Assembly: GCA_022843925.1 (NCBI GenBank)
Contig: JALHMS010000004.1
Span: 173,086 to 237,085, forward strand
Direction: 5' to 3'
DNA from: Burkholderiales bacterium
Lineage (GTDB): Bacteria; Pseudomonadota; Gammaproteobacteria; Burkholderiales; Ga0077523
Length of the DNA stretch: 64,000 nt
The notes under the pieces were generated by a model. It saw only the letters and a program-made list of their open reading frames with translations. It ran no database searches and had not been told where the DNA came from. The first letter of the stretch is position 1. Every line of letters starts with the position of its first letter. The position numbers were made by a program, and so were the translations under genes. This document shows, piece by piece, positions 1-64,000 of this stretch.

Positions 1-153
1 GAAGATCTCGCCCCCACTGCCGGGCAGTTGCACCATGCCCTCGGGGAACAGGAGTACGTGGCACTCCTGCGCCGGCTCCCACTGGAACCGGTAGTACTTC
101 GCAATCGCGATGGGGGTGTCGTGATCGAACGGAACGCGCTTCGGGGTTGCCAT
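1..153 (-). CDS. pqqD: PqqD, PQQ biosynthesis peptide chaperone (partial)
   Basis: The first 51 codons of a gene that runs off the left edge. PqqD is the small chaperone that binds the PqqA precursor peptide and presents it to the radical-SAM enzyme PqqE. The visible part contains the family-typical run YRFQWEPAQECHVLLFPEGM followed by VQLPGSGGEI, which matches the conserved PqqD core. The ATG at 153-151 lies 2 bases after the pqqC stop, so the two are translationally coupled in a pqqABCD operon. PqqE, the expected next gene, would lie outside the window. The identification is firm; the C-terminus cannot be judged. Confidence 0.9.
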   Translation of the reverse strand, partial: MATPKRVPFDHDTPIAIAKYYRFQWEPAQECHVLLFPEGMVQLPGSGGEIF

Positions 154-155
154 CG

Positions 156-875
156 TCAGCCGACCTTCGTTTCGCCGATGCCGTAGTTCACCATCATCGC
201 ATCGCACATGGTCCACAGGACGTCGAGCTTGAACTGCAGGATGTCCAGCGCGCGCTGCTGCTGCTCCGGCGTGCGGAAATGTTCGAGGGTCACGCGCAGG
301 CCGTGATCCACATCGCGGCGGGCCTCCGACAGGCGCTTGCGGAAGTAGGCGTAACCCGCCTGGTCGATCCACGGATAGTGCTGGGGCCAGTTCGCCAGGC
401 GTTCCTTGTGGATCTCCGGCGCGAAGAGCTCGGTGAGCGAAGAGCAGACCGCCTCCTGCCAGGGTCGAGTGCGCGCGAAGTTGATGTACGCGTCGACCGC
501 GAACCGCACGCCCGGCAGCACGTGCTTCAGCGACGTCACCTCGGCGCGATCCAGCCCGACGGCGTCGGCCAGCGTGAGCCACGCCTCGATGCCGCCTTCG
601 TCGCCCTGGGTTCCGTCGTGATCGATGATGCGCTGGATCCAGAGACGCCGATGATCCCGGTCGGGCATGTTCGACATCACTGCGGCGTCCTTCACGGGGA
701 TCGCCAACTGGTAGTAGAAGCGATTGCAGACCCAGCCGCGGATCTGCGCCTGCGTCAGCTTTCCGCTGTTCATCGCGACGTGGTACGGATGATAGATGTG
801 GTATCGGTCGCCCTTCGCACGAAGCTTTTGCTCGAACTCTTCGCGATTCCACGGCAGATTCTCGGCGATGCCCAT
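156..875 (-). CDS. pqqC: PqqC, pyrroloquinoline-quinone synthase
   Basis: Cofactor-less oxidase that performs the last step of PQQ formation, the ring closure and eight-electron oxidation of AHQQ by O2, in the cytoplasm. The 239-residue length is usual for the family. The start [18 protein letters not shown] is followed by the active-site stretch [16 protein letters not shown], then [20 protein letters not shown], and DHDG...GGIEAWL, all typical of PqqC. It is the third gene of a minus-strand pqqA-pqqB-pqqC-pqqD order, 17 bases after pqqB and 2 bases before pqqD. Nothing in it looks degenerate, so the operon is expected to be functional. Confidence 0.95.
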
Positions 876-892
876 GTGGTGTGCCTCCGTGC

Positions 893-1807
893 CTACAGTT
901 CGATGTCCATCCCGTCAAACGCGACCTCGATGCCGACGCGGGCCAGTTCGGCACGTTCCGGGGAGTCCTCGTTCAGGATCGGGTTGGTGTTGTTGATGTG
1001 GATGAGCACCTTGCGCGATGCGCGCAGCGGCTTCAGCACCTCGATCATTCCGCCGGGTCCCGACTGCGGCAGGTGGCCGATGTCCCGGGCGCGCTTGCTG
1101 GAGATGCCCAACGTCACCATCTCGTCGTTCGTCCAGAATGTGCCGTCCACCATCACGCAGTCGGCCTCCTCGAGGTACGCGACCACGTGCGGCTCGATCT
1201 CACCCAGACCCGGCGAATAGAACAGCACCTTGCCCGTCCGCGTGTCGCGGATCCGCATGCCGATGTTGTCGCCGATATGCGGATTCTCCCGGTGCGGGGA
1301 GTAGGGCGGCGCCTTGCTTTTCAGGGGGACGGACGTGAACTCCAGATGCTCACCACCGACCACCGAGAACCGGTTGTCGGGCTCGATGGGCAGCCTGTGC
1401 CAGTTCACGCCGCAGTAGTGGCCCAGGATGTTGAAGAGCGGGTTCCCGGTGGTCATGTCCTCCCGGACCATGTCCGTGCAGAACAACTCGAGCGGTTTGC
1501 CTTCGCGTAGCATCAGGAGGCCGGTCGTGTGGTCGATCTGGCCATCCATGAGGACCACCGACCGGATGCCCGTATCGCGGAGCGCCCGCGCCGGCTGAAG
1601 CGCCGGGAATCCGCGGATCTGCGCGAGGATGTCCGGCGATGCGTTGAAGAGCACCCAGTCGACGCCATTGCCGCTCACCGCAATCGAGGACTGGGTACGC
1701 GCCCGCGCATTCACCGTTCCCTTCCGCAACCCATCGCAGTTCGGGCAGTTGCAATTCCATTGCGGGAAACCTCCGCCGGCGGCGGCTCCGAGTACGCGAA
1801 TCTTCAT
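893..1807 (-). CDS. pqqB: PqqB, PQQ biosynthesis metallo-beta-lactamase-fold protein
   Basis: Member of the metallo-beta-lactamase fold, reported to act as an iron-dependent hydroxylase on a PQQ intermediate. At 304 residues it has the normal length. The N-terminus [19 protein letters not shown] followed by the CxxC of CPNCDGLR is diagnostic, as are [16 protein letters not shown] and [10 protein letters not shown] near the end. The predicted ATG is preceded by only a weak Shine-Dalgarno sequence. It is separated from pqqA by about 200 bases that contain a strong hairpin, so it is probably transcribed at a lower level than pqqA from a shared promoter. Confidence 0.95.
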
Positions 1808-1960
1808 CGTGATGGCTGGGTCCGTTGGATGCTGCAGGTCAGGACGAATGCGAGGGTGCGGCGGCTGTACCGATTGCCTGCGTGTACTTGGGACGTTGCG
1901 CCTTGGACCACTCCGTGAAGCCGCTCGGCGCGGGCGGCGTCATGGGCAGGTTCCCGATAC

Positions 1961-1989
1961 GCAAAGGCCCCGACACGCGGGGCCTTTGC
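1961..1989 (-). terminator. Hairpin between pqqA1 and pqqB (attenuator/terminator)
   Basis: A perfect inverted repeat with 12-bp arms (GCAAAGGCCCCG / CGGGGCCTTTGC) and a 5-base loop lies 18 bases beyond the pqqA1 stop on the minus strand. No long T-run follows, so partial termination or mRNA-end protection is more likely than full termination. Such a site would let pqqA transcripts exceed pqqBCD transcripts, as expected for a consumed precursor peptide. Confidence 0.7.
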
Positions 1990-2007
1990 GATCTCGTCAA
2001 TCCGCGT

Positions 2008-2079
2008 TCAGCGGCTGGCGATGTACATCGTCACTTCGAAACCGAAACGCATTTCCGTGTACGCGGGCTTGCTCCACAT
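2008..2079 (-). CDS. pqqA: PqqA precursor peptide, copy 1
   Basis: A 23-residue peptide that supplies the Glu and Tyr carbon skeletons of PQQ. It begins [12 protein letters not shown] and ends [10 protein letters not shown]. The cross-linked pair is E15 and Y19 in the E-x3-Y arrangement that PqqE recognises. A clear ribosome-binding site (TGGAGG) lies 7 bases upstream of the ATG. It heads the minus-strand pqqBCD operon. It differs from the second copy at 7807-7878 at only two residues, S3 versus T3 and S22 versus N22. The 218 bases upstream end at a 17-bp inverted repeat that is shared with the other copy. Confidence 0.95.
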
Positions 2080-2296
2080 GGCAACCTCCAGATGATAGAG
2101 TTCTTCGAATTCGCACAGGAGATTCCCCCGTGCGCTCAATCCGGATGCATCGCTTCCTGCTGTGCGCCACCGATCTCGGAGGGCGGGTCGTTGCCGGCCC
2201 TGCTTCCGAATCCCGACAGCGCATCATCGCTGCATCACTGGTCGTTAGTGTCTTGGATGCGCTCTCCCGTTCACACGAAAAAATCATCAAACTGCG

Positions 2297-2313
2297 CTCA
2301 TGATTTTCATGAG
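2297..2313. promoter_or_regulatory. 17-bp perfect inverted repeat, candidate operator (site 1)
   Basis: CTCATGATTTTCATGAG: 7-bp perfect arms (CTCATGA / TCATGAG) around TTT. It sits between divergent pqqA1 and tonB, 12 bases ahead of the tonB GTG. The same arms recur around AAA at 7682-7698, upstream of the second pqqA; the two 17-mers are reverse complements. The length and symmetry fit a dimeric NarL/FixJ-type regulator, and one is encoded at 7020-7670. Binding itself is inferred. Confidence 0.65.
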
Positions 2314-2324
2314 ATCGGAACGCC

Positions 2325-4280
2325 GTGAGTGATGTCACGCGTGGCGCCCCCACGGTGTCGTCGGCCCGGGTCGTCGCCGTGGAATCCCCTGGGGCCGCTG
2401 CGCGATGGTCGGATGATCATCCGTTCCTGCTTGCACTCGTCCTCTCCCTCGTGGCGCACGTGCTCTTCTTCGTTTTCGGACCTGCGGTGAAGGTGCCTGT
2501 ACCGGCGCCGCGATCCGTGCTCGAGGTGAAGCTGATCGAGCCGCCGCGCAAGCCCCCGCCCCCGCCGCCACCCGTCGTCGTCCCCGATCCGCCGAAGCCG
2601 GTGCCCGTGAAGAGCGCCCGTGCGACGGCGGCCGCGAAGCCTGCAGCCGCGAAGAGCCGCGTGGTCGTCGCACCGCGCCTCGCCGCACAGGTCGCGCCGC
2701 CATCCCAGCCGCTGCCGTCGGTGCAGCGGGATTCGCAAGAACAGCCCCGGACGAGGGTGCAGGCCGAGGTTCCGGCGGCGATACGGGCCGACGCGCCGAC
2801 GCTGCCGCGGCTCGAAGCCCGGGCCGACATCGCGCCGCGGCCGGTCGCGGATCTCGCCGTGCCGCGCACCGAGTCCAGACCTCGCGTCGACGCGGTACCG
2901 CGCCCCGAGCTTGCGCCCGTGGTCCGCGCAGACACCCGGGCGGAGGTGCCCAAGCTGGAGGCGAGGGCGCCCGGCGTCGTCGATGTGCAACCGATCACCC
3001 GTCGTGACGTGCCGGCGGAGCCGAGGCGCGACGTGGCGGTGCCGCGCCCCGACCTCGCGCCCGTGGTCCGTGCAGACACCCGGGCGGAGGTGCCGAGGCT
3101 GGAGGCGAGGGCGCCCGGTTCCGCCGATGTGCAACCGATCACCCGTCGTGACGTGCCGGCGGAGCCGAGGCGCGACGTCGCAGTGCCGCGCCCCGACCTG
3201 GCGCCGGTGGTCCGCGTAGACACCCGGGCGGAGGTGCCGAAGCTGGAGGCGAGGGCGCCCGGTTCCGCCGAGGTGCAGCCGGTCACGCGTCGTGACGTGC
3301 CGGCGGAGCCACGGCGTGAGGTGATCGCCGCCGCCCCGCGCCCCGACCTCGGCGTTCGTCCGCAGGTCGCTCCGCCTCCCGCAGCCACCGTCCGAGGCGA
3401 TGTTGCCGGTGACACGATGCCCCAGCCCGCGTCGGTCCGTCCGACAGCGCCGACCCCGCGTCCCGAACCGGCCACCGAACCCCGCCGGGATGTCGCCGCG
3501 CAGAGTCCGCCGCCTCCGATACAAGGCGGTCCGGTCGGTTCCGAGGTCAAGGTGGAGTCCGCTGCCCTGCCTTCCGCGGCCCCCGTTCGCGCCGCGACTG
3601 CGCGCGCGGAGCCGAGGCCGGACCCGCGACCGGATCCGGCGGCGGCATCGCGTCCGCGCCTGCCGGACGGGCCCGACGCGGCGAGTTCCCCGGTGATCCG
3701 CGACGATCCGGGTGCCCTGCGGCCTTCGCTCACCGCGGCACCCCCGGTGGCGGAAATCCGTCGGGAGCCGCCGCCCGCACCGAGGCCGCCTACGGATCGG
3801 CCGACGATCGCCCCGGTGCCGCTGTCGCCGTCTGCCCCGGTGGCGCGTGCAACGCCGGCGCCGACTGTCTCGGGGCCGGCCATCGACCCGAGACGGGATG
3901 CGGCGCCACGCATCGGCGGGCCGCAGGGTGCCGTTGTCGCCGGTGCACGGCCGACGCTGGGTGGCGTGCCCCGTGGCGATGGCTACGATCGCGCGGCGGC
4001 CGTGAAGTACGCCGAGAGCGTGGCCAGCGAGATCCAGAAGCGCATCCGCTATCCGCGCATGGCCGAGCGCGCCGGTCTGCAGGGGACGGTGGAACTCGTG
4101 CTCACGTACGATGCGCGCGGCAAGTTCGTCGAAGCCCGGGTGCGGAAGTCCAGCGGGCACAAGTCCCTTGACGATGCTGCGCTCGACGCCGCCGTCGCTG
4201 CCATGAGCCGGTTGGGGCGCGCCCCGGAGCGCACGCCCGAGCTGTCCATCCCCTACAACTTCAAGATCGAAGACCGCTGA
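2325..4280 (+). CDS. tonB: TonB-family energy transducer with long Pro/Arg-rich repeated linker
   Basis: Transmits the proton-motive force from the inner membrane to TonB-dependent receptors. The layout is a cytoplasmic N-tail, one membrane segment at about residues 36-55 (FLLALVLSLVAHVLFFVFG), a proline run (PPRKPPPPPP), a very long periplasmic linker, and a C-terminal TonB domain from about residue 560 with the characteristic RIRYPRMAERAGLQGTVEL. At 651 residues it is more than twice a normal TonB, because the linker holds three 48-50-residue repeats. The GTG start at 2325 is the only plausible one ahead of the membrane segment. It lies between pqqA1 and a peptidase, and pqqU is nearby, so PQQ import is the likely client. 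ExbB/ExbD are encoded at 44-45 kb. Confidence 0.85.
   Translation: MSDVTRGAPTVSSARVVAVESPGAAARWSDDHPFLLALVLSLVAHVLFFVFGPAVKVPVPAPRSVLEVKLIEPPRKPPPPPPPVVVPDPPKPVPVKSARATAAAKPAAAKSRVVVAPRLAAQVAPPSQPLPSVQRDSQEQPRTRVQAEVPAAIRADAPTLPRLEARADIAPRPVADLAVPRTESRPRVDAVPRPELAPVVRADTRAEVPKLEARAPGVVDVQPITRRDVPAEPRRDVAVPRPDLAPVVRADTRAEVPRLEARAPGSADVQPITRRDVPAEPRRDVAVPRPDLAPVVRVDTRAEVPKLEARAPGSAEVQPVTRRDVPAEPRREVIAAAPRPDLGVRPQVAPPPAATVRGDVAGDTMPQPASVRPTAPTPRPEPATEPRRDVAAQSPPPPIQGGPVGSEVKVESAALPSAAPVRAATARAEPRPDPRPDPAAASRPRLPDGPDAASSPVIRDDPGALRPSLTAAPPVAEIRREPPPAPRPPTDRPTIAPVPLSPSAPVARATPAPTVSGPAIDPRRDAAPRIGGPQGAVVAGARPTLGGVPRGDGYDRAAAVKYAESVASEIQKRIRYPRMAERAGLQGTVELVLTYDARGKFVEARVRKSSGHKSLDDAALDAAVAAMSRLGRAPERTPELSIPYNFKIEDR
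2913..3350 (+). repeat. Three tandem ~144-bp repeats in the TonB linker
   Basis: Units begin at 2913, 3057 and 3201. Each starts APVVRxDTRAEVP and ends near PRPDL. The first two are 48 residues and the third is about 50. They are nearly identical at DNA level, indicating recent in-frame duplication of the periplasmic spacer. Length variation between strains would change TonB reach without breaking the frame. Confidence 0.85.
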
Positions 4281-4282
4281 CC

Positions 4283-5242
4283 ATGCCCGACACGCAGGCC
4301 TCGCCGCTGTACCCGCCGCTCGCAGCGAACTTCGAAGGGCATCTCGATCGTCCGGGTGGTCATCGCGTGTACTTCGAGGAGAGCGGGCGGCGCGATGGCG
4401 TTCCGGTGCTCTTCCTGCACGGTGGCCCGGGCAGCAGCACGAAGCCGGACCATCGGCGCTATTTCGACCCTGCCCACTATCGCATCGTGCTTTTCGACCA
4501 GCGCGGTTGCGGACGCAGCCTGCCGCTCGGTGGCCTGGCCGAGAACTCGACTGCGCAACTGGTCGGTGACATCGAGGCGCTGCGAGAGCAGCTGGGCATC
4601 GAGCGCTGGATGCTCTTCGGCGGCTCCTGGGGCAGCACGCTCGCGCTCGCTTACGCCGAGACGCATCCCGAGCGGGTGTCGAGGTTCGTGCTGCGCGGCA
4701 TCTTCCTCGCCTCGCACAGCGAACTCGAGTGGTACTTCGTCGGCCTGCGCCAGTTCATCCCGGAAGCGTGGGAGCGTCTGTATGAGATCGCTCCGGGCGC
4801 TTCGTGGCCGGCGCTCGTCCGGACCTACGATTCGGCGTTAAATCATCCGGACGCCGCCGTGGCGGCAGCCGCTGCCGCCCGGTGGAATGCCTACGAGACC
4901 GCCATCATGTCGATCGGCGAGGCACAGCCGATGGCACCGGCGACCACCGATGCGCCCGGTGCCGTCGCCCGTGCCCGGGTCCAGGTGCACTATCTCGCGC
5001 ACGACTGTTTTCTGCGTGACCGTGAACTGCTCGACAACGTGCACCGCATCGCCCATCTGCCTGCGACGCTCCTGCACGGGCGCATGGATTTCGTGTGCCC
5101 GCCCATCACCGCCTGGGAGCTTGCCGGCCGATGGCCCGCCGCACGCCTCACGTACGTCGAGTCGGCGAAGCACGCGTCCTCGCATCCGGCACTCGAGCGG
5201 GCGCTGGTGGCCGCAGCCGATGCCGCGCGCGCGCCCGGCTGA
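4283..5242 (+). CDS. pip: Proline iminopeptidase-like alpha/beta hydrolase
   Basis: A 319-residue S33-family alpha/beta hydrolase that removes N-terminal proline from peptides. Family marks are the oxyanion-hole sequence HGGPGSS, DQRGCGRS, and the nucleophile elbow GGSWGS with Ser115. The likely acid is in HGRMDFVCP and the likely histidine in SAKHASSH near the C-terminus. It has no signal peptide and so is cytoplasmic. The start is 2 bases after the tonB stop, so it is probably co-transcribed with tonB, and the kinase gene follows 18 bases downstream. Sitting inside a PQQ cluster it could help degrade or process PqqA-derived peptides, but that is inference; a housekeeping role is equally possible. 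Confidence 0.88.
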   Translation: MPDTQASPLYPPLAANFEGHLDRPGGHRVYFEESGRRDGVPVLFLHGGPGSSTKPDHRRYFDPAHYRIVLFDQRGCGRSLPLGGLAENSTAQLVGDIEALREQLGIERWMLFGGSWGSTLALAYAETHPERVSRFVLRGIFLASHSELEWYFVGLRQFIPEAWERLYEIAPGASWPALVRTYDSALNHPDAAVAAAAAARWNAYETAIMSIGEAQPMAPATTDAPGAVARARVQVHYLAHDCFLRDRELLDNVHRIAHLPATLLHGRMDFVCPPITAWELAGRWPAARLTYVESAKHASSHPALERALVAAADAARAPG

Positions 5243-5260
5243 CCTTCCGGACGGTGCCCC

Positions 5261-7000
5261 GTGAGCCTGCGTTTCCGCATCAACCTGCTGCTCACCGTCT
5301 TCACGGTGCTGTTCACCGTGACCGTCGTGAAGATCGTCATCGACGACACGCGTCGCGCCATCCGCGAGGAGATGGAAGGCGCCAACCGCGTCACGATGCA
5401 GCTCCTCACCACGGTCGTGCGGGACTCCGGCACCATCGCCCGCGATGGGGATGCCGACGATCTGCTCCTCGAGTTCCTGCGCGAACTCGGTCGCGTGCGG
5501 GCGCACGATCTCCAGTTCTTCGACAGCGACGACAAGCTGCTCTACGTGTCGCCGCCGTCGGTCTACAAGGTGGGGCGCGAGGCGCCTGCGTGGTTCGTGG
5601 CGCTCGTGCGGCCGCAGCTCCCGGTCATCAATCTGCCGGTGCGCGGCGGGAATCTCACGGTCACCGTGGATCCCTCCCGGGCGGTCCTCGACGCCTGGGA
5701 CGACATCAAGAACCTCGTGGCTGCGGTGGCCACCTTTCTCGTCGCGACCAATGTCCTGGTGTTCGTCCTGATCGGACGGTCCCTACGACCGGTCGGCGCG
5801 GTGCTGGACGGTCTGCAGCGCATGGAGCGCGGTGAGCTGCACGTCCGCCTTCCGCGCTTTCCCGTGCCGGAGTTCCAGTCCATCAGCCACACCTTCAATG
5901 GCATGGCCGACGCGCTGGAGCAGAGTCAGGCCGAGAACCGTCGCCTCGCGCTCATCGCCCAGCAATCGAGCGACGCGATCATGATCCACGACGTCGACGG
6001 GCGGGTCTCGTACTGGAACCCGGCGGCCGAGCGACTCTTCGGCTTCCCCGCAGCCGACATCGTCGGTCAGTCCGTGCGGCTCATCACGCCGCCGGAGCGC
6101 GAGCCGGAACTGGCGGCGCAGTCCGAACGCCTGCAGGCAAGGGGCGTCATCGACCATCTCGAAACCCGCCGCCGCACGCGCGATGGTCGCGAGCTGGACA
6201 TCGCGCTCGCAGCGGCACCGCTCGTGGATCCCGTCTCGGGTGACGTCATCGGCGAAATCTCCACGATGCGCGACATCACCCAGCTGAAGCGCGCGCGCGA
6301 AGCCGAGGCCGAGCTTGCGCAGAACCGCCGCCTTACCCAGATCATCCAGGCCAGCCTGGAAGAGGAGCGCCGGGTCATCGCGCGGGAACTCCACGACGAA
6401 CTGGGCCAATGCGTCACGGCCGTGCGCACGATCGGCACGGTCATCGCCCAGCGGACCGAGGGTACCGACCCCGACATCCATCGCAGTGCGCGCACCATCG
6501 TCGAGGTGGCCGGGCACATCTACGACACCGTGCATGGCATCATCCGCCAGCTTCGTCCCAGTGCGCTCGACCATCTCGGCCTGAGCGATGCGCTGGAGGA
6601 GGCCGTGGGTCGATGGCGCGAACTGCACCCCGACATGATCTTCACGCTCGACGTCGAGGGCGACGTCTCGGCACTGGGCGAGACCGTCAACATCACCGTC
6701 TATCGCATCGTCCAGGAATGCCTCACCAACATCGTCAAGCATGCCCGCGCGCGTCGCGCCGAAGTCCAGGTCCGCCGCATCGATCGCCGGCTGCTGGTGG
6801 AGGTGCGGGACGATGGCCGCGGCCTCACCGAACCCGAGGCCCAGCGCGCGACGCGGTTCGGGCTCCTCGGCATGCGCGAGCGGGCAGAGGCACTGGGTGG
6901 CCAGTTCACGCTCGATGGTGCGCCGGGGCAAGGTCTGCGGGTCCGTGTCGAGCTACCCCTGAACCCAGCGGTCGTTCCACCGGGCGAGGCCACAGCGTGA
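5261..7000 (+). CDS. Membrane sensor histidine kinase (HAMP-PAS-HisKA_3-HATPase)
   Basis: A 579-residue sensor kinase of the NarX/UhpB/DegS class. It has a first membrane segment at about residues 8-26, a periplasmic sensor of about 120 residues, a second membrane segment at about 152-172, a HAMP linker to about 225, and a PAS domain at about 230-345 (SSDAIMIHDVDGRVSYWNPA). The phosphoacceptor region EEERRVIARELHDELGQ has His378, and the ATPase domain has N-box ECLTNIVKHA and DDGRGL. Start is GTG at 5261. The response regulator follows 19 bases later, making a clear pair. The ligand is unknown. Its position between tonB and the second pqqA suggests it senses PQQ, a PQQ-enzyme substrate or a related envelope signal. 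Confidence 0.9.
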   Translation: MSLRFRINLLLTVFTVLFTVTVVKIVIDDTRRAIREEMEGANRVTMQLLTTVVRDSGTIARDGDADDLLLEFLRELGRVRAHDLQFFDSDDKLLYVSPPSVYKVGREAPAWFVALVRPQLPVINLPVRGGNLTVTVDPSRAVLDAWDDIKNLVAAVATFLVATNVLVFVLIGRSLRPVGAVLDGLQRMERGELHVRLPRFPVPEFQSISHTFNGMADALEQSQAENRRLALIAQQSSDAIMIHDVDGRVSYWNPAAERLFGFPAADIVGQSVRLITPPEREPELAAQSERLQARGVIDHLETRRRTRDGRELDIALAAAPLVDPVSGDVIGEISTMRDITQLKRAREAEAELAQNRRLTQIIQASLEEERRVIARELHDELGQCVTAVRTIGTVIAQRTEGTDPDIHRSARTIVEVAGHIYDTVHGIIRQLRPSALDHLGLSDALEEAVGRWRELHPDMIFTLDVEGDVSALGETVNITVYRIVQECLTNIVKHARARRAEVQVRRIDRRLLVEVRDDGRGLTEPEAQRATRFGLLGMRERAEALGGQFTLDGAPGQGLRVRVELPLNPAVVPPGEATA

Positions 7001-7019
7001 ACGGGTACAGGGAGCATCC

Positions 7020-7670
7020 ATGAGCGAGCCGATTTCAGTGATGCTGGTCGACGACCACGCCGTCGTCCGCATGGGGTTCCGTCTCCTCCTGGAAGGCTCG
7101 CCGGACATCCGGGTCGTGGCCGAGGCCGAGAGCGGCGAAGATGCGGTACGTCGCGTTCAGGAAGTGAAGCCGCAGGTCGTGGTGATGGATCTCTCGATGC
7201 CGGGGATAGGCGGGTTGGAGGCGCTCTCCCGGATCCTCGCCCGCGATCCGGCCGCGAAGATCCTGGTGCTGACGGCCCACGAGGACGCCATGCACGCCAA
7301 GCGCGTGCTGAAGGCCGGGGCGCTCGGCTATCTGTCCAAGCGCAGCGCGCCCGAGGCGCTGATCCAGGCGATCCGCCAGGTCATGCAGGGGCGCACCTTC
7401 CTGGAGCCCGCGATCGCGCAGGAACTCGCCGTGCAGCAGGTGACGGGCGAGCGCACCCCGGTCGACATGCTGTCCGAGAAGGAATTCAAGGTGTTCCTGG
7501 CGCTCGCCAAGGGGCAGAGCGTCGCCGACATCGCGGAGGTGATGAGTCTCAGCCCGCGGACCATCGGCACGCACCTCTACAACATCAAGCAGAAGCTGGG
7601 TGCGTCCAACTCGGCGGAACTGGCGATCATCGCCATGCGGCACGGCCTCATGGACCCCCAGTGGCGGTGA
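7020..7670 (+). CDS. NarL/FixJ-family response regulator
   Basis: A 216-residue regulator with a receiver domain (residues 5-120) containing the acidic pair D11 D12, the phosphoacceptor D57 in VVMDLSMPG, and the conserved lysine in YLSKRS. A C-terminal LuxR-type helix-turn-helix follows (LSEKEFKVFLALAKGQSVAD then MSLSPRTIGTHLYNIKQKL). It is the partner of the kinase encoded just upstream. A 17-bp inverted repeat begins 12 bases after its stop and recurs upstream of the divergent pqqA1/tonB pair. I therefore infer that it controls both pqqA promoters, and perhaps tonB. Two-component control of PQQ and PQQ-dehydrogenase genes is known in other proteobacteria. Confidence 0.92.
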   Translation: MSEPISVMLVDDHAVVRMGFRLLLEGSPDIRVVAEAESGEDAVRRVQEVKPQVVVMDLSMPGIGGLEALSRILARDPAAKILVLTAHEDAMHAKRVLKAGALGYLSKRSAPEALIQAIRQVMQGRTFLEPAIAQELAVQQVTGERTPVDMLSEKEFKVFLALAKGQSVADIAEVMSLSPRTIGTHLYNIKQKLGASNSAELAIIAMRHGLMDPQWR

Positions 7671-7681
7671 CCGGGGCGAGT

Positions 7682-7698
7682 CTCATGAAAATCATGAG
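7682..7698. promoter_or_regulatory. 17-bp perfect inverted repeat, candidate operator (site 2)
   Basis: CTCATGAAAATCATGAG, the reverse complement of site 1 at 2297-2313. It lies 108 bases upstream of the second pqqA start and 12 bases past the response-regulator stop. Sharing of an otherwise unnoticed palindrome by both pqqA leaders is the main evidence for a common regulator. Confidence 0.65.
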
Positions 7699-7806
7699 GC
7701 GCCTTTCAGTGATTTGCGATGGTGCCGGGTGGCTGGATGCGGAGAATACGCATCTGACCGGACGCGGTCGTGCCTGAACTGAAACCCAACCCAAAAGGAA
7801 ACGATC

Positions 7807-7878
7807 ATGTGGACGAAGCCCGCTTACACCGAAATGCGTTTTGGTTTTGAAGTCACGATGTACATCGCCAACCGCTAA
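7807..7878 (+). CDS. pqqA: PqqA precursor peptide, copy 2 (orphan)
   Basis: A 23-residue PqqA beginning [12 protein letters not shown] and ending [10 protein letters not shown], with the Glu15-Val-Thr-Met-Tyr19 core intact. An AAGGAAA ribosome-binding site lies 7 bases upstream. It is not followed by pqqB; instead a leader with hairpins and then a PqqU-like receptor gene come next on the same strand. It is almost identical to the operon copy but with many synonymous differences, so this is not a very recent duplication. Both copies look translatable and substrate-competent. A second pqqA could raise precursor supply under the control of the neighbouring two-component system. Confidence 0.93.
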
Positions 7879-8001
7879 TCGCGGCTGGTGGTGGCGCGGC
7901 GCCGCGGAAGCGGCGTCGCGAGTCGGAGGCCGCTGAAGGCGGCCTTCGGCGTTTGTTGGCCCGCATGGATCCCGGCCGGAGTCGGGAGCCCCGCGGCGCG
8001 G

Positions 8002-8027
8002 AGGCCGGTACGCATGCGTACCGGCCT
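8002..8027 (+). terminator. 26-bp perfect palindrome after pqqA2
   Basis: AGGCCGGTACGCA followed directly by its reverse complement, then TTCCTTGTT. It lies between pqqA2 and pqqU and would act as a terminator or attenuator on pqqA2 transcripts. A second weaker stem (GGCCGCTGAAGGCGGCC) lies near 7929-7945. The arrangement mirrors the hairpin behind pqqA1. Confidence 0.65.
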
Positions 8028-8098
8028 TTCCTTGTTGATCCTTCACAACACCGCCCTGCGCTTTCCCCAGAGAAAGCCACCCACCGGAGATCAGGACC

Positions 8099-10213
8099 AT
8101 GCAGGCCCCCCGTACCCTCCCGCCCCTTGCCCGTTTCCCGCTGCACTGCGTAGCTGCTGCCGTCGCCTGTGTGTGCGGTGATCTTGCGGCCGCCGCCGAC
8201 ACGGTCCGTACTGCACCCGTCGTGATCACGGCCACGCGGGTCGAGCAATCCAGCCTCGATGTCCCCGCCGCCATCGATTCGATCGACAGCCGCGATCTCA
8301 CCGAGGCCCGCCTGCAGGCGAACATCTCCGAGACGATGCAGCGTGTTCCCGGGACGTACGTGCAAAGCCGCGAGACCTTCGCGCAAGAACAGCAGATCAC
8401 GGTGCGGGGTTTCGGGGCGCGCTCGCAGTTCGGCACGCGGGGCGTGCGGCTCTACGTGGACGGAATCCCGGCCAGCACGCCGGACGGGCAGGGCGGAAGC
8501 GGCCTTTTCGACTACAGCTCCGCGAAGAGCATCGAAGTGCTGCGCGGTCCCTTCTCCGCGCTCTACGGCAACCACTCCGGCGGTGTCGTCCAGATCCTCA
8601 CGGAAGATGGCCCGCAGACCCCGACCGCCAGCGGCAGCTTCTCCATCGGCAGCTACGGCACGCAGCGCTACGGCCTCAAGTTCGGTGGGCAGTACGGAGC
8701 GGTGAACGCCGTGGCCAGCGGCAGCTATCTCACCACCGACGGCTATCGGGATCGCAGCTCATCAGAGCGGTACCTGTTCAACTCGAAGTTCGGAATCAAG
8801 CTCGATGACCGGGCCACGCTGACGATCACGGCGAACTATCTCGACCAGCCACTCGATCAGGATCCGCTCACGCTGACGGCCGCGCAGGTGGCGCAGAACC
8901 GTCGGCAGGCGAATCCCAACGCCGCGACCTTCAACACCCGTCGTAGCCTCGACAACAAGCAGGTCGGTGTGGTCTACGAGCGGCAGCTCACGGGCGAGGA
9001 TTCGATCCGTGTTCTGGCCTACGGCGGGCAGCGGAACAACATCGGTTACTTGGCCGTTCGCGGTGGCGCCGCTGTGCCGTTCAGTTCGGGTGGCGTTTCC
9101 TCCATATCCCGCGACTATGCGGGTCTCGGCGGTCGCTGGACCCGCAACACGACGCTTTTCGGGAATCAACCGCTGACGGTGACCGCCGGCGCCGACTACG
9201 ACGTCGCGCTGGAGGATCGAAAGGGTTACGAGAACCTGAACGGCAACATCGGCATCCTGAAGCGCAACGAATTCAATCGCGTCAAGAGCTGGGGCAGCTA
9301 CGGCCAGGCCGAGTGGACTCCCATCCAGACCGTCACCGGTTTCGTGGGGCTCCGCTACACCCAGGTCAGCTTCCAGTCGTCCGACTTCTTCACGTCCCTG
9401 AACCCGGACGACAGCGGTGGCGCCCGCTTCTCCGCGTGGACGCCGGTGATCGGTGCACTGGTGCGCGTCACGCCGCTCACCAACATCTACATGAACGCGG
9501 GTCGCAGCTTCGAGACTCCGACGCTCATCGAGGTCGCGTATCAGAACGTGGGTAGCGGTCTCAACCTGGGCATCCGTCCGTCGACCAGCAATCACTACGA
9601 GATCGGCGTGAAGAGCCTGGTCGCCGACAACATCCGGGTGAACGCCGCGATCTTCCAGATCTATACGAAGGACGAGATCGTCGTCGATGGGACGCCGTTC
9701 GTGGGTCGGACGACTTTCAAGAACGCCGGCCGGACCGAACGCCAGGGTCTCGAACTGTCCGCGACCGGTGACCTCGGTCTCGGGTTCGGTCTGCATGGGG
9801 CCTACACCTATCTGAAGGCCACTTTCGCGGAGGCGTTCACCGGTGGTTCCGGCAATGTCGCTTCGGGCTCACAGATCCCCGGCATCCCGAGGAGCTTCGT
9901 CTACTTCGACTTCACATGGCGTGCGCAGAACGATTCGGGACTGTTTGCCGGCCTAGAGCATCGCCGTGCCACCAAGGTGTACGCGAACGACATCAATGCC
10001 GACTTCGCTGCCGGGTACAAGACGACCGATCTGCGCGTCGGCGTGAATCGCAATCTCGATCCGTTCGTGGTGCAGCTGTTCGCGCGCGTCAACAACATCT
10101 TCAGCGAGGAGTACATCGGCGCAGTCGCAGTCAACGGCGCCAATGGCCAGTTCTACGCCCCCGCCCCAGAGCGCAACTACCTCGCCGGCGTTTCCGCCTC
10201 GATGAAGTTCTGA
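8099..10213 (+). CDS. pqqU: PqqU/YncD-like TonB-dependent receptor (probable PQQ importer)
   Basis: Outer-membrane TonB-dependent transporter of 704 residues. It has a signal peptide (about 1-33), a TonB-box-like segment (PVVITATR), a plug domain with RGFGARSQFGTRGVRLYVDG and EVLRGPFSALYGNHSGGV, and a beta-barrel ending in an aromatic residue (SASMKF). From memory it tracks E. coli YncD, renamed PqqU for high-affinity PQQ uptake, through the plug and far into the barrel. Examples are GIPAxxPDGQG, GRxFETPT, KDEIVVD and the C-terminal PERNY-type end. E. coli PqqU is about 700 residues. An upstream GGAGATCAGGA supports the start. Placement beside pqqA, pqqBCD and tonB strengthens the PQQ assignment; no alignment was run. 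Confidence 0.85.
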   Translation: MQAPRTLPPLARFPLHCVAAAVACVCGDLAAAADTVRTAPVVITATRVEQSSLDVPAAIDSIDSRDLTEARLQANISETMQRVPGTYVQSRETFAQEQQITVRGFGARSQFGTRGVRLYVDGIPASTPDGQGGSGLFDYSSAKSIEVLRGPFSALYGNHSGGVVQILTEDGPQTPTASGSFSIGSYGTQRYGLKFGGQYGAVNAVASGSYLTTDGYRDRSSSERYLFNSKFGIKLDDRATLTITANYLDQPLDQDPLTLTAAQVAQNRRQANPNAATFNTRRSLDNKQVGVVYERQLTGEDSIRVLAYGGQRNNIGYLAVRGGAAVPFSSGGVSSISRDYAGLGGRWTRNTTLFGNQPLTVTAGADYDVALEDRKGYENLNGNIGILKRNEFNRVKSWGSYGQAEWTPIQTVTGFVGLRYTQVSFQSSDFFTSLNPDDSGGARFSAWTPVIGALVRVTPLTNIYMNAGRSFETPTLIEVAYQNVGSGLNLGIRPSTSNHYEIGVKSLVADNIRVNAAIFQIYTKDEIVVDGTPFVGRTTFKNAGRTERQGLELSATGDLGLGFGLHGAYTYLKATFAEAFTGGSGNVASGSQIPGIPRSFVYFDFTWRAQNDSGLFAGLEHRRATKVYANDINADFAAGYKTTDLRVGVNRNLDPFVVQLFARVNNIFSEEYIGAVAVNGANGQFYAPAPERNYLAGVSASMKF

Positions 10214-10230
10214 CCGCTCACGCGGTCGGC

Positions 10231-10268
10231 AACGAAAAACGGGAGCGCATGCGCTCCCGTTTTTCGTT
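10231..10268. terminator. Bidirectional terminator between convergent receptor genes
   Basis: A 38-bp perfect palindrome, arms AACGAAAAACGGGAGCGCA, with a run of five A on one side and five T on the other. It lies 18 bases after the pqqU stop and 16 bases from the stop of the opposite-strand receptor gene, so it can terminate both. Confidence 0.9.
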
Positions 10269-10283
10269 GGTGCGACCAGACGG

Positions 10284-12590
10284 TCAGCCCGGCGTGCGCT
10301 TCGGCGTGCGTCCGATCTCATAGCGCACGCCCACCCACAGACCGCGCGGTGCGCCGACGCCGTAGAAGGGCTCCGAGAACGCCGATCCCGGCGTGTAGAC
10401 GCCGCCCGGGAAGAAGTTCTCGCCCAGGATCCCGAAGTTCTCGAACTTGCGATCGAGCGCGTTGTTCACGCGCACGAACACCTGCCACTGGCTGTCGATC
10501 TGGTACCGCGCATCGAGGTTCACCAGCATGTAGCCCTTCAGCTTCCCGTTGACGTCCTGGTTGTTCTCGTCGCCGCGGGCATACACGCCCGAGTTCAGGA
10601 TGACGTTGCTGCCGACGGAGAAGGCATCGCTCACCGCGTAGTCGACGCGAAGCTTCACCGAATGCTCCGGGATGTTCGGGATGCGGTTGCCGCGGTTCAC
10701 CTGGATCTCACCCGCGACGGTGTCGCCGTTCAGGTCGGCTGCCGAAGAGTTGTTCGGGCTGTTGACCACGAAGGGTGTCTCGAACGTCGCTTTCAGGTAC
10801 GTGTAGAAGGCGCCCAGCTGGAGGTTGCCGAAGCGATACCGCCCGCCCATCTCCAGACCCTGGCGCCGCGTGTTGCCGACGTTGTCGAAATAGCCGCGCT
10901 GGATGTTCTGCGACGAGATGAACTGGATGTCGTCGCGCAGATCCGTGCGGAACAGTGCCGCGTTCCAAGAGAACGCCGCGTTGTCTCCACCGCGCGCGCC
11001 GATCTCGTACGTGCGGCTCACGACAGGCTTCAGCGGCGGATCCGCGAGGAACGCGTTGGGCAGCGGGCACGGGGCGTTCTCGTCCGCACACGTGAGTTCG
11101 ACCGGCGTGGGTGCGCGCATCCCTTCGCTGTAGTTCACGTAACTCGTGTAGCCCGCGTTCGGGCTGTACGTGGCACCGATGGCCGGGTTGAAGCGGATGA
11201 ACGTGTGGTCGCCGTTCACCGCGGGCTTGTTGCCGAGGCGGTCCTCCACCTTCACCGACGCGCGATTGAAGCGTCCCGACGCGGTGATCGCGATCTGGTC
11301 GGTCAACGAGAGGGTGTCTGTCGCGTAGAGACCCAGCGTGCGCGTGGAGCCCTTGATGGTCGTCTCGGCCTCGAACACGTCCAGCGGGATGTTCGTGCCG
11401 CGCGTGATGTCGAAGTCGGCTTCCTGCTCCTCCTGGCGGAAGGTGATGCCGGAGAGGTCGGCACTCGCGCCCACCGCAAGCTGGTTGCGCAGCCCGGCGA
11501 GATCGCCGAGGAAGGACATCTGTGCCGTCGTGCCGTAGGAGTTCTGCTTCAGATTGGACGTCTCGTTCGAACCCTGCGCCTCCTTGCCGCCCGTGCCGGG
11601 TGCCTGCAGGCAGGCAACATCGGTCGGGGAATCCGCGCACTCGTCGTTCACGTTGCTCGCGAAGGTGTCCTGCTTCCTCTGCCGGTAGTAGACGTTCCCC
11701 GAGAAGAGCATCGTGTCCGTGAGGAAGTGGCTGAGCCGCGCGTTGATCATCGCCAGCTCGTTCTTCGTGCGATCGGGCCAGCTGTACGGCTGCCGGCGGT
11801 TGCCGAGGAACGATCGCGGCAGCGCCTGGGTGCCTTCGAGACGGTTGTCGGCGAGCGAGAACGACAGATCGAAGTCGGTCGCACCGTCCTGGTAGCCGAC
11901 CTTCCCGAAGAGGTTCCGCAGCTTGCTCGGCGAGTAGTCGCGCCATCCGTCTTCCTGCAGCGCATTGCCCGTGAGGAACCAGTCCCATTTCTCGCCGTGG
12001 CCGCCCCACTCGAAAGAACCCGTGCGGCGTCCGAACGAGCCGCCAGTCACCGTCGCCGAGAAGCCGGGATGCTGGAAGCCGGACTTGGTCATCACGGCCA
12101 GCGACCCGCCCAGCGTGTTGAGACCGAACTGCGGGTTCGAGCCCGGCATCACGGTGATGCTCGAGATGGCCGACTGCGGGATGAGATCCCAGTTCACGGT
12201 GTCGCCGAACGATTCGTTCACGCGTACCCCGTCGACGAAGACGGAGAGTCCCTGGGGCAGCCCGAGCAGGTGCGAGGCCGTGAAGCCGCGGAAGCTCACG
12301 TCCGGCTGGAAGGTGTTGCCCTGTGCCGAGTTGAGCGTGACGCTGCCTGCGTTGTTGTCGAAGAACTCCGTGAGGTCCGCGGACCGCTGCGGATTCATCT
12401 CGGATCCGCGCAGGATCTGGATGTTGGCCGGCACCTTGGACTTCGGCAGCCCGAGGCTGGGCAGTGGCGTGGTGCCGACGACCTCGACCTTGGGGGCCTC
12501 GAGGGCGGTGGCGGCGTTGTCGGCGAGCACGCTGGCAGGCAGCAGTGCAGCGCTGATCGCCAGCAGGTGGCGTGGCGTTGGCAGTCGCAT
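10284..12590 (-). CDS. TonB-dependent outer-membrane receptor, substrate unknown
   Basis: A 768-residue receptor. I chose the ATG at 12590 because it opens a clean signal peptide (MRLPTPRHLLAISAALLPASVLA) behind GGGAGAG; an in-frame ATG 84 bases further upstream would add a Pro/Arg-rich tail. The plug carries VSFRGFTASHLLGLPQGLSV and GSNPQFGLNTLGGSLAVMTK. The barrel is full length, though it runs about eight residues past the usual terminal strand (RYEIGRTPKRTPG). I do not recognise the substrate. It lies downstream of fbpC on the same strand and converges with pqqU. Its promoter region has a 15-bp palindrome rather than a Fur box. A metal or metallophore needed by PQQ enzymes is possible but speculative. 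Confidence 0.85.
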   Translation of the reverse strand: MRLPTPRHLLAISAALLPASVLADNAATALEAPKVEVVGTTPLPSLGLPKSKVPANIQILRGSEMNPQRSADLTEFFDNNAGSVTLNSAQGNTFQPDVSFRGFTASHLLGLPQGLSVFVDGVRVNESFGDTVNWDLIPQSAISSITVMPGSNPQFGLNTLGGSLAVMTKSGFQHPGFSATVTGGSFGRRTGSFEWGGHGEKWDWFLTGNALQEDGWRDYSPSKLRNLFGKVGYQDGATDFDLSFSLADNRLEGTQALPRSFLGNRRQPYSWPDRTKNELAMINARLSHFLTDTMLFSGNVYYRQRKQDTFASNVNDECADSPTDVACLQAPGTGGKEAQGSNETSNLKQNSYGTTAQMSFLGDLAGLRNQLAVGASADLSGITFRQEEQEADFDITRGTNIPLDVFEAETTIKGSTRTLGLYATDTLSLTDQIAITASGRFNRASVKVEDRLGNKPAVNGDHTFIRFNPAIGATYSPNAGYTSYVNYSEGMRAPTPVELTCADENAPCPLPNAFLADPPLKPVVSRTYEIGARGGDNAAFSWNAALFRTDLRDDIQFISSQNIQRGYFDNVGNTRRQGLEMGGRYRFGNLQLGAFYTYLKATFETPFVVNSPNNSSAADLNGDTVAGEIQVNRGNRIPNIPEHSVKLRVDYAVSDAFSVGSNVILNSGVYARGDENNQDVNGKLKGYMLVNLDARYQIDSQWQVFVRVNNALDRKFENFGILGENFFPGGVYTPGSAFSEPFYGVGAPRGLWVGVRYEIGRTPKRTPG

Positions 12591-12700
12591 GGAACTCTCT
12601 CCCGGAATCCTGTTGACCATGGCCGGCCTCCGGCGTGGGGGCGCGGCGGGCGACGGAGTGTAGTCCGTGACCATGACGTGACGAGGGGTCCTGCGAAGAA

Positions 12701-12715
12701 TAGGAATTATTCCTA
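12701..12715. promoter_or_regulatory. 15-bp inverted repeat upstream of the TonB receptor
   Basis: TAGGAATTATTCCTA, a perfect palindrome around one central T, 111 bases upstream of the receptor ATG and just beyond the fbpC stop. It is AT-rich in a GC-rich region and could be an operator. It does not match a Fur box well, and no factor can be named. Confidence 0.4.
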
Positions 12716-12761
12716 GCGTGCCTGGGAGAGGCTGCTGTGCATCAAAAGCAGATAGCCGGAT

Positions 12762-13805
12762 TCAGACTGTGAACGTGCAAAGCCGCGTGGCCGCAAGATG
12801 CACGCCGAGTTCCTGGCCGATGGCGGTCGAGTGATCCGCGGGGACGTGGACGAGCACCTGTTCGCCACCCGGGATATCCACTGTGCAGAGCTGCATGGCA
12901 CCGCGGAAACGGCGGGCGGTCAGCCTGCCGCGGCACGGGGCCGAAGCATCGACGATCAGGTCTTCGGGACGCACGAGCACTTCGACTTCGCCATCCGGCG
13001 GTGCAGGATCGACGCGCGCGACGCCGAGGGCGGTGCGGACACCGTCCGGTCCTGCGATGCCGCGCAAGAACGTTCCTTCGCCCACGAAGCCGGCGACGAA
13101 CCGGGTCGCTGGATGGTGGAAGAGGGCGTAGGGCGTATCCCACTGCGCGAGGCGGCCGCCGTCCATGACGCCCACGCGATCGGCGAAGGCGAAGGCCTCG
13201 TGCTGGTCGTGGGTGACGAGTATGGCGCCCGCACCCTCGTGGCGGAGCACGTCGCGGACCTCCGCCGCCAGCTGTTCGCGAAGGCCCACGTCGAGACTCG
13301 AGAAAGGTTCGTCCAGCAGGACGAGCGGCGGTCGCGGCGCGAGCGCGCGCGCCAGGGCCACCCGCTGCTGCTGTCCGCCGGAGAGTTCGTGCGGATACCG
13401 CCTGCCCGCGCCAGGCAATCCGACGAGATCCAGGAGCGCATCGACGCGGCGGGCGCGATCGGATCGCGCCATGGCGCCGAGTCCGAAGGCGATGTTGCCG
13501 GCGACCGTGAGATGCGGAAAGAGCGCGAAGTCCTGGAACACCATCCCGAGCTGGCGGCGCTCGGGGGGCAGGTGGTGCGCGGCATCGGAGACCACGATGC
13601 CGTTCAGCCGGATCGTGCCCTGCTGCACGGATTCGAAGCCCGCGATCAGGCGCAGGAGCGTGGTCTTGCCACAACCGGAGGGGCCGAGCAGGGCGGCAGC
13701 CTCACCCGCGGCCAGGGTGAGATCCACGGCGTCGAGGACGCGTTGCGTGCCGAAGGCATGGGACACGCGCTCGACGCGCAGCAGGGGAGGAGAGAGGGTC
13801 GACAC
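12762..13805 (-). CDS. fbpC: Ferric iron ABC transporter ATP-binding protein (FbpC-like)
   Basis: A 347-residue ATPase that powers ferric import. Walker A GPSGCGKTT is at residues 41-49, followed by Q-loop VFQDFALFPHLTV, signature LSGGQQQR, Walker B VLLDEPFSSLD and the switch histidine in LVTHDQHEA. A C-terminal regulatory region follows. The start is a GTG at 13805. A TATAAT sequence on this strand ends only 8 bases before it, so the mRNA would be nearly leaderless. It is divergent from the permease gene instead of following it, and the binding protein is on a third transcript. Assignment to iron rather than another substrate rests on the FbpB/FbpA neighbours and nearby Fur-box-like sites. 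Confidence 0.88.
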   Translation of the reverse strand: MSTLSPPLLRVERVSHAFGTQRVLDAVDLTLAAGEAAALLGPSGCGKTTLLRLIAGFESVQQGTIRLNGIVVSDAAHHLPPERRQLGMVFQDFALFPHLTVAGNIAFGLGAMARSDRARRVDALLDLVGLPGAGRRYPHELSGGQQQRVALARALAPRPPLVLLDEPFSSLDVGLREQLAAEVRDVLRHEGAGAILVTHDQHEAFAFADRVGVMDGGRLAQWDTPYALFHHPATRFVAGFVGEGTFLRGIAGPDGVRTALGVARVDPAPPDGEVEVLVRPEDLIVDASAPCRGRLTARRFRGAMQLCTVDIPGGEQVLVHVPADHSTAIGQELGVHLAATRLCTFTV

Positions 13806-13813
13806 GGGGCGGG

Positions 13814-13819
13814 ATTATA
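13814..13819 (-). promoter_or_regulatory. -10 element (TATAAT) for fbpC
   Basis: CTATAATCC on the minus strand, 8 bases before the GTG. A start point about 7 bases downstream would give a leaderless or near-leaderless message. Similar CTATAATCC elements precede mfd, the gamma-carbonic anhydrase gene and adk on this strand. Confidence 0.5.
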
Positions 13820-13868
13820 GGTGGCGCGGCCGGTAGAATCGGGCGCCTCGTTCCCGGACTTCATCCGC

Positions 13869-15494
13869 ATGCGCTTTGCCCTCCGGCCCGCCACCGTGTT
13901 GCCCGTGATCGTCGCGGCGCTGGTGGCGATCCCGATCGCCGGACTCTTCACCCATCTGTTCGGCGGCGATGCCGGCGTCACGTGGGCGCATCTGGTCGGG
14001 ACAGGGCTCGGCACTTACGCAGCGACCAGCGGCTGGCTCGCGCTCTACGTGGTCGTCGGTGTCGTGCTCGTGGGGGCCACCTGCGGCTGGCTGATCGCCG
14101 GGTACCGCTTTCCCGGAAGCCGTGCCTTCGGTTTCCTCCTCGTGCTGCCGCTCGCGATGCCGAGCTATGTGATCGCCTACGCCTACACCGACCTGCTGCA
14201 GTTCTCCGGCCCCGTGCAGACCTGGCTCCGGACCGAATGGGGCCTGCGTCCGCGGCAGTACTGGTTCCCGGAGATCCGCAGCGTGGGCGGCGCGGCGTTC
14301 GTCTTCGTGATGGTGCTGTTTCCCTACGTGTATCTGCCGGCGCGCGCGGCATTCGGCAATCTGCCGCGGAGCCTCGTCGAGGCGGCACGCTCGTCCGGGG
14401 CGACGCCCGTTTCGGTGCTCCGCCGCGTGGTGCTCCCGCTTGCGTGGCCGGCCATCGCTGCCGGCGCGCTGCTCACGGTCATGGAGACCATGGCGGATTT
14501 CGGCGCCGTGTCGCACTTCGCCGTCGATACCTTCACCGTCGGCATCTACAAGGCGTGGCTCGGCTACGGAGACCGGTCCGCAGCGGTGCAACTCGCCCTC
14601 GTGCTGCTCGTGCTGGTCATGGTGGTGCTGGCGGGCGAGCGGGCATTGCGCGGGCGCAGGCGGTTCGCGACGCGCAACGAGCTTGCAACGCCACGCGACC
14701 CCGTACCGCTGCGCGGCGCCGTCGCGTGGGGCGCGTCGTTGGTGTGCGCAACACCGGTGCTGCTCGGATTCGTGCTCCCGGTCGGCGTCCTGATCCGCCT
14801 CGCCTGGCGCGAGGGCGAGGTGCATGCGTGGGGACGCTACGTCGACGCTGCCATGACGACCTTCGCCACGAGCGCGGCCGCCGCGGTGATCGTGATGGTC
14901 GTGGCGCTCGCGCTCGCGGCGTCGGCTCGGCTTGCCGGCGGGCGGTGGATTCAACGGCTGGTGCGATTCGCAGCGCTGGGCTATGCGGTGCCGGGTGCAG
15001 TGCTCGCCATCGGCATCCTGATTCCGCTCGCGCGCTTCGACAACTGGCTGGACGCGTGGACGGAGCGCGCCTTCGGCATCGACCTCGGCCTGCTCCTGAC
15101 GGGCAGCGTGACGGCGCTGCTGTACGCGTATCTCGTGCGGTTCCTCGCGATCGGCCTGAACCTGTCGGAGGCCGGCTACCAGCGTGTCACGCCATCGATG
15201 GACGATGCAGCGCGGGCGCTCGGCGTCGGTGGGTGGCGTCTGGCGTGGCGGGTTCACGCGCCACTGCTGCGCGGGCCGATGCTGGTCGGGGCGCTGCTCG
15301 TGTTCGTCGACGCGCTGAAGGAACTGCCGGCCACGATCGCGCTGCGCCCGTTCGACTTCCACACCCTCGCCACCCAGGCCTATGACCTCGCGCGGGACGA
15401 GCGCCTCGGAGAGGCCGCGGTCCCGTCGCTCGCGATCGTCTCGGTGGCGATCCTGCCCGCACTGCTCGCGAGCAGGACGCTCGGACGCCGTTAG
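13869..15494 (+). CDS. fbpB: Ferric iron ABC transporter permease (FbpB-like, two fused permease domains)
   Basis: A 541-residue inner-membrane permease with about 12 membrane segments in two repeated halves, as in FbpB/SfuB. The EAA-type loops that dock the ATPase are visible as LVEAARSSGATPVSVLRRVVLPLAWPAI in the first half and DDAARALGVGGWRLAWRVHAPLL in the second. I chose the ATG at 13869 because a TAGAAT -10-like element (13834-13839) lies after the alternative GTG at 13821, and because the first membrane segment starts just behind this ATG. It is divergent from fbpC and convergent with fbpA, an unusual layout for one transporter. Confidence 0.88.
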   Translation: MRFALRPATVLPVIVAALVAIPIAGLFTHLFGGDAGVTWAHLVGTGLGTYAATSGWLALYVVVGVVLVGATCGWLIAGYRFPGSRAFGFLLVLPLAMPSYVIAYAYTDLLQFSGPVQTWLRTEWGLRPRQYWFPEIRSVGGAAFVFVMVLFPYVYLPARAAFGNLPRSLVEAARSSGATPVSVLRRVVLPLAWPAIAAGALLTVMETMADFGAVSHFAVDTFTVGIYKAWLGYGDRSAAVQLALVLLVLVMVVLAGERALRGRRRFATRNELATPRDPVPLRGAVAWGASLVCATPVLLGFVLPVGVLIRLAWREGEVHAWGRYVDAAMTTFATSAAAAVIVMVVALALAASARLAGGRWIQRLVRFAALGYAVPGAVLAIGILIPLARFDNWLDAWTERAFGIDLGLLLTGSVTALLYAYLVRFLAIGLNLSEAGYQRVTPSMDDAARALGVGGWRLAWRVHAPLLRGPMLVGALLVFVDALKELPATIALRPFDFHTLATQAYDLARDERLGEAAVPSLAIVSVAILPALLASRTLGRR

Positions 15495-15512
15495 AGGCAA
15501 GACGCCAGTTGT

Positions 15513-16538
15513 TCAACGCCAGCCGGCGCGATCGACGATCTTCTGCGCGAGGGGCGTGCGGGTTGCGATCTCCATGATCGGGAGGCGGTCCGCCTTGAAA
15601 GTCCCGAGCGATTCCAGTTCAGGATTCTTCGCGACCGCGGACTTCACCACGGGCCACTCGTTGTTGCCGTTCGCGAAGTAGGCCTGTGCCTCGTCGCTCG
15701 CGAGGTACTCGAGGAACTTCACCGCGGATTCCTTGTTGGGCGCCGTGCGCACCATGCCGCCGCCCGAGATGTTCACGTGCGTGCCCCACGTCGCCTGGTT
15801 CGGCCAGATCGCGACCACCTTGTCCAGGACCTCGCGGTCCTCGGGCTTCTTCGAGCGCATCAGCCGGACGAAGTAGTACGAGTTCGTCAGCGCGATCGCG
15901 CATTCCCCCGAGGCGACGGCCCGGATCTGGTCGGTGTCCCCACCGCGCGGCGGGCGCGCCATGTTGGCAACCGTGGCGCGCGCCCACGCCTCGGCCTGCG
16001 CTTCGCCATCGTGGGCGGCGACTGCGGCCACCAGCGACAGCATGTAGGGGTGGCTGCCGGGTCGGGTGCAGACGCGTCCACGGTTCCGCGGCGCGGCGAG
16101 GTCTTCGTAGGTCTGGACATCCTTCACCGGCACCGAATCCTTCGCCACCACGATGATCCGGGCGCGGCTCGAGAACGCGTACCAGTGGCCCGCGGGGCTC
16201 CTCAGGTCAGCCGGGATCCGCTTGTCGAGATAGGCGGACTTCACCGGTGCGAAGAGTCCGCCCTGTTCCGCGGCGTGGAGGCGCGCGGCATCGACGATGA
16301 GCAACACATCGGCCGGGCTGTTGGCGCCCTCGTTGCGCAACCGCTCCAGGAGCGCCTCATCGCCCAGTTCGATCCGGTTCACCCGGATGCCGGTGGTCTT
16401 GGTGAAGTTGGTGTAGAGCGCCTCGTCCGTGTCGTAGTGGCGGGACGAGTAGAGGTTGAGCACCTTCTCCTGGGCCTGGGTGGCGCCGCAGAGCAGCAGT
16501 ATCGAGGCGCCGATCAGGGCGCGGGTGGTGGGACGCAT
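15513..16538 (-). CDS. fbpA: Periplasmic ferric-binding protein (FbpA-like)
   Basis: A 341-residue extracytoplasmic solute-binding protein that delivers Fe3+ to the permease. It has a signal peptide (MRPTTRALIGASILLLCGATQA), and the mature start KVLNLYSSRHYDTDEALY contains the histidine used by FbpA. A glutamate is seen in RIELGDEALL, and the paired tyrosines in IALTNSYYFVRL correspond to the iron-ligand Tyr pair. ATG 16538 is preceded by AGAGGAG, and longer upstream reading of the frame lacks a signal peptide. A Fur-box-like palindrome lies about 210 bases upstream, shared with the divergent DUF2325 gene. Confidence 0.92.
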   Translation of the reverse strand: MRPTTRALIGASILLLCGATQAQEKVLNLYSSRHYDTDEALYTNFTKTTGIRVNRIELGDEALLERLRNEGANSPADVLLIVDAARLHAAEQGGLFAPVKSAYLDKRIPADLRSPAGHWYAFSSRARIIVVAKDSVPVKDVQTYEDLAAPRNRGRVCTRPGSHPYMLSLVAAVAAHDGEAQAEAWARATVANMARPPRGGDTDQIRAVASGECAIALTNSYYFVRLMRSKKPEDREVLDKVVAIWPNQATWGTHVNISGGGMVRTAPNKESAVKFLEYLASDEAQAYFANGNNEWPVVKSAVAKNPELESLGTFKADRLPIMEIATRTPLAQKIVDRAGWR

Positions 16539-16750
16539 GGAGAGACTCCTCTTGGTCGTTGGGGCCGGACGCATGGATGAGCGCCCGGGCCGTGGGTTGG
16601 ATGACACGCCTGCTGCGGGCCGTTCAGGCCACCGCCGTACGGGTTGGTTCCGGTTCTCGCCGGTCCGTCCAAGCACCGGACGATGGCCGGAGAGTCGCAC
16701 GTTCCGAAGTGCCTCAGTGCGGTTCCGTCGAGCCTGCTTGTCGTCGTAGA

Positions 16751-16771
16751 TGCGAATCATTATCATTCGCA
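16751..16771. promoter_or_regulatory. Fur box between fbpA and the DUF2325 gene
   Basis: TGCGAAT-CATTATC-ATTCGCA: perfect 7-bp arms around CATTATC, containing the AATCATTATCATT core of Fur operators. It lies 25 bases before the DUF2325 start and serves the divergent fbpA as well, indicating iron-dependent repression of both. Confidence 0.85.
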
Positions 16772-16795
16772 TATCTAAACCGACAAGGAAGGCCC

Positions 16796-17137
16796 ATGAA
16801 CGCGGTTCTCATCGGGGCGGATCGCCTTGGCAACATCCCGGAGCGCCTGGCAGCACTCGGCATCCAGATCGTGCGGCACGTGTCGGGTCGCAACGTCAGT
16901 CATCAGCGCCGGCTGCCGGCGTTGCCCGCCGACGTGCAGCTGCTCATCCTCTTCACGGACTTCCTCGGCCACAACGTCATGAAGAGCTTCCGTGCGCAGG
17001 CGCAGTCGGAGGGCGTGCGGGTGGTGGCATGCCGCCGGTCGGCGAGTTGCCTGGAGGAGGAGCTGGGTCGCTGCATGGGCCTGCGCGAGGCCGACCGGTG
17101 CGTCGAATGTCCCGCGGGTCGTCGGTCGGACCGCTGA
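16796..17137 (+). CDS. DUF2325 domain protein
   Basis: A 113-residue cytoplasmic protein starting MNAVLIGADRLGNIPERLAALG, with the DUF2325 pattern: an N-terminal Rossmann-like half, HVSGRNVSHQR, a hydrophobic strand with Asp (LLILFTDFLGHNVMK), and a Cys region ending in CMGLREADRCVEC. A good AAGGAAGG ribosome-binding site precedes the ATG. The Fur box just upstream places it in the iron regulon. DUF2325 genes are often seen next to iron transporters, but their biochemical role is unknown to me. The last bases overlap a hairpin that also faces the convergent receptor gene. Confidence 0.85.
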   Translation: MNAVLIGADRLGNIPERLAALGIQIVRHVSGRNVSHQRRLPALPADVQLLILFTDFLGHNVMKSFRAQAQSEGVRVVACRRSASCLEEELGRCMGLREADRCVECPAGRRSDR

Positions 17138-17153
17138 CCGCGGCGGTCCGACC
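17124..17153. terminator. Hairpin at the DUF2325/receptor convergence
   Basis: Arms GGTCGGACCGC and GCGGTCCGACC with an 8-base loop, spanning the DUF2325 stop and ending 13 bases before the stop of the opposite-strand receptor. There is no clear T-run, so efficiency is uncertain. Confidence 0.55.
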
Positions 17154-17165
17154 GGGCCCCGATGG

Positions 17166-19298
17166 TCAGAAATCCCAGCGCAGACCGGCCTGGATGAGTC
17201 GCGGCGCACCCGGCAGGATGCCGCGCGTGCGATCGACGATGTAGACCTTGTCGGTCAGGTTCTTCACCGCCAGGAACACCGTCACGCCGTACTGGCGGAT
17301 CTGGTAGTTCGCCGTGGCGTTGAAGATCGTGAACGCGTCGATCCGGCCGAACTGACCGCTCGTGTCCGAGTTCGGATCCTGGATGTTGGCGAAGTCGGCG
17401 TACTGCGCGCCGACGTGGACGGCCTCGAGATTCACGTCCAGCCCCTCGGCGGTCGCGTAGCCGACGCCGATCGTGGCCGTCGTCTTCGGTGCGTAGGGCA
17501 TCCGCTTGCCCCCGACCGAGCCCCCGATGGCCGCGCCCGTGTCGACGCGGGTGAAGGCCGTCGATTGCTCCGCCGTCGGCAGCCAGGTGATCGCGGCGGT
17601 GGAGTACAGCCCCGAGGCGTGCCCGTAGCGGCTGCCCAGTTCGATCCCCTGGAAGAGCGCTTCGCCCTGCGACAGATTGATGCTCCCGCCCGCGATGCTG
17701 CCCACCGCGATGAGCCGCTGGAAATCGTTGCGGAAATACGTGGCCTGAATGCCCAGTTCCTTCGTCACCTGGCTGCGCGTGCCCAGCTCGAAATTCCAGC
17801 TGCGTTCGGCGCCGACATTGGTGAACGTGGCCACCGGGCCGATGCCCGTCTGGATGATGTCCTCCACCCGCGGCGGCGCGAAGCCCCGGTGCACGCCTGC
17901 GAAGACGGTCGTCCCTTCCTGCACCTTGTACGTGGCAGCAAGACTCGGAATGAACGCACTGAGCGACTCGGAACCGCTGTTGCCGCCGGCCCGACGATCC
18001 GTGCGGCTGACGTCGATGTACTCGTACCGCAGTCCTGGCGTGATCGAGAAGTCGCCGTAGAGAAGCCGGTTGTGCGCAAAGGCGGCAAAGGCGTTCGTGT
18101 CGCGCTCGTTGTCTTCGGAGACGGAGCCCGCGCGCCCGAGCGGCGACGAGGCATTGACCTGCCGTCGCTCCTGCTTCTCGTGATGCAGTCGCACGCCCGT
18201 TTCCAGTTCGGATGGCGTGCCGAACCACGTGTGCGTGGTGCGCAGGCGTGGCTCGATGCCGAACTGGTAGTAGTCGCGCAGGCGGCCCTGCGCGGAATTG
18301 CAGCCGTCGACATTGACCGCCTGACCGGCGATACGGGCATCACGGAAGGTGGTGCCGCACTGCGTATCCGTGGTCGTGCTGCTCTGCCGCCACCAGTCCC
18401 GGTTGAAGGCCGACCAGTACACGTTGGTGAGCAGGCTGGTGTCTGCGGACAGCGCGATCTGGTGCGTGCCGGACAGCCCCATGCGCCGGGTCTCGAAGAA
18501 GTCGTTCTTGAACGGGTTGTAGCGCGCACCGAAGTTCCGGAACTCGGCGTTGGTCAGGCCGGAATAGGTGACCTGGGAGTCCTCGGTGTAGTAGTTCCCG
18601 CGCAGGGTGAAGCCCTGGCGATCGTCGATCTTGAAGACCTTCTTGATGTTGATGTCTCCGATCTCGGAGCGGATGTTGTCGCGGGCGCCGTCCCCTTGCT
18701 TCTGCATCACGTCGAGCAGGAAGCCCCCGCCGGACAGGCGCGCGTGGGCGTTCATGTAGTCGCGATTGCCACCGGCGATGGAGATGCCGCCGCTGAAGTC
18801 TTCCGTCGGATTCGGGGTGATGTAGTTGATCACGCCGCCGATGGTCTGGGGGCCGTAGAGTGTCTGGCCGGCGCCACGCAGCACTTCGACCCGCTCGAAG
18901 CGTTCGATCGGCGGATGGTAGTAGCTGGCGTTGTCGCCGTACGGCGCGTAGGCGAGGGGGATTCCGTCCTCGAGCAGCGTGACCTTCGTGCTGCGGGTCG
19001 GATTCAGTCCGCGAATGCCGATGTTGGGCCGGAGTCCGAAACCCTCCTCGTCCCGGACGTTGATGCCCGGCACCTTGCGCAGCGCCTCGTTCACGGTGAA
19101 GACGCGGGTCGACTCGAGGGCATCGCGATCGATGATGTCGCCCGACCCCGAAACCTTGTCGAGGTTGTCGCGCTTTCCGATGATGTCCACCCGGGGGGCG
19201 GTCATGGACGGCGCCTTCTGCGCGTGGGCGGCGCTGCCGAACATCGCCAGGCAGGCAATGGCGCACCACGACAGGCGGGAGGGGGCGAGGTCGGACAT
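17166..19298 (-). CDS. TonB-dependent siderophore receptor (FecA-like)
   Basis: A 710-residue outer-membrane receptor with a signal peptide (about 1-27, ending AAHA). The TonB-box-like segment is PRVDIIGKRDNL. The plug has VNEALRKVPGINVRDEEGFG, IGIRGLNPTRSTKVTLLEDG and VEVLRGAGQTLYGPQTIGGVINY, which resembles the ferric-citrate/FecA group. The barrel ends QAGLRWDF with a terminal Phe. No N-terminal signalling domain is present, so it does not itself control a sigma factor. A Fur-box-like sequence lies at 19391-19409, about 95 bases upstream of the ATG. Substrate is most likely a ferric chelate; which one cannot be told. Confidence 0.87.
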   Translation of the reverse strand: MSDLAPSRLSWCAIACLAMFGSAAHAQKAPSMTAPRVDIIGKRDNLDKVSGSGDIIDRDALESTRVFTVNEALRKVPGINVRDEEGFGLRPNIGIRGLNPTRSTKVTLLEDGIPLAYAPYGDNASYYHPPIERFERVEVLRGAGQTLYGPQTIGGVINYITPNPTEDFSGGISIAGGNRDYMNAHARLSGGGFLLDVMQKQGDGARDNIRSEIGDINIKKVFKIDDRQGFTLRGNYYTEDSQVTYSGLTNAEFRNFGARYNPFKNDFFETRRMGLSGTHQIALSADTSLLTNVYWSAFNRDWWRQSSTTTDTQCGTTFRDARIAGQAVNVDGCNSAQGRLRDYYQFGIEPRLRTTHTWFGTPSELETGVRLHHEKQERRQVNASSPLGRAGSVSEDNERDTNAFAAFAHNRLLYGDFSITPGLRYEYIDVSRTDRRAGGNSGSESLSAFIPSLAATYKVQEGTTVFAGVHRGFAPPRVEDIIQTGIGPVATFTNVGAERSWNFELGTRSQVTKELGIQATYFRNDFQRLIAVGSIAGGSINLSQGEALFQGIELGSRYGHASGLYSTAAITWLPTAEQSTAFTRVDTGAAIGGSVGGKRMPYAPKTTATIGVGYATAEGLDVNLEAVHVGAQYADFANIQDPNSDTSGQFGRIDAFTIFNATANYQIRQYGVTVFLAVKNLTDKVYIVDRTRGILPGAPRLIQAGLRWDF

Positions 19299-19390
19299 GA
19301 AGTCTGTCTCCGTGGTCTGGCCGCTGGAGCGGCGTTCTGTGGTTTCGGGACGTCATGCGCTGGATGCGCCTGAACGACCGGAAAGTTAAC

Positions 19391-19409
19391 ACGAATTATT
19401 CTCATTAGT
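19391..19409. promoter_or_regulatory. Fur-box-like site upstream of the FecA-like receptor
   Basis: ACGAATTATTCTCATTAGT, similar to the AATnATTCTCATT core of Fur operators, about 95 bases ahead of the receptor start in an AT-rich segment. The remaining intergenic sequence to 19550 holds no gene I can see. Confidence 0.65.
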
Positions 19410-19551
19410 AAAAGCGTCGCGACCGATCTCTTGGGTCGATCACACGGGTTTCGCTAGAAAGTACATTAAAACAAATATTTATGCGTATCCCTCTGCGCGG
19501 GAGGCGGCATGACTGCTCTAGACGGGTGGCAAATCGTGTCGCGTTGCAATA

Positions 19552-19572
19552 TTGACAATCATTCTCATTCGT
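19552..19572 (+). promoter_or_regulatory. bfd promoter: -35 TTGACA overlapped by a Fur box
   Basis: TTGACA at 19552-19557 runs into GACAATCATTCTCATTCGT, a good Fur-box match, 38 bases before the bfd start. Repressor binding would block the -35 element directly, giving iron-repressed bfd expression. Confidence 0.8.
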
Positions 19573-19610
19573 AGTCGAATGCTCCCGTCAGATCGAGAGG
19601 AGGCGAGGAG

Positions 19611-19811
19611 ATGTACGTCTGCATCTGCCAGGAAGTGACCGATCGTCAGATCCGCCAAGCGGTGGAGGAAGGGGCATCCACCATGCGCCATCTCCGCAAG
19701 GACCTCGGCGTGGCCGCGTGCTGCGGGCGTTGTGCCCCGCACGCGAAAGCACTTCTCGACGAAGTCCGTCAGGAAAACCGGGCCGCCTGCATGTCCGCGG
19801 CGTGCGCCTGA
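19611..19811 (+). CDS. bfd: Bacterioferritin-associated ferredoxin
   Basis: A 66-residue [2Fe-2S] protein that reduces bacterioferritin so stored iron can be released. The BFD-fold ligands are C4 and C6 ([10 protein letters not shown]) and C38 and C41 (ACCGRC). The length is usual for the family. A GAGGAGGCGAGGAG ribosome-binding stretch precedes the ATG. It is followed 200 bases later by bfr on the same strand, the classic pairing. The overlapping Fur box and -35 element upstream predict expression under iron starvation, when iron must be mobilised. Confidence 0.93.
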
Positions 19812-20011
19812 CGCCCGCGAGTCCTCTCCGCAATCCCTCCCCCTGCCTCGCTGTCCCCGGTCATTCCTCGCAGCCTCGCCGCATGGGCGCGCGAAGCGCT
19901 CACACACCGCGTTTTCATTCCCATTCTTGTTTCACACCCTCGGAAAGTCCGACGCTCCGGATCGCACGGGCCACCTATACTTCGCGCCTCCCTGAGTACG
20001 CGAGGTTCACG

Positions 20012-20488
20012 ATGAAAGGCGACAAGAAAGTCATCCAGCTCCTGAACAAGGTGCTGTTGAATGAACTGACTGCGATCAACCAGTACTTCCTGCACTCCCG
20101 TATGTTCGGCAACTGGGGTCTGGAAAAGCTCGAGAAGTACGAGTACCACGAGTCCATCGACGAGATGAAGCACGCCGACAAGCTGATCGAGCGCATCCTC
20201 TTCCTCGAAGGGCTTCCCAACATGCAGGACCTCGGCAAGCTGCTGATCGGCGAGAACGTCGAGGAATGCCTCAAGTGCGATCTGCAGCTCGAGATGATCG
20301 CGCTGCCCGACCTGAAGGCCGGGGTTGCCTACTGCGAGAGCGTCGGCGACTACGTCTCCCGCGAGGTCTTCGAGGACATCCTCGAGAGCGAGGAGGAACA
20401 TGTCGACTGGATCGAGACCCAGATCGACCTTATCGGCAAGGTGGGAATCCAGAACTACCTGCAGAGCCAGATGGGCTCCGCATCCTGA
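20012..20488 (+). CDS. bfr: Bacterioferritin
   Basis: A 158-residue haem-containing ferritin subunit forming a 24-mer iron store. The di-iron site is complete: E18, E51, H54, E94, E127 and H130, and haem ligand M52 is present. I took the ATG at 20012 ([20 protein letters not shown]), which gives the family start. Longer upstream reading of the frame is low in coding character. A TATACT element at 19976-19981 suggests its own promoter, so bfr need not follow bfd's iron repression. A strong terminator follows. Confidence 0.96.
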
Positions 20489-20517
20489 CCGGTATCCCGT
20501 CCGGCAGGGCAGCATCG

Positions 20518-20539
20518 ACGGGCCGCGATCGCGGCCCGT
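20518..20539 (+). terminator. Rho-independent terminator after bfr
   Basis: A 22-bp perfect palindrome with arms ACGGGCCGCGA and TCGCGGCCCGT, followed by TTTCGTTT, 30 bases past the bfr stop. Confidence 0.88.
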
Positions 20540-20619
20540 TTTCGTTTCGGTCGCTGCAGCGCTAACCTCCGCTGTCGCGATTCCCCGCTTCACCGCCCCC
20601 TTCTCGAAAGCTGGTCGCC

Positions 20620-21630
20620 ATGCGTGTCGCCACGTCGTTCCTCTCTCTTGCACTTGTCGCCGCGCTCGGCGGTTGCACCACACCGAAGCCCATCTCGACG
20701 TCGCCCGAAGTCCCGATCCGTGGTCCCGAGGTGGTCCGAGCGGAGCCGGTGGTCGTTCCGCCGCTCCCGGAGATCGTCATTCCGCCGCCCCGGATCGCTC
20801 TCGTGCTCGGCGGAGGCGCGGCGCGCGGATTCGCCCACGTCGGTGTCATCAAGGTGCTGGAGGCGCAGGGGTTCGTTCCCGATATCGTCGTCGGGACGAG
20901 TGCCGGCAGCGTGGTGGGTGCGCTCTACGCGGGCGGCAGCACGGGGTTCGATCTGCAGCGACGGGCGCTGGCGCTCGACGAGAAGGCGATGAGCGACTGG
21001 GCGCTGCCGAATCGCGGCTTCATCAAGGGCGAGTCCCTGCAGAACTACATCAACGAGGCGGTGAAGCAGTTGCCGATCGAACGGCTGTCGAAGCCGCTCG
21101 GCATCGTCGCGACCGATCTGCATTCCGGCGAGCAGATGGTCTTCCGGCGCGGCAACACCGGCATGGCCGTGCGTGCCTCCAGCAGCGTACCCGGCGTGTT
21201 CCGCCCCGTGACCATCGATGGCCGGGAGTTCGTCGACGGGGGCCTCACCAGCCCGGTCCCGGTGAAGGCGGCGCGCGACATGGGCGCGGATCTCGTGGTC
21301 GCGGTCGATATCGCGAAGGAACCGCAGCGCGCGAAGGTGAGCGACACCATCGACATCCTGCTGCAGACATTCCTGATCATGGGGCGCGCCATCGCAGCCC
21401 AGGAACTGCTCGGGGCCGATGTCGTGATCCTCCCTGCCACGCACGAACTCACCACGGCCAGCTTCGAGAGCCGGCATCTGGCGATCCTCGAAGGTGAAAA
21501 GGCTGCGCTGGCCGCGATCCCCAAGCTGCGGCAACGTATCGCGGAACGGGAAGCGCGACTCCGCAAGGCGGCATTGGACGCGCGTGCCGCCGCTTCGGTC
21601 AGGGCGCCTGCGGCAGTGTCGGGCAACTAG
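20620..21630 (+). CDS. Patatin-like phospholipase lipoprotein
   Basis: A 336-residue patatin-family acyl hydrolase. An N-terminal signal ends in lipobox LGGC, predicting lipidation at Cys19 and envelope anchoring. A short proline-rich linker follows. The catalytic domain has the glycine-rich oxyanion loop GGGAARGFAHVG (about 64-75), nucleophile S94 in GTSAGS, and D206 in VDGGLTSPVP completing the Ser-Asp dyad. It resembles RssA/YchK-type enzymes with an added lipoprotein leader. The substrate is probably a membrane phospholipid or another acyl ester. It stands alone, with a terminator before it and a palindromic repeat array after it. Confidence 0.88.
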   Translation: MRVATSFLSLALVAALGGCTTPKPISTSPEVPIRGPEVVRAEPVVVPPLPEIVIPPPRIALVLGGGAARGFAHVGVIKVLEAQGFVPDIVVGTSAGSVVGALYAGGSTGFDLQRRALALDEKAMSDWALPNRGFIKGESLQNYINEAVKQLPIERLSKPLGIVATDLHSGEQMVFRRGNTGMAVRASSSVPGVFRPVTIDGREFVDGGLTSPVPVKAARDMGADLVVAVDIAKEPQRAKVSDTIDILLQTFLIMGRAIAAQELLGADVVILPATHELTTASFESRHLAILEGEKAALAAIPKLRQRIAEREARLRKAALDARAAASVRAPAAVSGN

Positions 21631-21660
21631 GGATTCGCCTGCGCTTGGAGCAACGCCTGG

Positions 21661-22000
21661 TGGGTCGAGCTCTGCTCGACCCATGCGTTCCTGGATTCGC
21701 AGAGGTGCCCAACCCCGCGCAGCGTCGAGCTGCAGCTCGACCCACGAAGGGGCTTCGCGACTGGATGCGTAGTCGCCGCAAACAATCGCCGTGGGTCGGG
21801 CTCCGCCCGACGCCCGCGTTCCGGGATTCGTCGTGGTGCCCAAGCCATCGCCGCGTCGAGCGGTGCTCGACCCACGACATTCCTCGCCAATGGATGCCTC
21901 GGCGCCGATAAAAACTCCGTGGGTCGGGCTCCGCCCGACGCCTGCGTTCCTGGATTCTACGTGGTGCCCAAGCCATCGCCGCGTCGAGCTGCAACTCGAC
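21661..22000. repeat. BIME-like array of six palindromes
   Basis: Six short inverted repeats in this 424-base intergenic region. They lie at 21661-21683, 21724-21741, 21795-21811, 21855-21871, 21923-21939 and 21983-22000. They fall into three pairs. In pairs 2 and 3 a GTCGGGCTCCGCCCGAC stem is joined to a GTCGAG...CTCGAC stem by a conserved 43-base spacer (GCGTTCC.GGATT and GGTGCCCAAGCCATCGCCGC). Pair 1 is a diverged version whose first stem is the GTCGAGC type. Outer edges carry CGTGGGTCG / CGACCCACG. This is the architecture of repetitive extragenic palindromes; no transposase is present locally. Confidence 0.85.
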
Positions 22001-22054
22001 CCACGAAAGGCCTCGTCAATCGGACTCGTCCGTCCTGACGGAACGCTCGACCGC

Positions 22055-23200
22055 TCAGCGGTGCCCTGAGTCGGGCGGTGCGAGGCTCTTCTTCCGCTTG
22101 TCGAGCCACCAGCCGTACTGCACCGGCCACGACGCGAACTCGTTGTCGATGCCGAGTGCGGCCTCGGCGTGCAGCGGCCAGTGGGGATCCGAGAGGACTT
22201 CGCGTCCGATGGCGATGAGGTCGGCCTCGCCGTTCTGCAGAATCTCCTCGGCCTGATGCGCTTCGAGGATCAGCCCGACGGTCATCGTCGTCATGCCCGT
22301 CCCGCGTTTCACGGCGGCCGCGTATGGCACCTGGAAGCCTGGGTAGCGCTTCACGCGCGCCGCCGTGGCGGAACCCATGAGTCCGCCCGAGGAGCAATCC
22401 ATCACGTCGACGCCGACATCCTTCAGGCGCTTCGCGAGCGCGATCGAATCGTCGAGGGTCCAGCCGCCATCGACGCCGTCGACGGACGAGATCCGGAAGA
22501 AGAGCGGCAGGTTGTCCGGCCACACCGTGCGGACGTCCCCGGCAATCTCCAGGGCGAGACGGATGCGATTGTCGAAGCTGCCGCCGTAAGCGTCCTCGCG
22601 CTTGTTCGAGAGCGGGGAAAGGAACTCGTGCAGCAGGTAGCCATGCGCGCCGTGGACTTCCGCTGCTTCGAAGCCCGCATCCAGCGCCCGCTTCGCCGCC
22701 GACCGGAAGTCGGCACGCAGCCTCGCGATGTCCGCGAGGCTCATCGCCTTCGGTTCGAGCCAGCCCTGGTCCATCGGAATCGCGCTGGGGGCGGAAACCG
22801 GCCAGACATCTTCTCCGCGGGCGCGGTCGGTGTCATCGAGCGGACCGTTGCCATGCCACGGGCGCTGCATCGAGGCCTTGCGACCGGCATGCGCGAGCTG
22901 GACCGCGGGGATGGCCCCCTGGGACTTCATGAAGCGGTTGATCCGCGCGAGCGGCTCCACGTGCGCCTCCGACCAGAGGCCCATATCGCCGTGCGTGATG
23001 CGGCCATCGCGCGCCACCGCCGCCGCCTCGATGAAGACCATGCCGGCGCCGCCGCGAGCAAGGCTGCCCAGGTGAACCATGTGCCAGTCGTTGGCGATGC
23101 CCTCGTGCGCGGAGTACTGGCACATCGGCGACACGATGATGCGGTTGCGCAGCGTGAGGCTGCGGAGCTGGAAGGGGGTGAAGAGCAGCGGTTGGGTCAT
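22055..23200 (-). CDS. NADH:flavin oxidoreductase, Old Yellow Enzyme (YqjM/NamA type)
   Basis: A 381-residue FMN-dependent ene-reductase with a TIM-barrel. YqjM-class marks are C27 in VSPMCQYSA, the substrate-binding His pair within EVHGAHGYLLHEFLSP, the arginine-rich SNKREDAYGGSFDNRIRLALEI, and C-terminal GREVLSDPHWPLHAE. Such enzymes reduce activated C=C bonds with NAD(P)H. The physiological substrate is usually unknown, and neighbouring genes (repeat array on one side, nikR on the other) do not point to one. The start ATG is at 23200, and the protein is cytoplasmic with no signal peptide. Confidence 0.92.
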   Translation of the reverse strand: MTQPLLFTPFQLRSLTLRNRIIVSPMCQYSAHEGIANDWHMVHLGSLARGGAGMVFIEAAAVARDGRITHGDMGLWSEAHVEPLARINRFMKSQGAIPAVQLAHAGRKASMQRPWHGNGPLDDTDRARGEDVWPVSAPSAIPMDQGWLEPKAMSLADIARLRADFRSAAKRALDAGFEAAEVHGAHGYLLHEFLSPLSNKREDAYGGSFDNRIRLALEIAGDVRTVWPDNLPLFFRISSVDGVDGGWTLDDSIALAKRLKDVGVDVMDCSSGGLMGSATAARVKRYPGFQVPYAAAVKRGTGMTTMTVGLILEAHQAEEILQNGEADLIAIGREVLSDPHWPLHAEAALGIDNEFASWPVQYGWWLDKRKKSLAPPDSGHR

Positions 23201-23279
23201 CGATGGATCCGGAGGGAGTCGCGGGCGGCGCGCGCCCGGGGGGTGGGTCAGGAGGGGGATCAGGCTATGCAGAGGCTAC

Positions 23280-23732
23280 CTAGGTACGCGGGCGGCTGTG
23301 CACATGATGGTGGTGGCCGTCGTGCCGGACGAACTCCACGGGTACGAGGTTGAGCCGGCCGTGCCGCACCTGCGGCTCCGCCATGAGCGCATTCGCGAAG
23401 TCCTGCACGTCGCGTGTGGGGCCGCGCAGCATGACGGTCTCGAGGCAGTTGTCGTGATCGAGATGGACGTGCATCGATGACAGCACGAGGTCGTGGTGCT
23501 CGTGCTGCAGCGTGGTGAGCCGCTCCGCGAGATCCCGCGCATGGTGGTCATACACGTACGACAGACTGGCCACGCAGAACGGAGCCTCCTGACGGTCCAC
23601 CGACTCGGCGCTCAGCATGCTGCGAAGGATGTCGCGCACGGCCTCCGAGCGATTCTGGTAGCCCTTCCGGTGGATGAGTTCGTCGAAGGCCTGGGCGAGG
23701 TCCTCGCTGAGGGAGATGGTGAATCGCTCCAC
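23280..23732 (-). CDS. nikR: NikR, nickel-responsive repressor
   Basis: A ribbon-helix-helix regulator with a C-terminal ACT-like nickel-binding domain. I place the start at GTG 23732 (then ERFTISLSEDLAQAFDELI) behind AGAGGACA, giving 150 residues. An in-frame ATG 69 bases upstream would add a Pro/Arg-rich tail ahead of the DNA-binding strand. The nickel ligands seen in NikR are present in HHDLVLSSMHVHLDHDNCLE (the His, H-x-H and Cys pattern). The tail is unusually His-rich (RHDGHHHHVHSR). It is divergent from a TonB-dependent receptor, with a GTAT...ATAC palindrome between them, so the receptor is its likely target. Confidence 0.92.
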   Translation of the reverse strand: MERFTISLSEDLAQAFDELIHRKGYQNRSEAVRDILRSMLSAESVDRQEAPFCVASLSYVYDHHARDLAERLTTLQHEHHDLVLSSMHVHLDHDNCLETVMLRGPTRDVQDFANALMAEPQVRHGRLNLVPVEFVRHDGHHHHVHSRPRT

Positions 23733-23853
23733 GGTGTCCTCTGCCGCCGCTGGTGGGCGTCTCGTTGGAAAGATCGGTAGTGTGCCGCCTCGGCGATCCA
23801 TGGTCGAGCCGCGGCATCCTCACTTCGCCGTTGCGCGCAGGTCGGATTCTTGG

Positions 23854-23882
23854 GTATCTTAAGAACGAAAGATTCTTCATAC
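23854..23882. promoter_or_regulatory. Candidate NikR operator
   Basis: A 29-bp imperfect palindrome starting GTATCTTAAGAA and ending TTCTTCATAC, between nikR and the divergent receptor gene. E. coli NikR binds GTATGA-N16-TCATAC; this site keeps the outer GTAT/ATAC and one perfect TCATAC half, with one extra base between the halves. The rest of the 305-base gap shows no gene. Confidence 0.6.
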
Positions 23883-24037
23883 GCGCGCGCCGATCGACGC
23901 CGCTGGCGGTCTGCCATCACGGTGCGTGTTCCGGCCGGATGCGCAGGGCGGGTGGCGGCGTCGTCGATCACGATTCCTAAAGACCATGAAAGACGGCGCG
24001 CCGACGAAAGGGCAAGCGCCGTCACCGGGAGCCTGAA

Positions 24038-26131
24038 ATGCATCGACCCCGCTGGCCGCAGCCACGGCGCCGCACTGTTGCCCTCCTTTCGTTGCTGATG
24101 GCGCCATCTCTCCAGGCGCACCAGGACGTGAAGGCACCTTCCGTGAACGTGATCGGTCACTACGAGACGGCGGTCGGCAGCTCCGATGCCGCGAGCGAGG
24201 GCGGCGTCACTTCGAAGCGGATCGAGACCCGGCCGCTGCTGCGCACCGGTGAGGTGATCGAACTGGTGCCGGGGATGATCGTCACGCAGCACAGCGGCGA
24301 CGGGAAGGCCAACCAGTACTTCCTGCGCGGCTACAACCTCGACCACGGCACCGACTTCGCGATCTGGGTCGACGGCATGCCGGTCAACATGCCCACCCAC
24401 GGCCACGGCCAGGGCTATGCCGACATCAACTTCATGATCCCGGAGCTGATCTCGAAACTGGGCTTCCGCAAGGGGCCGTACTACGCGGAGGAGGGCGACT
24501 TCTCCTCGGCAGGCGTTGCGCGCATCCGCTATTTCGACAAGCTGCCGGCGAGCATCGCGAACGTGACGCTCGGATCGAACAACTTCAAGCGCGGCGTGTT
24601 CGCGAACTCTTCCGATCTCGGGCCCGGGACCCTGCTGTATGCGCTCGAGGCGGCGACGGCGAACGGCCCGTGGGATCTCGAACAGAAGCTGAAGAAGCTG
24701 AACGGTGTCCTGCGCTACACGCGGGGCACCGAACGGGAAGGCTTCAACGTCGCGCTGATGGGCTACGACTCGCAGTGGAACGCCACCGACCAGATTCCGC
24801 AGCGTGCCGTCGACCAGGGGTTGATCGGTCGCTACGGGAATCTCGATCCGACGAATGGCGGCAGGACCTCGCGCTACAGCCTGTCGTTCTCGGGGCGCAC
24901 GCCGTGGCGCAGCGGCGGGCTGCAGGCCGATGTCTACATGATCCGGTACGCGCTCGACCTCTGGTCCAACTTCACCTACTTCCTCGACAACCCCGTCAAC
25001 GGCGATCAGTTCCAGCAGTCCGATCGGCGCACGGTCTACGGCTTCAACCCGAGCTACGCCTTCGCGACGCCGTTCGCCGGTCTCGACAGCATCACGACGG
25101 TCGGCATGCAGACGCGCCATGACGCCATCGATCGCGTGGGCCTGTACAGCACGGAGGCGCGACAGCTGCTCTCGACCACCCGCCAGGACAAGGTGAGCCA
25201 GACCAGCATCGGGCTCTACGTGCAGAACTCGACGCAGTGGTTGCCCTGGTTCCGCACACTGCTGGGCGCGCGTACCGACCACTATCGCTTCGACGTGAAC
25301 AGCAACATCGCGGACAACTCTGGCAAGCGCACGGACACGATGGTGTCGCCCAAGATGTCGCTCATCTTCGGCCCGTGGGCGAAGACGGAATTCTTCGTCA
25401 ATGCCGGCCGGGGTTTCCACAGCAACGACGCCCGCGGCACCACGATTCGCGTCGACCCCACCAATACGTCGCTGCCGGTCGATCGCGTGAATCCGCTCGT
25501 GCGTACCCGGGGCGCCGAGCTTGGAATGCGCACGGAGATCATCGACAACATCCAGAGTTCGATCGCCTTTTGGACGCTCAAGCAGGATTCCGAGCTGCTG
25601 TTCATCGGCGACGCCGGCACGACGGAAGCGAGCCGCCCCAGCCAGCGCACCGGGATCGAGTGGATCAACTACGCGCGCCCGACGGAATGGCTGCTGATCG
25701 ATGCCGAACTGTCCGTCACGCGGGCGCGGTTCTCTAACGATGATCCGGCGGGGAACCGCATCCCCGGCGCGGTGGATCGCGTGGCCACGCTGGGCTTCAC
25801 GGTCGACGGTCTCGGCCCGTGGTTCGGTGCGCTGCAGTTCCGCCATTTCGGACCCCGCCCGCTCATCGAGGACAACTCGGTGCGATCGCAGTCCACCACG
25901 GTCGCCAACCTGCGCACCGGCTACCAGATCGACAAGAACCTGCGCGTGCACCTCGACATCCTGAACCTGCTCAACAGCCGGCGCGACGACATCACGTACT
26001 ACTACGCTTCGTGCATGCGGAACGAGGTGGGCGTGCTGCCGGAATGCTCCGGCGGTGATGGTGTGAACGATCGCCATTTCCACCCGGTGGAGTCGCGCCA
26101 GCTCCGGGTGTCGTTGATCGGGCGCTTCTGA
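24038..26131 (+). CDS. TonB-dependent receptor, probable nickel/cobalt chelate uptake
   Basis: A 697-residue outer-membrane receptor. It has a short signal peptide ending SLQA, then a TonB-box-like segment (PSVNVIGHYETAVG). The plug includes QYFLRGYNLDHGTDFAIWVDG and a histidine-bearing loop NMPTHGHGQGYADINFMIPE. The barrel ends LRVSLIGRF with a terminal Phe. The plug type (NLDHGTDFA, HGHGQGYAD) is distinct from the iron receptors earlier in the window. Divergence from nikR with a NikR-like site between them suggests nickel regulation and hence nickel or cobalt as cargo. No inner-membrane Ni permease gene is visible here. The function is inferred from context. Confidence 0.75.
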   Translation: MHRPRWPQPRRRTVALLSLLMAPSLQAHQDVKAPSVNVIGHYETAVGSSDAASEGGVTSKRIETRPLLRTGEVIELVPGMIVTQHSGDGKANQYFLRGYNLDHGTDFAIWVDGMPVNMPTHGHGQGYADINFMIPELISKLGFRKGPYYAEEGDFSSAGVARIRYFDKLPASIANVTLGSNNFKRGVFANSSDLGPGTLLYALEAATANGPWDLEQKLKKLNGVLRYTRGTEREGFNVALMGYDSQWNATDQIPQRAVDQGLIGRYGNLDPTNGGRTSRYSLSFSGRTPWRSGGLQADVYMIRYALDLWSNFTYFLDNPVNGDQFQQSDRRTVYGFNPSYAFATPFAGLDSITTVGMQTRHDAIDRVGLYSTEARQLLSTTRQDKVSQTSIGLYVQNSTQWLPWFRTLLGARTDHYRFDVNSNIADNSGKRTDTMVSPKMSLIFGPWAKTEFFVNAGRGFHSNDARGTTIRVDPTNTSLPVDRVNPLVRTRGAELGMRTEIIDNIQSSIAFWTLKQDSELLFIGDAGTTEASRPSQRTGIEWINYARPTEWLLIDAELSVTRARFSNDDPAGNRIPGAVDRVATLGFTVDGLGPWFGALQFRHFGPRPLIEDNSVRSQSTTVANLRTGYQIDKNLRVHLDILNLLNSRRDDITYYYASCMRNEVGVLPECSGGDGVNDRHFHPVESRQLRVSLIGRF

Positions 26132-26143
26132 TCCGCGCGATGT

Positions 26144-27295
26144 TCAGCGATGGGCGAGCGCCCGCGCCATGCGCGTGAGCGCCTCGTCGAGCATCGCGGG
26201 CGGGCAGGCGAAGTTGAGGCGCACGAAGCCCGGCGCGCCGAAGTCCGCACCGTCGTACAGCCCGACGCCGGCCGCTTCGAACGCGGCGAGCGGGTTCGCG
26301 AGTCCGCAGCCGCGGCAGTCGATCCAGGCGAGATACGTCGCTTCGAGGGTCGCCATGCGCAGGCCCGGCATGGCGGCGATCCGCGCCTGCACCGTCTGCA
26401 GATTGGTCCGCAGGGCGTCCACGAGCGCGAGGCGCCAGGGCTCCCCGTCCCGGTACGCCGCGTACGTGGCGCGGACACCGAATCCGATCGGACGGTGGAT
26501 CAGACCTTTCATCACCCGGTGGATCCGGCGCCGCAACTCCGGGTCTGCCACGATGGCGAAGGCCGTGCCGAGGCCCGGCAGGTTGAAGGTCTTCGAGGCG
26601 GCCATCAGCGTGATGGTGCGGCGTGCGGCATCCTCGCCCAACGAGGCGAACGGCACGTGGCGACGGTCCGGATCGAGGACGAGCCCGCAATGGATCTCGT
26701 CCGAGCACACGACGAGATCGCGCCTCCCGCACACCTCGGCGAGCGCAGTCAGTTCCTCGCGCGTGTAGACGCGCCCGACCGGGTTGTGCGGATTGCACAG
26801 CAGGAAGAGCCGGCTGCGTGGCCCGACGGCGGCATCGAGTGACTCGGCCGGGAAGGTCCAGTAGCCGGCGGTCTCCGTCAGCGGTACGCGAACGCATCGT
26901 CGCTCCGCATTCACCGGTGCCGACAGGAAGGGCGGGTAGATCGGCACGCCGGTCAGCACGTCGTCCCCGGGTTCGCCCACCGCGCGGCACACGATGTTGA
27001 GACCTGACACCAGCCCCGGCATCCAGACGAACCACTCCGGCAGCGGCGCCCAGCCGTACGAGGCGTCCAGTCGCGCGACGATCGTCTCGATGACCTCGGG
27101 CCCCGGTTCGACGTAGCCGAAGATGCCGTGCGCCACGCCTTCGTGCAGGTTCGCGATCACCTCGGGCGCCGTGCGGTAGTCCATGTCGGCCACCCACATC
27201 GGGATCACGTCGCGGCCGGCGAAGCGGTCCCATTTGAGGCTCCACGTGCCGTGGCGATCGATGGGGGAGGTGAAGTCGTAGTGCGGATCGCTCAC
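26144..27295 (-). CDS. PatB/MalY-type PLP-dependent C-S lyase or aminotransferase
   Basis: A 383-residue fold-type I PLP enzyme of the MalY/PatB group, which cleaves cystathionine or cysteine-like C-S bonds. Evidence: the N-terminal DFTSPIDRHGTWSLKWD and PMWVADMDYRTAPEV, CNPHNPVGRVYTREEL, the PLP lysine in AASKTFNLPGL, and the C-terminal VRLNFACPPAMLDEALTRM. I use the GTG at 27295 (SDPHYDF...) behind AGGAGTCCACC, which leaves 13 bases to the mfd stop. The much longer frame upstream overlaps mfd and is not coding. Convergent with the nickel receptor, with 12 bases between stops. Confidence 0.88.
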   Translation of the reverse strand: MSDPHYDFTSPIDRHGTWSLKWDRFAGRDVIPMWVADMDYRTAPEVIANLHEGVAHGIFGYVEPGPEVIETIVARLDASYGWAPLPEWFVWMPGLVSGLNIVCRAVGEPGDDVLTGVPIYPPFLSAPVNAERRCVRVPLTETAGYWTFPAESLDAAVGPRSRLFLLCNPHNPVGRVYTREELTALAEVCGRRDLVVCSDEIHCGLVLDPDRRHVPFASLGEDAARRTITLMAASKTFNLPGLGTAFAIVADPELRRRIHRVMKGLIHRPIGFGVRATYAAYRDGEPWRLALVDALRTNLQTVQARIAAMPGLRMATLEATYLAWIDCRGCGLANPLAAFEAAGVGLYDGADFGAPGFVRLNFACPPAMLDEALTRMARALAHR

Positions 27296-27308
27296 GGTGG
27301 ACTCCTGT

Positions 27309-30300
27309 TCATCGGCGGTTCGGGACAGCGGGGGGCGGCGGCCGGGCTTCCACCGGTGCGGCGAGGTCCTTGAGGATCTCGCGCACGCGCACCACACGCA
27401 TCGCGACCTCGGAGAGCTTCGTCTCGATGCGCAGCTTCTCCGGCCCGGCGAGTTTCCAACCCTTGCGGGTCTGCACGAGCTGGATGATGCGTGCGGGTTC
27501 GACGGGCGGATTCGGCTTGAAGCCGAGCACGATGGCTTCGGGCGAAGCATCGATGCGGATGATCCCGAGCGGCGCGGAGAGGATCCGCAGACGATGGGTC
27601 TCGACCATCGCGCGCGCGGCATCGGGCAGGCGGCCGAAACGATCGACCAGTTCCTCGGTCATCTTCTCGAGGTGATCGGCCGTCTCGCAGCTCGCGAGCC
27701 GTTTGTACAGCACCAGCCGCTCGTGGATGTCGGGGCAATAGTCCTCGGGCAGCAGCGCGGAGGTGTGCAGGTTGATCTCGATCGTCGCGTTGAGCGGCCC
27801 TTCGAGATCGGGTTCCTTGCCGGCCTTCAGCGAACGCACCGCGTGGTTCAGCAGGTCGATGTAGAGACTGAAGCCGATCTCCTGCAGCTCGCCGCTCTGC
27901 GATTCGCCGAGAACCTCGCCGGCACCGCGGATCTCGAGATCGTGCATCGCGAGGTAGAAGCCGGCGCCCAGCTCTTCCATCATCTGGATCGCTTCGAGGC
28001 GCTTGCGGGCCTGGGCGGTCAGCGCGTCGGTGTCGGGGGTCAGGAGGTAGGCGTACGCCTGGTGGTGCGAGCGACCGACGCGACCGCGCAGCTGGTGCAG
28101 CTGCGCGAGCCCGAAGCGGTCGGCGCGGTTGATGATGATCGTGTTGGCGGTGGGCACGTCGATGCCCGTCTCGATGATCGTCGTGCACAGGAGTACGTTG
28201 AACCGCGCCTGGTAGAAGTCGCGCATGGCGAGTTCCAGTTCGCGCTCCGGCATCTGGCCGTGCGCGACGCGGATGCGGGCCTCGGGCAGCAGGGCCGCGA
28301 GCTTCGCTTCCCAGTTGCCGATCGTTTCGACCTCGTTGTGGAGGAAGTACACCTGGCCGCCGCGCTTCAGTTCCCGCAGTACGGCCTCGCGCACCAGCCC
28401 TTCGGAGTAGCGCGAGACGAACGTCTTGATGGCGAGACGCTTCTGCGGGGCCGTCGCGATCACCGAGAAATCGCGCAGGCCTTCGAGCGACATCGCGAGC
28501 GTGCGCGGGATCGGCGTCGCGGTGAGCGTCAGGACGTCGACCTCGGCGCGGAGCTGCTTCAGCAACTCCTTCTGCCGCACGCCGAACCGATGCTCCTCGT
28601 CGATGATGACGAGGCCGAGGTTCTTGAAGCGGACATCCTTCGAGAGCAGCTTGTGCGTGCCGATCGCGATGTCGACCGAGCCTTCCTCGATGCCCTTCAG
28701 CGCCGCGACCGTCTCCTTCGACGTGCGGAACCGCGACAGTTCCACGAGCCGCACGGGCCACTCGGCGAACCGGTCCGAGAAGTTGTGGAAGTGCTGTTCC
28801 GCGAGCAGCGTCGTGGGCACCAGGACGGCCACCTGCTTGCCGTCGGCCACCGCCACGAATGCGGCGCGCAGCGCGACCTCGGTCTTGCCGAAGCCCACGT
28901 CCCCGCAGATGAGGCGGTCCATCGGCTTTCCGGACTGCAGATCCTCGATCACCGACTGGATGGCGAGCGCCTGATCCGCGGTCTCCTCGAAGGCGAAACC
29001 GGCGCGGAACGCTTCGTAGTCGTGGTGCTTCAGCGTGAACGCGTGGCCCTGTCTGGCAGCACGCTTCGCGTAGAGGTGGAGGAGTTCGGCAGCCGTGTCG
29101 CGCACCTGCTTCGCGGCGCGCTTGCGGGCCTTCTGCCAGTCGCCGCTGCCGAGTTTGTGGAGGCCCACGGACTCCGGCGAGGCACCCGCGTATCGGCTGA
29201 TGGCCTGCAGCTGCGAGACCGGTACGTACAGCTTGTCCCCGCCGTCGTACTCGAGATGCAGGAACTCCGCGGGGCCGTCGCCGAGATCCATCGACACGAG
29301 CCCGAGATAGCGTCCGATGCCATGGGCCTCGTGCACGACCGGATCGCCGACCTTCACCTCGGACAGATCGCGCAGCACGTTCTCGGCGGAGGTGCGCCGT
29401 TCGCGGTCGCGGCCGTGGCGCGCTCGTGGCGTCGCTGCGTACAGCTCGGTCTCGGTGATGATCGCCACGCCGGTGTCCGGCAGCAGGAACCCGTCGTACA
29501 TCGGCGCCACGGCGAGGGACAGCTTCGCGTCGCCGGCGACGAACTGCGCGAAGTCGTCGACCGGCGTCGGTGCGAGTTCGTAGTCGGTCAGGAACTCCAT
29601 CATCGTCTCGCGCCGGCCGAGGCTCTCCGCCGCCAGCAGCACGCGGCCGTCGAAGGTCGCGACGAAGCGGCGCAGCGCATCGATCGGGTCGGTCGCGCGG
29701 CGGTCGACGGCAAGCGGCGGCAGCGCGATGGCCGTCTTCCCGGTCGACCGGCCGTTGCCGGCGCGGACCAGTTCGATCCGCGAGAACGGCTTCACGGCAC
29801 CGAAGAACTCGTCCTCTCGGAGGTACAGGTCGGCGGGCGGAAGCAGCGGCTGGTTCGCGTCGCCGCGCAGCAGGTCGTAGCGCGACTGCGTGTCGCGCCA
29901 GAACTGCGCGGTCGCCTCGGCCACGCCGTCGTGCATGACCACGAGGGCGCCCTCGGGCAGGTAGTCCGACAGGACGGCGGTGTCGTCGAAGAAGAGCGGC
30001 AGGTAGTACTCGACGCCCGCCGGGATCACGCCGTTGCCCATGTCCTTGTAGACGCGCCGCTTGGAAGGGTCGCCCTCGAACTCCTCGCGGAACCGTCGGC
30101 GGAACTGGGTGCGGCCGGCCTCGTCGACGGGAAATTCCCGCGCCGGCAGGAGCCGGACTTCGGCGACCTGGTAGATGCTCCGTTGCGTGTCGACGTCGAA
30201 CGTGCGGATCGATTCGATCTCGTCGTCGAAGAGATCGATCCGGTAGGGCACGACGGAGCCCATCGGGAAGAGGTCGATCAGGCCGCCGCGATAGCTGTAC

Positions 30301-30773
30301 TCGCCCGGGGCCACGACCTGCGAGACGTTCGTGTACCCCGCCATCGTGAGCTGCTCGCGGAAGGTCTCGGGATCCAGCTTCTCGCCCTGTCTGAAGAAGA
30401 ACGTGTATGCCGACAGGTAGCTTCGCGGCGGGAGCCGCATGAGTGCCGTGGTCACGGGGACGATCACGACGTCGACGCCATCGTGGCTCATGAGGTGCAA
30501 GGTCTCGAGCCGCTCCGACACGAGGTCCTGGTGCGGCGAGAAGTGATCGTAGGGCAGCGTCTCCCAGTCCGGCAGCAGGTGCACGCGCAGCGTGGGGGCG
30601 AACCAGCGGACCTCGGCGAGGAGGCGTTGCGCATCGGTCGCGGTGGCGGTGACCACGGCCACCGGCTTGTGGGTCGCGGCGAGGCCGGCGATGGCGAGGG
30701 CATCGGCCGAGCCGGGCATCGGATCGGCGACGTGACGTTGGCCCCGGGGCGGGACGGATGGGACGAGCAGCAT
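27309..30773 (-). CDS. mfd: Mfd, transcription-repair coupling factor
   Basis: A 1154-residue SF2 translocase that removes stalled RNA polymerase and recruits UvrA. An N-terminal UvrB-like module is followed by the RNA-polymerase-interaction domain (DPVVHEAHGIGRYLGL, FLHLEYDGGDKLYVPV), helicase motif I GDVGFGKTEVALR, motif II DEEHRFGV, TRG-type motif GQMPERELE, and the C-terminal UvrA-binding domain. The length matches E. coli Mfd (1148). I chose ATG 30773 (MLLVPSVPPRG) because a TATAAT element sits 29 bases upstream, inside the longer frame, which would otherwise add 31 low-complexity residues. Confidence 0.94.
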   Translation of the reverse strand: MLLVPSVPPRGQRHVADPMPGSADALAIAGLAATHKPVAVVTATATDAQRLLAEVRWFAPTLRVHLLPDWETLPYDHFSPHQDLVSERLETLHLMSHDGVDVVIVPVTTALMRLPPRSYLSAYTFFFRQGEKLDPETFREQLTMAGYTNVSQVVAPGEYSYRGGLIDLFPMGSVVPYRIDLFDDEIESIRTFDVDTQRSIYQVAEVRLLPAREFPVDEAGRTQFRRRFREEFEGDPSKRRVYKDMGNGVIPAGVEYYLPLFFDDTAVLSDYLPEGALVVMHDGVAEATAQFWRDTQSRYDLLRGDANQPLLPPADLYLREDEFFGAVKPFSRIELVRAGNGRSTGKTAIALPPLAVDRRATDPIDALRRFVATFDGRVLLAAESLGRRETMMEFLTDYELAPTPVDDFAQFVAGDAKLSLAVAPMYDGFLLPDTGVAIITETELYAATPRARHGRDRERRTSAENVLRDLSEVKVGDPVVHEAHGIGRYLGLVSMDLGDGPAEFLHLEYDGGDKLYVPVSQLQAISRYAGASPESVGLHKLGSGDWQKARKRAAKQVRDTAAELLHLYAKRAARQGHAFTLKHHDYEAFRAGFAFEETADQALAIQSVIEDLQSGKPMDRLICGDVGFGKTEVALRAAFVAVADGKQVAVLVPTTLLAEQHFHNFSDRFAEWPVRLVELSRFRTSKETVAALKGIEEGSVDIAIGTHKLLSKDVRFKNLGLVIIDEEHRFGVRQKELLKQLRAEVDVLTLTATPIPRTLAMSLEGLRDFSVIATAPQKRLAIKTFVSRYSEGLVREAVLRELKRGGQVYFLHNEVETIGNWEAKLAALLPEARIRVAHGQMPERELELAMRDFYQARFNVLLCTTIIETGIDVPTANTIIINRADRFGLAQLHQLRGRVGRSHHQAYAYLLTPDTDALTAQARKRLEAIQMMEELGAGFYLAMHDLEIRGAGEVLGESQSGELQEIGFSLYIDLLNHAVRSLKAGKEPDLEGPLNATIEINLHTSALLPEDYCPDIHERLVLYKRLASCETADHLEKMTEELVDRFGRLPDAARAMVETHRLRILSAPLGIIRIDASPEAIVLGFKPNPPVEPARIIQLVQTRKGWKLAGPEKLRIETKLSEVAMRVVRVREILKDLAAPVEARPPPPAVPNRR

Positions 30774-30801
30774 GGGGACCGGACGGGCGGATCGGGCGCG
30801 G

Positions 30802-30807
30802 ATTATA
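30802..30807 (-). promoter_or_regulatory. -10 element (TATAAT) for mfd
   Basis: CTATAATCC on the minus strand, 29 bases before the chosen mfd ATG. It fixes the start choice, since the longer reading would begin upstream of the promoter. Confidence 0.55.
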
Positions 30808-30982
30808 GAGCGGTGCCCCGGCGCCGCGGCTGCGCATGCGCTGCCGATCCTGCCTCGACGCATCACCGTGGAGCGGGTAAGGTCCCGGCGGCCATGGGCG
30901 AATCGGTCGATGGCAGGGCAAGCCCGGCGGGCCGCTCGCGCGACGTCCGACCAGACGACAACTTCAGAGAGGAGCAGATCGC

Positions 30983-31771
30983 ATGACCCAGGACCCGCTG
31001 TTTTCCGTCGAAGGCCAGGTGGTGCTCGCCATCGGGGCGAGCCGGGGTATCGGCAAGGCGCTCGCTGCCGGCTTCGCCGATCGCGGTGCCCGCGTCGTCA
31101 TCGCCGGGCGCGAGCAGGGGACCATCGATGCGACGGCGCGGGAACTGTCGAAGCACGGCGTGGCCGAGGCCCGTGTGTGCGACGTCTCGAAGGCCGGGGA
31201 CGTCACGGCCCTCGTGCAGCGCGTGATGGCCGATCACGGTCGCGTCGACACTTTGCTGAACGTGGCCGGCATGAACATCCGCAAGCGGGTCGAGAACTAC
31301 ACGATGGACGAGTACGACCGCATCATCGACACCAACCTGCGCGGGCTCTTCATGGCCGCGCAGGCCGTGGGGCGGTGCATGCTGGGCCAGGGCGGCGGCT
31401 CGATCGTGAACATCGATTCCCTGAACACCTATGCCCCGCTCACGGGGGTCACGCCCTACGCGATGAGCAAGGCGGGGCTGTCGATGATGACCCGCGGCAT
31501 GGCGCAGGAGTGGGGGCCGCGGGGCGTGCGCGTGAACGCGATCGCCCCTGGGTTCTTCCCGACCGATCTATCCAAGAAGCTGTGGGCGGAGCCGCGCATG
31601 AAGGAGTGGGCCGACCAGGTAACGCCGCTGCGGCGGCTGGGTGACACCGAGGAACTCGTGGGTGCCGCTCTCTTCCTCGCCTCGAAGGCGGCGTCGTACG
31701 TGACCGGGCAGGTGATCCGGGTCGACGGTGGCGTGAGTGCCGGGCTCAACTGGCCGATCCCGCTGGACTGA
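30983..31771 (+). CDS. Short-chain dehydrogenase/reductase
   Basis: A 262-residue classical SDR. The cofactor loop is AIGASRGIGKAL, where the usual first Thr of TGxxxGIG is replaced by Ile. An NVAGMN strand follows, then Ser in VNIDSLNTYAP and the catalytic YAMSKAG (Y-x3-K). The C-terminus has the frequent ASYVTGQVIRVDGG. It resembles gluconate 5-dehydrogenase-like and 3-oxoacyl-reductase-like SDRs, but the substrate cannot be assigned. ATG 30983 follows GAGAGGAGCAGATCGC. It is divergent from mfd and has no obvious functional partner. Confidence 0.88.
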   Translation: MTQDPLFSVEGQVVLAIGASRGIGKALAAGFADRGARVVIAGREQGTIDATARELSKHGVAEARVCDVSKAGDVTALVQRVMADHGRVDTLLNVAGMNIRKRVENYTMDEYDRIIDTNLRGLFMAAQAVGRCMLGQGGGSIVNIDSLNTYAPLTGVTPYAMSKAGLSMMTRGMAQEWGPRGVRVNAIAPGFFPTDLSKKLWAEPRMKEWADQVTPLRRLGDTEELVGAALFLASKAASYVTGQVIRVDGGVSAGLNWPIPLD

Positions 31772-31836
31772 TCCCGACCCCTGTGGTGTTCAGATCCCCA
31801 TTCCCATGCCGTTACGCGTGAGGTTTCAGACGAAAA

Positions 31837-31867
31837 TTCATTGACAACCTATTGACAGCGCAATGAA
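31837..31867 (+). promoter_or_regulatory. Promoter with inverted repeat ahead of the ParA gene
   Basis: Perfect 7-bp arms TTCATTG and CAATGAA separated by 17 bases. Two TTGACA -35-like hexamers (31841-31846 and 31852-31857) lie within the palindrome. A bound protein would cover the promoter, which fits autoregulation by ParA-type proteins; that link is inferred. Confidence 0.5.
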
Positions 31868-31914
31868 CATTCGACCTCTCGGGGTGCGGGTGACTTGCGG
31901 AGGGGCTGCCGGCC

Positions 31915-32679
31915 ATGGCCAAGATCGCGGTCTTCAACCAGAAGGGGGGCGTCGGCAAGACGACGACATCCCTCAATGTCTCGGCGGCACTCGCCCGTCG
32001 CGGCTTCCGCCCGCTGAGCATCGACCTCGATCCCCAGTCGCACCTGTCGCAGATCTGCGGTACGGCGGCCGACGCCGCGGATCAGAGCATCTTCTCCTTC
32101 TACGAACGCGCCCGCCCGCTCGGAGAACTGATCCGCGTCGGCAACGGTGGCTGGGAGGTCATCCCGGCTCACGTGGAATTGTCGAAGGTGGATTCCCAGT
32201 ACGGCAAGGGGCACAACGTCCTGAACCGGTTGAACTCGGGGATCCTCAAGGAGCAGTTGAACACCGGGCGCCCCATCGTCATCGACTGTTGCCCGCTGCT
32301 GGGCGTGCTGTCCCTCAACGCGATCTTCGCCGCCGACCGCATTCTGGTACCCGTCTCGGCCGACTACCTGGCTGTGAAGGGCGTGATGCAGGTCGAGCGG
32401 ACTTTGAAGGCCCTCGAACACGTGTTGCGGAAGCGGCTGCCGCGCCGGTACGTGATGACCCGGTTCGACGGGCGCCGGAAGATGTCGTGGGACATCTACA
32501 ACAGCATCACGGAACGCTTCGGTGACGAGCTCTGCGAGACCCGGATCAGCGAATCGGTGAGCGTCGCCGAGAGCCCGGCAGCGAATCAGGATGTCTTCAG
32601 TCACGCGCCGGGCAGCCGGGGTGCCAACGACTACGAGGCGCTGATCTCCGAACTGGAGTCCACCGGTTTCCTCTCCTGA
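31915..32679 (+). CDS. Solitary ParA-family ATPase
   Basis: A 254-residue deviant Walker-A ATPase: KGGVGKTT at residues 10-17, switch I DLDPQSHLSQICG, and the Walker B-like strand PIVIDCCPLLGVL, where the usual DxPP is replaced by DCCP. ParA proteins position DNA or protein cargo on the nucleoid or cell surface. No parB, parS cluster or replication gene is adjacent, so this is an orphan ParA, perhaps one that positions a protein complex. RBS GCGGAGGGGC precedes the ATG. The next gene on the opposite strand encodes a small unknown protein. Confidence 0.85.
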   Translation: MAKIAVFNQKGGVGKTTTSLNVSAALARRGFRPLSIDLDPQSHLSQICGTAADAADQSIFSFYERARPLGELIRVGNGGWEVIPAHVELSKVDSQYGKGHNVLNRLNSGILKEQLNTGRPIVIDCCPLLGVLSLNAIFAADRILVPVSADYLAVKGVMQVERTLKALEHVLRKRLPRRYVMTRFDGRRKMSWDIYNSITERFGDELCETRISESVSVAESPAANQDVFSHAPGSRGANDYEALISELESTGFLS

Positions 32680-32704
32680 TTCGTCTACCGAGGACGACAG
32701 GCGG

Positions 32705-32920
32705 TCAGTCCTGCCGGGAGATGAGCGAGATGATCCCGCCGAGGTCGAGGTTCTCCTCGCGACCGGTGCTCGGGGCGGACTCGCTGCATTCGAGGACCGT
32801 GCATCCCACGTACATCTGGAAGAGCTTGCGCTCGGCGTCCGCGCGATCCCTGCCCTGAATGAACAGCGCCTCGACCGTGAGACCGTTCTTCGTGCGGATC
32901 TTGAACTGGTACTTGATCAT
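32705..32920 (-). CDS. Small conserved-looking hypothetical protein
   Basis: A 71-residue protein, MIKYQFKIRTKNGLTVEALF then IQGRDRADAERKLFQMYVGC and a polar C-terminus. The pattern of alternating beta strands and one helix suggests a small single-domain fold. It has two Cys (TVLEC and VGC). A GGAGGGGGCG ribosome-binding site precedes the ATG, supporting translation. No family is recognised. It is convergent with parA (25 bases between stops). Confidence 0.65.
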   Translation of the reverse strand: MIKYQFKIRTKNGLTVEALFIQGRDRADAERKLFQMYVGCTVLECSESAPSTGREENLDLGGIISLISRQD

Positions 32921-33026
32921 CGCCCCCTCCCGCGAGTGCGCCCGAGGATACTCCGTGCGACGGGGGTGGAGATAGCATCCGACGACTCCGCCGTCGCGGA
33001 TTCCCGACGGCGCTCTGCGGGCACGC

Positions 33027-33548
33027 TCAGTCCGCGGCCCTGAGTTGTTCGCGGTACAGCGCGATCTTCTTCACGTAGTTGTCGGCGTTCCACTGGATCA
33101 TCGCGATCTCTTCGTCGGTGACCTCACGGATGATCTTCCCCGGTGCCCCCATCACTAGGGACCGGTCGGGAATCTCCTTCCCTTCGGTGATCAAGGAATT
33201 GGCACCGATAATGCAATGCCGCCCGATCTTCGCCCGATTCATGATCACGCTCTTGATGCCGACCAGGGTGCAGTCGCCGACGCTACAGCCGTGGAGCATC
33301 ACCAAGTGCCCCACCGTGACATCCTGGCCGAGGGTGAGCGCGAGACCGTCGTCGGTGTGGAGCACGGCGCCATCCTGGACGTTGCTGCGGGCGCCGATGG
33401 TGATGCGGTCGTTGTCGCCGCGGATCACCGCGTTGAACCAGACACTCGCCTGGTCCTCGAGGACGACATCGCCGATCACCGCGGCGTTGGGCGCCACGTA
33501 CGCGGAACTGCGGCACTGCACGTGCTTGTCGCCGAGACTGAATTTCAT
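33027..33548 (-). CDS. Gamma-carbonic-anhydrase family protein (YrdA/PaaY-like)
   Basis: A 173-residue left-handed beta-helix protein with hexapeptide repeats (AAVIGDVVLEDQASVWFNAV, ITIGARSNVQDGAVLHTDDG). The three zinc-ligand histidines are recognisable in VLHTDD, VGHLVML and MLHGCSVGD, as in Cam/YrdA. A C-terminal helix region packs on the trimer. Many such proteins are carbonic anhydrases or thioesterase-like with unclear roles. ATG 33548 follows AGGACCGCCC. A TATAAT -10 lies about 50 bases upstream on this strand. Neighbours give no pathway hint. Confidence 0.9.
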   Translation of the reverse strand: MKFSLGDKHVQCRSSAYVAPNAAVIGDVVLEDQASVWFNAVIRGDNDRITIGARSNVQDGAVLHTDDGLALTLGQDVTVGHLVMLHGCSVGDCTLVGIKSVIMNRAKIGRHCIIGANSLITEGKEIPDRSLVMGAPGKIIREVTDEEIAMIQWNADNYVKKIALYREQLRAAD

Positions 33549-33599
33549 GGGCGGTCCTCGTAGTCGTCCAGTGCCGGCGGGTGCCGGCGAAGGGGCCGG

Positions 33600-33605
33600 A
33601 TTATA
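33600..33605 (-). promoter_or_regulatory. -10 element (TATAAT) for the gamma-carbonic anhydrase gene
   Basis: CTATAATCC on the minus strand, about 52 bases upstream of the ATG at 33548. Confidence 0.5.
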
Positions 33606-33747
33606 GGCGGGACCCTCGTGCCCGGGCGCTTCGTGCGGCCCGGGATCGCTTTATCCAGCCGGACGTTCCGTCATTGTCCGTGGCGTGGTGCCACACGATA
33701 ATGTCGGCCGCCGTTTTCGAAGACCTAGATTCCTGGAGGATCGCAGC

Positions 33748-34809
33748 ATGACTGACATCGCCGGCCTGTTGGGCGCCCACGCCGAAAGCCTTTTGAACCA
33801 CGTGTCCAAGGCCATCCCGAAAGAGAGCCTGCATCTGCCGGGCCCCGATTTCGTGGACCGCGTGGTGGCGTCGAGCGACCGCTCGCCAGCCGTCATGCGC
33901 AGCCTCCAGCAGATGTTCGATCATGGCCGTCTCGGGCGCACGGGCTACCTGTCGATCCTCCCGGTGGATCAGGGCATCGAGCACAGCGCGGGTGCCTCCT
34001 TCGCGAAGAATCCCATCTACTTCGACCCCGAGAACATCGTGAAGCTCGCGATGGAGGGTGGCTGCAACGCAGTGGCCTCCACGCTCGGTGTCCTGGGCGC
34101 CGTGGCCCGGAAGTACGCCCACCGCATCCCGTTCATGCTGAAGTTCAACCACAACGAGTTCCTGACCTACCCGAACAAGTTCGACCAGATCTGCTTCGCG
34201 CGGATCAAGCAGGCGAAGGACATGGGGGCGGTGTCGGTGGGGGCCACGATCTACTTCGGTTCCGCGGAATCGTCGCGGCAGATCGTCGAGGTGAGCGAAG
34301 CCTTCCAGATGGCCCATGAACTCGGGCTCGCGACCATCCTGTGGTGCTATCTGCGCAATCCGGATTTCAAGCGCGACAAGGACTACCACGTGGCCGCCGA
34401 CCTGACCGGTCAGGCCAACCATCTCGGCGTGACGATCGAGGCGGACATCATCAAGCAGAAGCTGCCCGAGAACAACGGCGGCTTCCTCGCGCTCAACTCG
34501 AAGGACAACCCGTACGGAAAGTCCGACAAGCGCATGTACTCCGACCTTGCCACCGACCACCCGATCGACCTCACGCGATACCAGATCGCGAACTGCTACA
34601 TGGGGCGTGCGGGCCTGATCAACTCGGGCGGTGCCTCCGGCGACAACGACCTCGCGGATGCCGTACGCACGGCGGTCATCAACAAGCGCGCCGGCGGGAT
34701 GGGGCTCATCTCCGGTCGCAAGGCGTTTCAGAAACCGATCCGCGATGGTGTCGAGATCCTCAACGCCATCCAGGACGTCTACCTGGCGAAGGACGTCACG
34801 ATCGCCTGA
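33748..34809 (+). CDS. fbaB: Class I fructose-bisphosphate aldolase (FbaB/DhnA family)
   Basis: A 353-residue Schiff-base aldolase that interconverts fructose 1,6-bisphosphate with dihydroxyacetone phosphate and glyceraldehyde 3-phosphate. Family features include [16 protein letters not shown] near residue 75, an internal KFNHNEF strand with a lysine, VGATIYFGS, and the phosphate-binding C-terminal GGASGDNDL and [15 protein letters not shown] 33748 follows TGGAGGA. A hairpin follows the stop. Together with the PPi-type phosphofructokinase and membrane pyrophosphatase at 37-41 kb it covers reversible upper glycolysis. Confidence 0.93.
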
Positions 34810-34823
34810 TCGATCGGCCTGTC

Positions 34824-34862
34824 CCGTGGCCTCCGCGGCGCAGCCCGCCGCGGAGGCCACGG
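34824..34862 (+). terminator. Hairpin after fbaB
   Basis: 17-bp perfect arms (CCGTGGCCTCCGCGGCG and its complement) with a 5-base loop, 14 bases past the fbaB stop. No T-run follows. Confidence 0.7.
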
Positions 34863-35012
34863 AAGTCTCTCCGTACGATGACGCGTGCTGCCGCGTTGGC
34901 CCGCCACCACCGATCGGGTCGCGGATTGTCGCCGTTTGTCGAAGGTGTTGCACGAGGTAGCGAGTGAGCGAGAATCGATGGGGTCGAGCCCAACTCCCGG
35001 GAGCCTCATCCC

Positions 35013-35399
35013 ATGCGCCCTCCGATGTATCGAATCCTGTGCTTCCTCATCCCTGCCGTCACGTCCGCGCCTCCCGTCCACGCCGAGGATGACGCGCAGG
35101 CGCTCGTCCGCCTGAAAGCGGAGATCACACAGGTCGTCGGTGACGGTCGCTGCGGCAACGTGTCGTTCTGTCGCATCCTGCCCATGGGGTACGATGCCTG
35201 CGGAAATCCGACCGCGTGGATCGCCTACAACAACGCGCCGGACATCAAGGAAATCCTCGAGACGAAGGCGTCGGAAGTGACCTTCGTCGAGGAAGATCGA
35301 ATGCGGGGCAAGCCGAAGCCCGCCGACTGCAAACCCGTCAGGGCACCCAAGCTCGCCTGCATCAACGGGCGCTGCGTCGTGGGTGACCTGAGCTACTGA
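35013..35399 (+). CDS. Small secreted Cys-rich hypothetical protein
   Basis: A 128-residue protein with a signal peptide (about 1-24, ending VHA before EDDAQA) and six cysteines in the mature part (GRCGNVSFC, DACGN, ADCKP, LACINGRC), suggesting disulfide bonds in the periplasm or outside. The core GDGRCGNVSFCRILPMGYDACG is not one I can assign to a named family. The start at 35013 is the best in frame, though a second ATG four codons later would give an equally good signal peptide. It lies 10 bases before the VOC gene, possibly co-transcribed. Confidence 0.7.
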   Translation: MRPPMYRILCFLIPAVTSAPPVHAEDDAQALVRLKAEITQVVGDGRCGNVSFCRILPMGYDACGNPTAWIAYNNAPDIKEILETKASEVTFVEEDRMRGKPKPADCKPVRAPKLACINGRCVVGDLSY

Positions 35400-35409
35400 A
35401 CGGAACATC

Positions 35410-35904
35410 GTGCCTGCAGCCTCCCCCAACCGCCTCAAGAAGCTCGTTCCCAGCCTCGGCGTCGCCGACCTCCGTCGCTCGATCGCGTTCTATCGCGATT
35501 TCTTCGGGTTCACGCTCGTCGATGCCTACGAGGACGAAGCCGGTGCGCCCGTCTGGTGCTGGCTCCGCTCCGGACTGGCCGAATTGATGTTGCAGCAACT
35601 CTCGACCGACCAGCAGATCGCACTCGAGCCGGCCCTCGGCCAGAGCTGGGTGCTCTATCTGAGGCCCGCGAACCTCGAGGAGACCCACGGCGCGCTGCGT
35701 GCGGCGGATGTCGAGGTCACGGATATCGCGGAGACGAGCTACGGTGCTCGCGAGTGCTTCGCCACCGACCCCGACGGGTACGAACTCTGGCTTTCGGAAC
35801 CGGAGTCCGGCAGCGGTCCGGACGATGAGGACGACGACGAGGAGGACGACGAAGACGACGAGGACGACGACATCGCGGATCCCGCCAGCGGGCCGCTGCA
35901 CTGA
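35410..35904 (+). CDS. VOC/glyoxalase-family protein with poly-acidic tail
   Basis: A 164-residue protein whose first 135 residues form a VOC (glyoxalase/bleomycin-resistance) domain: LVPSLGVADLRRSIAFYRDF, PVWCWLRSGLAELMLQQ, and FATDPDGYELWLSEPE. The GTG at 35410 is the likely start. The C-terminus is a run of about 20 residues made almost only of Asp and Glu (DDEDDDEEDD...), unusual for this family. It may bind basic proteins, metal ions or nucleic-acid-binding partners, or it may simply be disordered. The enzymatic activity cannot be predicted. Confidence 0.82.
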   Translation: MPAASPNRLKKLVPSLGVADLRRSIAFYRDFFGFTLVDAYEDEAGAPVWCWLRSGLAELMLQQLSTDQQIALEPALGQSWVLYLRPANLEETHGALRAADVEVTDIAETSYGARECFATDPDGYELWLSEPESGSGPDDEDDDEEDDEDDEDDDIADPASGPLH

Positions 35905-36352
35905 GCGGGACGCGGGCGGTGGCCGCGCCAGGGGACGAGGCACTCGGCACTGCCCGCGGACGACGTAGCCGTGCGCTGCTGCCGCCTTCCCCGCGCAGGG
36001 CATCGGTGCGCGAGCCGACGTGTCCCGGCAACGAATCCACCGACTGACCTGCGTCCGTGCTCGCGGGGATGCGCGGTTCCGCACGGCTTGATGCTCATCT
36101 TCTCCCGTAGCGCCGTGATGGTGCGCACGGGGATGGCCCTGGTTCCCGGACCAGAAGCCTGGCGTCGAGCGATCGCCGAGATTTCGAGGCATGCCCCGCG
36201 TCTGTCGTCATTGGCCGACGATGGGGGCGCGTGCGGACGAGGCAGTGCCCGCCGTGGGTCGCATGGGGGGTTCGCCGGCACTTTGCGCCGATCCGTCGAG
36301 TGCCTTCGCCTCCGAGGGAAGTGCCGTCCCGCGCAGGGAGGCTGTCGATCGC
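35905..36352. other. Gap without recognisable gene
   Basis: 448 bases between convergent genes. Open frames here are short, Arg/Pro-rich and lack plausible ribosome-binding sites or family features. I see no strong terminator, RNA gene or repeat. Confidence 0.5.
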
Positions 36353-37366
36353 TCAGCGGGCGAGGAGATCCCGCAGGGCGGAGTCGAGATAGGACATCTC
36401 TTCCGGAAAGCGGCCCGGCGCGCCGGCACAGTGTCCGAAGGCCGACCGGAAGGGCCGCAACTCGGCATCCGGAATCAAGGCCATCTCCCGCAGGCTCTCC
36501 TCGAGCGTGAAGTACATGTCCTGGTCGCAGGGCATCACGATCGTCTTCGCGCGGATGCTGGACAGCGCCCGTTCGAAATTGCCCCGGTACATGTCGTTGG
36601 CGGATGCATCGCCGTGCTGCCAGGTCCAGAGCATCGCCAGCAGGTCATTGGCGTCGCAGGCCAGGTGATCGTCCTCCCACGAGACGAGGAATTCCTCCAG
36701 CGTCCCGAAGCCGAGTGCCTTGTACAGGCGGTTCCGGTAGAAATCGGCGGAGTAGGCCCATCCCGCGTAGGCACGTCCGAAGGCCCGGAGGCCGGCTTCG
36801 GGGGGGGCAGCGTAGTCCCCGTCGCGGAACATCGAATCGGCTCTCAACGCTGCCTTCACGCCTTCTAGGAACACATGGTTGATCGGCGAGCAGCGGGCCG
36901 CGCCACAGAACGGAAGCAGACGCTCCACCATGTCGGGGAACAGCGCCGCCCAGTGATAGGCCTGCATCGCCCCCATCGACCAGCCCGTGGCGAGCGCGAT
37001 GCGCTTCACACCCAGATGCCGGGTGAGGAGCCGGTACTGGCAGAGCACGTTGTCGAAGATGGTGACGCGTGGAAAGCGTGCCCCGCCGCGAAGTCCGCGG
37101 GTGTTGCTGGGAGACGACGAAAGGCCGTTGCCGAACATGTCCGGCACGACGATGAACCAGTCGGAAGGGTCCAAGGCGCGTCCGGGACCGATCATCCGCG
37201 CATTCGAACGATGCGTACCGGTGTAGTACGTGGGGAAGAGGATGCAGTTGTCGCCCGTGGCGTTGAGCCTGCCCCACGTCCGGAACGTGAGGCGCGCGTC
37301 GGGTAGCGTGTCGCCGCTACGCAGTCGCACGTCGCCGAGGGGATAGATATCGAAGTCGAGAGTCAT
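36353..37366 (-). CDS. MetX-family alpha/beta hydrolase (homoserine O-acetyltransferase-like)
   Basis: A 337-residue alpha/beta-fold protein of the MetX family. It has PTYYTGTHRSNARMIGPG and PDMFGNGLSSSPSN near the N-terminus, the nucleophile elbow ATGWSMGAMQAYHWA (Ser), an acid in MPCDQDMYFTL and a His in FGHCAGAPG. True MetX transfers acetyl to homoserine, but many relatives are plain hydrolases. The usual MetX substrate-loop signatures are only partly kept, so I leave the reaction open. I chose ATG 37366; a GTG at 37378 is an alternative. Convergent with the VOC gene. Confidence 0.8.
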   Translation of the reverse strand: MTLDFDIYPLGDVRLRSGDTLPDARLTFRTWGRLNATGDNCILFPTYYTGTHRSNARMIGPGRALDPSDWFIVVPDMFGNGLSSSPSNTRGLRGGARFPRVTIFDNVLCQYRLLTRHLGVKRIALATGWSMGAMQAYHWAALFPDMVERLLPFCGAARCSPINHVFLEGVKAALRADSMFRDGDYAAPPEAGLRAFGRAYAGWAYSADFYRNRLYKALGFGTLEEFLVSWEDDHLACDANDLLAMLWTWQHGDASANDMYRGNFERALSSIRAKTIVMPCDQDMYFTLEESLREMALIPDAELRPFRSAFGHCAGAPGRFPEEMSYLDSALRDLLAR

Positions 37367-37586
37367 CGGCGCATTCACGACGGCACGTCCGCAGAGTGGC
37401 AGGGGCTGCGTTGCGCGGGACCCACGGGCCCCGCCGTTTCGCGCGGTGATACCTAGCGAAACCCGGTCCAGGGCAGCGTGTGCGTGGGGGCTCCCGCGGT
37501 GGAGACTTGTCTGCACCGTGCCGGTGCCAGCGATGCACTGCAAGTCCGTAAGCGGCAGCGTGCCGACGCGCACGGGCTCGCGGAAA

Positions 37587-37616
37587 CGACAACGGCTCCC
37601 GAAGGAGCCGCTGTCG
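37587..37616 (-). terminator. Terminator after hppA
   Basis: A 13-bp stem with one G-T pair (CGACAGCGGCTCC / GGAGCCGTTGTCG) and a UUCG tetraloop, followed on the minus strand by TTTCC, 24 bases past the hppA stop. Confidence 0.85.
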
Positions 37617-37639
37617 TTGTTGCCGGTGGAGCGTGTCGA

Positions 37640-39685
37640 TCAGAGGAGCGGCACGATCAGCAGGGCGACGATGTTGATGATCTTGATGAGCGGGTTCACC
37701 GCCGGGCCGGCGGTGTCCTTGTAGGGGTCACCCACGGTGTCACCGGTCACGGCCGCCTTGTGCGCGTCCGAACCCTTGCCGCCGTGATGGCCGTCCTCGA
37801 TGTACTTTTTCGCGTTGTCCCACGCGCCACCACCGGTGGTCATCGAGATCGCGACGAAGAGACCGGTGACGATCGTCCCCATGAGGAGACCGCCGAGGGC
37901 CGCGGGTCCGAGGACCAGGCCCACGATGATCGGCACGAGCACGGGAAGCAGCGACGGGATCATCATCTCCTTGATCGCCGCCGTCGTCAGCATGTCGACG
38001 GCGCGACCGTACTCCGGCTTCGCCGTGCCTTCCATGATGCCCTTGATGTCGCGGAACTGGCGACGTACTTCCTCGACCACCGCGCCGGCTGCGCGCCCGA
38101 CCGCTTCCATCGCCATGGCGCCGAAGAGGTAGGGGATCAGACCGCCGATGAAGAGACCGACGATCACGAGCGGGTTGGAGAGATCGAACACGATGCTCTT
38201 GCCGGCGGCTTCCAGCGCATGCGTGTAGTCGGCGAAGAGCACGAGGGCGGCGAGGCCGGCGGAACCGATCGCGTAACCCTTCGTCACGGCCTTTGTCGTG
38301 TTGCCCACGGCGTCGAGCGGATCGGTGATCGCGCGGACGCTGGGGGGCATCTCGGCCATCTCGGCGATACCGCCGGCGTTGTCCGTGATCGGGCCGTAGG
38401 CGTCGAGCGCCACGACGATGCCGGCCATCGACAGCATGGCGGTGGCTGCGATCGCGATGCCGTAGAGGCCCGCGAGCGCATGCGACGCCAGGATGGCTGC
38501 GCACACTGCCAGCACCGGCCAGGCGCACGACTTCATCGACACGCCGATGCCCGCGATGATGTTGGTCGCGTGGCCCGTCGTGGACGCCTGCGCCACGTGC
38601 TTCACCGGGGCGAAATCGGTGCCCGTGTAGTACTCGGTGATGTACACGAGGGCGCCGGTGAGGATGATGCCGACGACGGAGGCGCCGAACAGCGCCATGG
38701 TCGTGACCTTGCCGTCCGTGGCTTCGGCCACGCCGCCCATGATCCAGTTGGTCACGAAGAAGAAGGCGACGAGCGAGATCACGGCCGAGACCGCGAGGCC
38801 GCGGTAGAGCGCGTTCATGATCTTGCCGCCCGGCCGCGCCTTCACGAAGTAGCATCCGATGATGGAGGCGATGATCGACACGCCGCCCAGCACCAGGGGA
38901 TACACGACCGCGGCGTCGCCCATGTTCGCGAATGCGAGCGCGCCCACCAGCATCGTCGCGATGATCGTGACCGCGTACGTCTCGAACAGGTCGGCGGCCA
39001 TGCCCGCGCAGTCACCCACGTTGTCACCGACGTTGTCGGCGATCACCGCCGGGTTGCGCGGATCGTCCTCGGGGATGCCGGCTTCGACCTTGCCCACGAG
39101 GTCGGCGCCGACGTCCGCGCCCTTCGTGAAGATGCCGCCGCCCAGTCGCGCGAAGATCGAGATCAGCGAGGATCCGAACGCGAGACCCACCATCGGGTGC
39201 AGAAGATCGATCAGGCTGGCTTCCCCGCCCGTCGCCTTAAGGATCACGTAGTAGCCCGCCACACCCAGCATGCCGAGCCCGACGACGAGCATGCCGGTGA
39301 TCGCGCCGCCGCGGAAGGCCACGTCCAGCGCCTCGTTCAGGCCGATGGTCGCTGCCTGGGCCGTGCGCACGTTGGCGCGCACGGACACGTTCATGCCGAT
39401 GAATCCGGCAAGGCCCGACAGGATGGCGCCGATCGCGAAACCGATCGCAGTGGACAGCCCGAGACCCGGTACGACCGCGATGACGACGAACAGGACGACG
39501 CCCACGATGGCGATCGTCTTGTACTGGCGCGACAGATAGGCTTGCGCGCCCTGTTGCACCGCGAGGGCGATTTCCTGCATGCGGGCGTTGCCCGCGGGCC
39601 GCGCGAGGATCCACTGGATCGAGATGATCCCGTAGAGCACGGCGGCGGCGCCGCACGCAAGAGCCAGGATGAGACCTGAAGACAT
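37640..39685 (-). CDS. hppA: Membrane-bound proton-pumping pyrophosphatase, K+-independent type
   Basis: A 681-residue integral membrane H+-translocating pyrophosphatase with about 16 membrane helices, coupling PPi hydrolysis to proton pumping. The catalytic motifs [20 protein letters not shown] and [19 protein letters not shown] are intact. The sequence [16 protein letters not shown] carries Lys where K+-dependent enzymes have Ala, marking the K+-independent class. ATG 39685 ([13 protein letters not shown]) follows GGGGGA; upstream reading of the frame is repetitive and noncoding. It lies downstream of a PPi-type phosphofructokinase gene on the same strand, suggesting a pyrophosphate-based energy module. 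Confidence 0.94.
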
Positions 39686-39932
39686 GAGTCCCCCAATAGT
39701 TGCCGGATGAAGTACGACGAATGATCCGCCATCGAAAGTGTGGCGGGCTTGACTACTCCGAAGCCTCTTGACGGGCCACTTCTGGACTGCACGAACACTT
39801 TGCCGAAGGCCGCCTGAACGGGCCGGCGAGCCTGAGTACCCTGCTGCGTCTGCACTGCCACATCTGCGCTGCTGCATCCGACGTACGACGCCGACACTGC
39901 CGGCCGAACCCGGCATCGCCCCGTCTTTCGAC

Positions 39933-39968
39933 CTGTCGGTTGCCCTGTCGGTTGCCCTGTCGGTTGCC
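39933..39968. repeat. Three tandem 12-bp repeats upstream of hppA
   Basis: CTGTCGGTTGCC three times without a mismatch, in the 426-base intergenic region between hppA and the phosphofructokinase gene. No gene or clear promoter consensus is visible in the rest of this interval. Confidence 0.8.
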
Positions 39969-40111
39969 CACAATCGCGCGGTCTTCTTGGAACCCCCCTT
40001 GCAGAGAAGACGCAAAGCGTGAGACGTGTAACACGGCAAGACCACGACCGAGTCGGGCTCTCACCTAACTCGCGATTCTAGCGGTGGATTTTTGTCATGG
40101 GCAACCCGAAT

Positions 40112-41377
40112 TTACGGCGAGTGCCATGGGGGAAGCCGCCTGGGCGTGCGCCGGTTGATCAGGTGCGCGTGGATGGGGAGTCCGTCGCGAAAGGGCGGCC
40201 ATGATTCGCCGGTGACGAGCGGCAAGAGATAGGTGCGGCAGGCCGGTGTGATGTGACAGCGGTCCGCGGCGATGAACTCGTGCGGCAGCCGCCGCTCGAG
40301 GGTGGCCACCGAGTCGAGGTCGGTCATGCCGATGCGCCATCGATAGGGGTTGTCCGATTCGCGCACGATCACCGGCATGGTGCCGTTGTGTCCGTCGAGT
40401 GCGAAGTTCACCGCGGCCTGACCGACCGCCTCGGCGTGGGCGAGGTCGGTGGCGGAGGCGAGGTGGCGTGCCGCCCGTTGCAGATAGTCGGCCGTCGCCC
40501 AATGGCACTTGTAGCCGAGGCGGTCGTGCACGAGGCGTGCGAGATATGGTGCGACGCCGCCGAACTGCTCCTCCCCTGCATGCGGACCCGGGAGCGCCGA
40601 CACCGGACTGCCGGACGCATCGGAGAGTCCCTCCGACGCGCCGATCACGCAGTAGCCGAAGCGCTCGACGCTCGCGTGGACGCGGGCGAGGAAATCCGCC
40701 GGGTCGAACGGGATCTCCGCGAACAGCAGAAGGTGCGGGGGATGGTGATCGGCATCCGCTGCGAGGCCCATGGCGGCCACCATCCACCCCGCGTGCCGGC
40801 CCATGGCTTCGAGAATGAACACCTTCGTCGAGGAAGCCACCATCGACGCGACATCGGCCGCGGCCTCGCGCAGGCTCACCGCGAGGTACTTCGCCGCCGA
40901 TCCGAAGCCGGGCGAGCAGTCGGTCACGGCGAGATCGTTGTCCACGGTCTTGGGCACGTGCACGCAGGTGATCGGATAGTCGAACCGCTCGCGGAACTGG
41001 GCGAGGCTGCGCGCCGTGTCGGCGGAGCCGTTCCCGCCGTTGTAGAACACGTACCGGATGTCGTGGGCTGCGAAGACCGCGTGCAGGCGGTCCCAGGTGC
41101 GGCGATCCGCCTCGAAGCTGCCGAGACGGAATCGTGCGGATCCGAACGCGCCGCCGGGCGTGTGGCGCAGCGCGCGCAGGGTCTCCGACGTTTCGTACGA
41201 GGTGTCGATGAGGTCCTCGGCAAGGACGCCGAGGATGCCGTTCGATCCGGCGAAGACCTTGCCGATGCGGTGCGGATGGCCGCGGCAGGTCTCGATGACC
41301 GCCGCAGCGGTGGCGTTGATCACCGCGGTGACGCCGCCCGCCTGACAGTAGAGAGCGTTGGGCGGCGGGGGCGCCAC
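40112..41377 (-). CDS. pfp: 6-phosphofructokinase, probably pyrophosphate-dependent
   Basis: A 421-residue phosphofructokinase. It has the N-terminal NALYCQAGGVTAVINATA, YNGGNGSADTARSL (the GGxxS nucleotide/PPi loop), HVPKTVDNDLAVTDCSPGFGSA (the PKTxDND catalytic loop typical of PPi-PFK) and ILEAMGRHAGW. The sequence class matches long PPi-dependent enzymes, which run reversibly. I place the start at GTG 41377 behind GAAGG, 14 bases after the adk stop; a longer upstream frame overlaps adk and is Arg-rich. PPi preference is inferred from motif type and from hppA next door. Confidence 0.87.
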   Translation of the reverse strand: MAPPPPNALYCQAGGVTAVINATAAAVIETCRGHPHRIGKVFAGSNGILGVLAEDLIDTSYETSETLRALRHTPGGAFGSARFRLGSFEADRRTWDRLHAVFAAHDIRYVFYNGGNGSADTARSLAQFRERFDYPITCVHVPKTVDNDLAVTDCSPGFGSAAKYLAVSLREAAADVASMVASSTKVFILEAMGRHAGWMVAAMGLAADADHHPPHLLLFAEIPFDPADFLARVHASVERFGYCVIGASEGLSDASGSPVSALPGPHAGEEQFGGVAPYLARLVHDRLGYKCHWATADYLQRAARHLASATDLAHAEAVGQAAVNFALDGHNGTMPVIVRESDNPYRWRIGMTDLDSVATLERRLPHEFIAADRCHITPACRTYLLPLVTGESWPPFRDGLPIHAHLINRRTPRRLPPWHSP

Positions 41378-41391
41378 GGGCCTTCGCGCTG

Positions 41392-42135
<744 letters not shown>

Positions 42136-42140
<5 letters not shown>

Positions 42141-42936
42141 GCGACGCGGTTCCGGGTCCCGAGGCAAACAGTGCGCGGACGCGTTCGAGGTCTTCGGGCG
42201 TGTCGACGCCGGCCTCCGGTGCGTGCGGTGTCACCCCCACGGCAATGCGGTGTCCGTGCCAGAGCGCACGCAGCTGCTCGAGCGCTTCGTACTGTTCGAT
42301 GGGCGCGGGTTCGAGCGAAGCATAGGCACGCAGGAAGCCGCGGCGGTACGCGTAGATGCCGATGTGGCGGAAGACGGGCATCCCGGGGGGCAGGGTGCGC
42401 GAATCGCGGAACCAGTCCCGCGCGTACGGGATCGTGGCGCGACTGAAGTACAGCGCGTAGCCGGCGCGATCGGAGACCACCTTCACGATGTTCGGATCGA
42501 AGAGGTCCTCGTTGCGTTCGATGGGATGACAGGCGGTGGCGATGGCGGCGTCGGGATGGCTCGCGAGAAGATCGGCCATCTCTCGGATCAGCGACGGCGC
42601 GATCCGCGGCTCGTCGCCCTGCACGTTCACCACCACCGTGTCATCGGACCATCCGCGGGCATCGGCGACTTCCGCGATGCGGTCGGTGCCGCTCGGGTGG
42701 TCGGGTCGGGTCATCAATGCCCGGAAACCGAACTGGCGCGCTGCGGCTTCGACCGCCGGATGATCGGTGGCGATCCAGACCTCGCGCGCACCGCTTTCCA
42801 CCGCGCGCTCGGCGACGTGCACGACCATCGGCTTGCCTGCGATGTCGGCCAGTGGTTTGCCGGGGAGGCGTGTGGACGCGAAGCGGGCGGGGACGACGGC
42901 GACGAAGCCGGCGCCCGCGGGGGTGGGGGCTGCCAC
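42136..42936 (-). CDS. kdsB: KdsB, CMP-KDO synthetase
   Basis: A 266-residue 3-deoxy-manno-octulosonate cytidylyltransferase that activates KDO with CTP for lipopolysaccharide core assembly in the cytoplasm. Evidence: [28 protein letters not shown], the metal-binding [16 protein letters not shown], and [20 protein letters not shown], then YRRGFLRAY and [11 protein letters not shown]. The stop lies 3 bases from the Trm112 gene's end, in the same direction. With lpxK it forms a small lipopolysaccharide block that is common in betaproteobacteria. Confidence 0.96.
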
Positions 42937-42939
42937 GGA

Positions 42940-43143
42940 TCAGCGACGCTTGCGCCAGGCGTCGAGCTCTTCGTCGGTCAGCCGACGGGCCTCGTCCTCG
43001 AGCATCACGGGGATGTCGTCCCGCACGGGGTAGGCGAGTCCGCTCTCGACGGAGATGAGTTCGGCGCGCTCGCGGTCGTACAGGAGCGGCGCCTTCGTGA
43101 GGGGGTCGACGAGGATGTCCAGAAGCTTGGAGTCAAGAGCCAT
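42940..43143 (-). CDS. Trm112-family protein (UPF0434)
   Basis: A 67-residue protein beginning [20 protein letters not shown], with the [19 protein letters not shown] stretch of the bacterial Trm112/UPF0434 family. The zinc-binding Cys pair of some relatives is absent. It may act as a small partner for methyltransferases, but its role in bacteria is poorly known. The start overlaps the end of lpxK by 11 bases and the stop lies 3 bases before kdsB, so it is embedded in the lpxK-kdsB operon. Confidence 0.9.
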
Positions 43144-44134
43144 GGTGCGATGTCCGCAGTGTCTGGAGGATGCGATCGGCGACCGATGCATCGAGGATGG
43201 CGTCGACCGGCAGGACCCACATGCGAGCCGTCGCGAAGGCCGCGCATTTTACGGCATCCTTCTCCGTCATCGCGATCGGCGCATCGTCCGCGAAAGCCAG
43301 GTCGCCCGCCTGGTAGGCGTGATGGTCCGGGAACGCGTGCGGGACGACGTCGACGCCCAGCGCGGTCAGCGTCGCGAAGAACTGCTCCGGGACGCCGATC
43401 CCCGCCACCGCATGCACGCGTCGACCGGCGAATGCCGTACCGTCGAGTGTCACCGTGGGGTCGTCCAGGCGCTGCCAGCGTCCGGGTGCGAGGCCCATCG
43501 TCACGGCACCGGCTGGCAGGGCCAGACTCGCGTCACGCGGGGCTTTCACGACGACGATGTCGCATCGGGCCAGCCGCGACACGGGCTCGCGCAGCGGACC
43601 CGCAGGCAGAAGCAATCCGTTGCCGAAGCCGCGGGTGCCGTCCACGACGGCGATCTCGAAGTTGCGGGCGAGACGATGGTGCTGGAGTCCGTCGTCGCTC
43701 ACGATCACGTCGCACTGCGGATGCGTGGCGAGCAGCGCGCGCGCAGCGGCGGCACGATCGCGACCCCGCCACACGGGGCAACCGGCGCGTCGTGCAAGCA
43801 ATACGGGTTCGTCGCCGCAGAGTGCGGGGTCACTGCCTGCGGTCACGGGTGCCGGTTCCGGACCGGTGCCCCCGTAGCCGCGCGTCACGATGCCCGGGTG
43901 CCGTCCGCGCCTTCGGAGTTCCGCGGCCAGCCAGAGCACGAGCGGTGTCTTGCCGGTCCCACCGGCAGTGACGTTGCCCACCACCACCACGGGCACCGGG
44001 AGCGATTCGACGCGAAGGATGCCGAGGCGGAAAAGCGAGCGGTGCAGCGCCGCCGCGAGTCCGAACACGGCAGCGAGCGGCATCAGCGCCAGGGCCAACG
44101 GTCCGCGGCGGTGCCAGTGGGCAGGAGCGTTCAC
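43133..44134 (-). CDS. lpxK: LpxK, tetraacyldisaccharide 4'-kinase
   Basis: A 333-residue inner-membrane-associated kinase that phosphorylates the 4' position of the lipid A precursor. Evidence: an N-terminal membrane segment ([20 protein letters not shown]), strand [20 protein letters not shown] containing the P-loop, [24 protein letters not shown], the DDGLQHHRL substrate/metal region and late MTEKDAVKC. The length is normal. First gene of the lpxK-trm112-kdsB run and downstream of exbB-exbD, a frequent betaproteobacterial arrangement. Confidence 0.95.
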
Positions 44135-44181
44135 GGGGCGGAGTCTGCGGGCGTGCCGATGGGCGCGATGCCTGCAGTCGG

Positions 44182-44601
44182 CTACTTCTTGGTCTGCTGG
44201 GTCGCGAAGGTCACGCGGCCGAACCCCGCGAAGCGCGCGGCCTCCAGAACGTGGATCACCGACTGGTGACTCGCGGTGGCATCGGCGTTGATCACGATCA
44301 TCGGATCGGGGTTGCTGCCGGCGGCGCGCTTCAGTTCGTTGGCGAAGGCCTCGGCGCTGGAGAAGACGACAGGGGACCGGTTGACCACGTAGCGCCCCGC
44401 AGGCGTCACGGCGACATCGATCTGCTGCGGGCGGTCGGCCGACGGTGGCGCGTCCGCGGTGGGGAGGTCGATCTGCAGTTCGGAGTAGCGCGAGTAGGTG
44501 GTGGTGACCATGAGAAAGATCAGGATCACCATCAGCACGTCGATGAGCGGGACCAGGTTCATCTCGGGTTCCTCGCGCACCGACCCGCGGCGGAAATTCA
44601 T
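44182..44601 (-). CDS. exbD: ExbD/TolR-family proton-channel protein
   Basis: A 139-residue protein with one membrane segment (MNLVPLIDVLMVILIFLMVTTT) holding the conserved proton-carrying Asp in the PLIDV context, then a periplasmic domain (DAPPSADRPQQIDVAVTPAG). It works with ExbB to energise TonB. Its ATG shares one base with the exbB stop (translational coupling). The TonB it serves is not adjacent here; the tonB at 2.3 kb is a candidate partner for it. Confidence 0.9.
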   Translation of the reverse strand: MNFRRGSVREEPEMNLVPLIDVLMVILIFLMVTTTYSRYSELQIDLPTADAPPSADRPQQIDVAVTPAGRYVVNRSPVVFSSAEAFANELKRAAGSNPDPMIVINADATASHQSVIHVLEAARFAGFGRVTFATQQTKK

Positions 44602-45206
44602 CAGCGGCGCTCTCCGTGGAGGATCTCCACGAGCTTCACGGCCTGCTGCTCCATCTCGACCACCAGCGAGTCCGCGCGGCTGCGGAAATGGCGGTAGAAG
44701 ATCATGCTCGGGATTGCCACGATCAGACCGAAGGCCGTGTTGTAGAGCGCCACGGAGATGCCGTGCGCCAGTTGCGCCGGACTGTTGCCGCCCGGCGCCT
44801 GCGATCCGAAGATCTCGATCATCCCGATGACTGTGCCGAGCAGGCCCATGATCGGCGAGATGGATGCGATGGTGCCGAGGGGAGGCAGAAACCGGCCGAG
44901 CTCGTGCGCTGCAGCGCGCCCGGCTTCCTCGATGGCTTCCTTGGTGACTTCGCGCGTGCTCTTCACGTTGGCGAGTCCGGCCGCGAAGACGCGCCCGAGC
45001 AGGGAGTCCTGGGCTAGACGATCGAGCATCGCCTGCGACACGCCCTGCGTGCGGAACTCCTCGGTGACCCGGGATAGGAGGTCTCGTGGTGCAACCAGGT
45101 TGCGGCGCAGTGACCAGCTCCGTTCACCGATGATGCCCAGGGCGATGATGGATGCTGCGATGATCGGCCAGATGGGCCAGCCTGCCGCTTCGATGATGGC
45201 CAGCAC
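44601..45206 (-). CDS. exbB: ExbB/TolQ/MotA-family proton-channel protein
   Basis: A 201-residue inner-membrane protein with three membrane segments: an N-terminal one (WPIWPIIAASIIALGIIGE) and a C-terminal pair (LGTIASISPIMGLLGTVIGMIEIF and ISVALYNTAFGLIVAIPSMIFY). The conserved GLLGTVxGM and TAxGLxxAIP motifs are those of ExbB. It forms the stator-like pentamer with ExbD. It is the first gene of a minus-strand run exbB-exbD-lpxK-trm112-kdsB and is divergent from xseA. Confidence 0.92.
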   Translation of the reverse strand: MLAIIEAAGWPIWPIIAASIIALGIIGERSWSLRRNLVAPRDLLSRVTEEFRTQGVSQAMLDRLAQDSLLGRVFAAGLANVKSTREVTKEAIEEAGRAAAHELGRFLPPLGTIASISPIMGLLGTVIGMIEIFGSQAPGGNSPAQLAHGISVALYNTAFGLIVAIPSMIFYRHFRSRADSLVVEMEQQAVKLVEILHGERR

Positions 45207-45308
45207 GTGTGATTCTCTCCGTCAGCAAACCGGGTGACTGTAGCTTGCGCGGGCGGGGCGCGCAACCGAGCATCTCGCGGTCGGCGGGTGCACCGGAATC
45301 TTGAATTG

Positions 45309-45331
45309 TTTTCCACAAACCCTGTGGATAA
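45309..45331. promoter_or_regulatory. Inverted pair of DnaA-box-like 9-mers
   Basis: TTTTCCACA and TGTGGATAA (reverse complement TTATCCACA, a consensus DnaA box) face each other across 5 bases, between exbB and xseA. The AT-rich stretch to 45430 follows. No dnaA, dnaN or other replication gene is near, so this is not read as the origin. Confidence 0.5.
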
Positions 45332-45496
45332 GGGTGTGAACAGGTTGTCGAAATCTTCGCTAAGTGGCGAACGCGGAAAGGCTTTTGGTCTGCCGCTCAA
45401 AATTTGGTCACGAAAAATTCATATGACGAACATGTACTTGGCGCAAGGCTCCCTCTGGCAAGAAACCGCGATCCTGGCCGACTTCCGGGGCTTCCG

Positions 45497-46843
45497 ATGA
45501 GCGGCGGATTCGGCGCTGCGGGCGATGTGCAGGTCCTCACCGTCGCCCAGTTCAATGCCCGGGCACGCGCCCTGATCGAGGGCGGTCTCGCGGTCGGATG
45601 GGTGACCGGCGAGATCTCCAACTTCATGCGCGCCGCGTCGGGGCACTGCTACTTCTCCCTGAAGGACGAATCCGCACAGGTGAGGTGCGTGCTGTTCCGG
45701 CATCGCGCGCAACTGGTCGATGCTCCGCTCGCGAACGGTGCCCGCGTCGAGATCCGCGCCGTGCCCACGCTCTACGAGGCGCGGGGCGAGTTCCAGCTCA
45801 CGGTCGAGTACGTGCGACGGGCCGGCGTGGGCTCGCTCTTCGAGGCGTTCGAGCGCACGAAGCGGAAGCTCGAGGCCGAGGGCCTGTTCGCCACCGAACG
45901 CAAGCGGCCGTTGCCGGCGTATCCGCGCGTCGTCGGAATCGTGACATCGCCCCAGGCTGCCGCGTTGCGCGACGTGCTCACGACGTTGAAGCGCCGCATG
46001 CCGTCGGTCGGCGCGATCGTCTATCCGACGCTGGTGCAGGGGGACGGTGCGCCGGAGCGCATCGCCAACGCCATCGCGACGGCGTCGCGGCGCGCGGAGG
46101 TCGACGTGTTGATCGTCTGTCGCGGTGGCGGCAGCACGGAGGATCTCTGGGCCTTCAACGACGAACGCGTCGCGCGTGCGATCGCGGCCTCGCCCGTGCC
46201 TGTGGTCACGGGCGTCGGCCACGAGACCGACTTCACGATCGCCGACTTCGTCTCGGACATGCGCGCGCCGACGCCGACCGCTGCCGCGACCGCCGTCGTG
46301 CCGGATCGGGTCGTGTTGCTGCGACGCATCGGCGTCCAGGCGAACGCCATCGCACGAAGCGCCATGCGGCATCTGGAACGTCGGGCCCAGCGGCTCGATC
46401 ACCTGGCATCGCGACTGCAGCATCCCGGCGAACGCATCGCGCTGCGCCGCGAGCGCCTCGCGAACCTGCAGGCGCGTCTCTCGAATGCGATGGGGCGTGT
46501 CCAGGACATGCGCCTGCAGCGCGTGGCGCGTGTCGGTGACCGCTTCACCGCGGCGGCGCCTGACCTCGGGCGCTTGCGCACGCGGCTGAAAGCCATCGGC
46601 GAGCGTCTTCCCAGGGCTGGTGCGACCGGCATGCTGTCGCGAACGGCCAAGCTCGACCGGCTCGCGGCGAGCCTGCTGCACCTCGATCCCACGGCTGTGC
46701 TGGACCGTGGCTACGCGATCGTGCGGGATGCGGAGGGCAGGGTTCTCCGGTCGGCCTCGTCCGTGGCAACGGGCGACGCCATCGCCATCGCCGTGTCGGA
46801 CGGCGGTATCGATGCGGTGGTCTCGAGCGTGCGCCGTGATTGA
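45497..46843 (+). CDS. xseA: XseA, exodeoxyribonuclease VII large subunit
   Basis: A 448-residue catalytic subunit of exonuclease VII, which degrades single-stranded DNA from both ends. It has an N-terminal OB-fold (VLTVAQFNARARALIEGGL, GWVTGEISNF, GHCYFSLKDESAQVRCVLF) and a central catalytic domain (VGIVTSPQAAALRDVLTTL, IVCRGGGSTEDLWAFNDE, TGVGHETDFTIADFVSD). A coiled-coil region leads to the C-terminal DRGYAIVRDAEG. I chose ATG 45497 (MSGGFGAAGD); a longer in-frame ATG at 45404 would add 31 residues with no family match. The small subunit XseB is not here. Confidence 0.94.
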   Translation: MSGGFGAAGDVQVLTVAQFNARARALIEGGLAVGWVTGEISNFMRAASGHCYFSLKDESAQVRCVLFRHRAQLVDAPLANGARVEIRAVPTLYEARGEFQLTVEYVRRAGVGSLFEAFERTKRKLEAEGLFATERKRPLPAYPRVVGIVTSPQAAALRDVLTTLKRRMPSVGAIVYPTLVQGDGAPERIANAIATASRRAEVDVLIVCRGGGSTEDLWAFNDERVARAIAASPVPVVTGVGHETDFTIADFVSDMRAPTPTAAATAVVPDRVVLLRRIGVQANAIARSAMRHLERRAQRLDHLASRLQHPGERIALRRERLANLQARLSNAMGRVQDMRLQRVARVGDRFTAAAPDLGRLRTRLKAIGERLPRAGATGMLSRTAKLDRLAASLLHLDPTAVLDRGYAIVRDAEGRVLRSASSVATGDAIAIAVSDGGIDAVVSSVRRD

Positions 46844-46924
46844 ACCTCGGGGGATCGAGGGCGTATCGTTCGTCGTTCGGACACACACCGCACTCACAAC
46901 CACCAACGCAGGAGGAGTCGAAGC

Positions 46925-47425
46925 ATGAGATCCCTGAGAATCCGCATTGCGGCAGCGCTCGTCGCGGTGTTCGGCGCGATGGCGTTCGGTGCCATGTCGT
47001 CCGGGGCACTCGCCCAGGTCGTGGACAAGAAGGCGCTGACGCTCGATGGCGCGAAGAAGATCGCGGCGGCCGCCGAAGCCGAGGCCGTGAAGAACAAGTG
47101 GAACGTCGTGATTGCCGTGGTCGACGAGGGTGGCCAGATCCTTTATCTCCAGCGCATGGACGGCACGCAGTACGGCAGCGTCGATGTGGCGATCAAGAAG
47201 GCGCGCACGTCGTCAGCATTCAAGCGGCCCACGAAGGTCTTCGAGGACGCCGTCGCAGGCGGGCGCAACGCACTTCTCGCGCTGGACGGCGCGTTGCCGC
47301 TGGAAGGCGGTCTGCCCCTCGCAGTCGGCGGCCAGATCGTCGGCGCGATCGGCGTGTCGGGCGTGACGTCCCAGCAGGACGGTCAGATCGCGAAGGCCGG
47401 CGTGGACGCGCTCGGCGGGCAGTGA
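46925..47425 (+). CDS. Secreted GlcG/HbpS-family haem-binding-like protein
   Basis: A 166-residue protein with a signal peptide (about 1-31, ending GALA before QVV). A GlcG/HbpS (DUF336) domain follows: LTLDGAKKIAAAAEAEAVKN, VVIAVVDEGGQILYLQRMDG, IKKARTSSAFKRPTKVFED, and GGLPLAVGGQIVGAIGVSG. Relatives bind haem or small molecules, often as octamers. The periplasmic location here may suit haem or corrinoid scavenging, but this is not shown by the sequence. An AGGAGTCGAAGC ribosome-binding site precedes the ATG. No operon partner on this strand. Confidence 0.88.
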   Translation: MRSLRIRIAAALVAVFGAMAFGAMSSGALAQVVDKKALTLDGAKKIAAAAEAEAVKNKWNVVIAVVDEGGQILYLQRMDGTQYGSVDVAIKKARTSSAFKRPTKVFEDAVAGGRNALLALDGALPLEGGLPLAVGGQIVGAIGVSGVTSQQDGQIAKAGVDALGGQ

Positions 47426-47485
47426 CGACGTTCCGGGCCGGTCGGACGATTCGATCGGGCGGCGTCCGGCCCGGGCGCCGCGGCC

Positions 47486-48436
47486 TCAGCAGTCGGCGAG
47501 TCGCGCGCCCACCACGTCGGCGACCGTCCCGGCCACGTCCGGATCCAGGCAGTCGAAGCGTTCCACGTCGGGCGTGGAACGCAGCCAGGTGAGCTGCCGT
47601 TTCGCGAGTTGTCGCGTCGCGATCACGGCGGTCTCCCGCAGGCGCGCCAGTCCGAACTCGCCGTCGAGGTACTGCCACACCTGGCGATAGCCCACGCATC
47701 GCATCGAGGGCAGTTCCGGCGTGAGGTCGTAGTCGCGACGCAGCCTCTCCACCTCGCCGATCAGGCCCAGCTCCAGCATCACTTCGAAGCGGGTCGCGAT
47801 GCGTTCGTGCAGCACTGCACGATCGCCGGGTTCCAGCGAGACCTGCACCCACCGGAAGGGCGGTGCTTCGCGCGCACTCTCCTCCAGCAGTTCCGACATG
47901 GGCCGCCCGGCCACCCAGCAGACTTCCAGGGCGCGCTGGATGCGCTGCGAATCCGTCGGGTCGAGGCGCGCGGCCGTCACGGGGTCCAGCCCGGCCAGCG
48001 TCTCGTGCAGCGCCGGCCAGCCGAGCGTTTCCGCCATGTCGTCGATCACGGCACGCGTGGCCGGATCCGCCTGGGGCAGGTCCGACAGACCCTCGCGCAG
48101 GGCCTTGAAGTAGAGCATGGTGCCGCCGCAGAGCAGCGGGATGCGATCGCGGGCGGCGATGCTGCGGATGCAGTCCGCGGCGTCTTCGGCGAAGCGCGCT
48201 GCGGAGTAGCGCTCCGTCGGATCGATGAGATCCAGCAGATGGTGCCGGACCTGCCCGCGCTCCGCGGCGTCGGGCTTGGCCGTGCCGATGTCCATGTCGC
48301 GGTAGACCAGTGCGGAATCCACGCTGACGATCTCCACCGGCAGCCGGCGCGCGAGTTCGAGGGCGACCCGGGTCTTGCCGGCGGCCGTCGGGCCCATGAG
48401 GGCGATGACGACCGGGCGCTCGTCGTGAACAGTCAT
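47486..48436 (-). CDS. miaA: MiaA, tRNA dimethylallyltransferase
   Basis: A 316-residue enzyme that adds the isopentenyl group to A37 of tRNAs reading UNN codons. Evidence: the P-loop [63 protein letters not shown], and the Zn-free C-terminal [14 protein letters not shown] chose ATG 48436 ([11 protein letters not shown]), 13 bases after the mutL stop. The longer frame overlaps mutL. miaA directly after mutL is a widely conserved pair. Confidence 0.95.
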
Positions 48437-48449
48437 CGACGCAACCTGC

Positions 48450-50258
48450 TCAGCGGCCGCGCATGAAGAGGCGATCGAGATCCGCCATCGACAGCTGGGT
48501 CCAGGTGGGGCGCCCGTGATTGCACTGCCCGGAGCGTTCGGTCTCCTCCATGTCGCGCAGCAGCGCATTCATCTCGGGCAGTGTGAGCGAACGGTTCGCG
48601 CGGACCGCGCCGTGGCAGGCGAGCGTCGCGAGCATCTCGTCGCGGCGGTCCTCCAGGACGTGGCTCACGCCGACCTCGGCGATCTCGCGCAGCGTGTCGC
48701 GGGCGAGCGCCGCGGCGTCGGCGTTGCGCAGCAGGACCGGTACGGATCGCACGGCGACCGTCGTCGGCGACAGCACCGCCATCTCGAACCCCAGCCGCGA
48801 CAGGAGGTCCGCGTGCTCCTCCACCGTGGCCACCTCCAGCGCACTGGCCACGAGCGTGGCGGGGATCAGGAGCGGTTGCGTCGGGACGCCGGAGGCTGCG
48901 AGCGCGACCTTCAACCGCTCGTAGACGATGCGTTCGTGCGCTGCATGCATGTCGATGATGACGAGGCCGGCATGGTTCTGCGCGAGCACGTAGACGCCGG
49001 CCAGCTGGGCGATCGCGAATCCGAGCGGCGGCCCGTCGGATGGGGTGGCGGACGGCGGCGGGGCGAGTGTCGTCGTGGCCGCATCCGTGCCGTCGCCCGT
49101 AGGTGCGCGGCCGAACAGCCGGTCGTAGAAGGCCATCGATTCGCCGGCGGCGAGCGGCATCGCGGATTGCCGCGGCGGGTAGCCCGCGGTCGGACCGCTC
49201 GACCACCCCATGCCGGAAGGCGCGCGGACCGCCTGGTCCGGTGGCGTCATCGAGGTCGTCGCGCCCCCTGGCCTGGACGCGGCGAGCGTCCGTTCGAGGA
49301 TGCTCCGTACGAACGGATGGATGCTGCGGCTCTCGCGGAACCGGACTTCCGTCTTCGTCGGGTGCACGTTCACGTCGACCAGCTCCGGCGGCATGTCGAG
49401 GAAGATCGCGAAGGCCGGATGGCGGTCGTGGTGGAGGATGTCCCGATACGCTTCGCGGATGGCGTGGGCGAGCAGGCGGTCGCGGACGAACCGCCCGTTC
49501 ACGAACACGAACTGCGCATCGCGCTGGCCGCGGGCCGCGGCGGGAAGCCCGGCGAAGCCGCGCAACGCCATGGGGCCGGCCCGCTCGTCGAACGCGATGG
49601 CGGACTGCATGAAGTCCTCGCCGAGCACCGCAGCCACCCGCTCGGCCAGCGACTGGGAAGCCAGCCGCCAACGCGCCCTGCCGTCGCTCGTGAGGCGCAT
49701 CGAGACATCGGGGCGCGCGAGGGCGATGCGCGTGAACCAGTCGTCCGCGTGGGCGTACTCGGTGGCTTCGGTGCGGAGGAACTTCCGGCGGGCGGGGGTG
49801 TTGTAGTAGAGATCGAGCACGTCGATCGTGGTGCCGGGTTCGCACTGCGCCGGGATGGCTTCCGAGAGCGTCCCGCCATGGCTTTCGATCTGCCAGCCGT
49901 GCCTCTCGTCCGCAGTCCGGCTGGTCAGGGTGAGATGCGACACCGAGGCGATGCTGGCGAGCGCCTCGCCCCGGAAGCCCAGCGTGCCGACGCGCTCGAG
50001 ATCCTCGAACGATGCGATCTTGCTGGTGGCGTGCCGGGCGAGTGCCAGCGGCAGTTCGTCGCGTGCGATGCCCCGCCCGTCGTCCTGCACGCGGATCTGC
50101 CGGATCCCGCCATCCTTCAGCGTCACGGCGATGTCGGTGGCGCCCGCGTCGAGACTGTTCTCGAGCATTTCCTTCAGGGCGGCGGCGGGGCGTTCGACGA
50201 CTTCGCCGGCAGCAATCTGGTTGACGAGGTGATCGGGCAGGACTTGGATCGAAGGCAT
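48450..50258 (-). CDS. mutL: MutL, DNA mismatch repair protein (with endonuclease-type motif)
   Basis: A 602-residue GHKL ATPase that couples mismatch recognition to strand removal. The N-terminal ATPase motifs are [26 protein letters not shown], and [13 protein letters not shown]. After a disordered Pro/Ala linker, the C-terminal dimerisation domain contains [12 protein letters not shown] (residues 436-447), which fits the DxHAxxExxxxE pattern of MutL proteins with endonuclease activity (E. coli MutL lacks it). That fits organisms without mutH. The next gene miaA is 13 bases downstream. Confidence 0.94.
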
Positions 50259-50336
50259 TCGGGGAGCGGGGCTTTATGTTGGAATCGGCATGAGAGAACT
50301 GCCGGAGCGGCATATCCGAGCCGCGAGCCGGCCCAC

Positions 50337-50342
50337 TATAAT
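50337..50342 (+). promoter_or_regulatory. -10 element (TATAAT) for the pnt operon
   Basis: ACTATAATGCTAGG on the plus strand, about 160 bases upstream of pntAA, within the gap that separates it from the divergent mutL gene. Confidence 0.55.
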
Positions 50343-50500
50343 GCTAGGCTTCTCAGGCTCGTGGCGAAAACGCGGGCATCATCGGGATCCGCGCCCTGGT
50401 CGGTGTTTTCGTGCCGATCGGCGGCAGGCGTCCCTGACAAGTGGACCGGTGGCGCAAGTTCGTCCCCGGCCATGACCCAAATCTTGGAGGTGATCTAGGC

Positions 50501-51625
50501 ATGCAGATCGGGATACCCGCGGAGACCCGTGCGGGTGAGACGCGCGTTGCTGCCACACCGGAGACGGTGAAGAAACTGGCCGCGGGCGGTCATCACAAGC
50601 TGATCGTACAGGCGGGAGCAGGGCTCGCCTCCAACTATGCCGACGCCGACTACGCTGCGGCAGGGGCAACCGTGGTGGGGGCTGCTGCCGAGGTGTACGC
50701 CACGGCCGATCTCGTGCTGAAGGTGCGAGGGCCGGAGCCGGCGGAGCTGGCGTCGATGCGGAAGGGCCAGATGCTGATCGGCCTGCTCGCGCCCCACAAG
50801 CGCGAGGGCCTGGAGGCGATCGCGGCCCAGGGTGTCACGGCGTTCGCGATGGAATGGCTCCCTCGGATCTCCCGCGCACAGAGCATGGACGTCCTCTCCT
50901 CGCAGGCCAACCTCGCCGGCTACAAGGCCGTGATGATCGCCGCGAACACGTACGGACGCCTGATGCCGATGATGATGACGGCGGCCGGCACGGTGAAGGC
51001 CGCCCGCGTCGTGATCATGGGGGTGGGCGTCGCGGGCCTGCAGGCCATCGCGACGGCCAAGCGGCTGGGCGCGGTGGTGGAGGCCACGGACGTCCGGCCC
51101 GATACCAAGGAGCAGGTGGAGTCGCTGGGCGCCAAGTTCATCGATGTCCCCCTGACCGACGCCGAGAAGGAACTGGCGAAGGGCCAGGGCGGCTACGCGA
51201 AGGAGATGGGCGAGGACTACAAGAAGCGCCAGGCGGCTCTGATCGCCGAGCGCATCAAGCAGGCCGATATCGTCATCACCACGGCGCTCATCCCCGGCCG
51301 GCCCGCCCCGGTGCTGGTCACCGAGGACATGGTGAAGACCATGAAGCCCGGGTCCGTCATCGTCGACATGGCGGTGGAGCAGGGCGGCAACTGCCCGCTG
51401 TCCGAACTGGATCGCACGGTCGTGAAGCACGGCGTGAATCTGGTCGGCATCGCGAACCTCCCGGCGCTGGTACCGGCCGACGCCAGTGCCCTGTACGCCC
51501 GCAACCTCGTGAACTTCCTCGCGCTCATGCTCGACCCCAAGACCGGTGCGTTCAAGCTGGATCGCGAGGACGAAATCATCGCCGGCACGCTCGCCGCCAT
51601 CGACGGCGCGCTCGTGCGCACCTGA
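50501..51625 (+). CDS. pntAA: PntAA, NAD(P) transhydrogenase alpha subunit, domain I
   Basis: A 374-residue NAD(H)-binding domain I of the proton-translocating transhydrogenase, which transfers hydride between NADH and NADP+. Evidence: MQIGIPAETRAGETRVAATP, the RGPEPAEL segment, VVIMGVGVAGLQAIATAKRLGAVVEATDVR (dinucleotide fold), and the mobile loop TTALIPGRPAPVLVT. A clear GGAGGTGATC precedes ATG 50501. The membrane part is a separate gene (pntAB), so this is the three-subunit form (AA, AB, B) found in Rhodospirillum-like and related proteobacteria. Confidence 0.95.
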   Translation: MQIGIPAETRAGETRVAATPETVKKLAAGGHHKLIVQAGAGLASNYADADYAAAGATVVGAAAEVYATADLVLKVRGPEPAELASMRKGQMLIGLLAPHKREGLEAIAAQGVTAFAMEWLPRISRAQSMDVLSSQANLAGYKAVMIAANTYGRLMPMMMTAAGTVKAARVVIMGVGVAGLQAIATAKRLGAVVEATDVRPDTKEQVESLGAKFIDVPLTDAEKELAKGQGGYAKEMGEDYKKRQAALIAERIKQADIVITTALIPGRPAPVLVTEDMVKTMKPGSVIVDMAVEQGGNCPLSELDRTVVKHGVNLVGIANLPALVPADASALYARNLVNFLALMLDPKTGAFKLDREDEIIAGTLAAIDGALVRT

Positions 51626-51648
51626 CCGTTCGCCACGGAGACCATTCG

Positions 51649-51966
51649 GTGGAAACCCTCAATCCGACAGTCATCAACCTCATCATCTTCGTGCTCGCGG
51701 TGTACGTGGGCTACCACGTCGTGTGGAACGTCACGCCCGCGCTGCACACGCCGCTCATGGCCGTCACCAACGCCATCTCGGCGATCGTCATCGTGGGCGC
51801 CATGCTCGCGGCGGCGCTCACCGAGACGACGCTCGGCAAGACGATGGGCGTCCTCGCCGTGGCACTCGCGGCCGTCAACGTCTTCGGCGGCTTCCTCGTG
51901 ACGCGGCGCATGCTCGAGATGTTCAAGAAGAAGGATCGGCCGGCCGCGGGAGGGAGCAAGCCATGA
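51649..51966 (+). CDS. pntAB: PntAB, NAD(P) transhydrogenase alpha subunit, membrane part
   Basis: A 105-residue membrane protein starting at GTG 51649 (METLNPTVINLIIFVLAVYV) with three or four helices (VGYHVVWNVTPALHTPLMAVTN, AIVIVGAMLAAAL, MGVLAVALAAVNVFGGFLVT) and a Lys-rich C-terminal RRMLEMFKKKDRP. It carries part of the proton channel. Its stop overlaps the pntB start by 4 bases (ATGA), a coupled operon junction. The start lies 23 bases after the pntAA stop. Confidence 0.94.
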   Translation: METLNPTVINLIIFVLAVYVGYHVVWNVTPALHTPLMAVTNAISAIVIVGAMLAAALTETTLGKTMGVLAVALAAVNVFGGFLVTRRMLEMFKKKDRPAAGGSKP

Positions 51967-53384
51967 GTCTCAACGTCGTCACGCTGCTCTACCTCGTCGC
52001 GTCGATCTGCTTCATCCAGGCGCTGAAGGGTCTGTCGCATCCGACCACGTCGCGTATCGGCAACGGTTTCGGCATGGCAGGCATGGCCATCGCGGTCGTC
52101 ACGACCGCCGCGCTCGTCGCCAAGCTCGCCGAGAATCCCGCTGCAGGACTCGCCTACGTGCTGGGCGGGCTCGTCGTCGGGGGTGGTCTCGGCGCCATCA
52201 TGGCGAAGCGCGTCGAGATGACCAAGATGCCCGAGCTGGTCGCCTTCATGCACAGCATGATCGGCCTCGCCGCGGTGTTCATCGCGGTCGCGGCGGTCGT
52301 CGAGCCGTACGCCTTCGGCATCACGCAGAAGGGGGACCCGATCCCCTACGGCAACCGGCTCGAACTGTTCCTCGGCGCAGCCATCGGCGCGATCACCTTC
52401 AGCGGTTCCGTGATCGCATTCGGCAAGCTTTCGGGGAAGTACAAGTTCCGCCTCTTCCAGGGTGCGCCCGTCGTGTTCCAGGGCCAGCACATGCTGAACC
52501 TGGTGCTCGGCATCGCGACGATCGTCCTCGGCCTGGGCTTCGTCTTCGCCGGGAACTTCGGCGCATTCCTCGCCATGCTGGCGTTGTCGTTCGTGGTGGG
52601 TGTGCTGATCATCATCCCGATCGGCGGTGCCGACATGCCCGTCGTGGTGTCGATGCTCAACTCCTATTCCGGGTGGGCGGCGGCCGGCATCGGTTTCTCG
52701 CTCAACAACCCGATGCTGATCATCGCCGGGTCGCTGGTCGGTTCCTCCGGCGCGATCCTGTCGTACATCATGTGCAAGGCGATGAACCGGTCGTTCTTCA
52801 ACGTCATCCTCGGCGGTTTCGGTGGCGAGGCGGCCACCTCCGGCGGCGCGCAGCAGCAACGCTCGGTGCGCTCGGGCAGTGCCGACGACGTCGCGTTCGT
52901 TCTCGGCAATGCCGACAGCGTGATCATCGTTCCGGGGTACGGTCTCGCCGTCGCGCGGGCGCAGCACGCCGTGAAGGAAATGGCGCACAAGTTGACCGCC
53001 AAGGGCATCCAGGTCCGGTATGCCATTCACCCGGTGGCGGGCCGCATGCCGGGGCACATGAACGTCCTGCTGGCGGAAGCGGAGATCCCCTACGACCAGG
53101 TGCTGGAGATGGAGGACATCAACAGCGACTTCGGCACCACCGACGTCGTGCTGGTGCTCGGTGCGAACGACGTCGTGAACCCGCTGGCGCACGAGAAGGG
53201 GAGCCCCATCTACGGGATGCCTATCCTCGAGGCGCACAAGGCGCGTACCGTCATCGTCAACAAACGGTCGATGGCCGCGGGCTACGCGGGTCTCGACAAC
53301 CCGCTCTTCTACCTCGACAAGACCATGATGGTGTTCGGGGACGCGAAGAAGGTGATCGAGGATATCGTCAAGGGTCTCGACTGA
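51963..53384 (+). CDS. pntB: PntB, NAD(P) transhydrogenase beta subunit
   Basis: A 473-residue subunit with an N-terminal membrane domain of eight or nine helices (MSLNVVTLLYLVASICFIQALKG onward, with VEMTKMPELVAFMHS) and a C-terminal NADP(H)-binding domain III. Domain III contains IIVPGYGLAVARAQHAVKEM, YAIHPVAGRMPGHMNVLLAE and VLGANDVVNP. The start is fixed by the ATGA overlap with pntAB. With pntAA and pntAB it links NADPH supply to the proton gradient. Confidence 0.96.
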   Translation: MSLNVVTLLYLVASICFIQALKGLSHPTTSRIGNGFGMAGMAIAVVTTAALVAKLAENPAAGLAYVLGGLVVGGGLGAIMAKRVEMTKMPELVAFMHSMIGLAAVFIAVAAVVEPYAFGITQKGDPIPYGNRLELFLGAAIGAITFSGSVIAFGKLSGKYKFRLFQGAPVVFQGQHMLNLVLGIATIVLGLGFVFAGNFGAFLAMLALSFVVGVLIIIPIGGADMPVVVSMLNSYSGWAAAGIGFSLNNPMLIIAGSLVGSSGAILSYIMCKAMNRSFFNVILGGFGGEAATSGGAQQQRSVRSGSADDVAFVLGNADSVIIVPGYGLAVARAQHAVKEMAHKLTAKGIQVRYAIHPVAGRMPGHMNVLLAEAEIPYDQVLEMEDINSDFGTTDVVLVLGANDVVNPLAHEKGSPIYGMPILEAHKARTVIVNKRSMAAGYAGLDNPLFYLDKTMMVFGDAKKVIEDIVKGLD

Positions 53385-53446
53385 CCGGGGGGCGACCCGG
53401 CCCGGTTGCTGCTCCGCGAGAGAGCCAGACCGGCCGGCCAGGCCCC

Positions 53447-53452
53447 TATAAT
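53447..53452 (+). promoter_or_regulatory. -10 element (TATAAT) for the coiled-coil protein gene
   Basis: CCCTATAATCG on the plus strand, 120 bases before the chosen ATG at 53572 of the giant coiled-coil gene. Confidence 0.55.
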
Positions 53453-53571
53453 CGAAGGGTCGGGGGTCGATTTCGCCACCTGGCGTGGCGGATAGCGTTC
53501 CTGCGTCCCGAAGCCGAGTCGTGCGGCTCAGGGCCCTGCCACGGGACACTGTGCCGTTCCTCGAGGCTTTG

Positions 53572-56500
53572 ATGGACAAGACCATTCTCTACGCGAAGAC
53601 GGGCAAGGGCCTCCTCGAGGTCAAGAACAAGTCCAGGGCTTTGTCCAAGGACCTGTTCCGCCTGCTGAGCCTCGTCGACGGTCGCTCGAACATGGTCGAC
53701 CTGCACGCGAAGATGGCGCCCATCTCGGAGCGCGATCTCACCCTGCAACTGCGCCAGCTCTCGGATCTCGGATTCGTGAAGGAGATGGCGGCGCCCGCCA
53801 GCCAGATGCCGGCCTCCTCCAGGGGCATGACCGTCAGCGACGATCTCGATTTCACCTCGATGTTGGGAGGCGGCGAGGCCACGCGGGGCTTCTACAGCAA
53901 CTCGGAGCTGGAGCGGAAATCCCGGGACGAGGCGGCGCGCCGGGAAGCCGAGTCCCGGGCGACCAAGGCCCGCGAGGAAGCCGAACGTCAGAATCAGGAC
54001 GAAGCCCGGATCAGGGCCCACGAGGATGCGAAGCGCCGTGCCCAGGTCGAAGCGCAGATCCGGGCCCGCGCCGAAGCCGAGCGGAAGGCCCGGGAGCAGG
54101 CCGATGCGCTGGTCCGTCAGGAAGCGGAGATGCGTGCCCGGCTAACGGAAGAAGCGACGGCGCGTATCGAGGCGGAGCGGCTCGCGCGTGAGGAAGCCGA
54201 GCGCAAAGCGCGCGAGGAATCCGAGCGCCGCGCACGGCTCGAGGAGGAAGCCCAGAAGCGGCTGCTCGAGGAACGGCGCCGCATGGATGAAGAGCGCAAG
54301 CGTCTCGCCGCGGCAGCCCAGCTCCTGAAGGAGGAGACGGAGCGCGCGGCTCGCGAGGAGGCCACCCGGCGCGTTCAGGCCGAGCTACAGCGCAAGGTGG
54401 ACGAAGAGGCGCGGAGAGTTCGCGAGGAGGCGGAGCGCAAGACCCAGGAGGAAGTGCAGCGACGTCTCGAGGCCGAGACGAAGCGTCTGCGCGAAGAGGC
54501 CGAGAAGCGCGTGCAGGAGGAAACCCGACGGCGCGTCGAGGAGGAGGCGCGAAGGCTTCGCGAGGAGGCCGAGCGGGAGGCAGGCGAGAGGGCGCGTATC
54601 CAGCTCGAAGCCGAGACGCGCCGGCTCCGCGAGGAAGCCGAACTGCGAGCGAAGGAAGAGGCAGCGCGCCGGGTCGAGGAGGAGGCGCGCCGTGCCAGGG
54701 AGGAGGCTGAGCGCGCGGCCCGTGCAGAGGCCGAGCGCCTGCTCGAGGAGGAGCGTGAGCGCCTGCGGCTCGAGGCGGACGCCGCCATGCGGCGTCGCGA
54801 GGAGGAGGAAGCCCGCAAACGACGCGAGCTCGAGGAACGTCTGCAGCGGGAGATCGAGGAGCGTGAGCGCCGCGTGGCCGAGCTGAAGCGATTGCACGAG
54901 GAAGAACTGCAGCGTCAGGCCGAGGAAGCGCAGCGCCGGGAAGCGGCACGCCTCGCCGAGGAAGCCCGCCTGGCCGAGGAAGCCCGCCTCGCTGAGGAAG
55001 CCCGCCTGGCCGAGGAAGCCCGCCTGGCCGAGGAAGCCCGCCTGGCCGAGGAAGCCCGCCTCGCTGAGGAAGCCCGCCTGGCCGAGGAAGCCCGCCTCGC
55101 TGAGGAAGCCCGCCTGGCCGAGGAAGCCCGCCTCGCCGAGGAAGCCCGCCTCGCCGAGGAAGCACGCCTGGCCGAGGAAGCACGCCTGGCCGAGGAAGCC
55201 CGCCTGGCCGAGGAAGCCCGCCTCGCCGAGGAAGCCCGCCTCGCCGAGGAAGCCCGCCTCGCTGAGGAAGCCCGCCTGGCCGAGGAAGCCCGCCTCGCCG
55301 AGGAAGCCCGCCTCGCCGAGGAAGCCCGTCTCGCCGAGGAAGCCCGCCTGGCCGAGGAAGCCCGCCTCGCTGAGGAAGCCCGCCTGGCCGAGGAAGCCCG
55401 CCTGGCCGAGGAAGCCCGTCTCGCCGAGGAAGCTCGCCTGACCGAGGTGGCGCGGCTGGCCGAGGTGTCGCGGCTCGCTGAAGAGGCAAGGTTGCGTCGC
55501 GAGGCCGAGGAGCGTGCGATCCGGGAGGCGGAAGAGGCCCTCAAGGCGCGGGTCGAGGCCGAGCGTCTCGAGCAGCAGCGTCAGCGCCGAGCGGCCGAGG
55601 AGGCGGCGCTACGCGAGCGTGAGGAGGCACTGAAAGCTGCGGAGGCGCGTCGCCGGCGCGAAGAGGAGGACGAGCGGCGTCGTGTCGAGGACGAGCGCCG
55701 GCGCGAGGAGGACGATCGCCGACGGTCCGAGGAGGCCCGTGCTCGACGCGAAGCCGAAGAGGCCCGCTTCGCCATCGTGCCGCCCCGCGATGCGGTGCCG
55801 GATCTCGTGTCTGCGTTGCCCGACATCGGTGTCGGCGACATCGCCGAGACTCCCGCAGACGCGCGGAAGCGCGCCGATCTCGAGGCCCAGCTGTTTGCCG
55901 AACTGGGCATTGCTCCGGGAGCCTCCCTGCCGGGGCCGGACTCCGCGGCCGACCCGTCCATTCCCGTCCTGGGTCTCGACGATCTGGCCGATGCATCGCC
56001 GGTGCCCGTGGATGAATCCGGGCTGCTCGCGCCGATCGACCTTCCTTCGCTCGATCTCGGGGACGCCGAGATCCCGGGGCAGCCGCCGGTGGCCGAACCG
56101 CAGTTCGCCAACATCGACAGCGAGTTCGAGGCCACCCAGCGGCAGCGGAAGGCGTTCGAGGACGAGGCGCGCATGGCCATGGAGCGCGCCGAGCGCGAGG
56201 CCCGGGAGCGTGAGCTGGCCGAGCATGTCGCCCGCGAAGAGGCGGAACTGCGCATCCGCGCCGAGGAGGAGCAGCGCGCCCGCGAGGAGGCCGTGATCCG
56301 TGCGCGCCAGGAAGCGGAGAAGCGCCAGCGGGAGAAGGAGGAGCGCCGGCAGAAGGAGGAGGAGGCCAAGCGAAGGGCGGATCTCGTGCGCCACGACGCC
56401 GAGCGCAACCTCCGGGAACAGGCCCTGGCGAAACAGCGGGCCGAGCAGGAAGAAAAGTACCGTCAGCAATCCGCGCGCAAGGCATTGTTGGAGGCGGGCC

Positions 56501-57717
56501 GGAAGTCGCTCTGGACCCGCGTCCGTCCGGTGGCACTGGGCATCGCCGCCGTGCTGGCCCTGGCCCTGGCGCTGCTGCATCTCGTCCCGGTTTCGTTCTA
56601 CGCACCCGCCGTCGCGCAGATCGCCGCGAAGCGCATCGGGGAACCGGTGGCGATCGGGGCATTGCGGCTCGCGGTTTTCCCTACTCCGGTGCTCACCATG
56701 GAGGATGTCAGGGTCGGCGCGCAGTTCGATGTCCGGGCGGCGACCGTCGCGATGGAGCCCGACGTCGTATCGCTGCTTTCCTCGGGGATCCGCGTGAAAC
56801 GCCTCGTGGTCGAGAGCATGACGGCGTCTGCGGATGCGCTACCCAGAATCGCGGCCTGGGCGCGCGCCGGCGGGAGCCAACCGGCGATCGAAGTCCGCCG
56901 GATCGTCTTCAAGGGTGCGAAGCTCTCGGTGCCCGACGTGACCGTCCCGAGTCTCGACGCCGACCTCCTGCTCGCGCCCGACGGTACGTTCCGCGGGGGG
57001 GACCTGCGATTCTCCGACGGAACGCTGGCAGCCGAATTCACGCCCAGCGACGACACCGTGGTCGTGACGGTCAAGGGGCGCAACTGGAAGCCCTCGTACG
57101 GACCGGGCATCGTGGTGGACGAATTGACCGCCAAGGGTCTCGTCACCGGTAGCACCGTCAAGCTCGAATCCGTGGATGCCCAGTTGTACGGAGGCATGGC
57201 GAAGGGCTCCGCGGTACTCGAGTGGAACACCGCGTGGACCCTGCGCGGCGAGCTGTCAATGGAGCGGGTGCAGCTCTACTCGTTCATGGAGGGCGTGACG
57301 CGCGATGCGCGTACGTCGGGGGATCTCGAGGCGAGGGTGAAGTTCTCGATGTCGTCCCCCGACTTCTCGAGGCTCTACTCGGCGCCGCAGGTACAGGCGT
57401 CCTTCACCGTGCGGAAGGGGACGCTCGACGGGGTCGACATGGTGCGTGCGCTGCAGACGCCCAAGACCGAGGGTGTGTTCGGCGGCAAGACGCGCTTCGA
57501 CGATCTCACCGGCAACCTGACCGTCTCCGGCGGGCGATATCAGTACCGCGATCTTCGGATGAAGTCCGGTGTGATGCTGGCCACCGGCTCGCTGGACATC
57601 GGTCCTCAGCAGGACGTGGGTGGGCGCCTCCTGCTGCAGCTCGAGGGTCCGTCGAATCCGATCCGCAGCACCTACTCCGTGGCCGGCAAACTCAAGTCCG
57701 TGGCCCTGAAGCCCTGA
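53572..57717 (+). CDS. 1381-residue coiled-coil membrane protein with AsmA-like C-terminus
   Basis: The N-terminal domain, about 80 residues (ATG 53572, MDKTILYAKTGKGLLEVKNK then FRLLSLVDGRSNMVDLHAKM), is not one I recognise. A highly charged Glu/Arg/Ala coiled coil spans about residues 115-730, including 30 tandem 6-residue repeats (RLAEEA, about 460-639). A Pro/Asp-rich break covers about 732-854, then a second coiled coil to about 980. One membrane segment at about 984-1006 (VALGIAAVLALALALLHLVPV) precedes a periplasmic AsmA-like region (RIGEPVAIGALRLAVFPTPVLTMEDV ... DLTGNLTVSGGRYQYRDLRM). The N-terminal part therefore faces the cytoplasm. AsmA-like proteins act in lipid transport or outer-membrane biogenesis. 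The long coiled coil suggests a scaffold. No close known match. Confidence 0.88.
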   Translation: MDKTILYAKTGKGLLEVKNKSRALSKDLFRLLSLVDGRSNMVDLHAKMAPISERDLTLQLRQLSDLGFVKEMAAPASQMPASSRGMTVSDDLDFTSMLGGGEATRGFYSNSELERKSRDEAARREAESRATKAREEAERQNQDEARIRAHEDAKRRAQVEAQIRARAEAERKAREQADALVRQEAEMRARLTEEATARIEAERLAREEAERKAREESERRARLEEEAQKRLLEERRRMDEERKRLAAAAQLLKEETERAAREEATRRVQAELQRKVDEEARRVREEAERKTQEEVQRRLEAETKRLREEAEKRVQEETRRRVEEEARRLREEAEREAGERARIQLEAETRRLREEAELRAKEEAARRVEEEARRAREEAERAARAEAERLLEEERERLRLEADAAMRRREEEEARKRRELEERLQREIEERERRVAELKRLHEEELQRQAEEAQRREAARLAEEARLAEEARLAEEARLAEEARLAEEARLAEEARLAEEARLAEEARLAEEARLAEEARLAEEARLAEEARLAEEARLAEEARLAEEARLAEEARLAEEARLAEEARLAEEARLAEEARLAEEARLAEEARLAEEARLAEEARLAEEARLAEEARLAEEARLTEVARLAEVSRLAEEARLRREAEERAIREAEEALKARVEAERLEQQRQRRAAEEAALREREEALKAAEARRRREEEDERRRVEDERRREEDDRRRSEEARARREAEEARFAIVPPRDAVPDLVSALPDIGVGDIAETPADARKRADLEAQLFAELGIAPGASLPGPDSAADPSIPVLGLDDLADASPVPVDESGLLAPIDLPSLDLGDAEIPGQPPVAEPQFANIDSEFEATQRQRKAFEDEARMAMERAEREARERELAEHVAREEAELRIRAEEEQRAREEAVIRARQEAEKRQREKEERRQKEEEAKRRADLVRHDAERNLREQALAKQRAEQEEKYRQQSARKALLEAGRKSLWTRVRPVALGIAAVLALALALLHLVPVSFYAPAVAQIAAKRIGEPVAIGALRLAVFPTPVLTMEDVRVGAQFDVRAATVAMEPDVVSLLSSGIRVKRLVVESMTASADALPRIAAWARAGGSQPAIEVRRIVFKGAKLSVPDVTVPSLDADLLLAPDGTFRGGDLRFSDGTLAAEFTPSDDTVVVTVKGRNWKPSYGPGIVVDELTAKGLVTGSTVKLESVDAQLYGGMAKGSAVLEWNTAWTLRGELSMERVQLYSFMEGVTRDARTSGDLEARVKFSMSSPDFSRLYSAPQVQASFTVRKGTLDGVDMVRALQTPKTEGVFGGKTRFDDLTGNLTVSGGRYQYRDLRMKSGVMLATGSLDIGPQQDVGGRLLLQLEGPSNPIRSTYSVAGKLKSVALKP
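54949..55488 (+). repeat. 30 tandem 18-bp repeats (coding RLAEEA)
   Basis: 27 units encode exactly RLAEEA from 54949 to 55434, then three degenerate units follow (RLTEVA, RLAEVS, RLAEEA). Units differ only in synonymous changes in the Leu-Ala codons (CTG GCC, CTC GCC, CTC GCT) and a few Ala and Arg codons. Every unit is 18 bases, so gain or loss of copies keeps the frame. The opposite strand looks open for the same compositional reason and is not coding. Confidence 0.93.
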
Positions 57718-57758
57718 GCGCGGGCCGACCGGGGCAGCACGTCCCCGACGGGATGGGT

Positions 57759-58355
57759 TCAGCGGGAGGGCGTCACCGCCGTCAGGAGTCTCTCGGCATC
57801 GTCCCGGGTGTCCACATCGGCATGGATCCCGAGGTCGTCCACGGGGACCTCCACGACCGCGTCCCGATGTTCGAAAAGGATGCGGCGGGCCCCTTCATCT
57901 CCTGCCAGCTTCTGCAGCGACGCGCCGTGCCTCGCACTGAATCCGACCGGATGCCCGCGTCGCCCGCCACAGGTCGGCACGACGATCGATGCGCCCGCGT
58001 CGAGGCGGGCAAGGACCGAGCGCACGGTCGACGGCGCAAGCAGCGGCATGTCGCCGAGGGCGACGATCCAGCCGTCGGCATCCGGCGCGGCCCGAATGCC
58101 GCAGGCGATGCTGCGGCCCATGCCCTCGCGAGCATCCGCGCACAGGGCGATGTCGGCGCCGACATCTTCGAAAAGCGCTCGCACGGCGAGATCGTCCTCG
58201 CGTACCACGACCACGGTTTCCGGCAGCGCTTCGCGCAGATGTCGCCACGCGACCACCGCCAGCGCTTCTCCGGCGGGACCGCAGGGATGCAGGAGTTTCC
58301 CGCCACCGAACCGGCTGCCTTGTCCTGCAGCGAGCAGTACGCCCTTCACGGCCAT
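57759..58355 (-). CDS. MocA/MobA-like nucleotidyltransferase
   Basis: A 198-residue NTP-transferase of the molybdenum-cofactor cytidylyl/guanylyltransferase type. Evidence: VKGVLLAAGQGSRFGGGKLL at the N-terminus, VALGDMPLLAPSTVRSVL (the metal-binding D), and CGGRRGHPVGFSARHGASL. The GGRRGHPVGF motif is typical of the MocA/CoxI-associated group, which adds CMP to molybdopterin or activates similar compounds. No molybdoenzyme gene is adjacent, so its partner lies elsewhere. Convergent with the coiled-coil gene. Confidence 0.85.
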   Translation of the reverse strand: MAVKGVLLAAGQGSRFGGGKLLHPCGPAGEALAVVAWRHLREALPETVVVVREDDLAVRALFEDVGADIALCADAREGMGRSIACGIRAAPDADGWIVALGDMPLLAPSTVRSVLARLDAGASIVVPTCGGRRGHPVGFSARHGASLQKLAGDEGARRILFEHRDAVVEVPVDDLGIHADVDTRDDAERLLTAVTPSR

Positions 58356-58576
58356 GGCTGGTTTCCTGGGAGACTGTCGGACTTCGGATGATTCGGCTGC
58401 TGGGAGAGCGGTCCATACTCCGCGGCCTTGTCCTCACGTATTCCCGATACGTTCGTCGAAATCGTCAAGATCTGTCCTCGCTCTCCTGCCGTTTCGCTAT
58501 CGACCACCCAAGTCCGACAGCCTCCGGGGGCCTGTTCCCACGGGTGCCAGCAGCGTGCGCAGGCCCTGATCCGCCG

Positions 58577-60340
58577 TCAGCGCCGCGAGGGCCGGGCGAC
58601 CGGGCCGGGCGGGCAGGGGCGACGATTGGTCTTTCGTACATCGACCCGGCATCCGGGCGTCGATCCGGCCGTGGCACCGACCACTGCAGGCTTCCCCGCC
58701 ACCGCCGATCGACCCAGGGGCGGACGGTTCTCGCCACGCGGCGGCATCGCCCGCGGGGGGCGGTCGTTCATGGCGGTGGCGTCGAACACGGCGAACTGCA
58801 TGCCCGTCGCTGCCGCCGTCACGGCCCGACCGCGTCCCCCCGCATCTGCGGATTCCGCGAGCGGCGGGAGCGGGTCCGGAGTGTCGGAGCGCGCGAGGTG
58901 CGCGCGGGCCAACGGTGGATTGCGCGCGAAGTACCGCTTGATGCCGCCGGCGATGGCGCGGGCGAGCTTCTCCTGATAGACCTCGTCGGTGAGGCGTGCC
59001 TCCTCCTCGGGATTGCTGATGAACGCGGTCTCGACGAGGATCGACGGCATGTCCGGTGCCTTCAGGACGGCGAAGCCCGCCTGCTCCACACGGGACTTGT
59101 GCAACGAGTTCACGGCACCCAGTTCGCCCAGCACGGCGCGTCCGAGCTTCAGGCTGTCGTTGATGGTGGCGGTCTGGGAGAGATCGAGCAGCACTTTCTT
59201 CAGGAACGGATCCGGCACATCGATGTTCACGCCACCGATGAGGTCGGCATCGTTCTCGCGCTTGGCGATCCAGCGTGCCGCCGCCGACGTGGCGCCCCGC
59301 TCCGAGAGAGCGAACACGGAGGATCCGCGGGCGTTGGGTTTCACGAAGGCGTCTGCATGGATCGACACGAAGAGGTCCGCCTGGACCGACCGCGCCTTCA
59401 CCACGCGGGCCTGCAGCGGCACGAAGTAATCGGCATCGCGAACGAGCACCGCACGCATGTTGGGCATGCCGTCCACCACCTCCTTCAGCTTCCGGGCGAT
59501 GGCGAGCGTGACGTGTTTCTCGAAGGTCCCGTTGTGGCCCTTCGCACCCGGATCCTCGCCGCCATGGCCGGCGTCGACCGCGACAGTGACGAGCCGCTCC
59601 ACACGCTGTTCGACAACGGGTGGTTCGACCGCGGAGGGCTTGGCTGCGACGGGTGTTGCCGCCGGCTTCGCCTGTGCCTTGTCGGGTGCGGGCTCCGCGG
59701 GCTTGTCGTTCTTCCTCGCAACGGTGGGCGCCGGGGGTTCCGGAACGACATCGGGTGTCCGGGCAGACGATGGCGGTGTTTCGGAGGGCACCGTACCGGC
59801 AGGCCCACGGTCCGGGGAGGGCGCGCGGTCGATCGTGGGCTCAGGCATCGCAGGTGCGCCGGGGGGCGCGACCAGGGGGGCCTTGGACTCCAGGAGCGCC
59901 ATCACGGCATCCTTCCGCTCCCGCGGCAGGAGTTCGAGGAGCATCCGATGCGGCGCAGCGCGGCCCTCGGGTTTCTGCTGGGTCGACTTCGGTTGCGCAT
60001 CGACCTTCAGGTCGATCACGACCCGCAGGATCCCCGGACGGAAACGGCCGACGCGGACGGCCTTCACGACGGGATCGCCCGCGTTCACCTGGGCGGCGAG
60101 GCCCTCGAGTACACGGAAATCCTCGGTCGATTCGATGTCGACCACCACCCTGGCAGGATCGGCGATCGTGAACATCCGGTAGCTAAGAGGGGTGCCCGAC
60201 TCGAAGGTCAGCCGGGTGGCGTCGGCGCCGGACACGACCCGAGCCGTGGTGATCGATGGCGCGGCGAACATGGTTCCGGGAAGGCAGAGCACAGCGAGCA
60301 GCAGCGCCGTGCCGAGGCGTCCGAGCCCGGAGAACATCAT
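58577..60340 (-). CDS. amiC: N-acetylmuramoyl-L-alanine amidase (AmiC type)
   Basis: A 587-residue periplasmic amidase that cleaves septal peptidoglycan. It has a signal peptide (ending MFAA), an AMIN domain (ARVVSGADATRLTFESG, RVVVDIESTEDF) and a Pro/Ala-rich linker. The Amidase_3 domain has zinc ligands in VAVDAGHGGEDPGA, NGTFEKHVTL, SIHADAF and the catalytic Glu in ILVETAFISN. After the domain ends (GGIKRYFARNP) a further ~125 residues of Pro/Arg-rich sequence continue, longer than expected. I start at ATG 60340, an ATGA overlap with the tsaE stop; upstream ATG 60361 is in frame but overlaps more. Confidence 0.9.
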   Translation of the reverse strand: MMFSGLGRLGTALLLAVLCLPGTMFAAPSITTARVVSGADATRLTFESGTPLSYRMFTIADPARVVVDIESTEDFRVLEGLAAQVNAGDPVVKAVRVGRFRPGILRVVIDLKVDAQPKSTQQKPEGRAAPHRMLLELLPRERKDAVMALLESKAPLVAPPGAPAMPEPTIDRAPSPDRGPAGTVPSETPPSSARTPDVVPEPPAPTVARKNDKPAEPAPDKAQAKPAATPVAAKPSAVEPPVVEQRVERLVTVAVDAGHGGEDPGAKGHNGTFEKHVTLAIARKLKEVVDGMPNMRAVLVRDADYFVPLQARVVKARSVQADLFVSIHADAFVKPNARGSSVFALSERGATSAAARWIAKRENDADLIGGVNIDVPDPFLKKVLLDLSQTATINDSLKLGRAVLGELGAVNSLHKSRVEQAGFAVLKAPDMPSILVETAFISNPEEEARLTDEVYQEKLARAIAGGIKRYFARNPPLARAHLARSDTPDPLPPLAESADAGGRGRAVTAAATGMQFAVFDATAMNDRPPRAMPPRGENRPPLGRSAVAGKPAVVGATAGSTPGCRVDVRKTNRRPCPPGPVARPSRR

Positions 60341-60813
60341 GTCAGTGTCTGATCCAGCCAATGCTCACCTCGTTTCGAACGCGCCACCAGCACAGCGGAT
60401 CTGCCGCCGTCATCCAGCGGCGAAAGATCGATCTCGAGATCCGGTGGCGGCAACTGCGGACCTGCTTTCTCCGGCCATTCGACGATGCAGATCGATGGGC
60501 CGTCGAAGTGTTCGAGGAGCCCGGAATCGCGCAATTCGGCGGGTTCGTCGAATCTATAAAAATCAAAGTGGTACAAGGATAAACTAGAAAACTCGTAAGG
60601 TTCAACCAGAGAAAAGGTCGGACTCTTCACCCGCCCCTCGAATCCGAGGGCCCGGAGCAGGCCCCTGACCAGGGTGGTCTTGCCCGCACCGAGATCGCCG
60701 TGGAGGTACAGGCGGGACGAGGGAGAGACTCCCCGCGCGAGCCGGCGACCCAGGTCCAGGGTGTCCGACTCGTCCGGCAGCCTCAGCGTGCGTGGCGCAC
60801 GGTCCTGCGTCAT
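60337..60813 (-). CDS. tsaE: TsaE, tRNA t6A synthesis ATPase
   Basis: A 158-residue ATPase that, with TsaB and TsaD, makes threonylcarbamoyladenosine on tRNA. Evidence: P-loop LYLHGDLGAGKTTLVRGLLR, KSPTFSLVEPYEF, LYHFDFYRFDEPAELRDSG, and EWPEKAGPQLP. The start is ATG 60813 (MTQDRAPRTLRL), in an ATGA overlap with the lysR stop; its own stop overlaps the amiC start in the same way. tsaE next to amiC is a common pairing. Confidence 0.95.
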   Translation of the reverse strand: MTQDRAPRTLRLPDESDTLDLGRRLARGVSPSSRLYLHGDLGAGKTTLVRGLLRALGFEGRVKSPTFSLVEPYEFSSLSLYHFDFYRFDEPAELRDSGLLEHFDGPSICIVEWPEKAGPQLPPPDLEIDLSPLDDGGRSAVLVARSKRGEHWLDQTLT

Positions 60814-61724
60814 CGCCTGCTCCCCAGAGGATGCTTCACGACATAGGCAGCGACCACCTCGAGGAACATCTGGAGCGTCGGCAGATCGTCGCCACGGCGC
60901 CACGCGAGTCCGACCTCCGTGAGTGGGCTCTTTTCCACGAGGTGCCGGTACACGACCCCGGTGCGCCCCATGTGTTCCATGGAAGCGGGAATGAGTGCCA
61001 CGCCGATCTCGGCCGAGACGAGACTCACGATCGTCTGCATCTGGATGGCCTCCTGCTCCAGCCGCGGGCTGAAGCCGACGCGGCGGCAGAACGCGAGGAT
61101 GTCGTCGTGCAGTCCGGGCGACATGCGCCGCGGCGTGAAGATGAAGGGTGCGTCGGCGAGCGCCGCGAGCCGGATCGGCCCGGGCGTGGCGGCCAGGGGA
61201 TGACGCGCTGGCAGTGCTGCGACCAGCGGCTCGCGATGCACGGCCCGGACGTCCAGCGATGCCACGTCGATGGGTGGAAGGACGAACGCGAGGTCGATGC
61301 GACCGTCGGCGAGGTCGTGCACCAGCAGGTCCGTCGTCGCCTCGCGCAGGGTGAGACGCACGCCCGGGGCGCGCACGCGGAAGTCGTGGAGCAGTGGCGG
61401 CAGCACGTTGTAGTCGGCGACGCTGACGAACCCCAGGGCCAGTTCCCCGGATTCGCCCCGGCTCGCCCGCTGCGCGGCGAGGACGGCATCGGCCGTGCGC
61501 TCGAGGATCTGTCGCGCCTCGCGGAGGAACACCTCGCCGGCCTTCGTGAGCGCCACCTTCCGCTGCGTGCGCTCGAGCAGCCGCGCACCCACCGTCTCCT
61601 CCAGCGCGCGGATCTGCATCGACAGCGGAGGTTGGGAGATGTGGAGGCGCACTGCGGCGCGACCGAAGTGGAGTTCCTCCGCCACGGCCACGAAGTACCG
61701 GAGGTGGCGCAGTTCCAGATTCAT
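60810..61724 (-). CDS. LysR-family transcriptional regulator
   Basis: A 304-residue LTTR with an N-terminal winged helix (MNLELRHLRYFVAVAEELHF, AVRLHISQPPLSMQIRALEE, LLERTQRKVALTKAGEVFLR) and a C-terminal effector domain (GELALGFVSVADYNVLPPLL and RMSPGLHDDILAFC). I chose ATG 61724; the longer frame has no HTH and overlaps the intergenic region. It is divergent from ilvD, so it may control branched-chain amino acid synthesis, but other targets are equally possible. The stop overlaps tsaE (ATGA). Confidence 0.9.
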   Translation of the reverse strand: MNLELRHLRYFVAVAEELHFGRAAVRLHISQPPLSMQIRALEETVGARLLERTQRKVALTKAGEVFLREARQILERTADAVLAAQRASRGESGELALGFVSVADYNVLPPLLHDFRVRAPGVRLTLREATTDLLVHDLADGRIDLAFVLPPIDVASLDVRAVHREPLVAALPARHPLAATPGPIRLAALADAPFIFTPRRMSPGLHDDILAFCRRVGFSPRLEQEAIQMQTIVSLVSAEIGVALIPASMEHMGRTGVVYRHLVEKSPLTEVGLAWRRGDDLPTLQMFLEVVAAYVVKHPLGSRR

Positions 61725-61855
61725 AGCCAGAAAGTATCGAAACGCGATCGACAATATATTAGACGCCTGATCGCCGGGGGCCGCAAACTGCGCGGCTGCG
61801 TCGATCGACACCGGTTGGCGCCCAATCCAAGACGACCACAAGGCGGAGGTGTTCC

Positions 61856-63535
61856 ATGGCGGACAACTGGCGTTCCAGACTGATCACGGGCGGCATCAAC
61901 CGTTCCCCGAACCGCGCGATGCTCCGGGCCGTCGGCTTCGGTGACGACGATTTCCAGAAGCCGATCGTGGGCGTGGCGAACGGCCACTCCAACATGAACC
62001 CCTGCAATGCCGGCATCCAGCCGCTCGTCGACCGCGCCATGGCGGCGCTGCGAGACGCCGGGGCGATGCCCCAGGTGTTCGGCGTGCCGACCGTCACGGA
62101 CGGCATCGGCATGGGCACGGAGGGGATGAAGTACTCGCTCGTGTCGCGCGAGGTGATCGCCGATGCGATCGAGACCTCCACCAACGGCCAGATGATGGAC
62201 GGCGTTCTCGTGGTCGGTGCGTGCGACAAGAACATGCCCGGCGGCATGATGGCCATCGCGCGCATGAACGTGCCGGCCATCTACGTGTACGGCGGCACCA
62301 TCAAGCCGGGCAAGTGGAAGGGCCAGGACCTCACGATCGTCAGCGCCTTCGAGGCCGTGGGCGCCTTCACCGCCGGCAAGATGTCGCAGGAAGACTACGA
62401 CGGTATCGAGCGCAATGCCTGTCCGACCGTCGGCGCGTGCGGCGGCATGTACACCGCCAACACGATGTCGTCGTCGTTCGAGGCTCTGGGCATGAGCCTG
62501 CTGGGCTCGTCGCAGATGGCGTCCCCCGACCCCGAGAAGGCCGACTCCGCCGAGGCTTCCGCCCGGGTGCTGGTCGAGGCCGTCAGGAAGGGTCTGAAGC
62601 CGCGCGACATCATCACGCGGAAGTCCATCGAGAACGCCGTGTCGCTGATCATGGCGACGGGCGGGTCCACCAATGCAGTGCTGCATTTCCTGGCGATCGC
62701 CTCGGCCGCCGAAGTCGATTGGTCGATCGACGACTTCGAGCGCGTGCGGAAGGTGACGCCGGTGCTGTGCGACCTGAAGCCGTCGGGCCGTTTCGTCGCC
62801 ACCGACTTCCATCGTGCGGGTGGTGTGCCCGTGGTGCTGAAGATGCTGCTCGACCATGGCCTGCTGCACGGTGACTGCATGACGATCACCGGCCGCACCA
62901 TCGGCGAGGAACTGCGCGCGATGAACCCGGTGCGCCGCGACGACCAGGAGGTGATCCGCGCCTGGGACAACCCGATGTACAAGCAGGGTCACCTGGCGAT
63001 CCTGAAGGGCAACCTCGCCACCGAAGGTTGCGTCGCGAAGATCACCGGTCTGAAGAACCCGGCGATCACCGGTCCGGCCCGCGTCTACGACTCCGAGAAC
63101 GAGACGATGGAAGCGATCGTCGCCGGCAAAGTCAAGGCGGGCGATGTGGTCGTGATCCGGTACGAAGGCCCGAAGGGCGGACCCGGCATGCAGGAGATGC
63201 TGGCACCGACGTCCGCGCTCATCGGTCAGGGCCTCGGGGAGTCCGTGGGTCTCATCACCGATGGCCGCTTCTCCGGCGCGACCTGGGGCATGGTCGTGGG
63301 TCACGTCGCGCCCGAAGCCTTCGTGGGCGGCAATATCGCGCTCGTGAAGGACGGCGATTCCATCACGATCGACGCGCACAAGCTCCTCATCCAGGTGAAC
63401 ATCTCCGACGAGGAACTCGCGAAGCGCCGCGCCGAATGGAAGCAGCCGGAACCGCGCTACAAGCGTGGCCTGATGGGCAAGTTCATCAAGCTCGTGTCGA
63501 CGGCCTCGAAGGGCGCGGTCACGGACCAGTTCTGA
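61856..63535 (+). CDS. ilvD: IlvD, dihydroxy-acid dehydratase
   Basis: A 559-residue Fe-S dehydratase that converts dihydroxy acids to 2-keto acids in isoleucine and valine synthesis. Cluster ligands are C50 (SNMNPCNAG), C123 ([10 protein letters not shown]) and C195 ([15 protein letters not shown]). Other family marks are [44 protein letters not shown], and [23 protein letters not shown] 61856 lies behind AAGGCGGAGG. A hairpin 23 bases past the stop with AACCCCCCA / TGGGGGGTT arms probably ends the transcript. Confidence 0.97.
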
Positions 63536-63557
63536 TCCCGACGCTCCAGTCGGCCGG

Positions 63558-63608
63558 AACCCCCCATCGCTGTCGGGCGCCTCGCGCATCCCGGCGGCGT
63601 GGGGGGTT
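63558..63608 (+). terminator. Possible terminator after ilvD
   Basis: Perfect 9-bp stem AACCCCCCA / TGGGGGGTT with a 33-base loop, followed by TCGTTTTCC, beginning 23 bases past the stop. The long loop makes it moderate evidence. Confidence 0.5.
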
Positions 63609-63632
63609 TCGTTTTCCGGTGAGCCCGACTTC

Positions 63633-64000
63633 GTGAAGCATCTTCCCCCCTCCCTGCTCGGCGTGCTCGCGGCGGTCGCCTCGAGCACGCTGGGCGGCTC
63701 GGCCATCGTGGCCACCCGCTTCGTCGTGCCGGAAGCGGGTGTGCTTCCGACCATCTTCCTGCGGTTCGCCGGCGCCGCGCTGATCATGCTGGCCATCACG
63801 CTCCCCCGCATGCGGCTCGAGGTGAAGGCCCGGGATCTCCCGATCGTGTGCGGCCTCGCCCTCATGCAGTTCGTGCTCTTTCCGTGGTGCTTCACGCAGA
63901 GCCTCACGTACATCCCGGCAGCGCGCGGGGCCCTGGTGCTGTCGACCCAACCGCTGATCACGCTCGCTTTCGCGGCCATGGCGGGGCGGGAGCGGATCAC
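63633..64000 (+). CDS. EamA/DMT-family permease (partial, right window edge)
   Basis: 122 codons from a GTG at 63633 to the window end, not terminated. Predicted hydrophobic helices (LLGVLAAVASSTLGGSAIVATRFV, FLRFAGAALIMLAITL, PIVCGLALMQFVLFPWCF, RGALVLSTQPLITLAFAAM) and the general layout match the drug/metabolite transporter (EamA) fold, where the first five helices form the N-terminal half. Substrate unknown. It follows ilvD on the same strand but behind a probable terminator. Confidence 0.78.
   Translation, partial: MKHLPPSLLGVLAAVASSTLGGSAIVATRFVVPEAGVLPTIFLRFAGAALIMLAITLPRMRLEVKARDLPIVCGLALMQFVLFPWCFTQSLTYIPAARGALVLSTQPLITLAFAAMAGRERI

Follow-up and report, generated by a model that had tools for sequence, protein, structure and literature searches.

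A putative two-component regulon joining PQQ synthesis and PqqU-mediated PQQ uptake in a Burkholderiales bacterium

Introduction

PQQ is regarded as a good that microbial communities share, and the presence of a receptor gene for its uptake beside the genes for its synthesis raises the question as to whether a producer governs synthesis and recapture together. Such a locus occupies positions 1-10213 of a 64,000-nucleotide stretch of Burkholderiales DNA, referred to here as the window.

Gene content and conservation of the locus

All genes named in the initial annotation of positions 1-10213 were found to be present on the basis of profile HMM evidence, and the PQQ biosynthesis operon is represented by pqqA, pqqB, pqqC, pqqD and pqqE, each of which scores above its model cut-off. 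The pqqABCD set claimed in that annotation holds for pqqA, pqqB (893..1807, minus strand; TIGR02108, 426.4 bits versus a cut-off of 245) and the PQQ synthase gene pqqC (156..875, minus strand; TIGR02111, 370.3 bits versus 240), all of which are complete, while pqqD (1..153, minus strand), whose start codon ends at approximately position 153, is truncated by the window start. pqqD and pqqE were therefore scored from flanking DNA (L001): pqqD reached 111.9 bits with this DNA included (NF002535, cut-off 101) and pqqE, located wholly outside the window (L001:16811-17974, minus strand), reached 516 bits (TIGR02109, cut-off 381). Two 23-aa precursor peptides are encoded, by pqqA1 (2008..2079, minus strand) and pqqA2 (7807..7878, plus strand), scoring 48.4 and 50.1 bits, respectively, against the TIGR02107 cut-off of 20. 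A strong stem-loop in the pqqA1/pqqB gap (1961..1990, minus strand; RNAfold -30.1 kcal/mol over 46 nt) is possibly an attenuator or terminator that raises pqqA above the other pqq genes, and terminator-like stem-loops in the pqqA2/pqqU gap (7922..8029, plus strand, at 7922-7950 and 8000-8029) may act as their form suggests. No known structured RNA was detected at gathering scores within positions 1-13000.

Divergent from pqqA1 lies a tonB homologue encoding a long repetitive linker (2325..4280, plus strand; TonB_C PF03544, 45.4 bits; TIGR01352, 50.9 bits), followed on the same strand by genes for a prolyl aminopeptidase (PIP; 4283..5242; TIGR01249, 310 bits versus a cut-off of 259.75), a histidine kinase (5261..7000) composed of a LapD/MoxY-like periplasmic sensor, HAMP, PAS, HisKA_3 and HATPase domains, and a NarL/LuxR-type response regulator (7020..7670; receiver-GerE) with the recognition helix GTHLYNIKQKL.

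The family of the source genome is represented by 12 sampled genomes, all of one genus, and a comparison of the neighbourhood revealed that gene order is conserved among the genus relatives. pqqEDCB-pqqA1 and PIP-kinase-regulator-pqqA2-pqqU are collinear on one contig in seven of the eleven relatives (G001-G007), G008 carries the full gene set except pqqU, and the loci of G009, G010 and G011 are divided among contigs. tonB was found by tblastn (>60 bits) in G001, G003, G004, G006, G007, G008 and G011, with no match above 60 bits in G002 or G005. Since it is kept in genus relatives, the order of the locus is not a product of chance.

The receptor is a PqqU

The product of 8099..10213 (plus strand), for which a PqqU-like identity had been proposed, is indeed assigned to PqqU, the TonB-dependent PQQ receptor, by signature and tree. 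The published PQQ-contact signature consists of an aromatic side chain (Y, F or W) at position 99 together with R304 and R365 (PMC12124388), which correspond to F111 (Y99 to F), R312 and R374 of this receptor. The signature is present in 80/80 PqqU loci of other bacteria and in all seven genus relatives tested, and in none of five other receptors tested (TBDR2, FhuA, FepA, CirA and FhuE). TBDR2 (10284-12674) was considered as a second PQQ receptor and rejected, two of the three signature residues being missing. In the phylogeny, the receptor and E. coli PqqU fall in one 26-row clade with support of 97/99, the outgroup branches being long. As signature and tree both give PqqU, neither low similarity at the PQQ-contact residues nor placement away from PqqU was found.

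NF041535 is the best NCBIfam model for the receptor by a wide margin (578 bits, the next model reaching 179), and the 1200-bit cut-off of this model, which E. coli PqqU passes with 1312 bits and the present receptor does not, is a naming threshold for close kin and not a functional criterion. The receptor shares 40% identity over 682 aligned columns with E. coli PqqU (YncD; PDB 6v81, 9c4o), and the two have in common the aromatic residue at 99, R304, R365, R536, Q84 and Y481, whereas K274 is replaced by R, Q121 by G, Q308 by G, Q310 by L and N477 by I. Furthermore, E. coli does not synthesize PQQ (PMC12124388), while the source genome carries a synthesis operon.

A palindrome shared by synthesis and uptake genes

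The 15-bp palindrome TCATGAAAATCATGA was found to occur exactly three times in the 5.57-Mb source genome: in the pqqA1/tonB gap, before pqqA2-pqqU, and before a DUF1800-DUF1501 gene pair. The first copy of this putative operator (TCATGATTTTCATGA, 2298..2312), between pqqA1 and the divergent tonB, is conserved in place among relatives, and the second (TCATGAAAATCATGA, 7683..7697) lies upstream of pqqA2-pqqU. A genome-wide search with TCATGAWWWTCATGA returned three places at zero mismatches, none at one and twelve at two, and the reversed-pattern control gave no matches. Within the genus, a site at 0-1 mismatch lies beside pqq genes in 12/12 genomes; the copy at pqqA2 in G008, the genome lacking pqqU in its locus, has decayed to two mismatches, and the DUF1800 site is present at 0-1 mismatch in only five of the ten genomes that have that gene. 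The one-mismatch sequence TCACGAAAATCATGA, seen in several genus genomes, was discarded as a site, being inside an ORF (PilC-like by eye) in each locus read. A search for sigma-70-like promoters came up empty at both sites of the locus, so that the only support for activation from promoter anatomy is a conserved block, read by eye, 44-45 nt downstream of the sites.

Taken together with the co-distribution of site and regulator described below, these genes, receptor signature and site copies, all computed from sequence, suggest that the supply of PQQ precursor and PQQ synthesis are probably controlled jointly with outer-membrane uptake by a two-component regulon. The genes of the two-component system have the synthesis operon on one side and the importer gene on the other: once the periplasmic LapD/MoxY-like sensor is triggered, the kinase would phosphorylate the NarL-type regulator, which we infer to bind the palindrome TCATGA-WWW-TCATGA. 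Copy 1 would serve both pqqA1BCDE and the tonB-PIP-kinase-regulator operon between which it lies, copy 2 would serve pqqA2-pqqU, and the third copy, elsewhere in the genome, the DUF1800-DUF1501 pair. Precursor peptide, synthesis enzymes and high-affinity PQQ recapture via PqqU and the local TonB would thereby be raised or lowered jointly, activation being one presumed mode, and PIP may trim the PqqA peptide.

What the kinase may sense

The periplasmic domain of the kinase matched the LapD_MoxY_N model PF16448 weakly and at full length (17.8 bits, below the cut-off of 25), the model being matched at E <=1 by 11 of 18 kinases. No fold match was obtained for this domain at E <=0.001, the best being the LapD orthologue CdgS9 (4u64; E 0.016, probability 0.97), and agreement in fold ranks as weak to moderate. 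Across the 18 kinases, R78, R80, Y102, K103, R140 and W146 never vary, and R106 and W111 are nearly invariant. As these conserved basic and aromatic residues resemble the set with which PqqU holds the rings and the three carboxylates of PQQ, the domain might itself be a PQQ receptor, within a dedicated system balancing PQQ synthesis against its retaking, although this is considered unlikely. If true, a PQQ-sensing pair would be conserved in no fewer than 16 of the order's 21 sampled families with pqqC.

A stronger contender, to which we assign a substantial chance, if one short of even, is that the pair answers to a quinoprotein substrate or metal (an alcohol, or lanthanide/calcium, as for MxaY), such that the PQQ genes are raised without PQQ being sensed. 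The LapD/MoxY-like character of the sensor is consistent with this, as is the precedent of MxaY of M. buryatense, a protein with a LapD/MoxY domain described as controlling the lanthanide switch (PMC6115532). Moreover, the source genome holds nine quinoprotein matches of at least 424 bits (six above the family cut-off), and relatives of the regulator adjoin quinoproteins in G119, G332, G381 and on the Azoarcus KH32C plasmid. Against it, the quinoprotein genes of the source genome seem to be no direct targets, since the genome-wide search placed sites at 0-1 mismatch only at the three named places, none of them at a quinoprotein gene found in this genome. The kinase/regulator pair may be regarded as a candidate sensor of PQQ or of quinoprotein status.

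Site and regulator in other bacteria

In other members of the order, the palindrome is again found ahead of pqqA or pqqU. Around the pqqU start of the 80 PqqU loci of other bacteria, it was found at zero mismatches in nine and at one mismatch in five, with no sites in shuffled controls. Of the 40 sites read outside the genus, pqqA/pqqB adjoins 23, DUF1800 two and a TonB-like ORF adjoining a pqq operon one (26 in all), and no PQQ gene was recognised beside the other 14 (L205, L206, L209, L212, L215, L216, L219, L223, L226-L231). Wider stretches around two of the 14 (L270, L286) and around another site (L285) likewise held no PQQ gene.

A survey of 399 genomes from the order detected the regulator (>=246 bits) in 59 and pqqC in 73, with both present in 56 (Fisher 4e-49, shared ancestry ignored) and the regulator without pqqC in three. 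It is improbable that the palindrome belongs to an unrelated regulator with the two-component pair a mere genomic neighbour, a reading left room by the fact that regulator-site binding is deduced here from such distributions. Exact sites occur in 41/61 pqqC genomes with the regulator (a count including five family-f20 genomes at 226-231 bits) versus 0/12 without it. In family f25, the regulator gene lies mostly ~30-40 kb from pqqC (167 kb in G309), and the sites are nevertheless retained. The recognition helix is near-invariant, GTHLY(N/H)(I/V)KQKL being present in 53/66 regulator-like ORFs and in every one of at least 249 bits.

Of the pqqC genomes with the regulator, 20/61 have no exact site. 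In such genomes, near-sites were located at 14 pqqA copies in 10/13 loci, at positions -110 to -203, with one mismatch in seven, two in six and three in one, compared to 4-5 mismatches at five pqqA copies in regulator-less genomes. Exact TCATGAWWWTCATGA also occurs in 35/326 genomes without pqqC, mostly in unrelated places in those inspected. Outside the order, G662 displays the arrangement pqqEDCBA-site-kinase-regulator. In G553, a relative of the regulator adjoins pqqA with no site.

These data bear on the proposed loop between synthesis and uptake, of which one half is supported in altered form, namely apparent co-control through a shared putative operator that tracks the regulator. The other half, a relay in which PqqU senses external PQQ and signals via TonB to the kinase and regulator so that synthesis matches availability, appears quite improbable. 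Receptor, tonB, kinase and regulator do adjoin in conserved order, and the putative operator is common to synthesis and uptake. The relay is nonetheless unsupported, because PqqU has no N-terminal signalling extension (its plug match starts at approximately residue 53) and a conserved periplasmic sensor is part of the kinase itself; in addition, neither a FecR-like transducer nor an ECF sigma factor was seen among the genes of 1-10213, and G008, G026 and G662 retain the kinase/regulator and pqq genes with no pqqU in the stretch read. It is very improbable that PqqU and the pqq genes are controlled separately and adjoin only because this is convenient for horizontal transfer, for although pqqU and the pqq operon are described as generally lacking synteny (PMC12124388) and pqqB, pqqC or pqqE occurs in only 5/80 PqqU loci (<=10 kb either side), the site precedes pqqU even where the stretch read holds no synthesis genes (L079, L100, L101, L103 and L104).

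The regulon reading, with its defined putative operator and likely regulator, makes the balance that producers strike between PQQ synthesis and recapture testable on a short list of targets, i.e., every pqqA copy of the locus, pqqU, tonB and DUF1800-DUF1501. The putative operator can also be used to search genomes for importers and orphan pqqA genes that are regulated.

Comparison with known systems

Searches of the open-licence PMC literature (subscription papers and preprints being outside its scope) returned neither the 15-mer as text nor DUF1800 together with PQQ, and no earlier account of the shared palindrome or of its pairing with the regulator was found in that literature. Co-location of pqqU and pqq genes alone is not new, since PMC12124388 (fig. 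S11) describes synteny, with co-regulation proposed, in four Burkholderiales genomes, where, as here, the importer adjoins the synthesis operon. A kinase/regulator pair, a tonB, a second pqqA and a putative operator are features of the source locus that the synteny account of that paper does not name.

A regulatory parallel is AgmR/ErbR (PedR1) of Pseudomonas, a LuxR-type protein described as activating the ped cluster and, probably, pqq genes (PMC12997753), the present regulator likewise being of LuxR/NarL type and tied to PQQ synthesis. AgmR is linked to hybrid kinases in that account, while the present regulator, compared here with family models, is nearest to the UvrY/GacA and MctR models (all below cut-off) and scores 63.7 bits against the ErdR model NF041830 (cut-off 390). 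The prolyl oligopeptidase PqqG, near the Pseudomonas pqq operon (PMC12997753), is a parallel to PIP. Finally, the kinase sensor resembles MoxY/MxaY-type kinases and LapD domains through its weak, below-cut-off match to PF16448, but unlike MoxY/MxaY the genes it would serve are those of PQQ synthesis and uptake and not methanol dehydrogenase.

Organization of the PQQ locus and identity of its receptor

The window (G000:C4:173086-237085) starts inside a minus-strand pqq operon headed by pqqA1 (2008-2079), which is followed by pqqB and pqqC, while pqqD straddles the window edge and pqqE lies just beyond it. Divergent from this operon, the plus strand carries, in order, tonB and the genes for a prolyl aminopeptidase (PIP; 4283-5242), a histidine kinase (5261-7000) and a NarL-type response regulator (RR; 7020-7670), then pqqA2 and the gene for a TonB-dependent receptor (8099-10213). 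This neighbourhood, described in the initial annotation as a PQQ synthesis, import and sensing locus, retains its order on a single contig in seven of the eleven other genomes of the genus; one further genome has the complete locus except pqqU, and in three it is spread across contigs. The tonB linker (2931-3240) contains a 144-base repeat, one 20-mer recurring at 2931, 3075 and 3219, and in the relative G003 TonB is 79% identical to that of the window and the regulator 100%. Two minus-strand ORFs at 44182-45206, distant from tonB, resemble ExbD and ExbB by eye.

The receptor is, on sequence grounds, PqqU, and PQQ transport is predicted for it. The NCBIfam PqqU model is its best-scoring model by a wide margin (578 bits, the naming cut-off being 1200), the closest solved structures are those of E. 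coli YncD and PqqU, and it aligns with E. coli PqqU at 40% identity over 682 columns. Among the eleven PQQ-contact residues named in the available text of PMC12124388 (the paper's own count is 12), five are identical (Q84, R304, R365, Y481 and R536), two are substituted (Y99 by F and K274 by R) and four differ (Q121, Q308, Q310 and N477). The three-residue PqqU signature of that paper is present in the window receptor, in all 80 PqqU loci listed from other bacteria and in 7/7 genus relatives tested, and in none of five other receptors tested. Furthermore, the window receptor and E. coli PqqU fall within one 26-row clade (support 97/99, with long outgroup branches flagged), so that both signature and tree bear out the PqqU assignment.

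Within the genus, the pqqU slot (8099-10213; stretches L041-L047) is occupied by two PqqU lineages, one in G000, G003 and G004 and the other in G001, G002, G005, G006 and G007; the neighbouring genes are orthologous despite this, which looks like replacement in place. A second TonB-dependent receptor gene (10284-12674) is convergent with pqqU; its relatives in other bacteria lie near pqqU or regulator orthologues, one of them (L100) near an exact copy of the palindrome described below.

A probable shared operator and its association with the regulator

Reading of the intergenic regions revealed the same 15-bp palindrome, TCATGA-WWW-TCATGA, upstream of both halves of the locus (2298-2312 and 7683-7697). 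The whole genome contains it exactly at three places only, the third being upstream of a DUF1800 protein gene followed by a DUF1501 protein gene; with the middle three bases A or T, three places match at 0 mismatches, none at one and twelve at two. Both locus sites are conservation islands in genus alignments, and a similar conserved block lies 44-45 nt (by eye) past the site in each promoter; a sigma-70-like promoter was sought at both sites and none was found. The DUF1800-DUF1501 pair lies at G000:C25:60869-62827 (L013, L287), and its site has 0 mismatches in four and 1 mismatch in one of the ten genus genomes having the gene; the site also adjoins DUF1800 in families f18 and f23. One relative (L052, G011:C38) has a third pqqA: of two tandem copies downstream of the RR gene, one carries an exact and the other a one-mismatch site.

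Exact TCATGAWWWTCATGA occurs in 76 of 399 genomes of the order. Forty sites outside the genus, picked mainly for an AAA/TTT core among the matches listed, were examined: 26 adjoin pqqA/pqqB (23), DUF1800 (2) or a TonB-like ORF by a pqq operon (1), and 14 have no recognised PQQ gene alongside. Several site-linked pqqA genes are orphans, with no pqqBCDE within the 7 kb fetched, for example in small genomes of family f25. In the pqqU start regions of the 80 listed loci, the site is found at 0 mismatches in nine and at 1 mismatch in five; shuffled-sequence controls of these regions gave none at either level.

The response regulator goes with the operator across genomes, from which we infer that it binds there. 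Among the 399 genomes, RR (at least 246 bits) is present in 59, pqqC in 73 and both in 56; in the 46 genomes where the two share a contig, they lie at most 8 kb apart in 33 and at most 50 kb apart in 45. Five family f20 genomes have an RR at 226-231 bits, and all were counted as carriers because the three that were read share the same recognition helix. Among pqqC genomes, the exact site is then present in 41 of the 61 that carry the regulator versus 0 of the 12 that lack it (Fisher 1.2e-5, relatedness ignored). Thirteen loci from genomes with the regulator and no exact site yielded 14 pqqA copies in ten, pqqA not being found in three; the best near-sites, at positions -110 to -203, have 1 mismatch in seven copies, 2 in six and 3 in one. 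The five pqqA copies found in seven regulator-less comparison loci have best matches at 4-5 mismatches.

Of the RR-like ORFs, 53 out of 66 (50 distinct aligned sequences) carry the recognition helix GTHLY(N/H)(I/V)KQKL, among them every one at 249 bits or more, and ORFs lacking it are mostly other paralogues. Beyond the order, a set of 321 genomes of the class has ten, besides the source genome, with an RR match at 1e-60 or better; the best (G662) shows pqqEDCBA, site, kinase and regulator in series, and in the second-best (G553) a regulator relative whose helix is altered adjoins pqqA, and the site is absent. An RR with the same helix lies three genes past a PQQ-dependent dehydrogenase on an Azoarcus sp. 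KH32C plasmid (L252), and on a Paraburkholderia largidicola plasmid (L253) a more distant paralogue (45%), whose helix differs, lies after pqqBCDE and close to a TonB-dependent receptor gene.

Proposed regulation and comparison with known systems

Most likely, the kinase/regulator pair would control the synthesis operon together with tonB and pqqU, and with them the dose of pqqA. As to its signal, the kinase is taken to be MoxY/MxaY-like. The predicted structure of residues 1-180 (pLDDT 86, pTM 0.72) finds as top fold match the periplasmic domain of a LapD orthologue (4u64, E 0.016, prob 0.97), other sensor domains being nearly as good and none reaching E ≤0.001; Pfam LapD_MoxY_N matches weakly, below cut-off, and invariant sensor residues include R78, R80, Y102, K103, R140 and W146. 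Because MxaY, bearing a LapD/MoxY-type domain, controls the lanthanide switch according to PMC6115532, metal or quinoprotein state, instead of PQQ itself, is a serious rival as the signal.

The strong stem-loops downstream of many genus pqqA copies would leave the precursor in excess over downstream genes. PIP, judging from gene position alone, may trim the crosslinked PqqA peptide, a role likened to that of the proteases PqqF/PqqG elsewhere (PMC12997753). PqqU would recapture PQQ leaked from the periplasm or take that of neighbours, the sequence fitting either. Demand for PQQ is plausible because the source genome has nine strong quinoprotein matches (at least 424 bits), six of them above cut-off.

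The open-licence literature searched yielded no description of the operator or of the kinase/regulator pair. As far as found, these two appear to be new, while two papers already report pqqU beside pqq genes in four Burkholderiales genomes, with co-regulation suggested (PMC12124388), and response regulators of pqq genes in Pseudomonas (PMC12997753).
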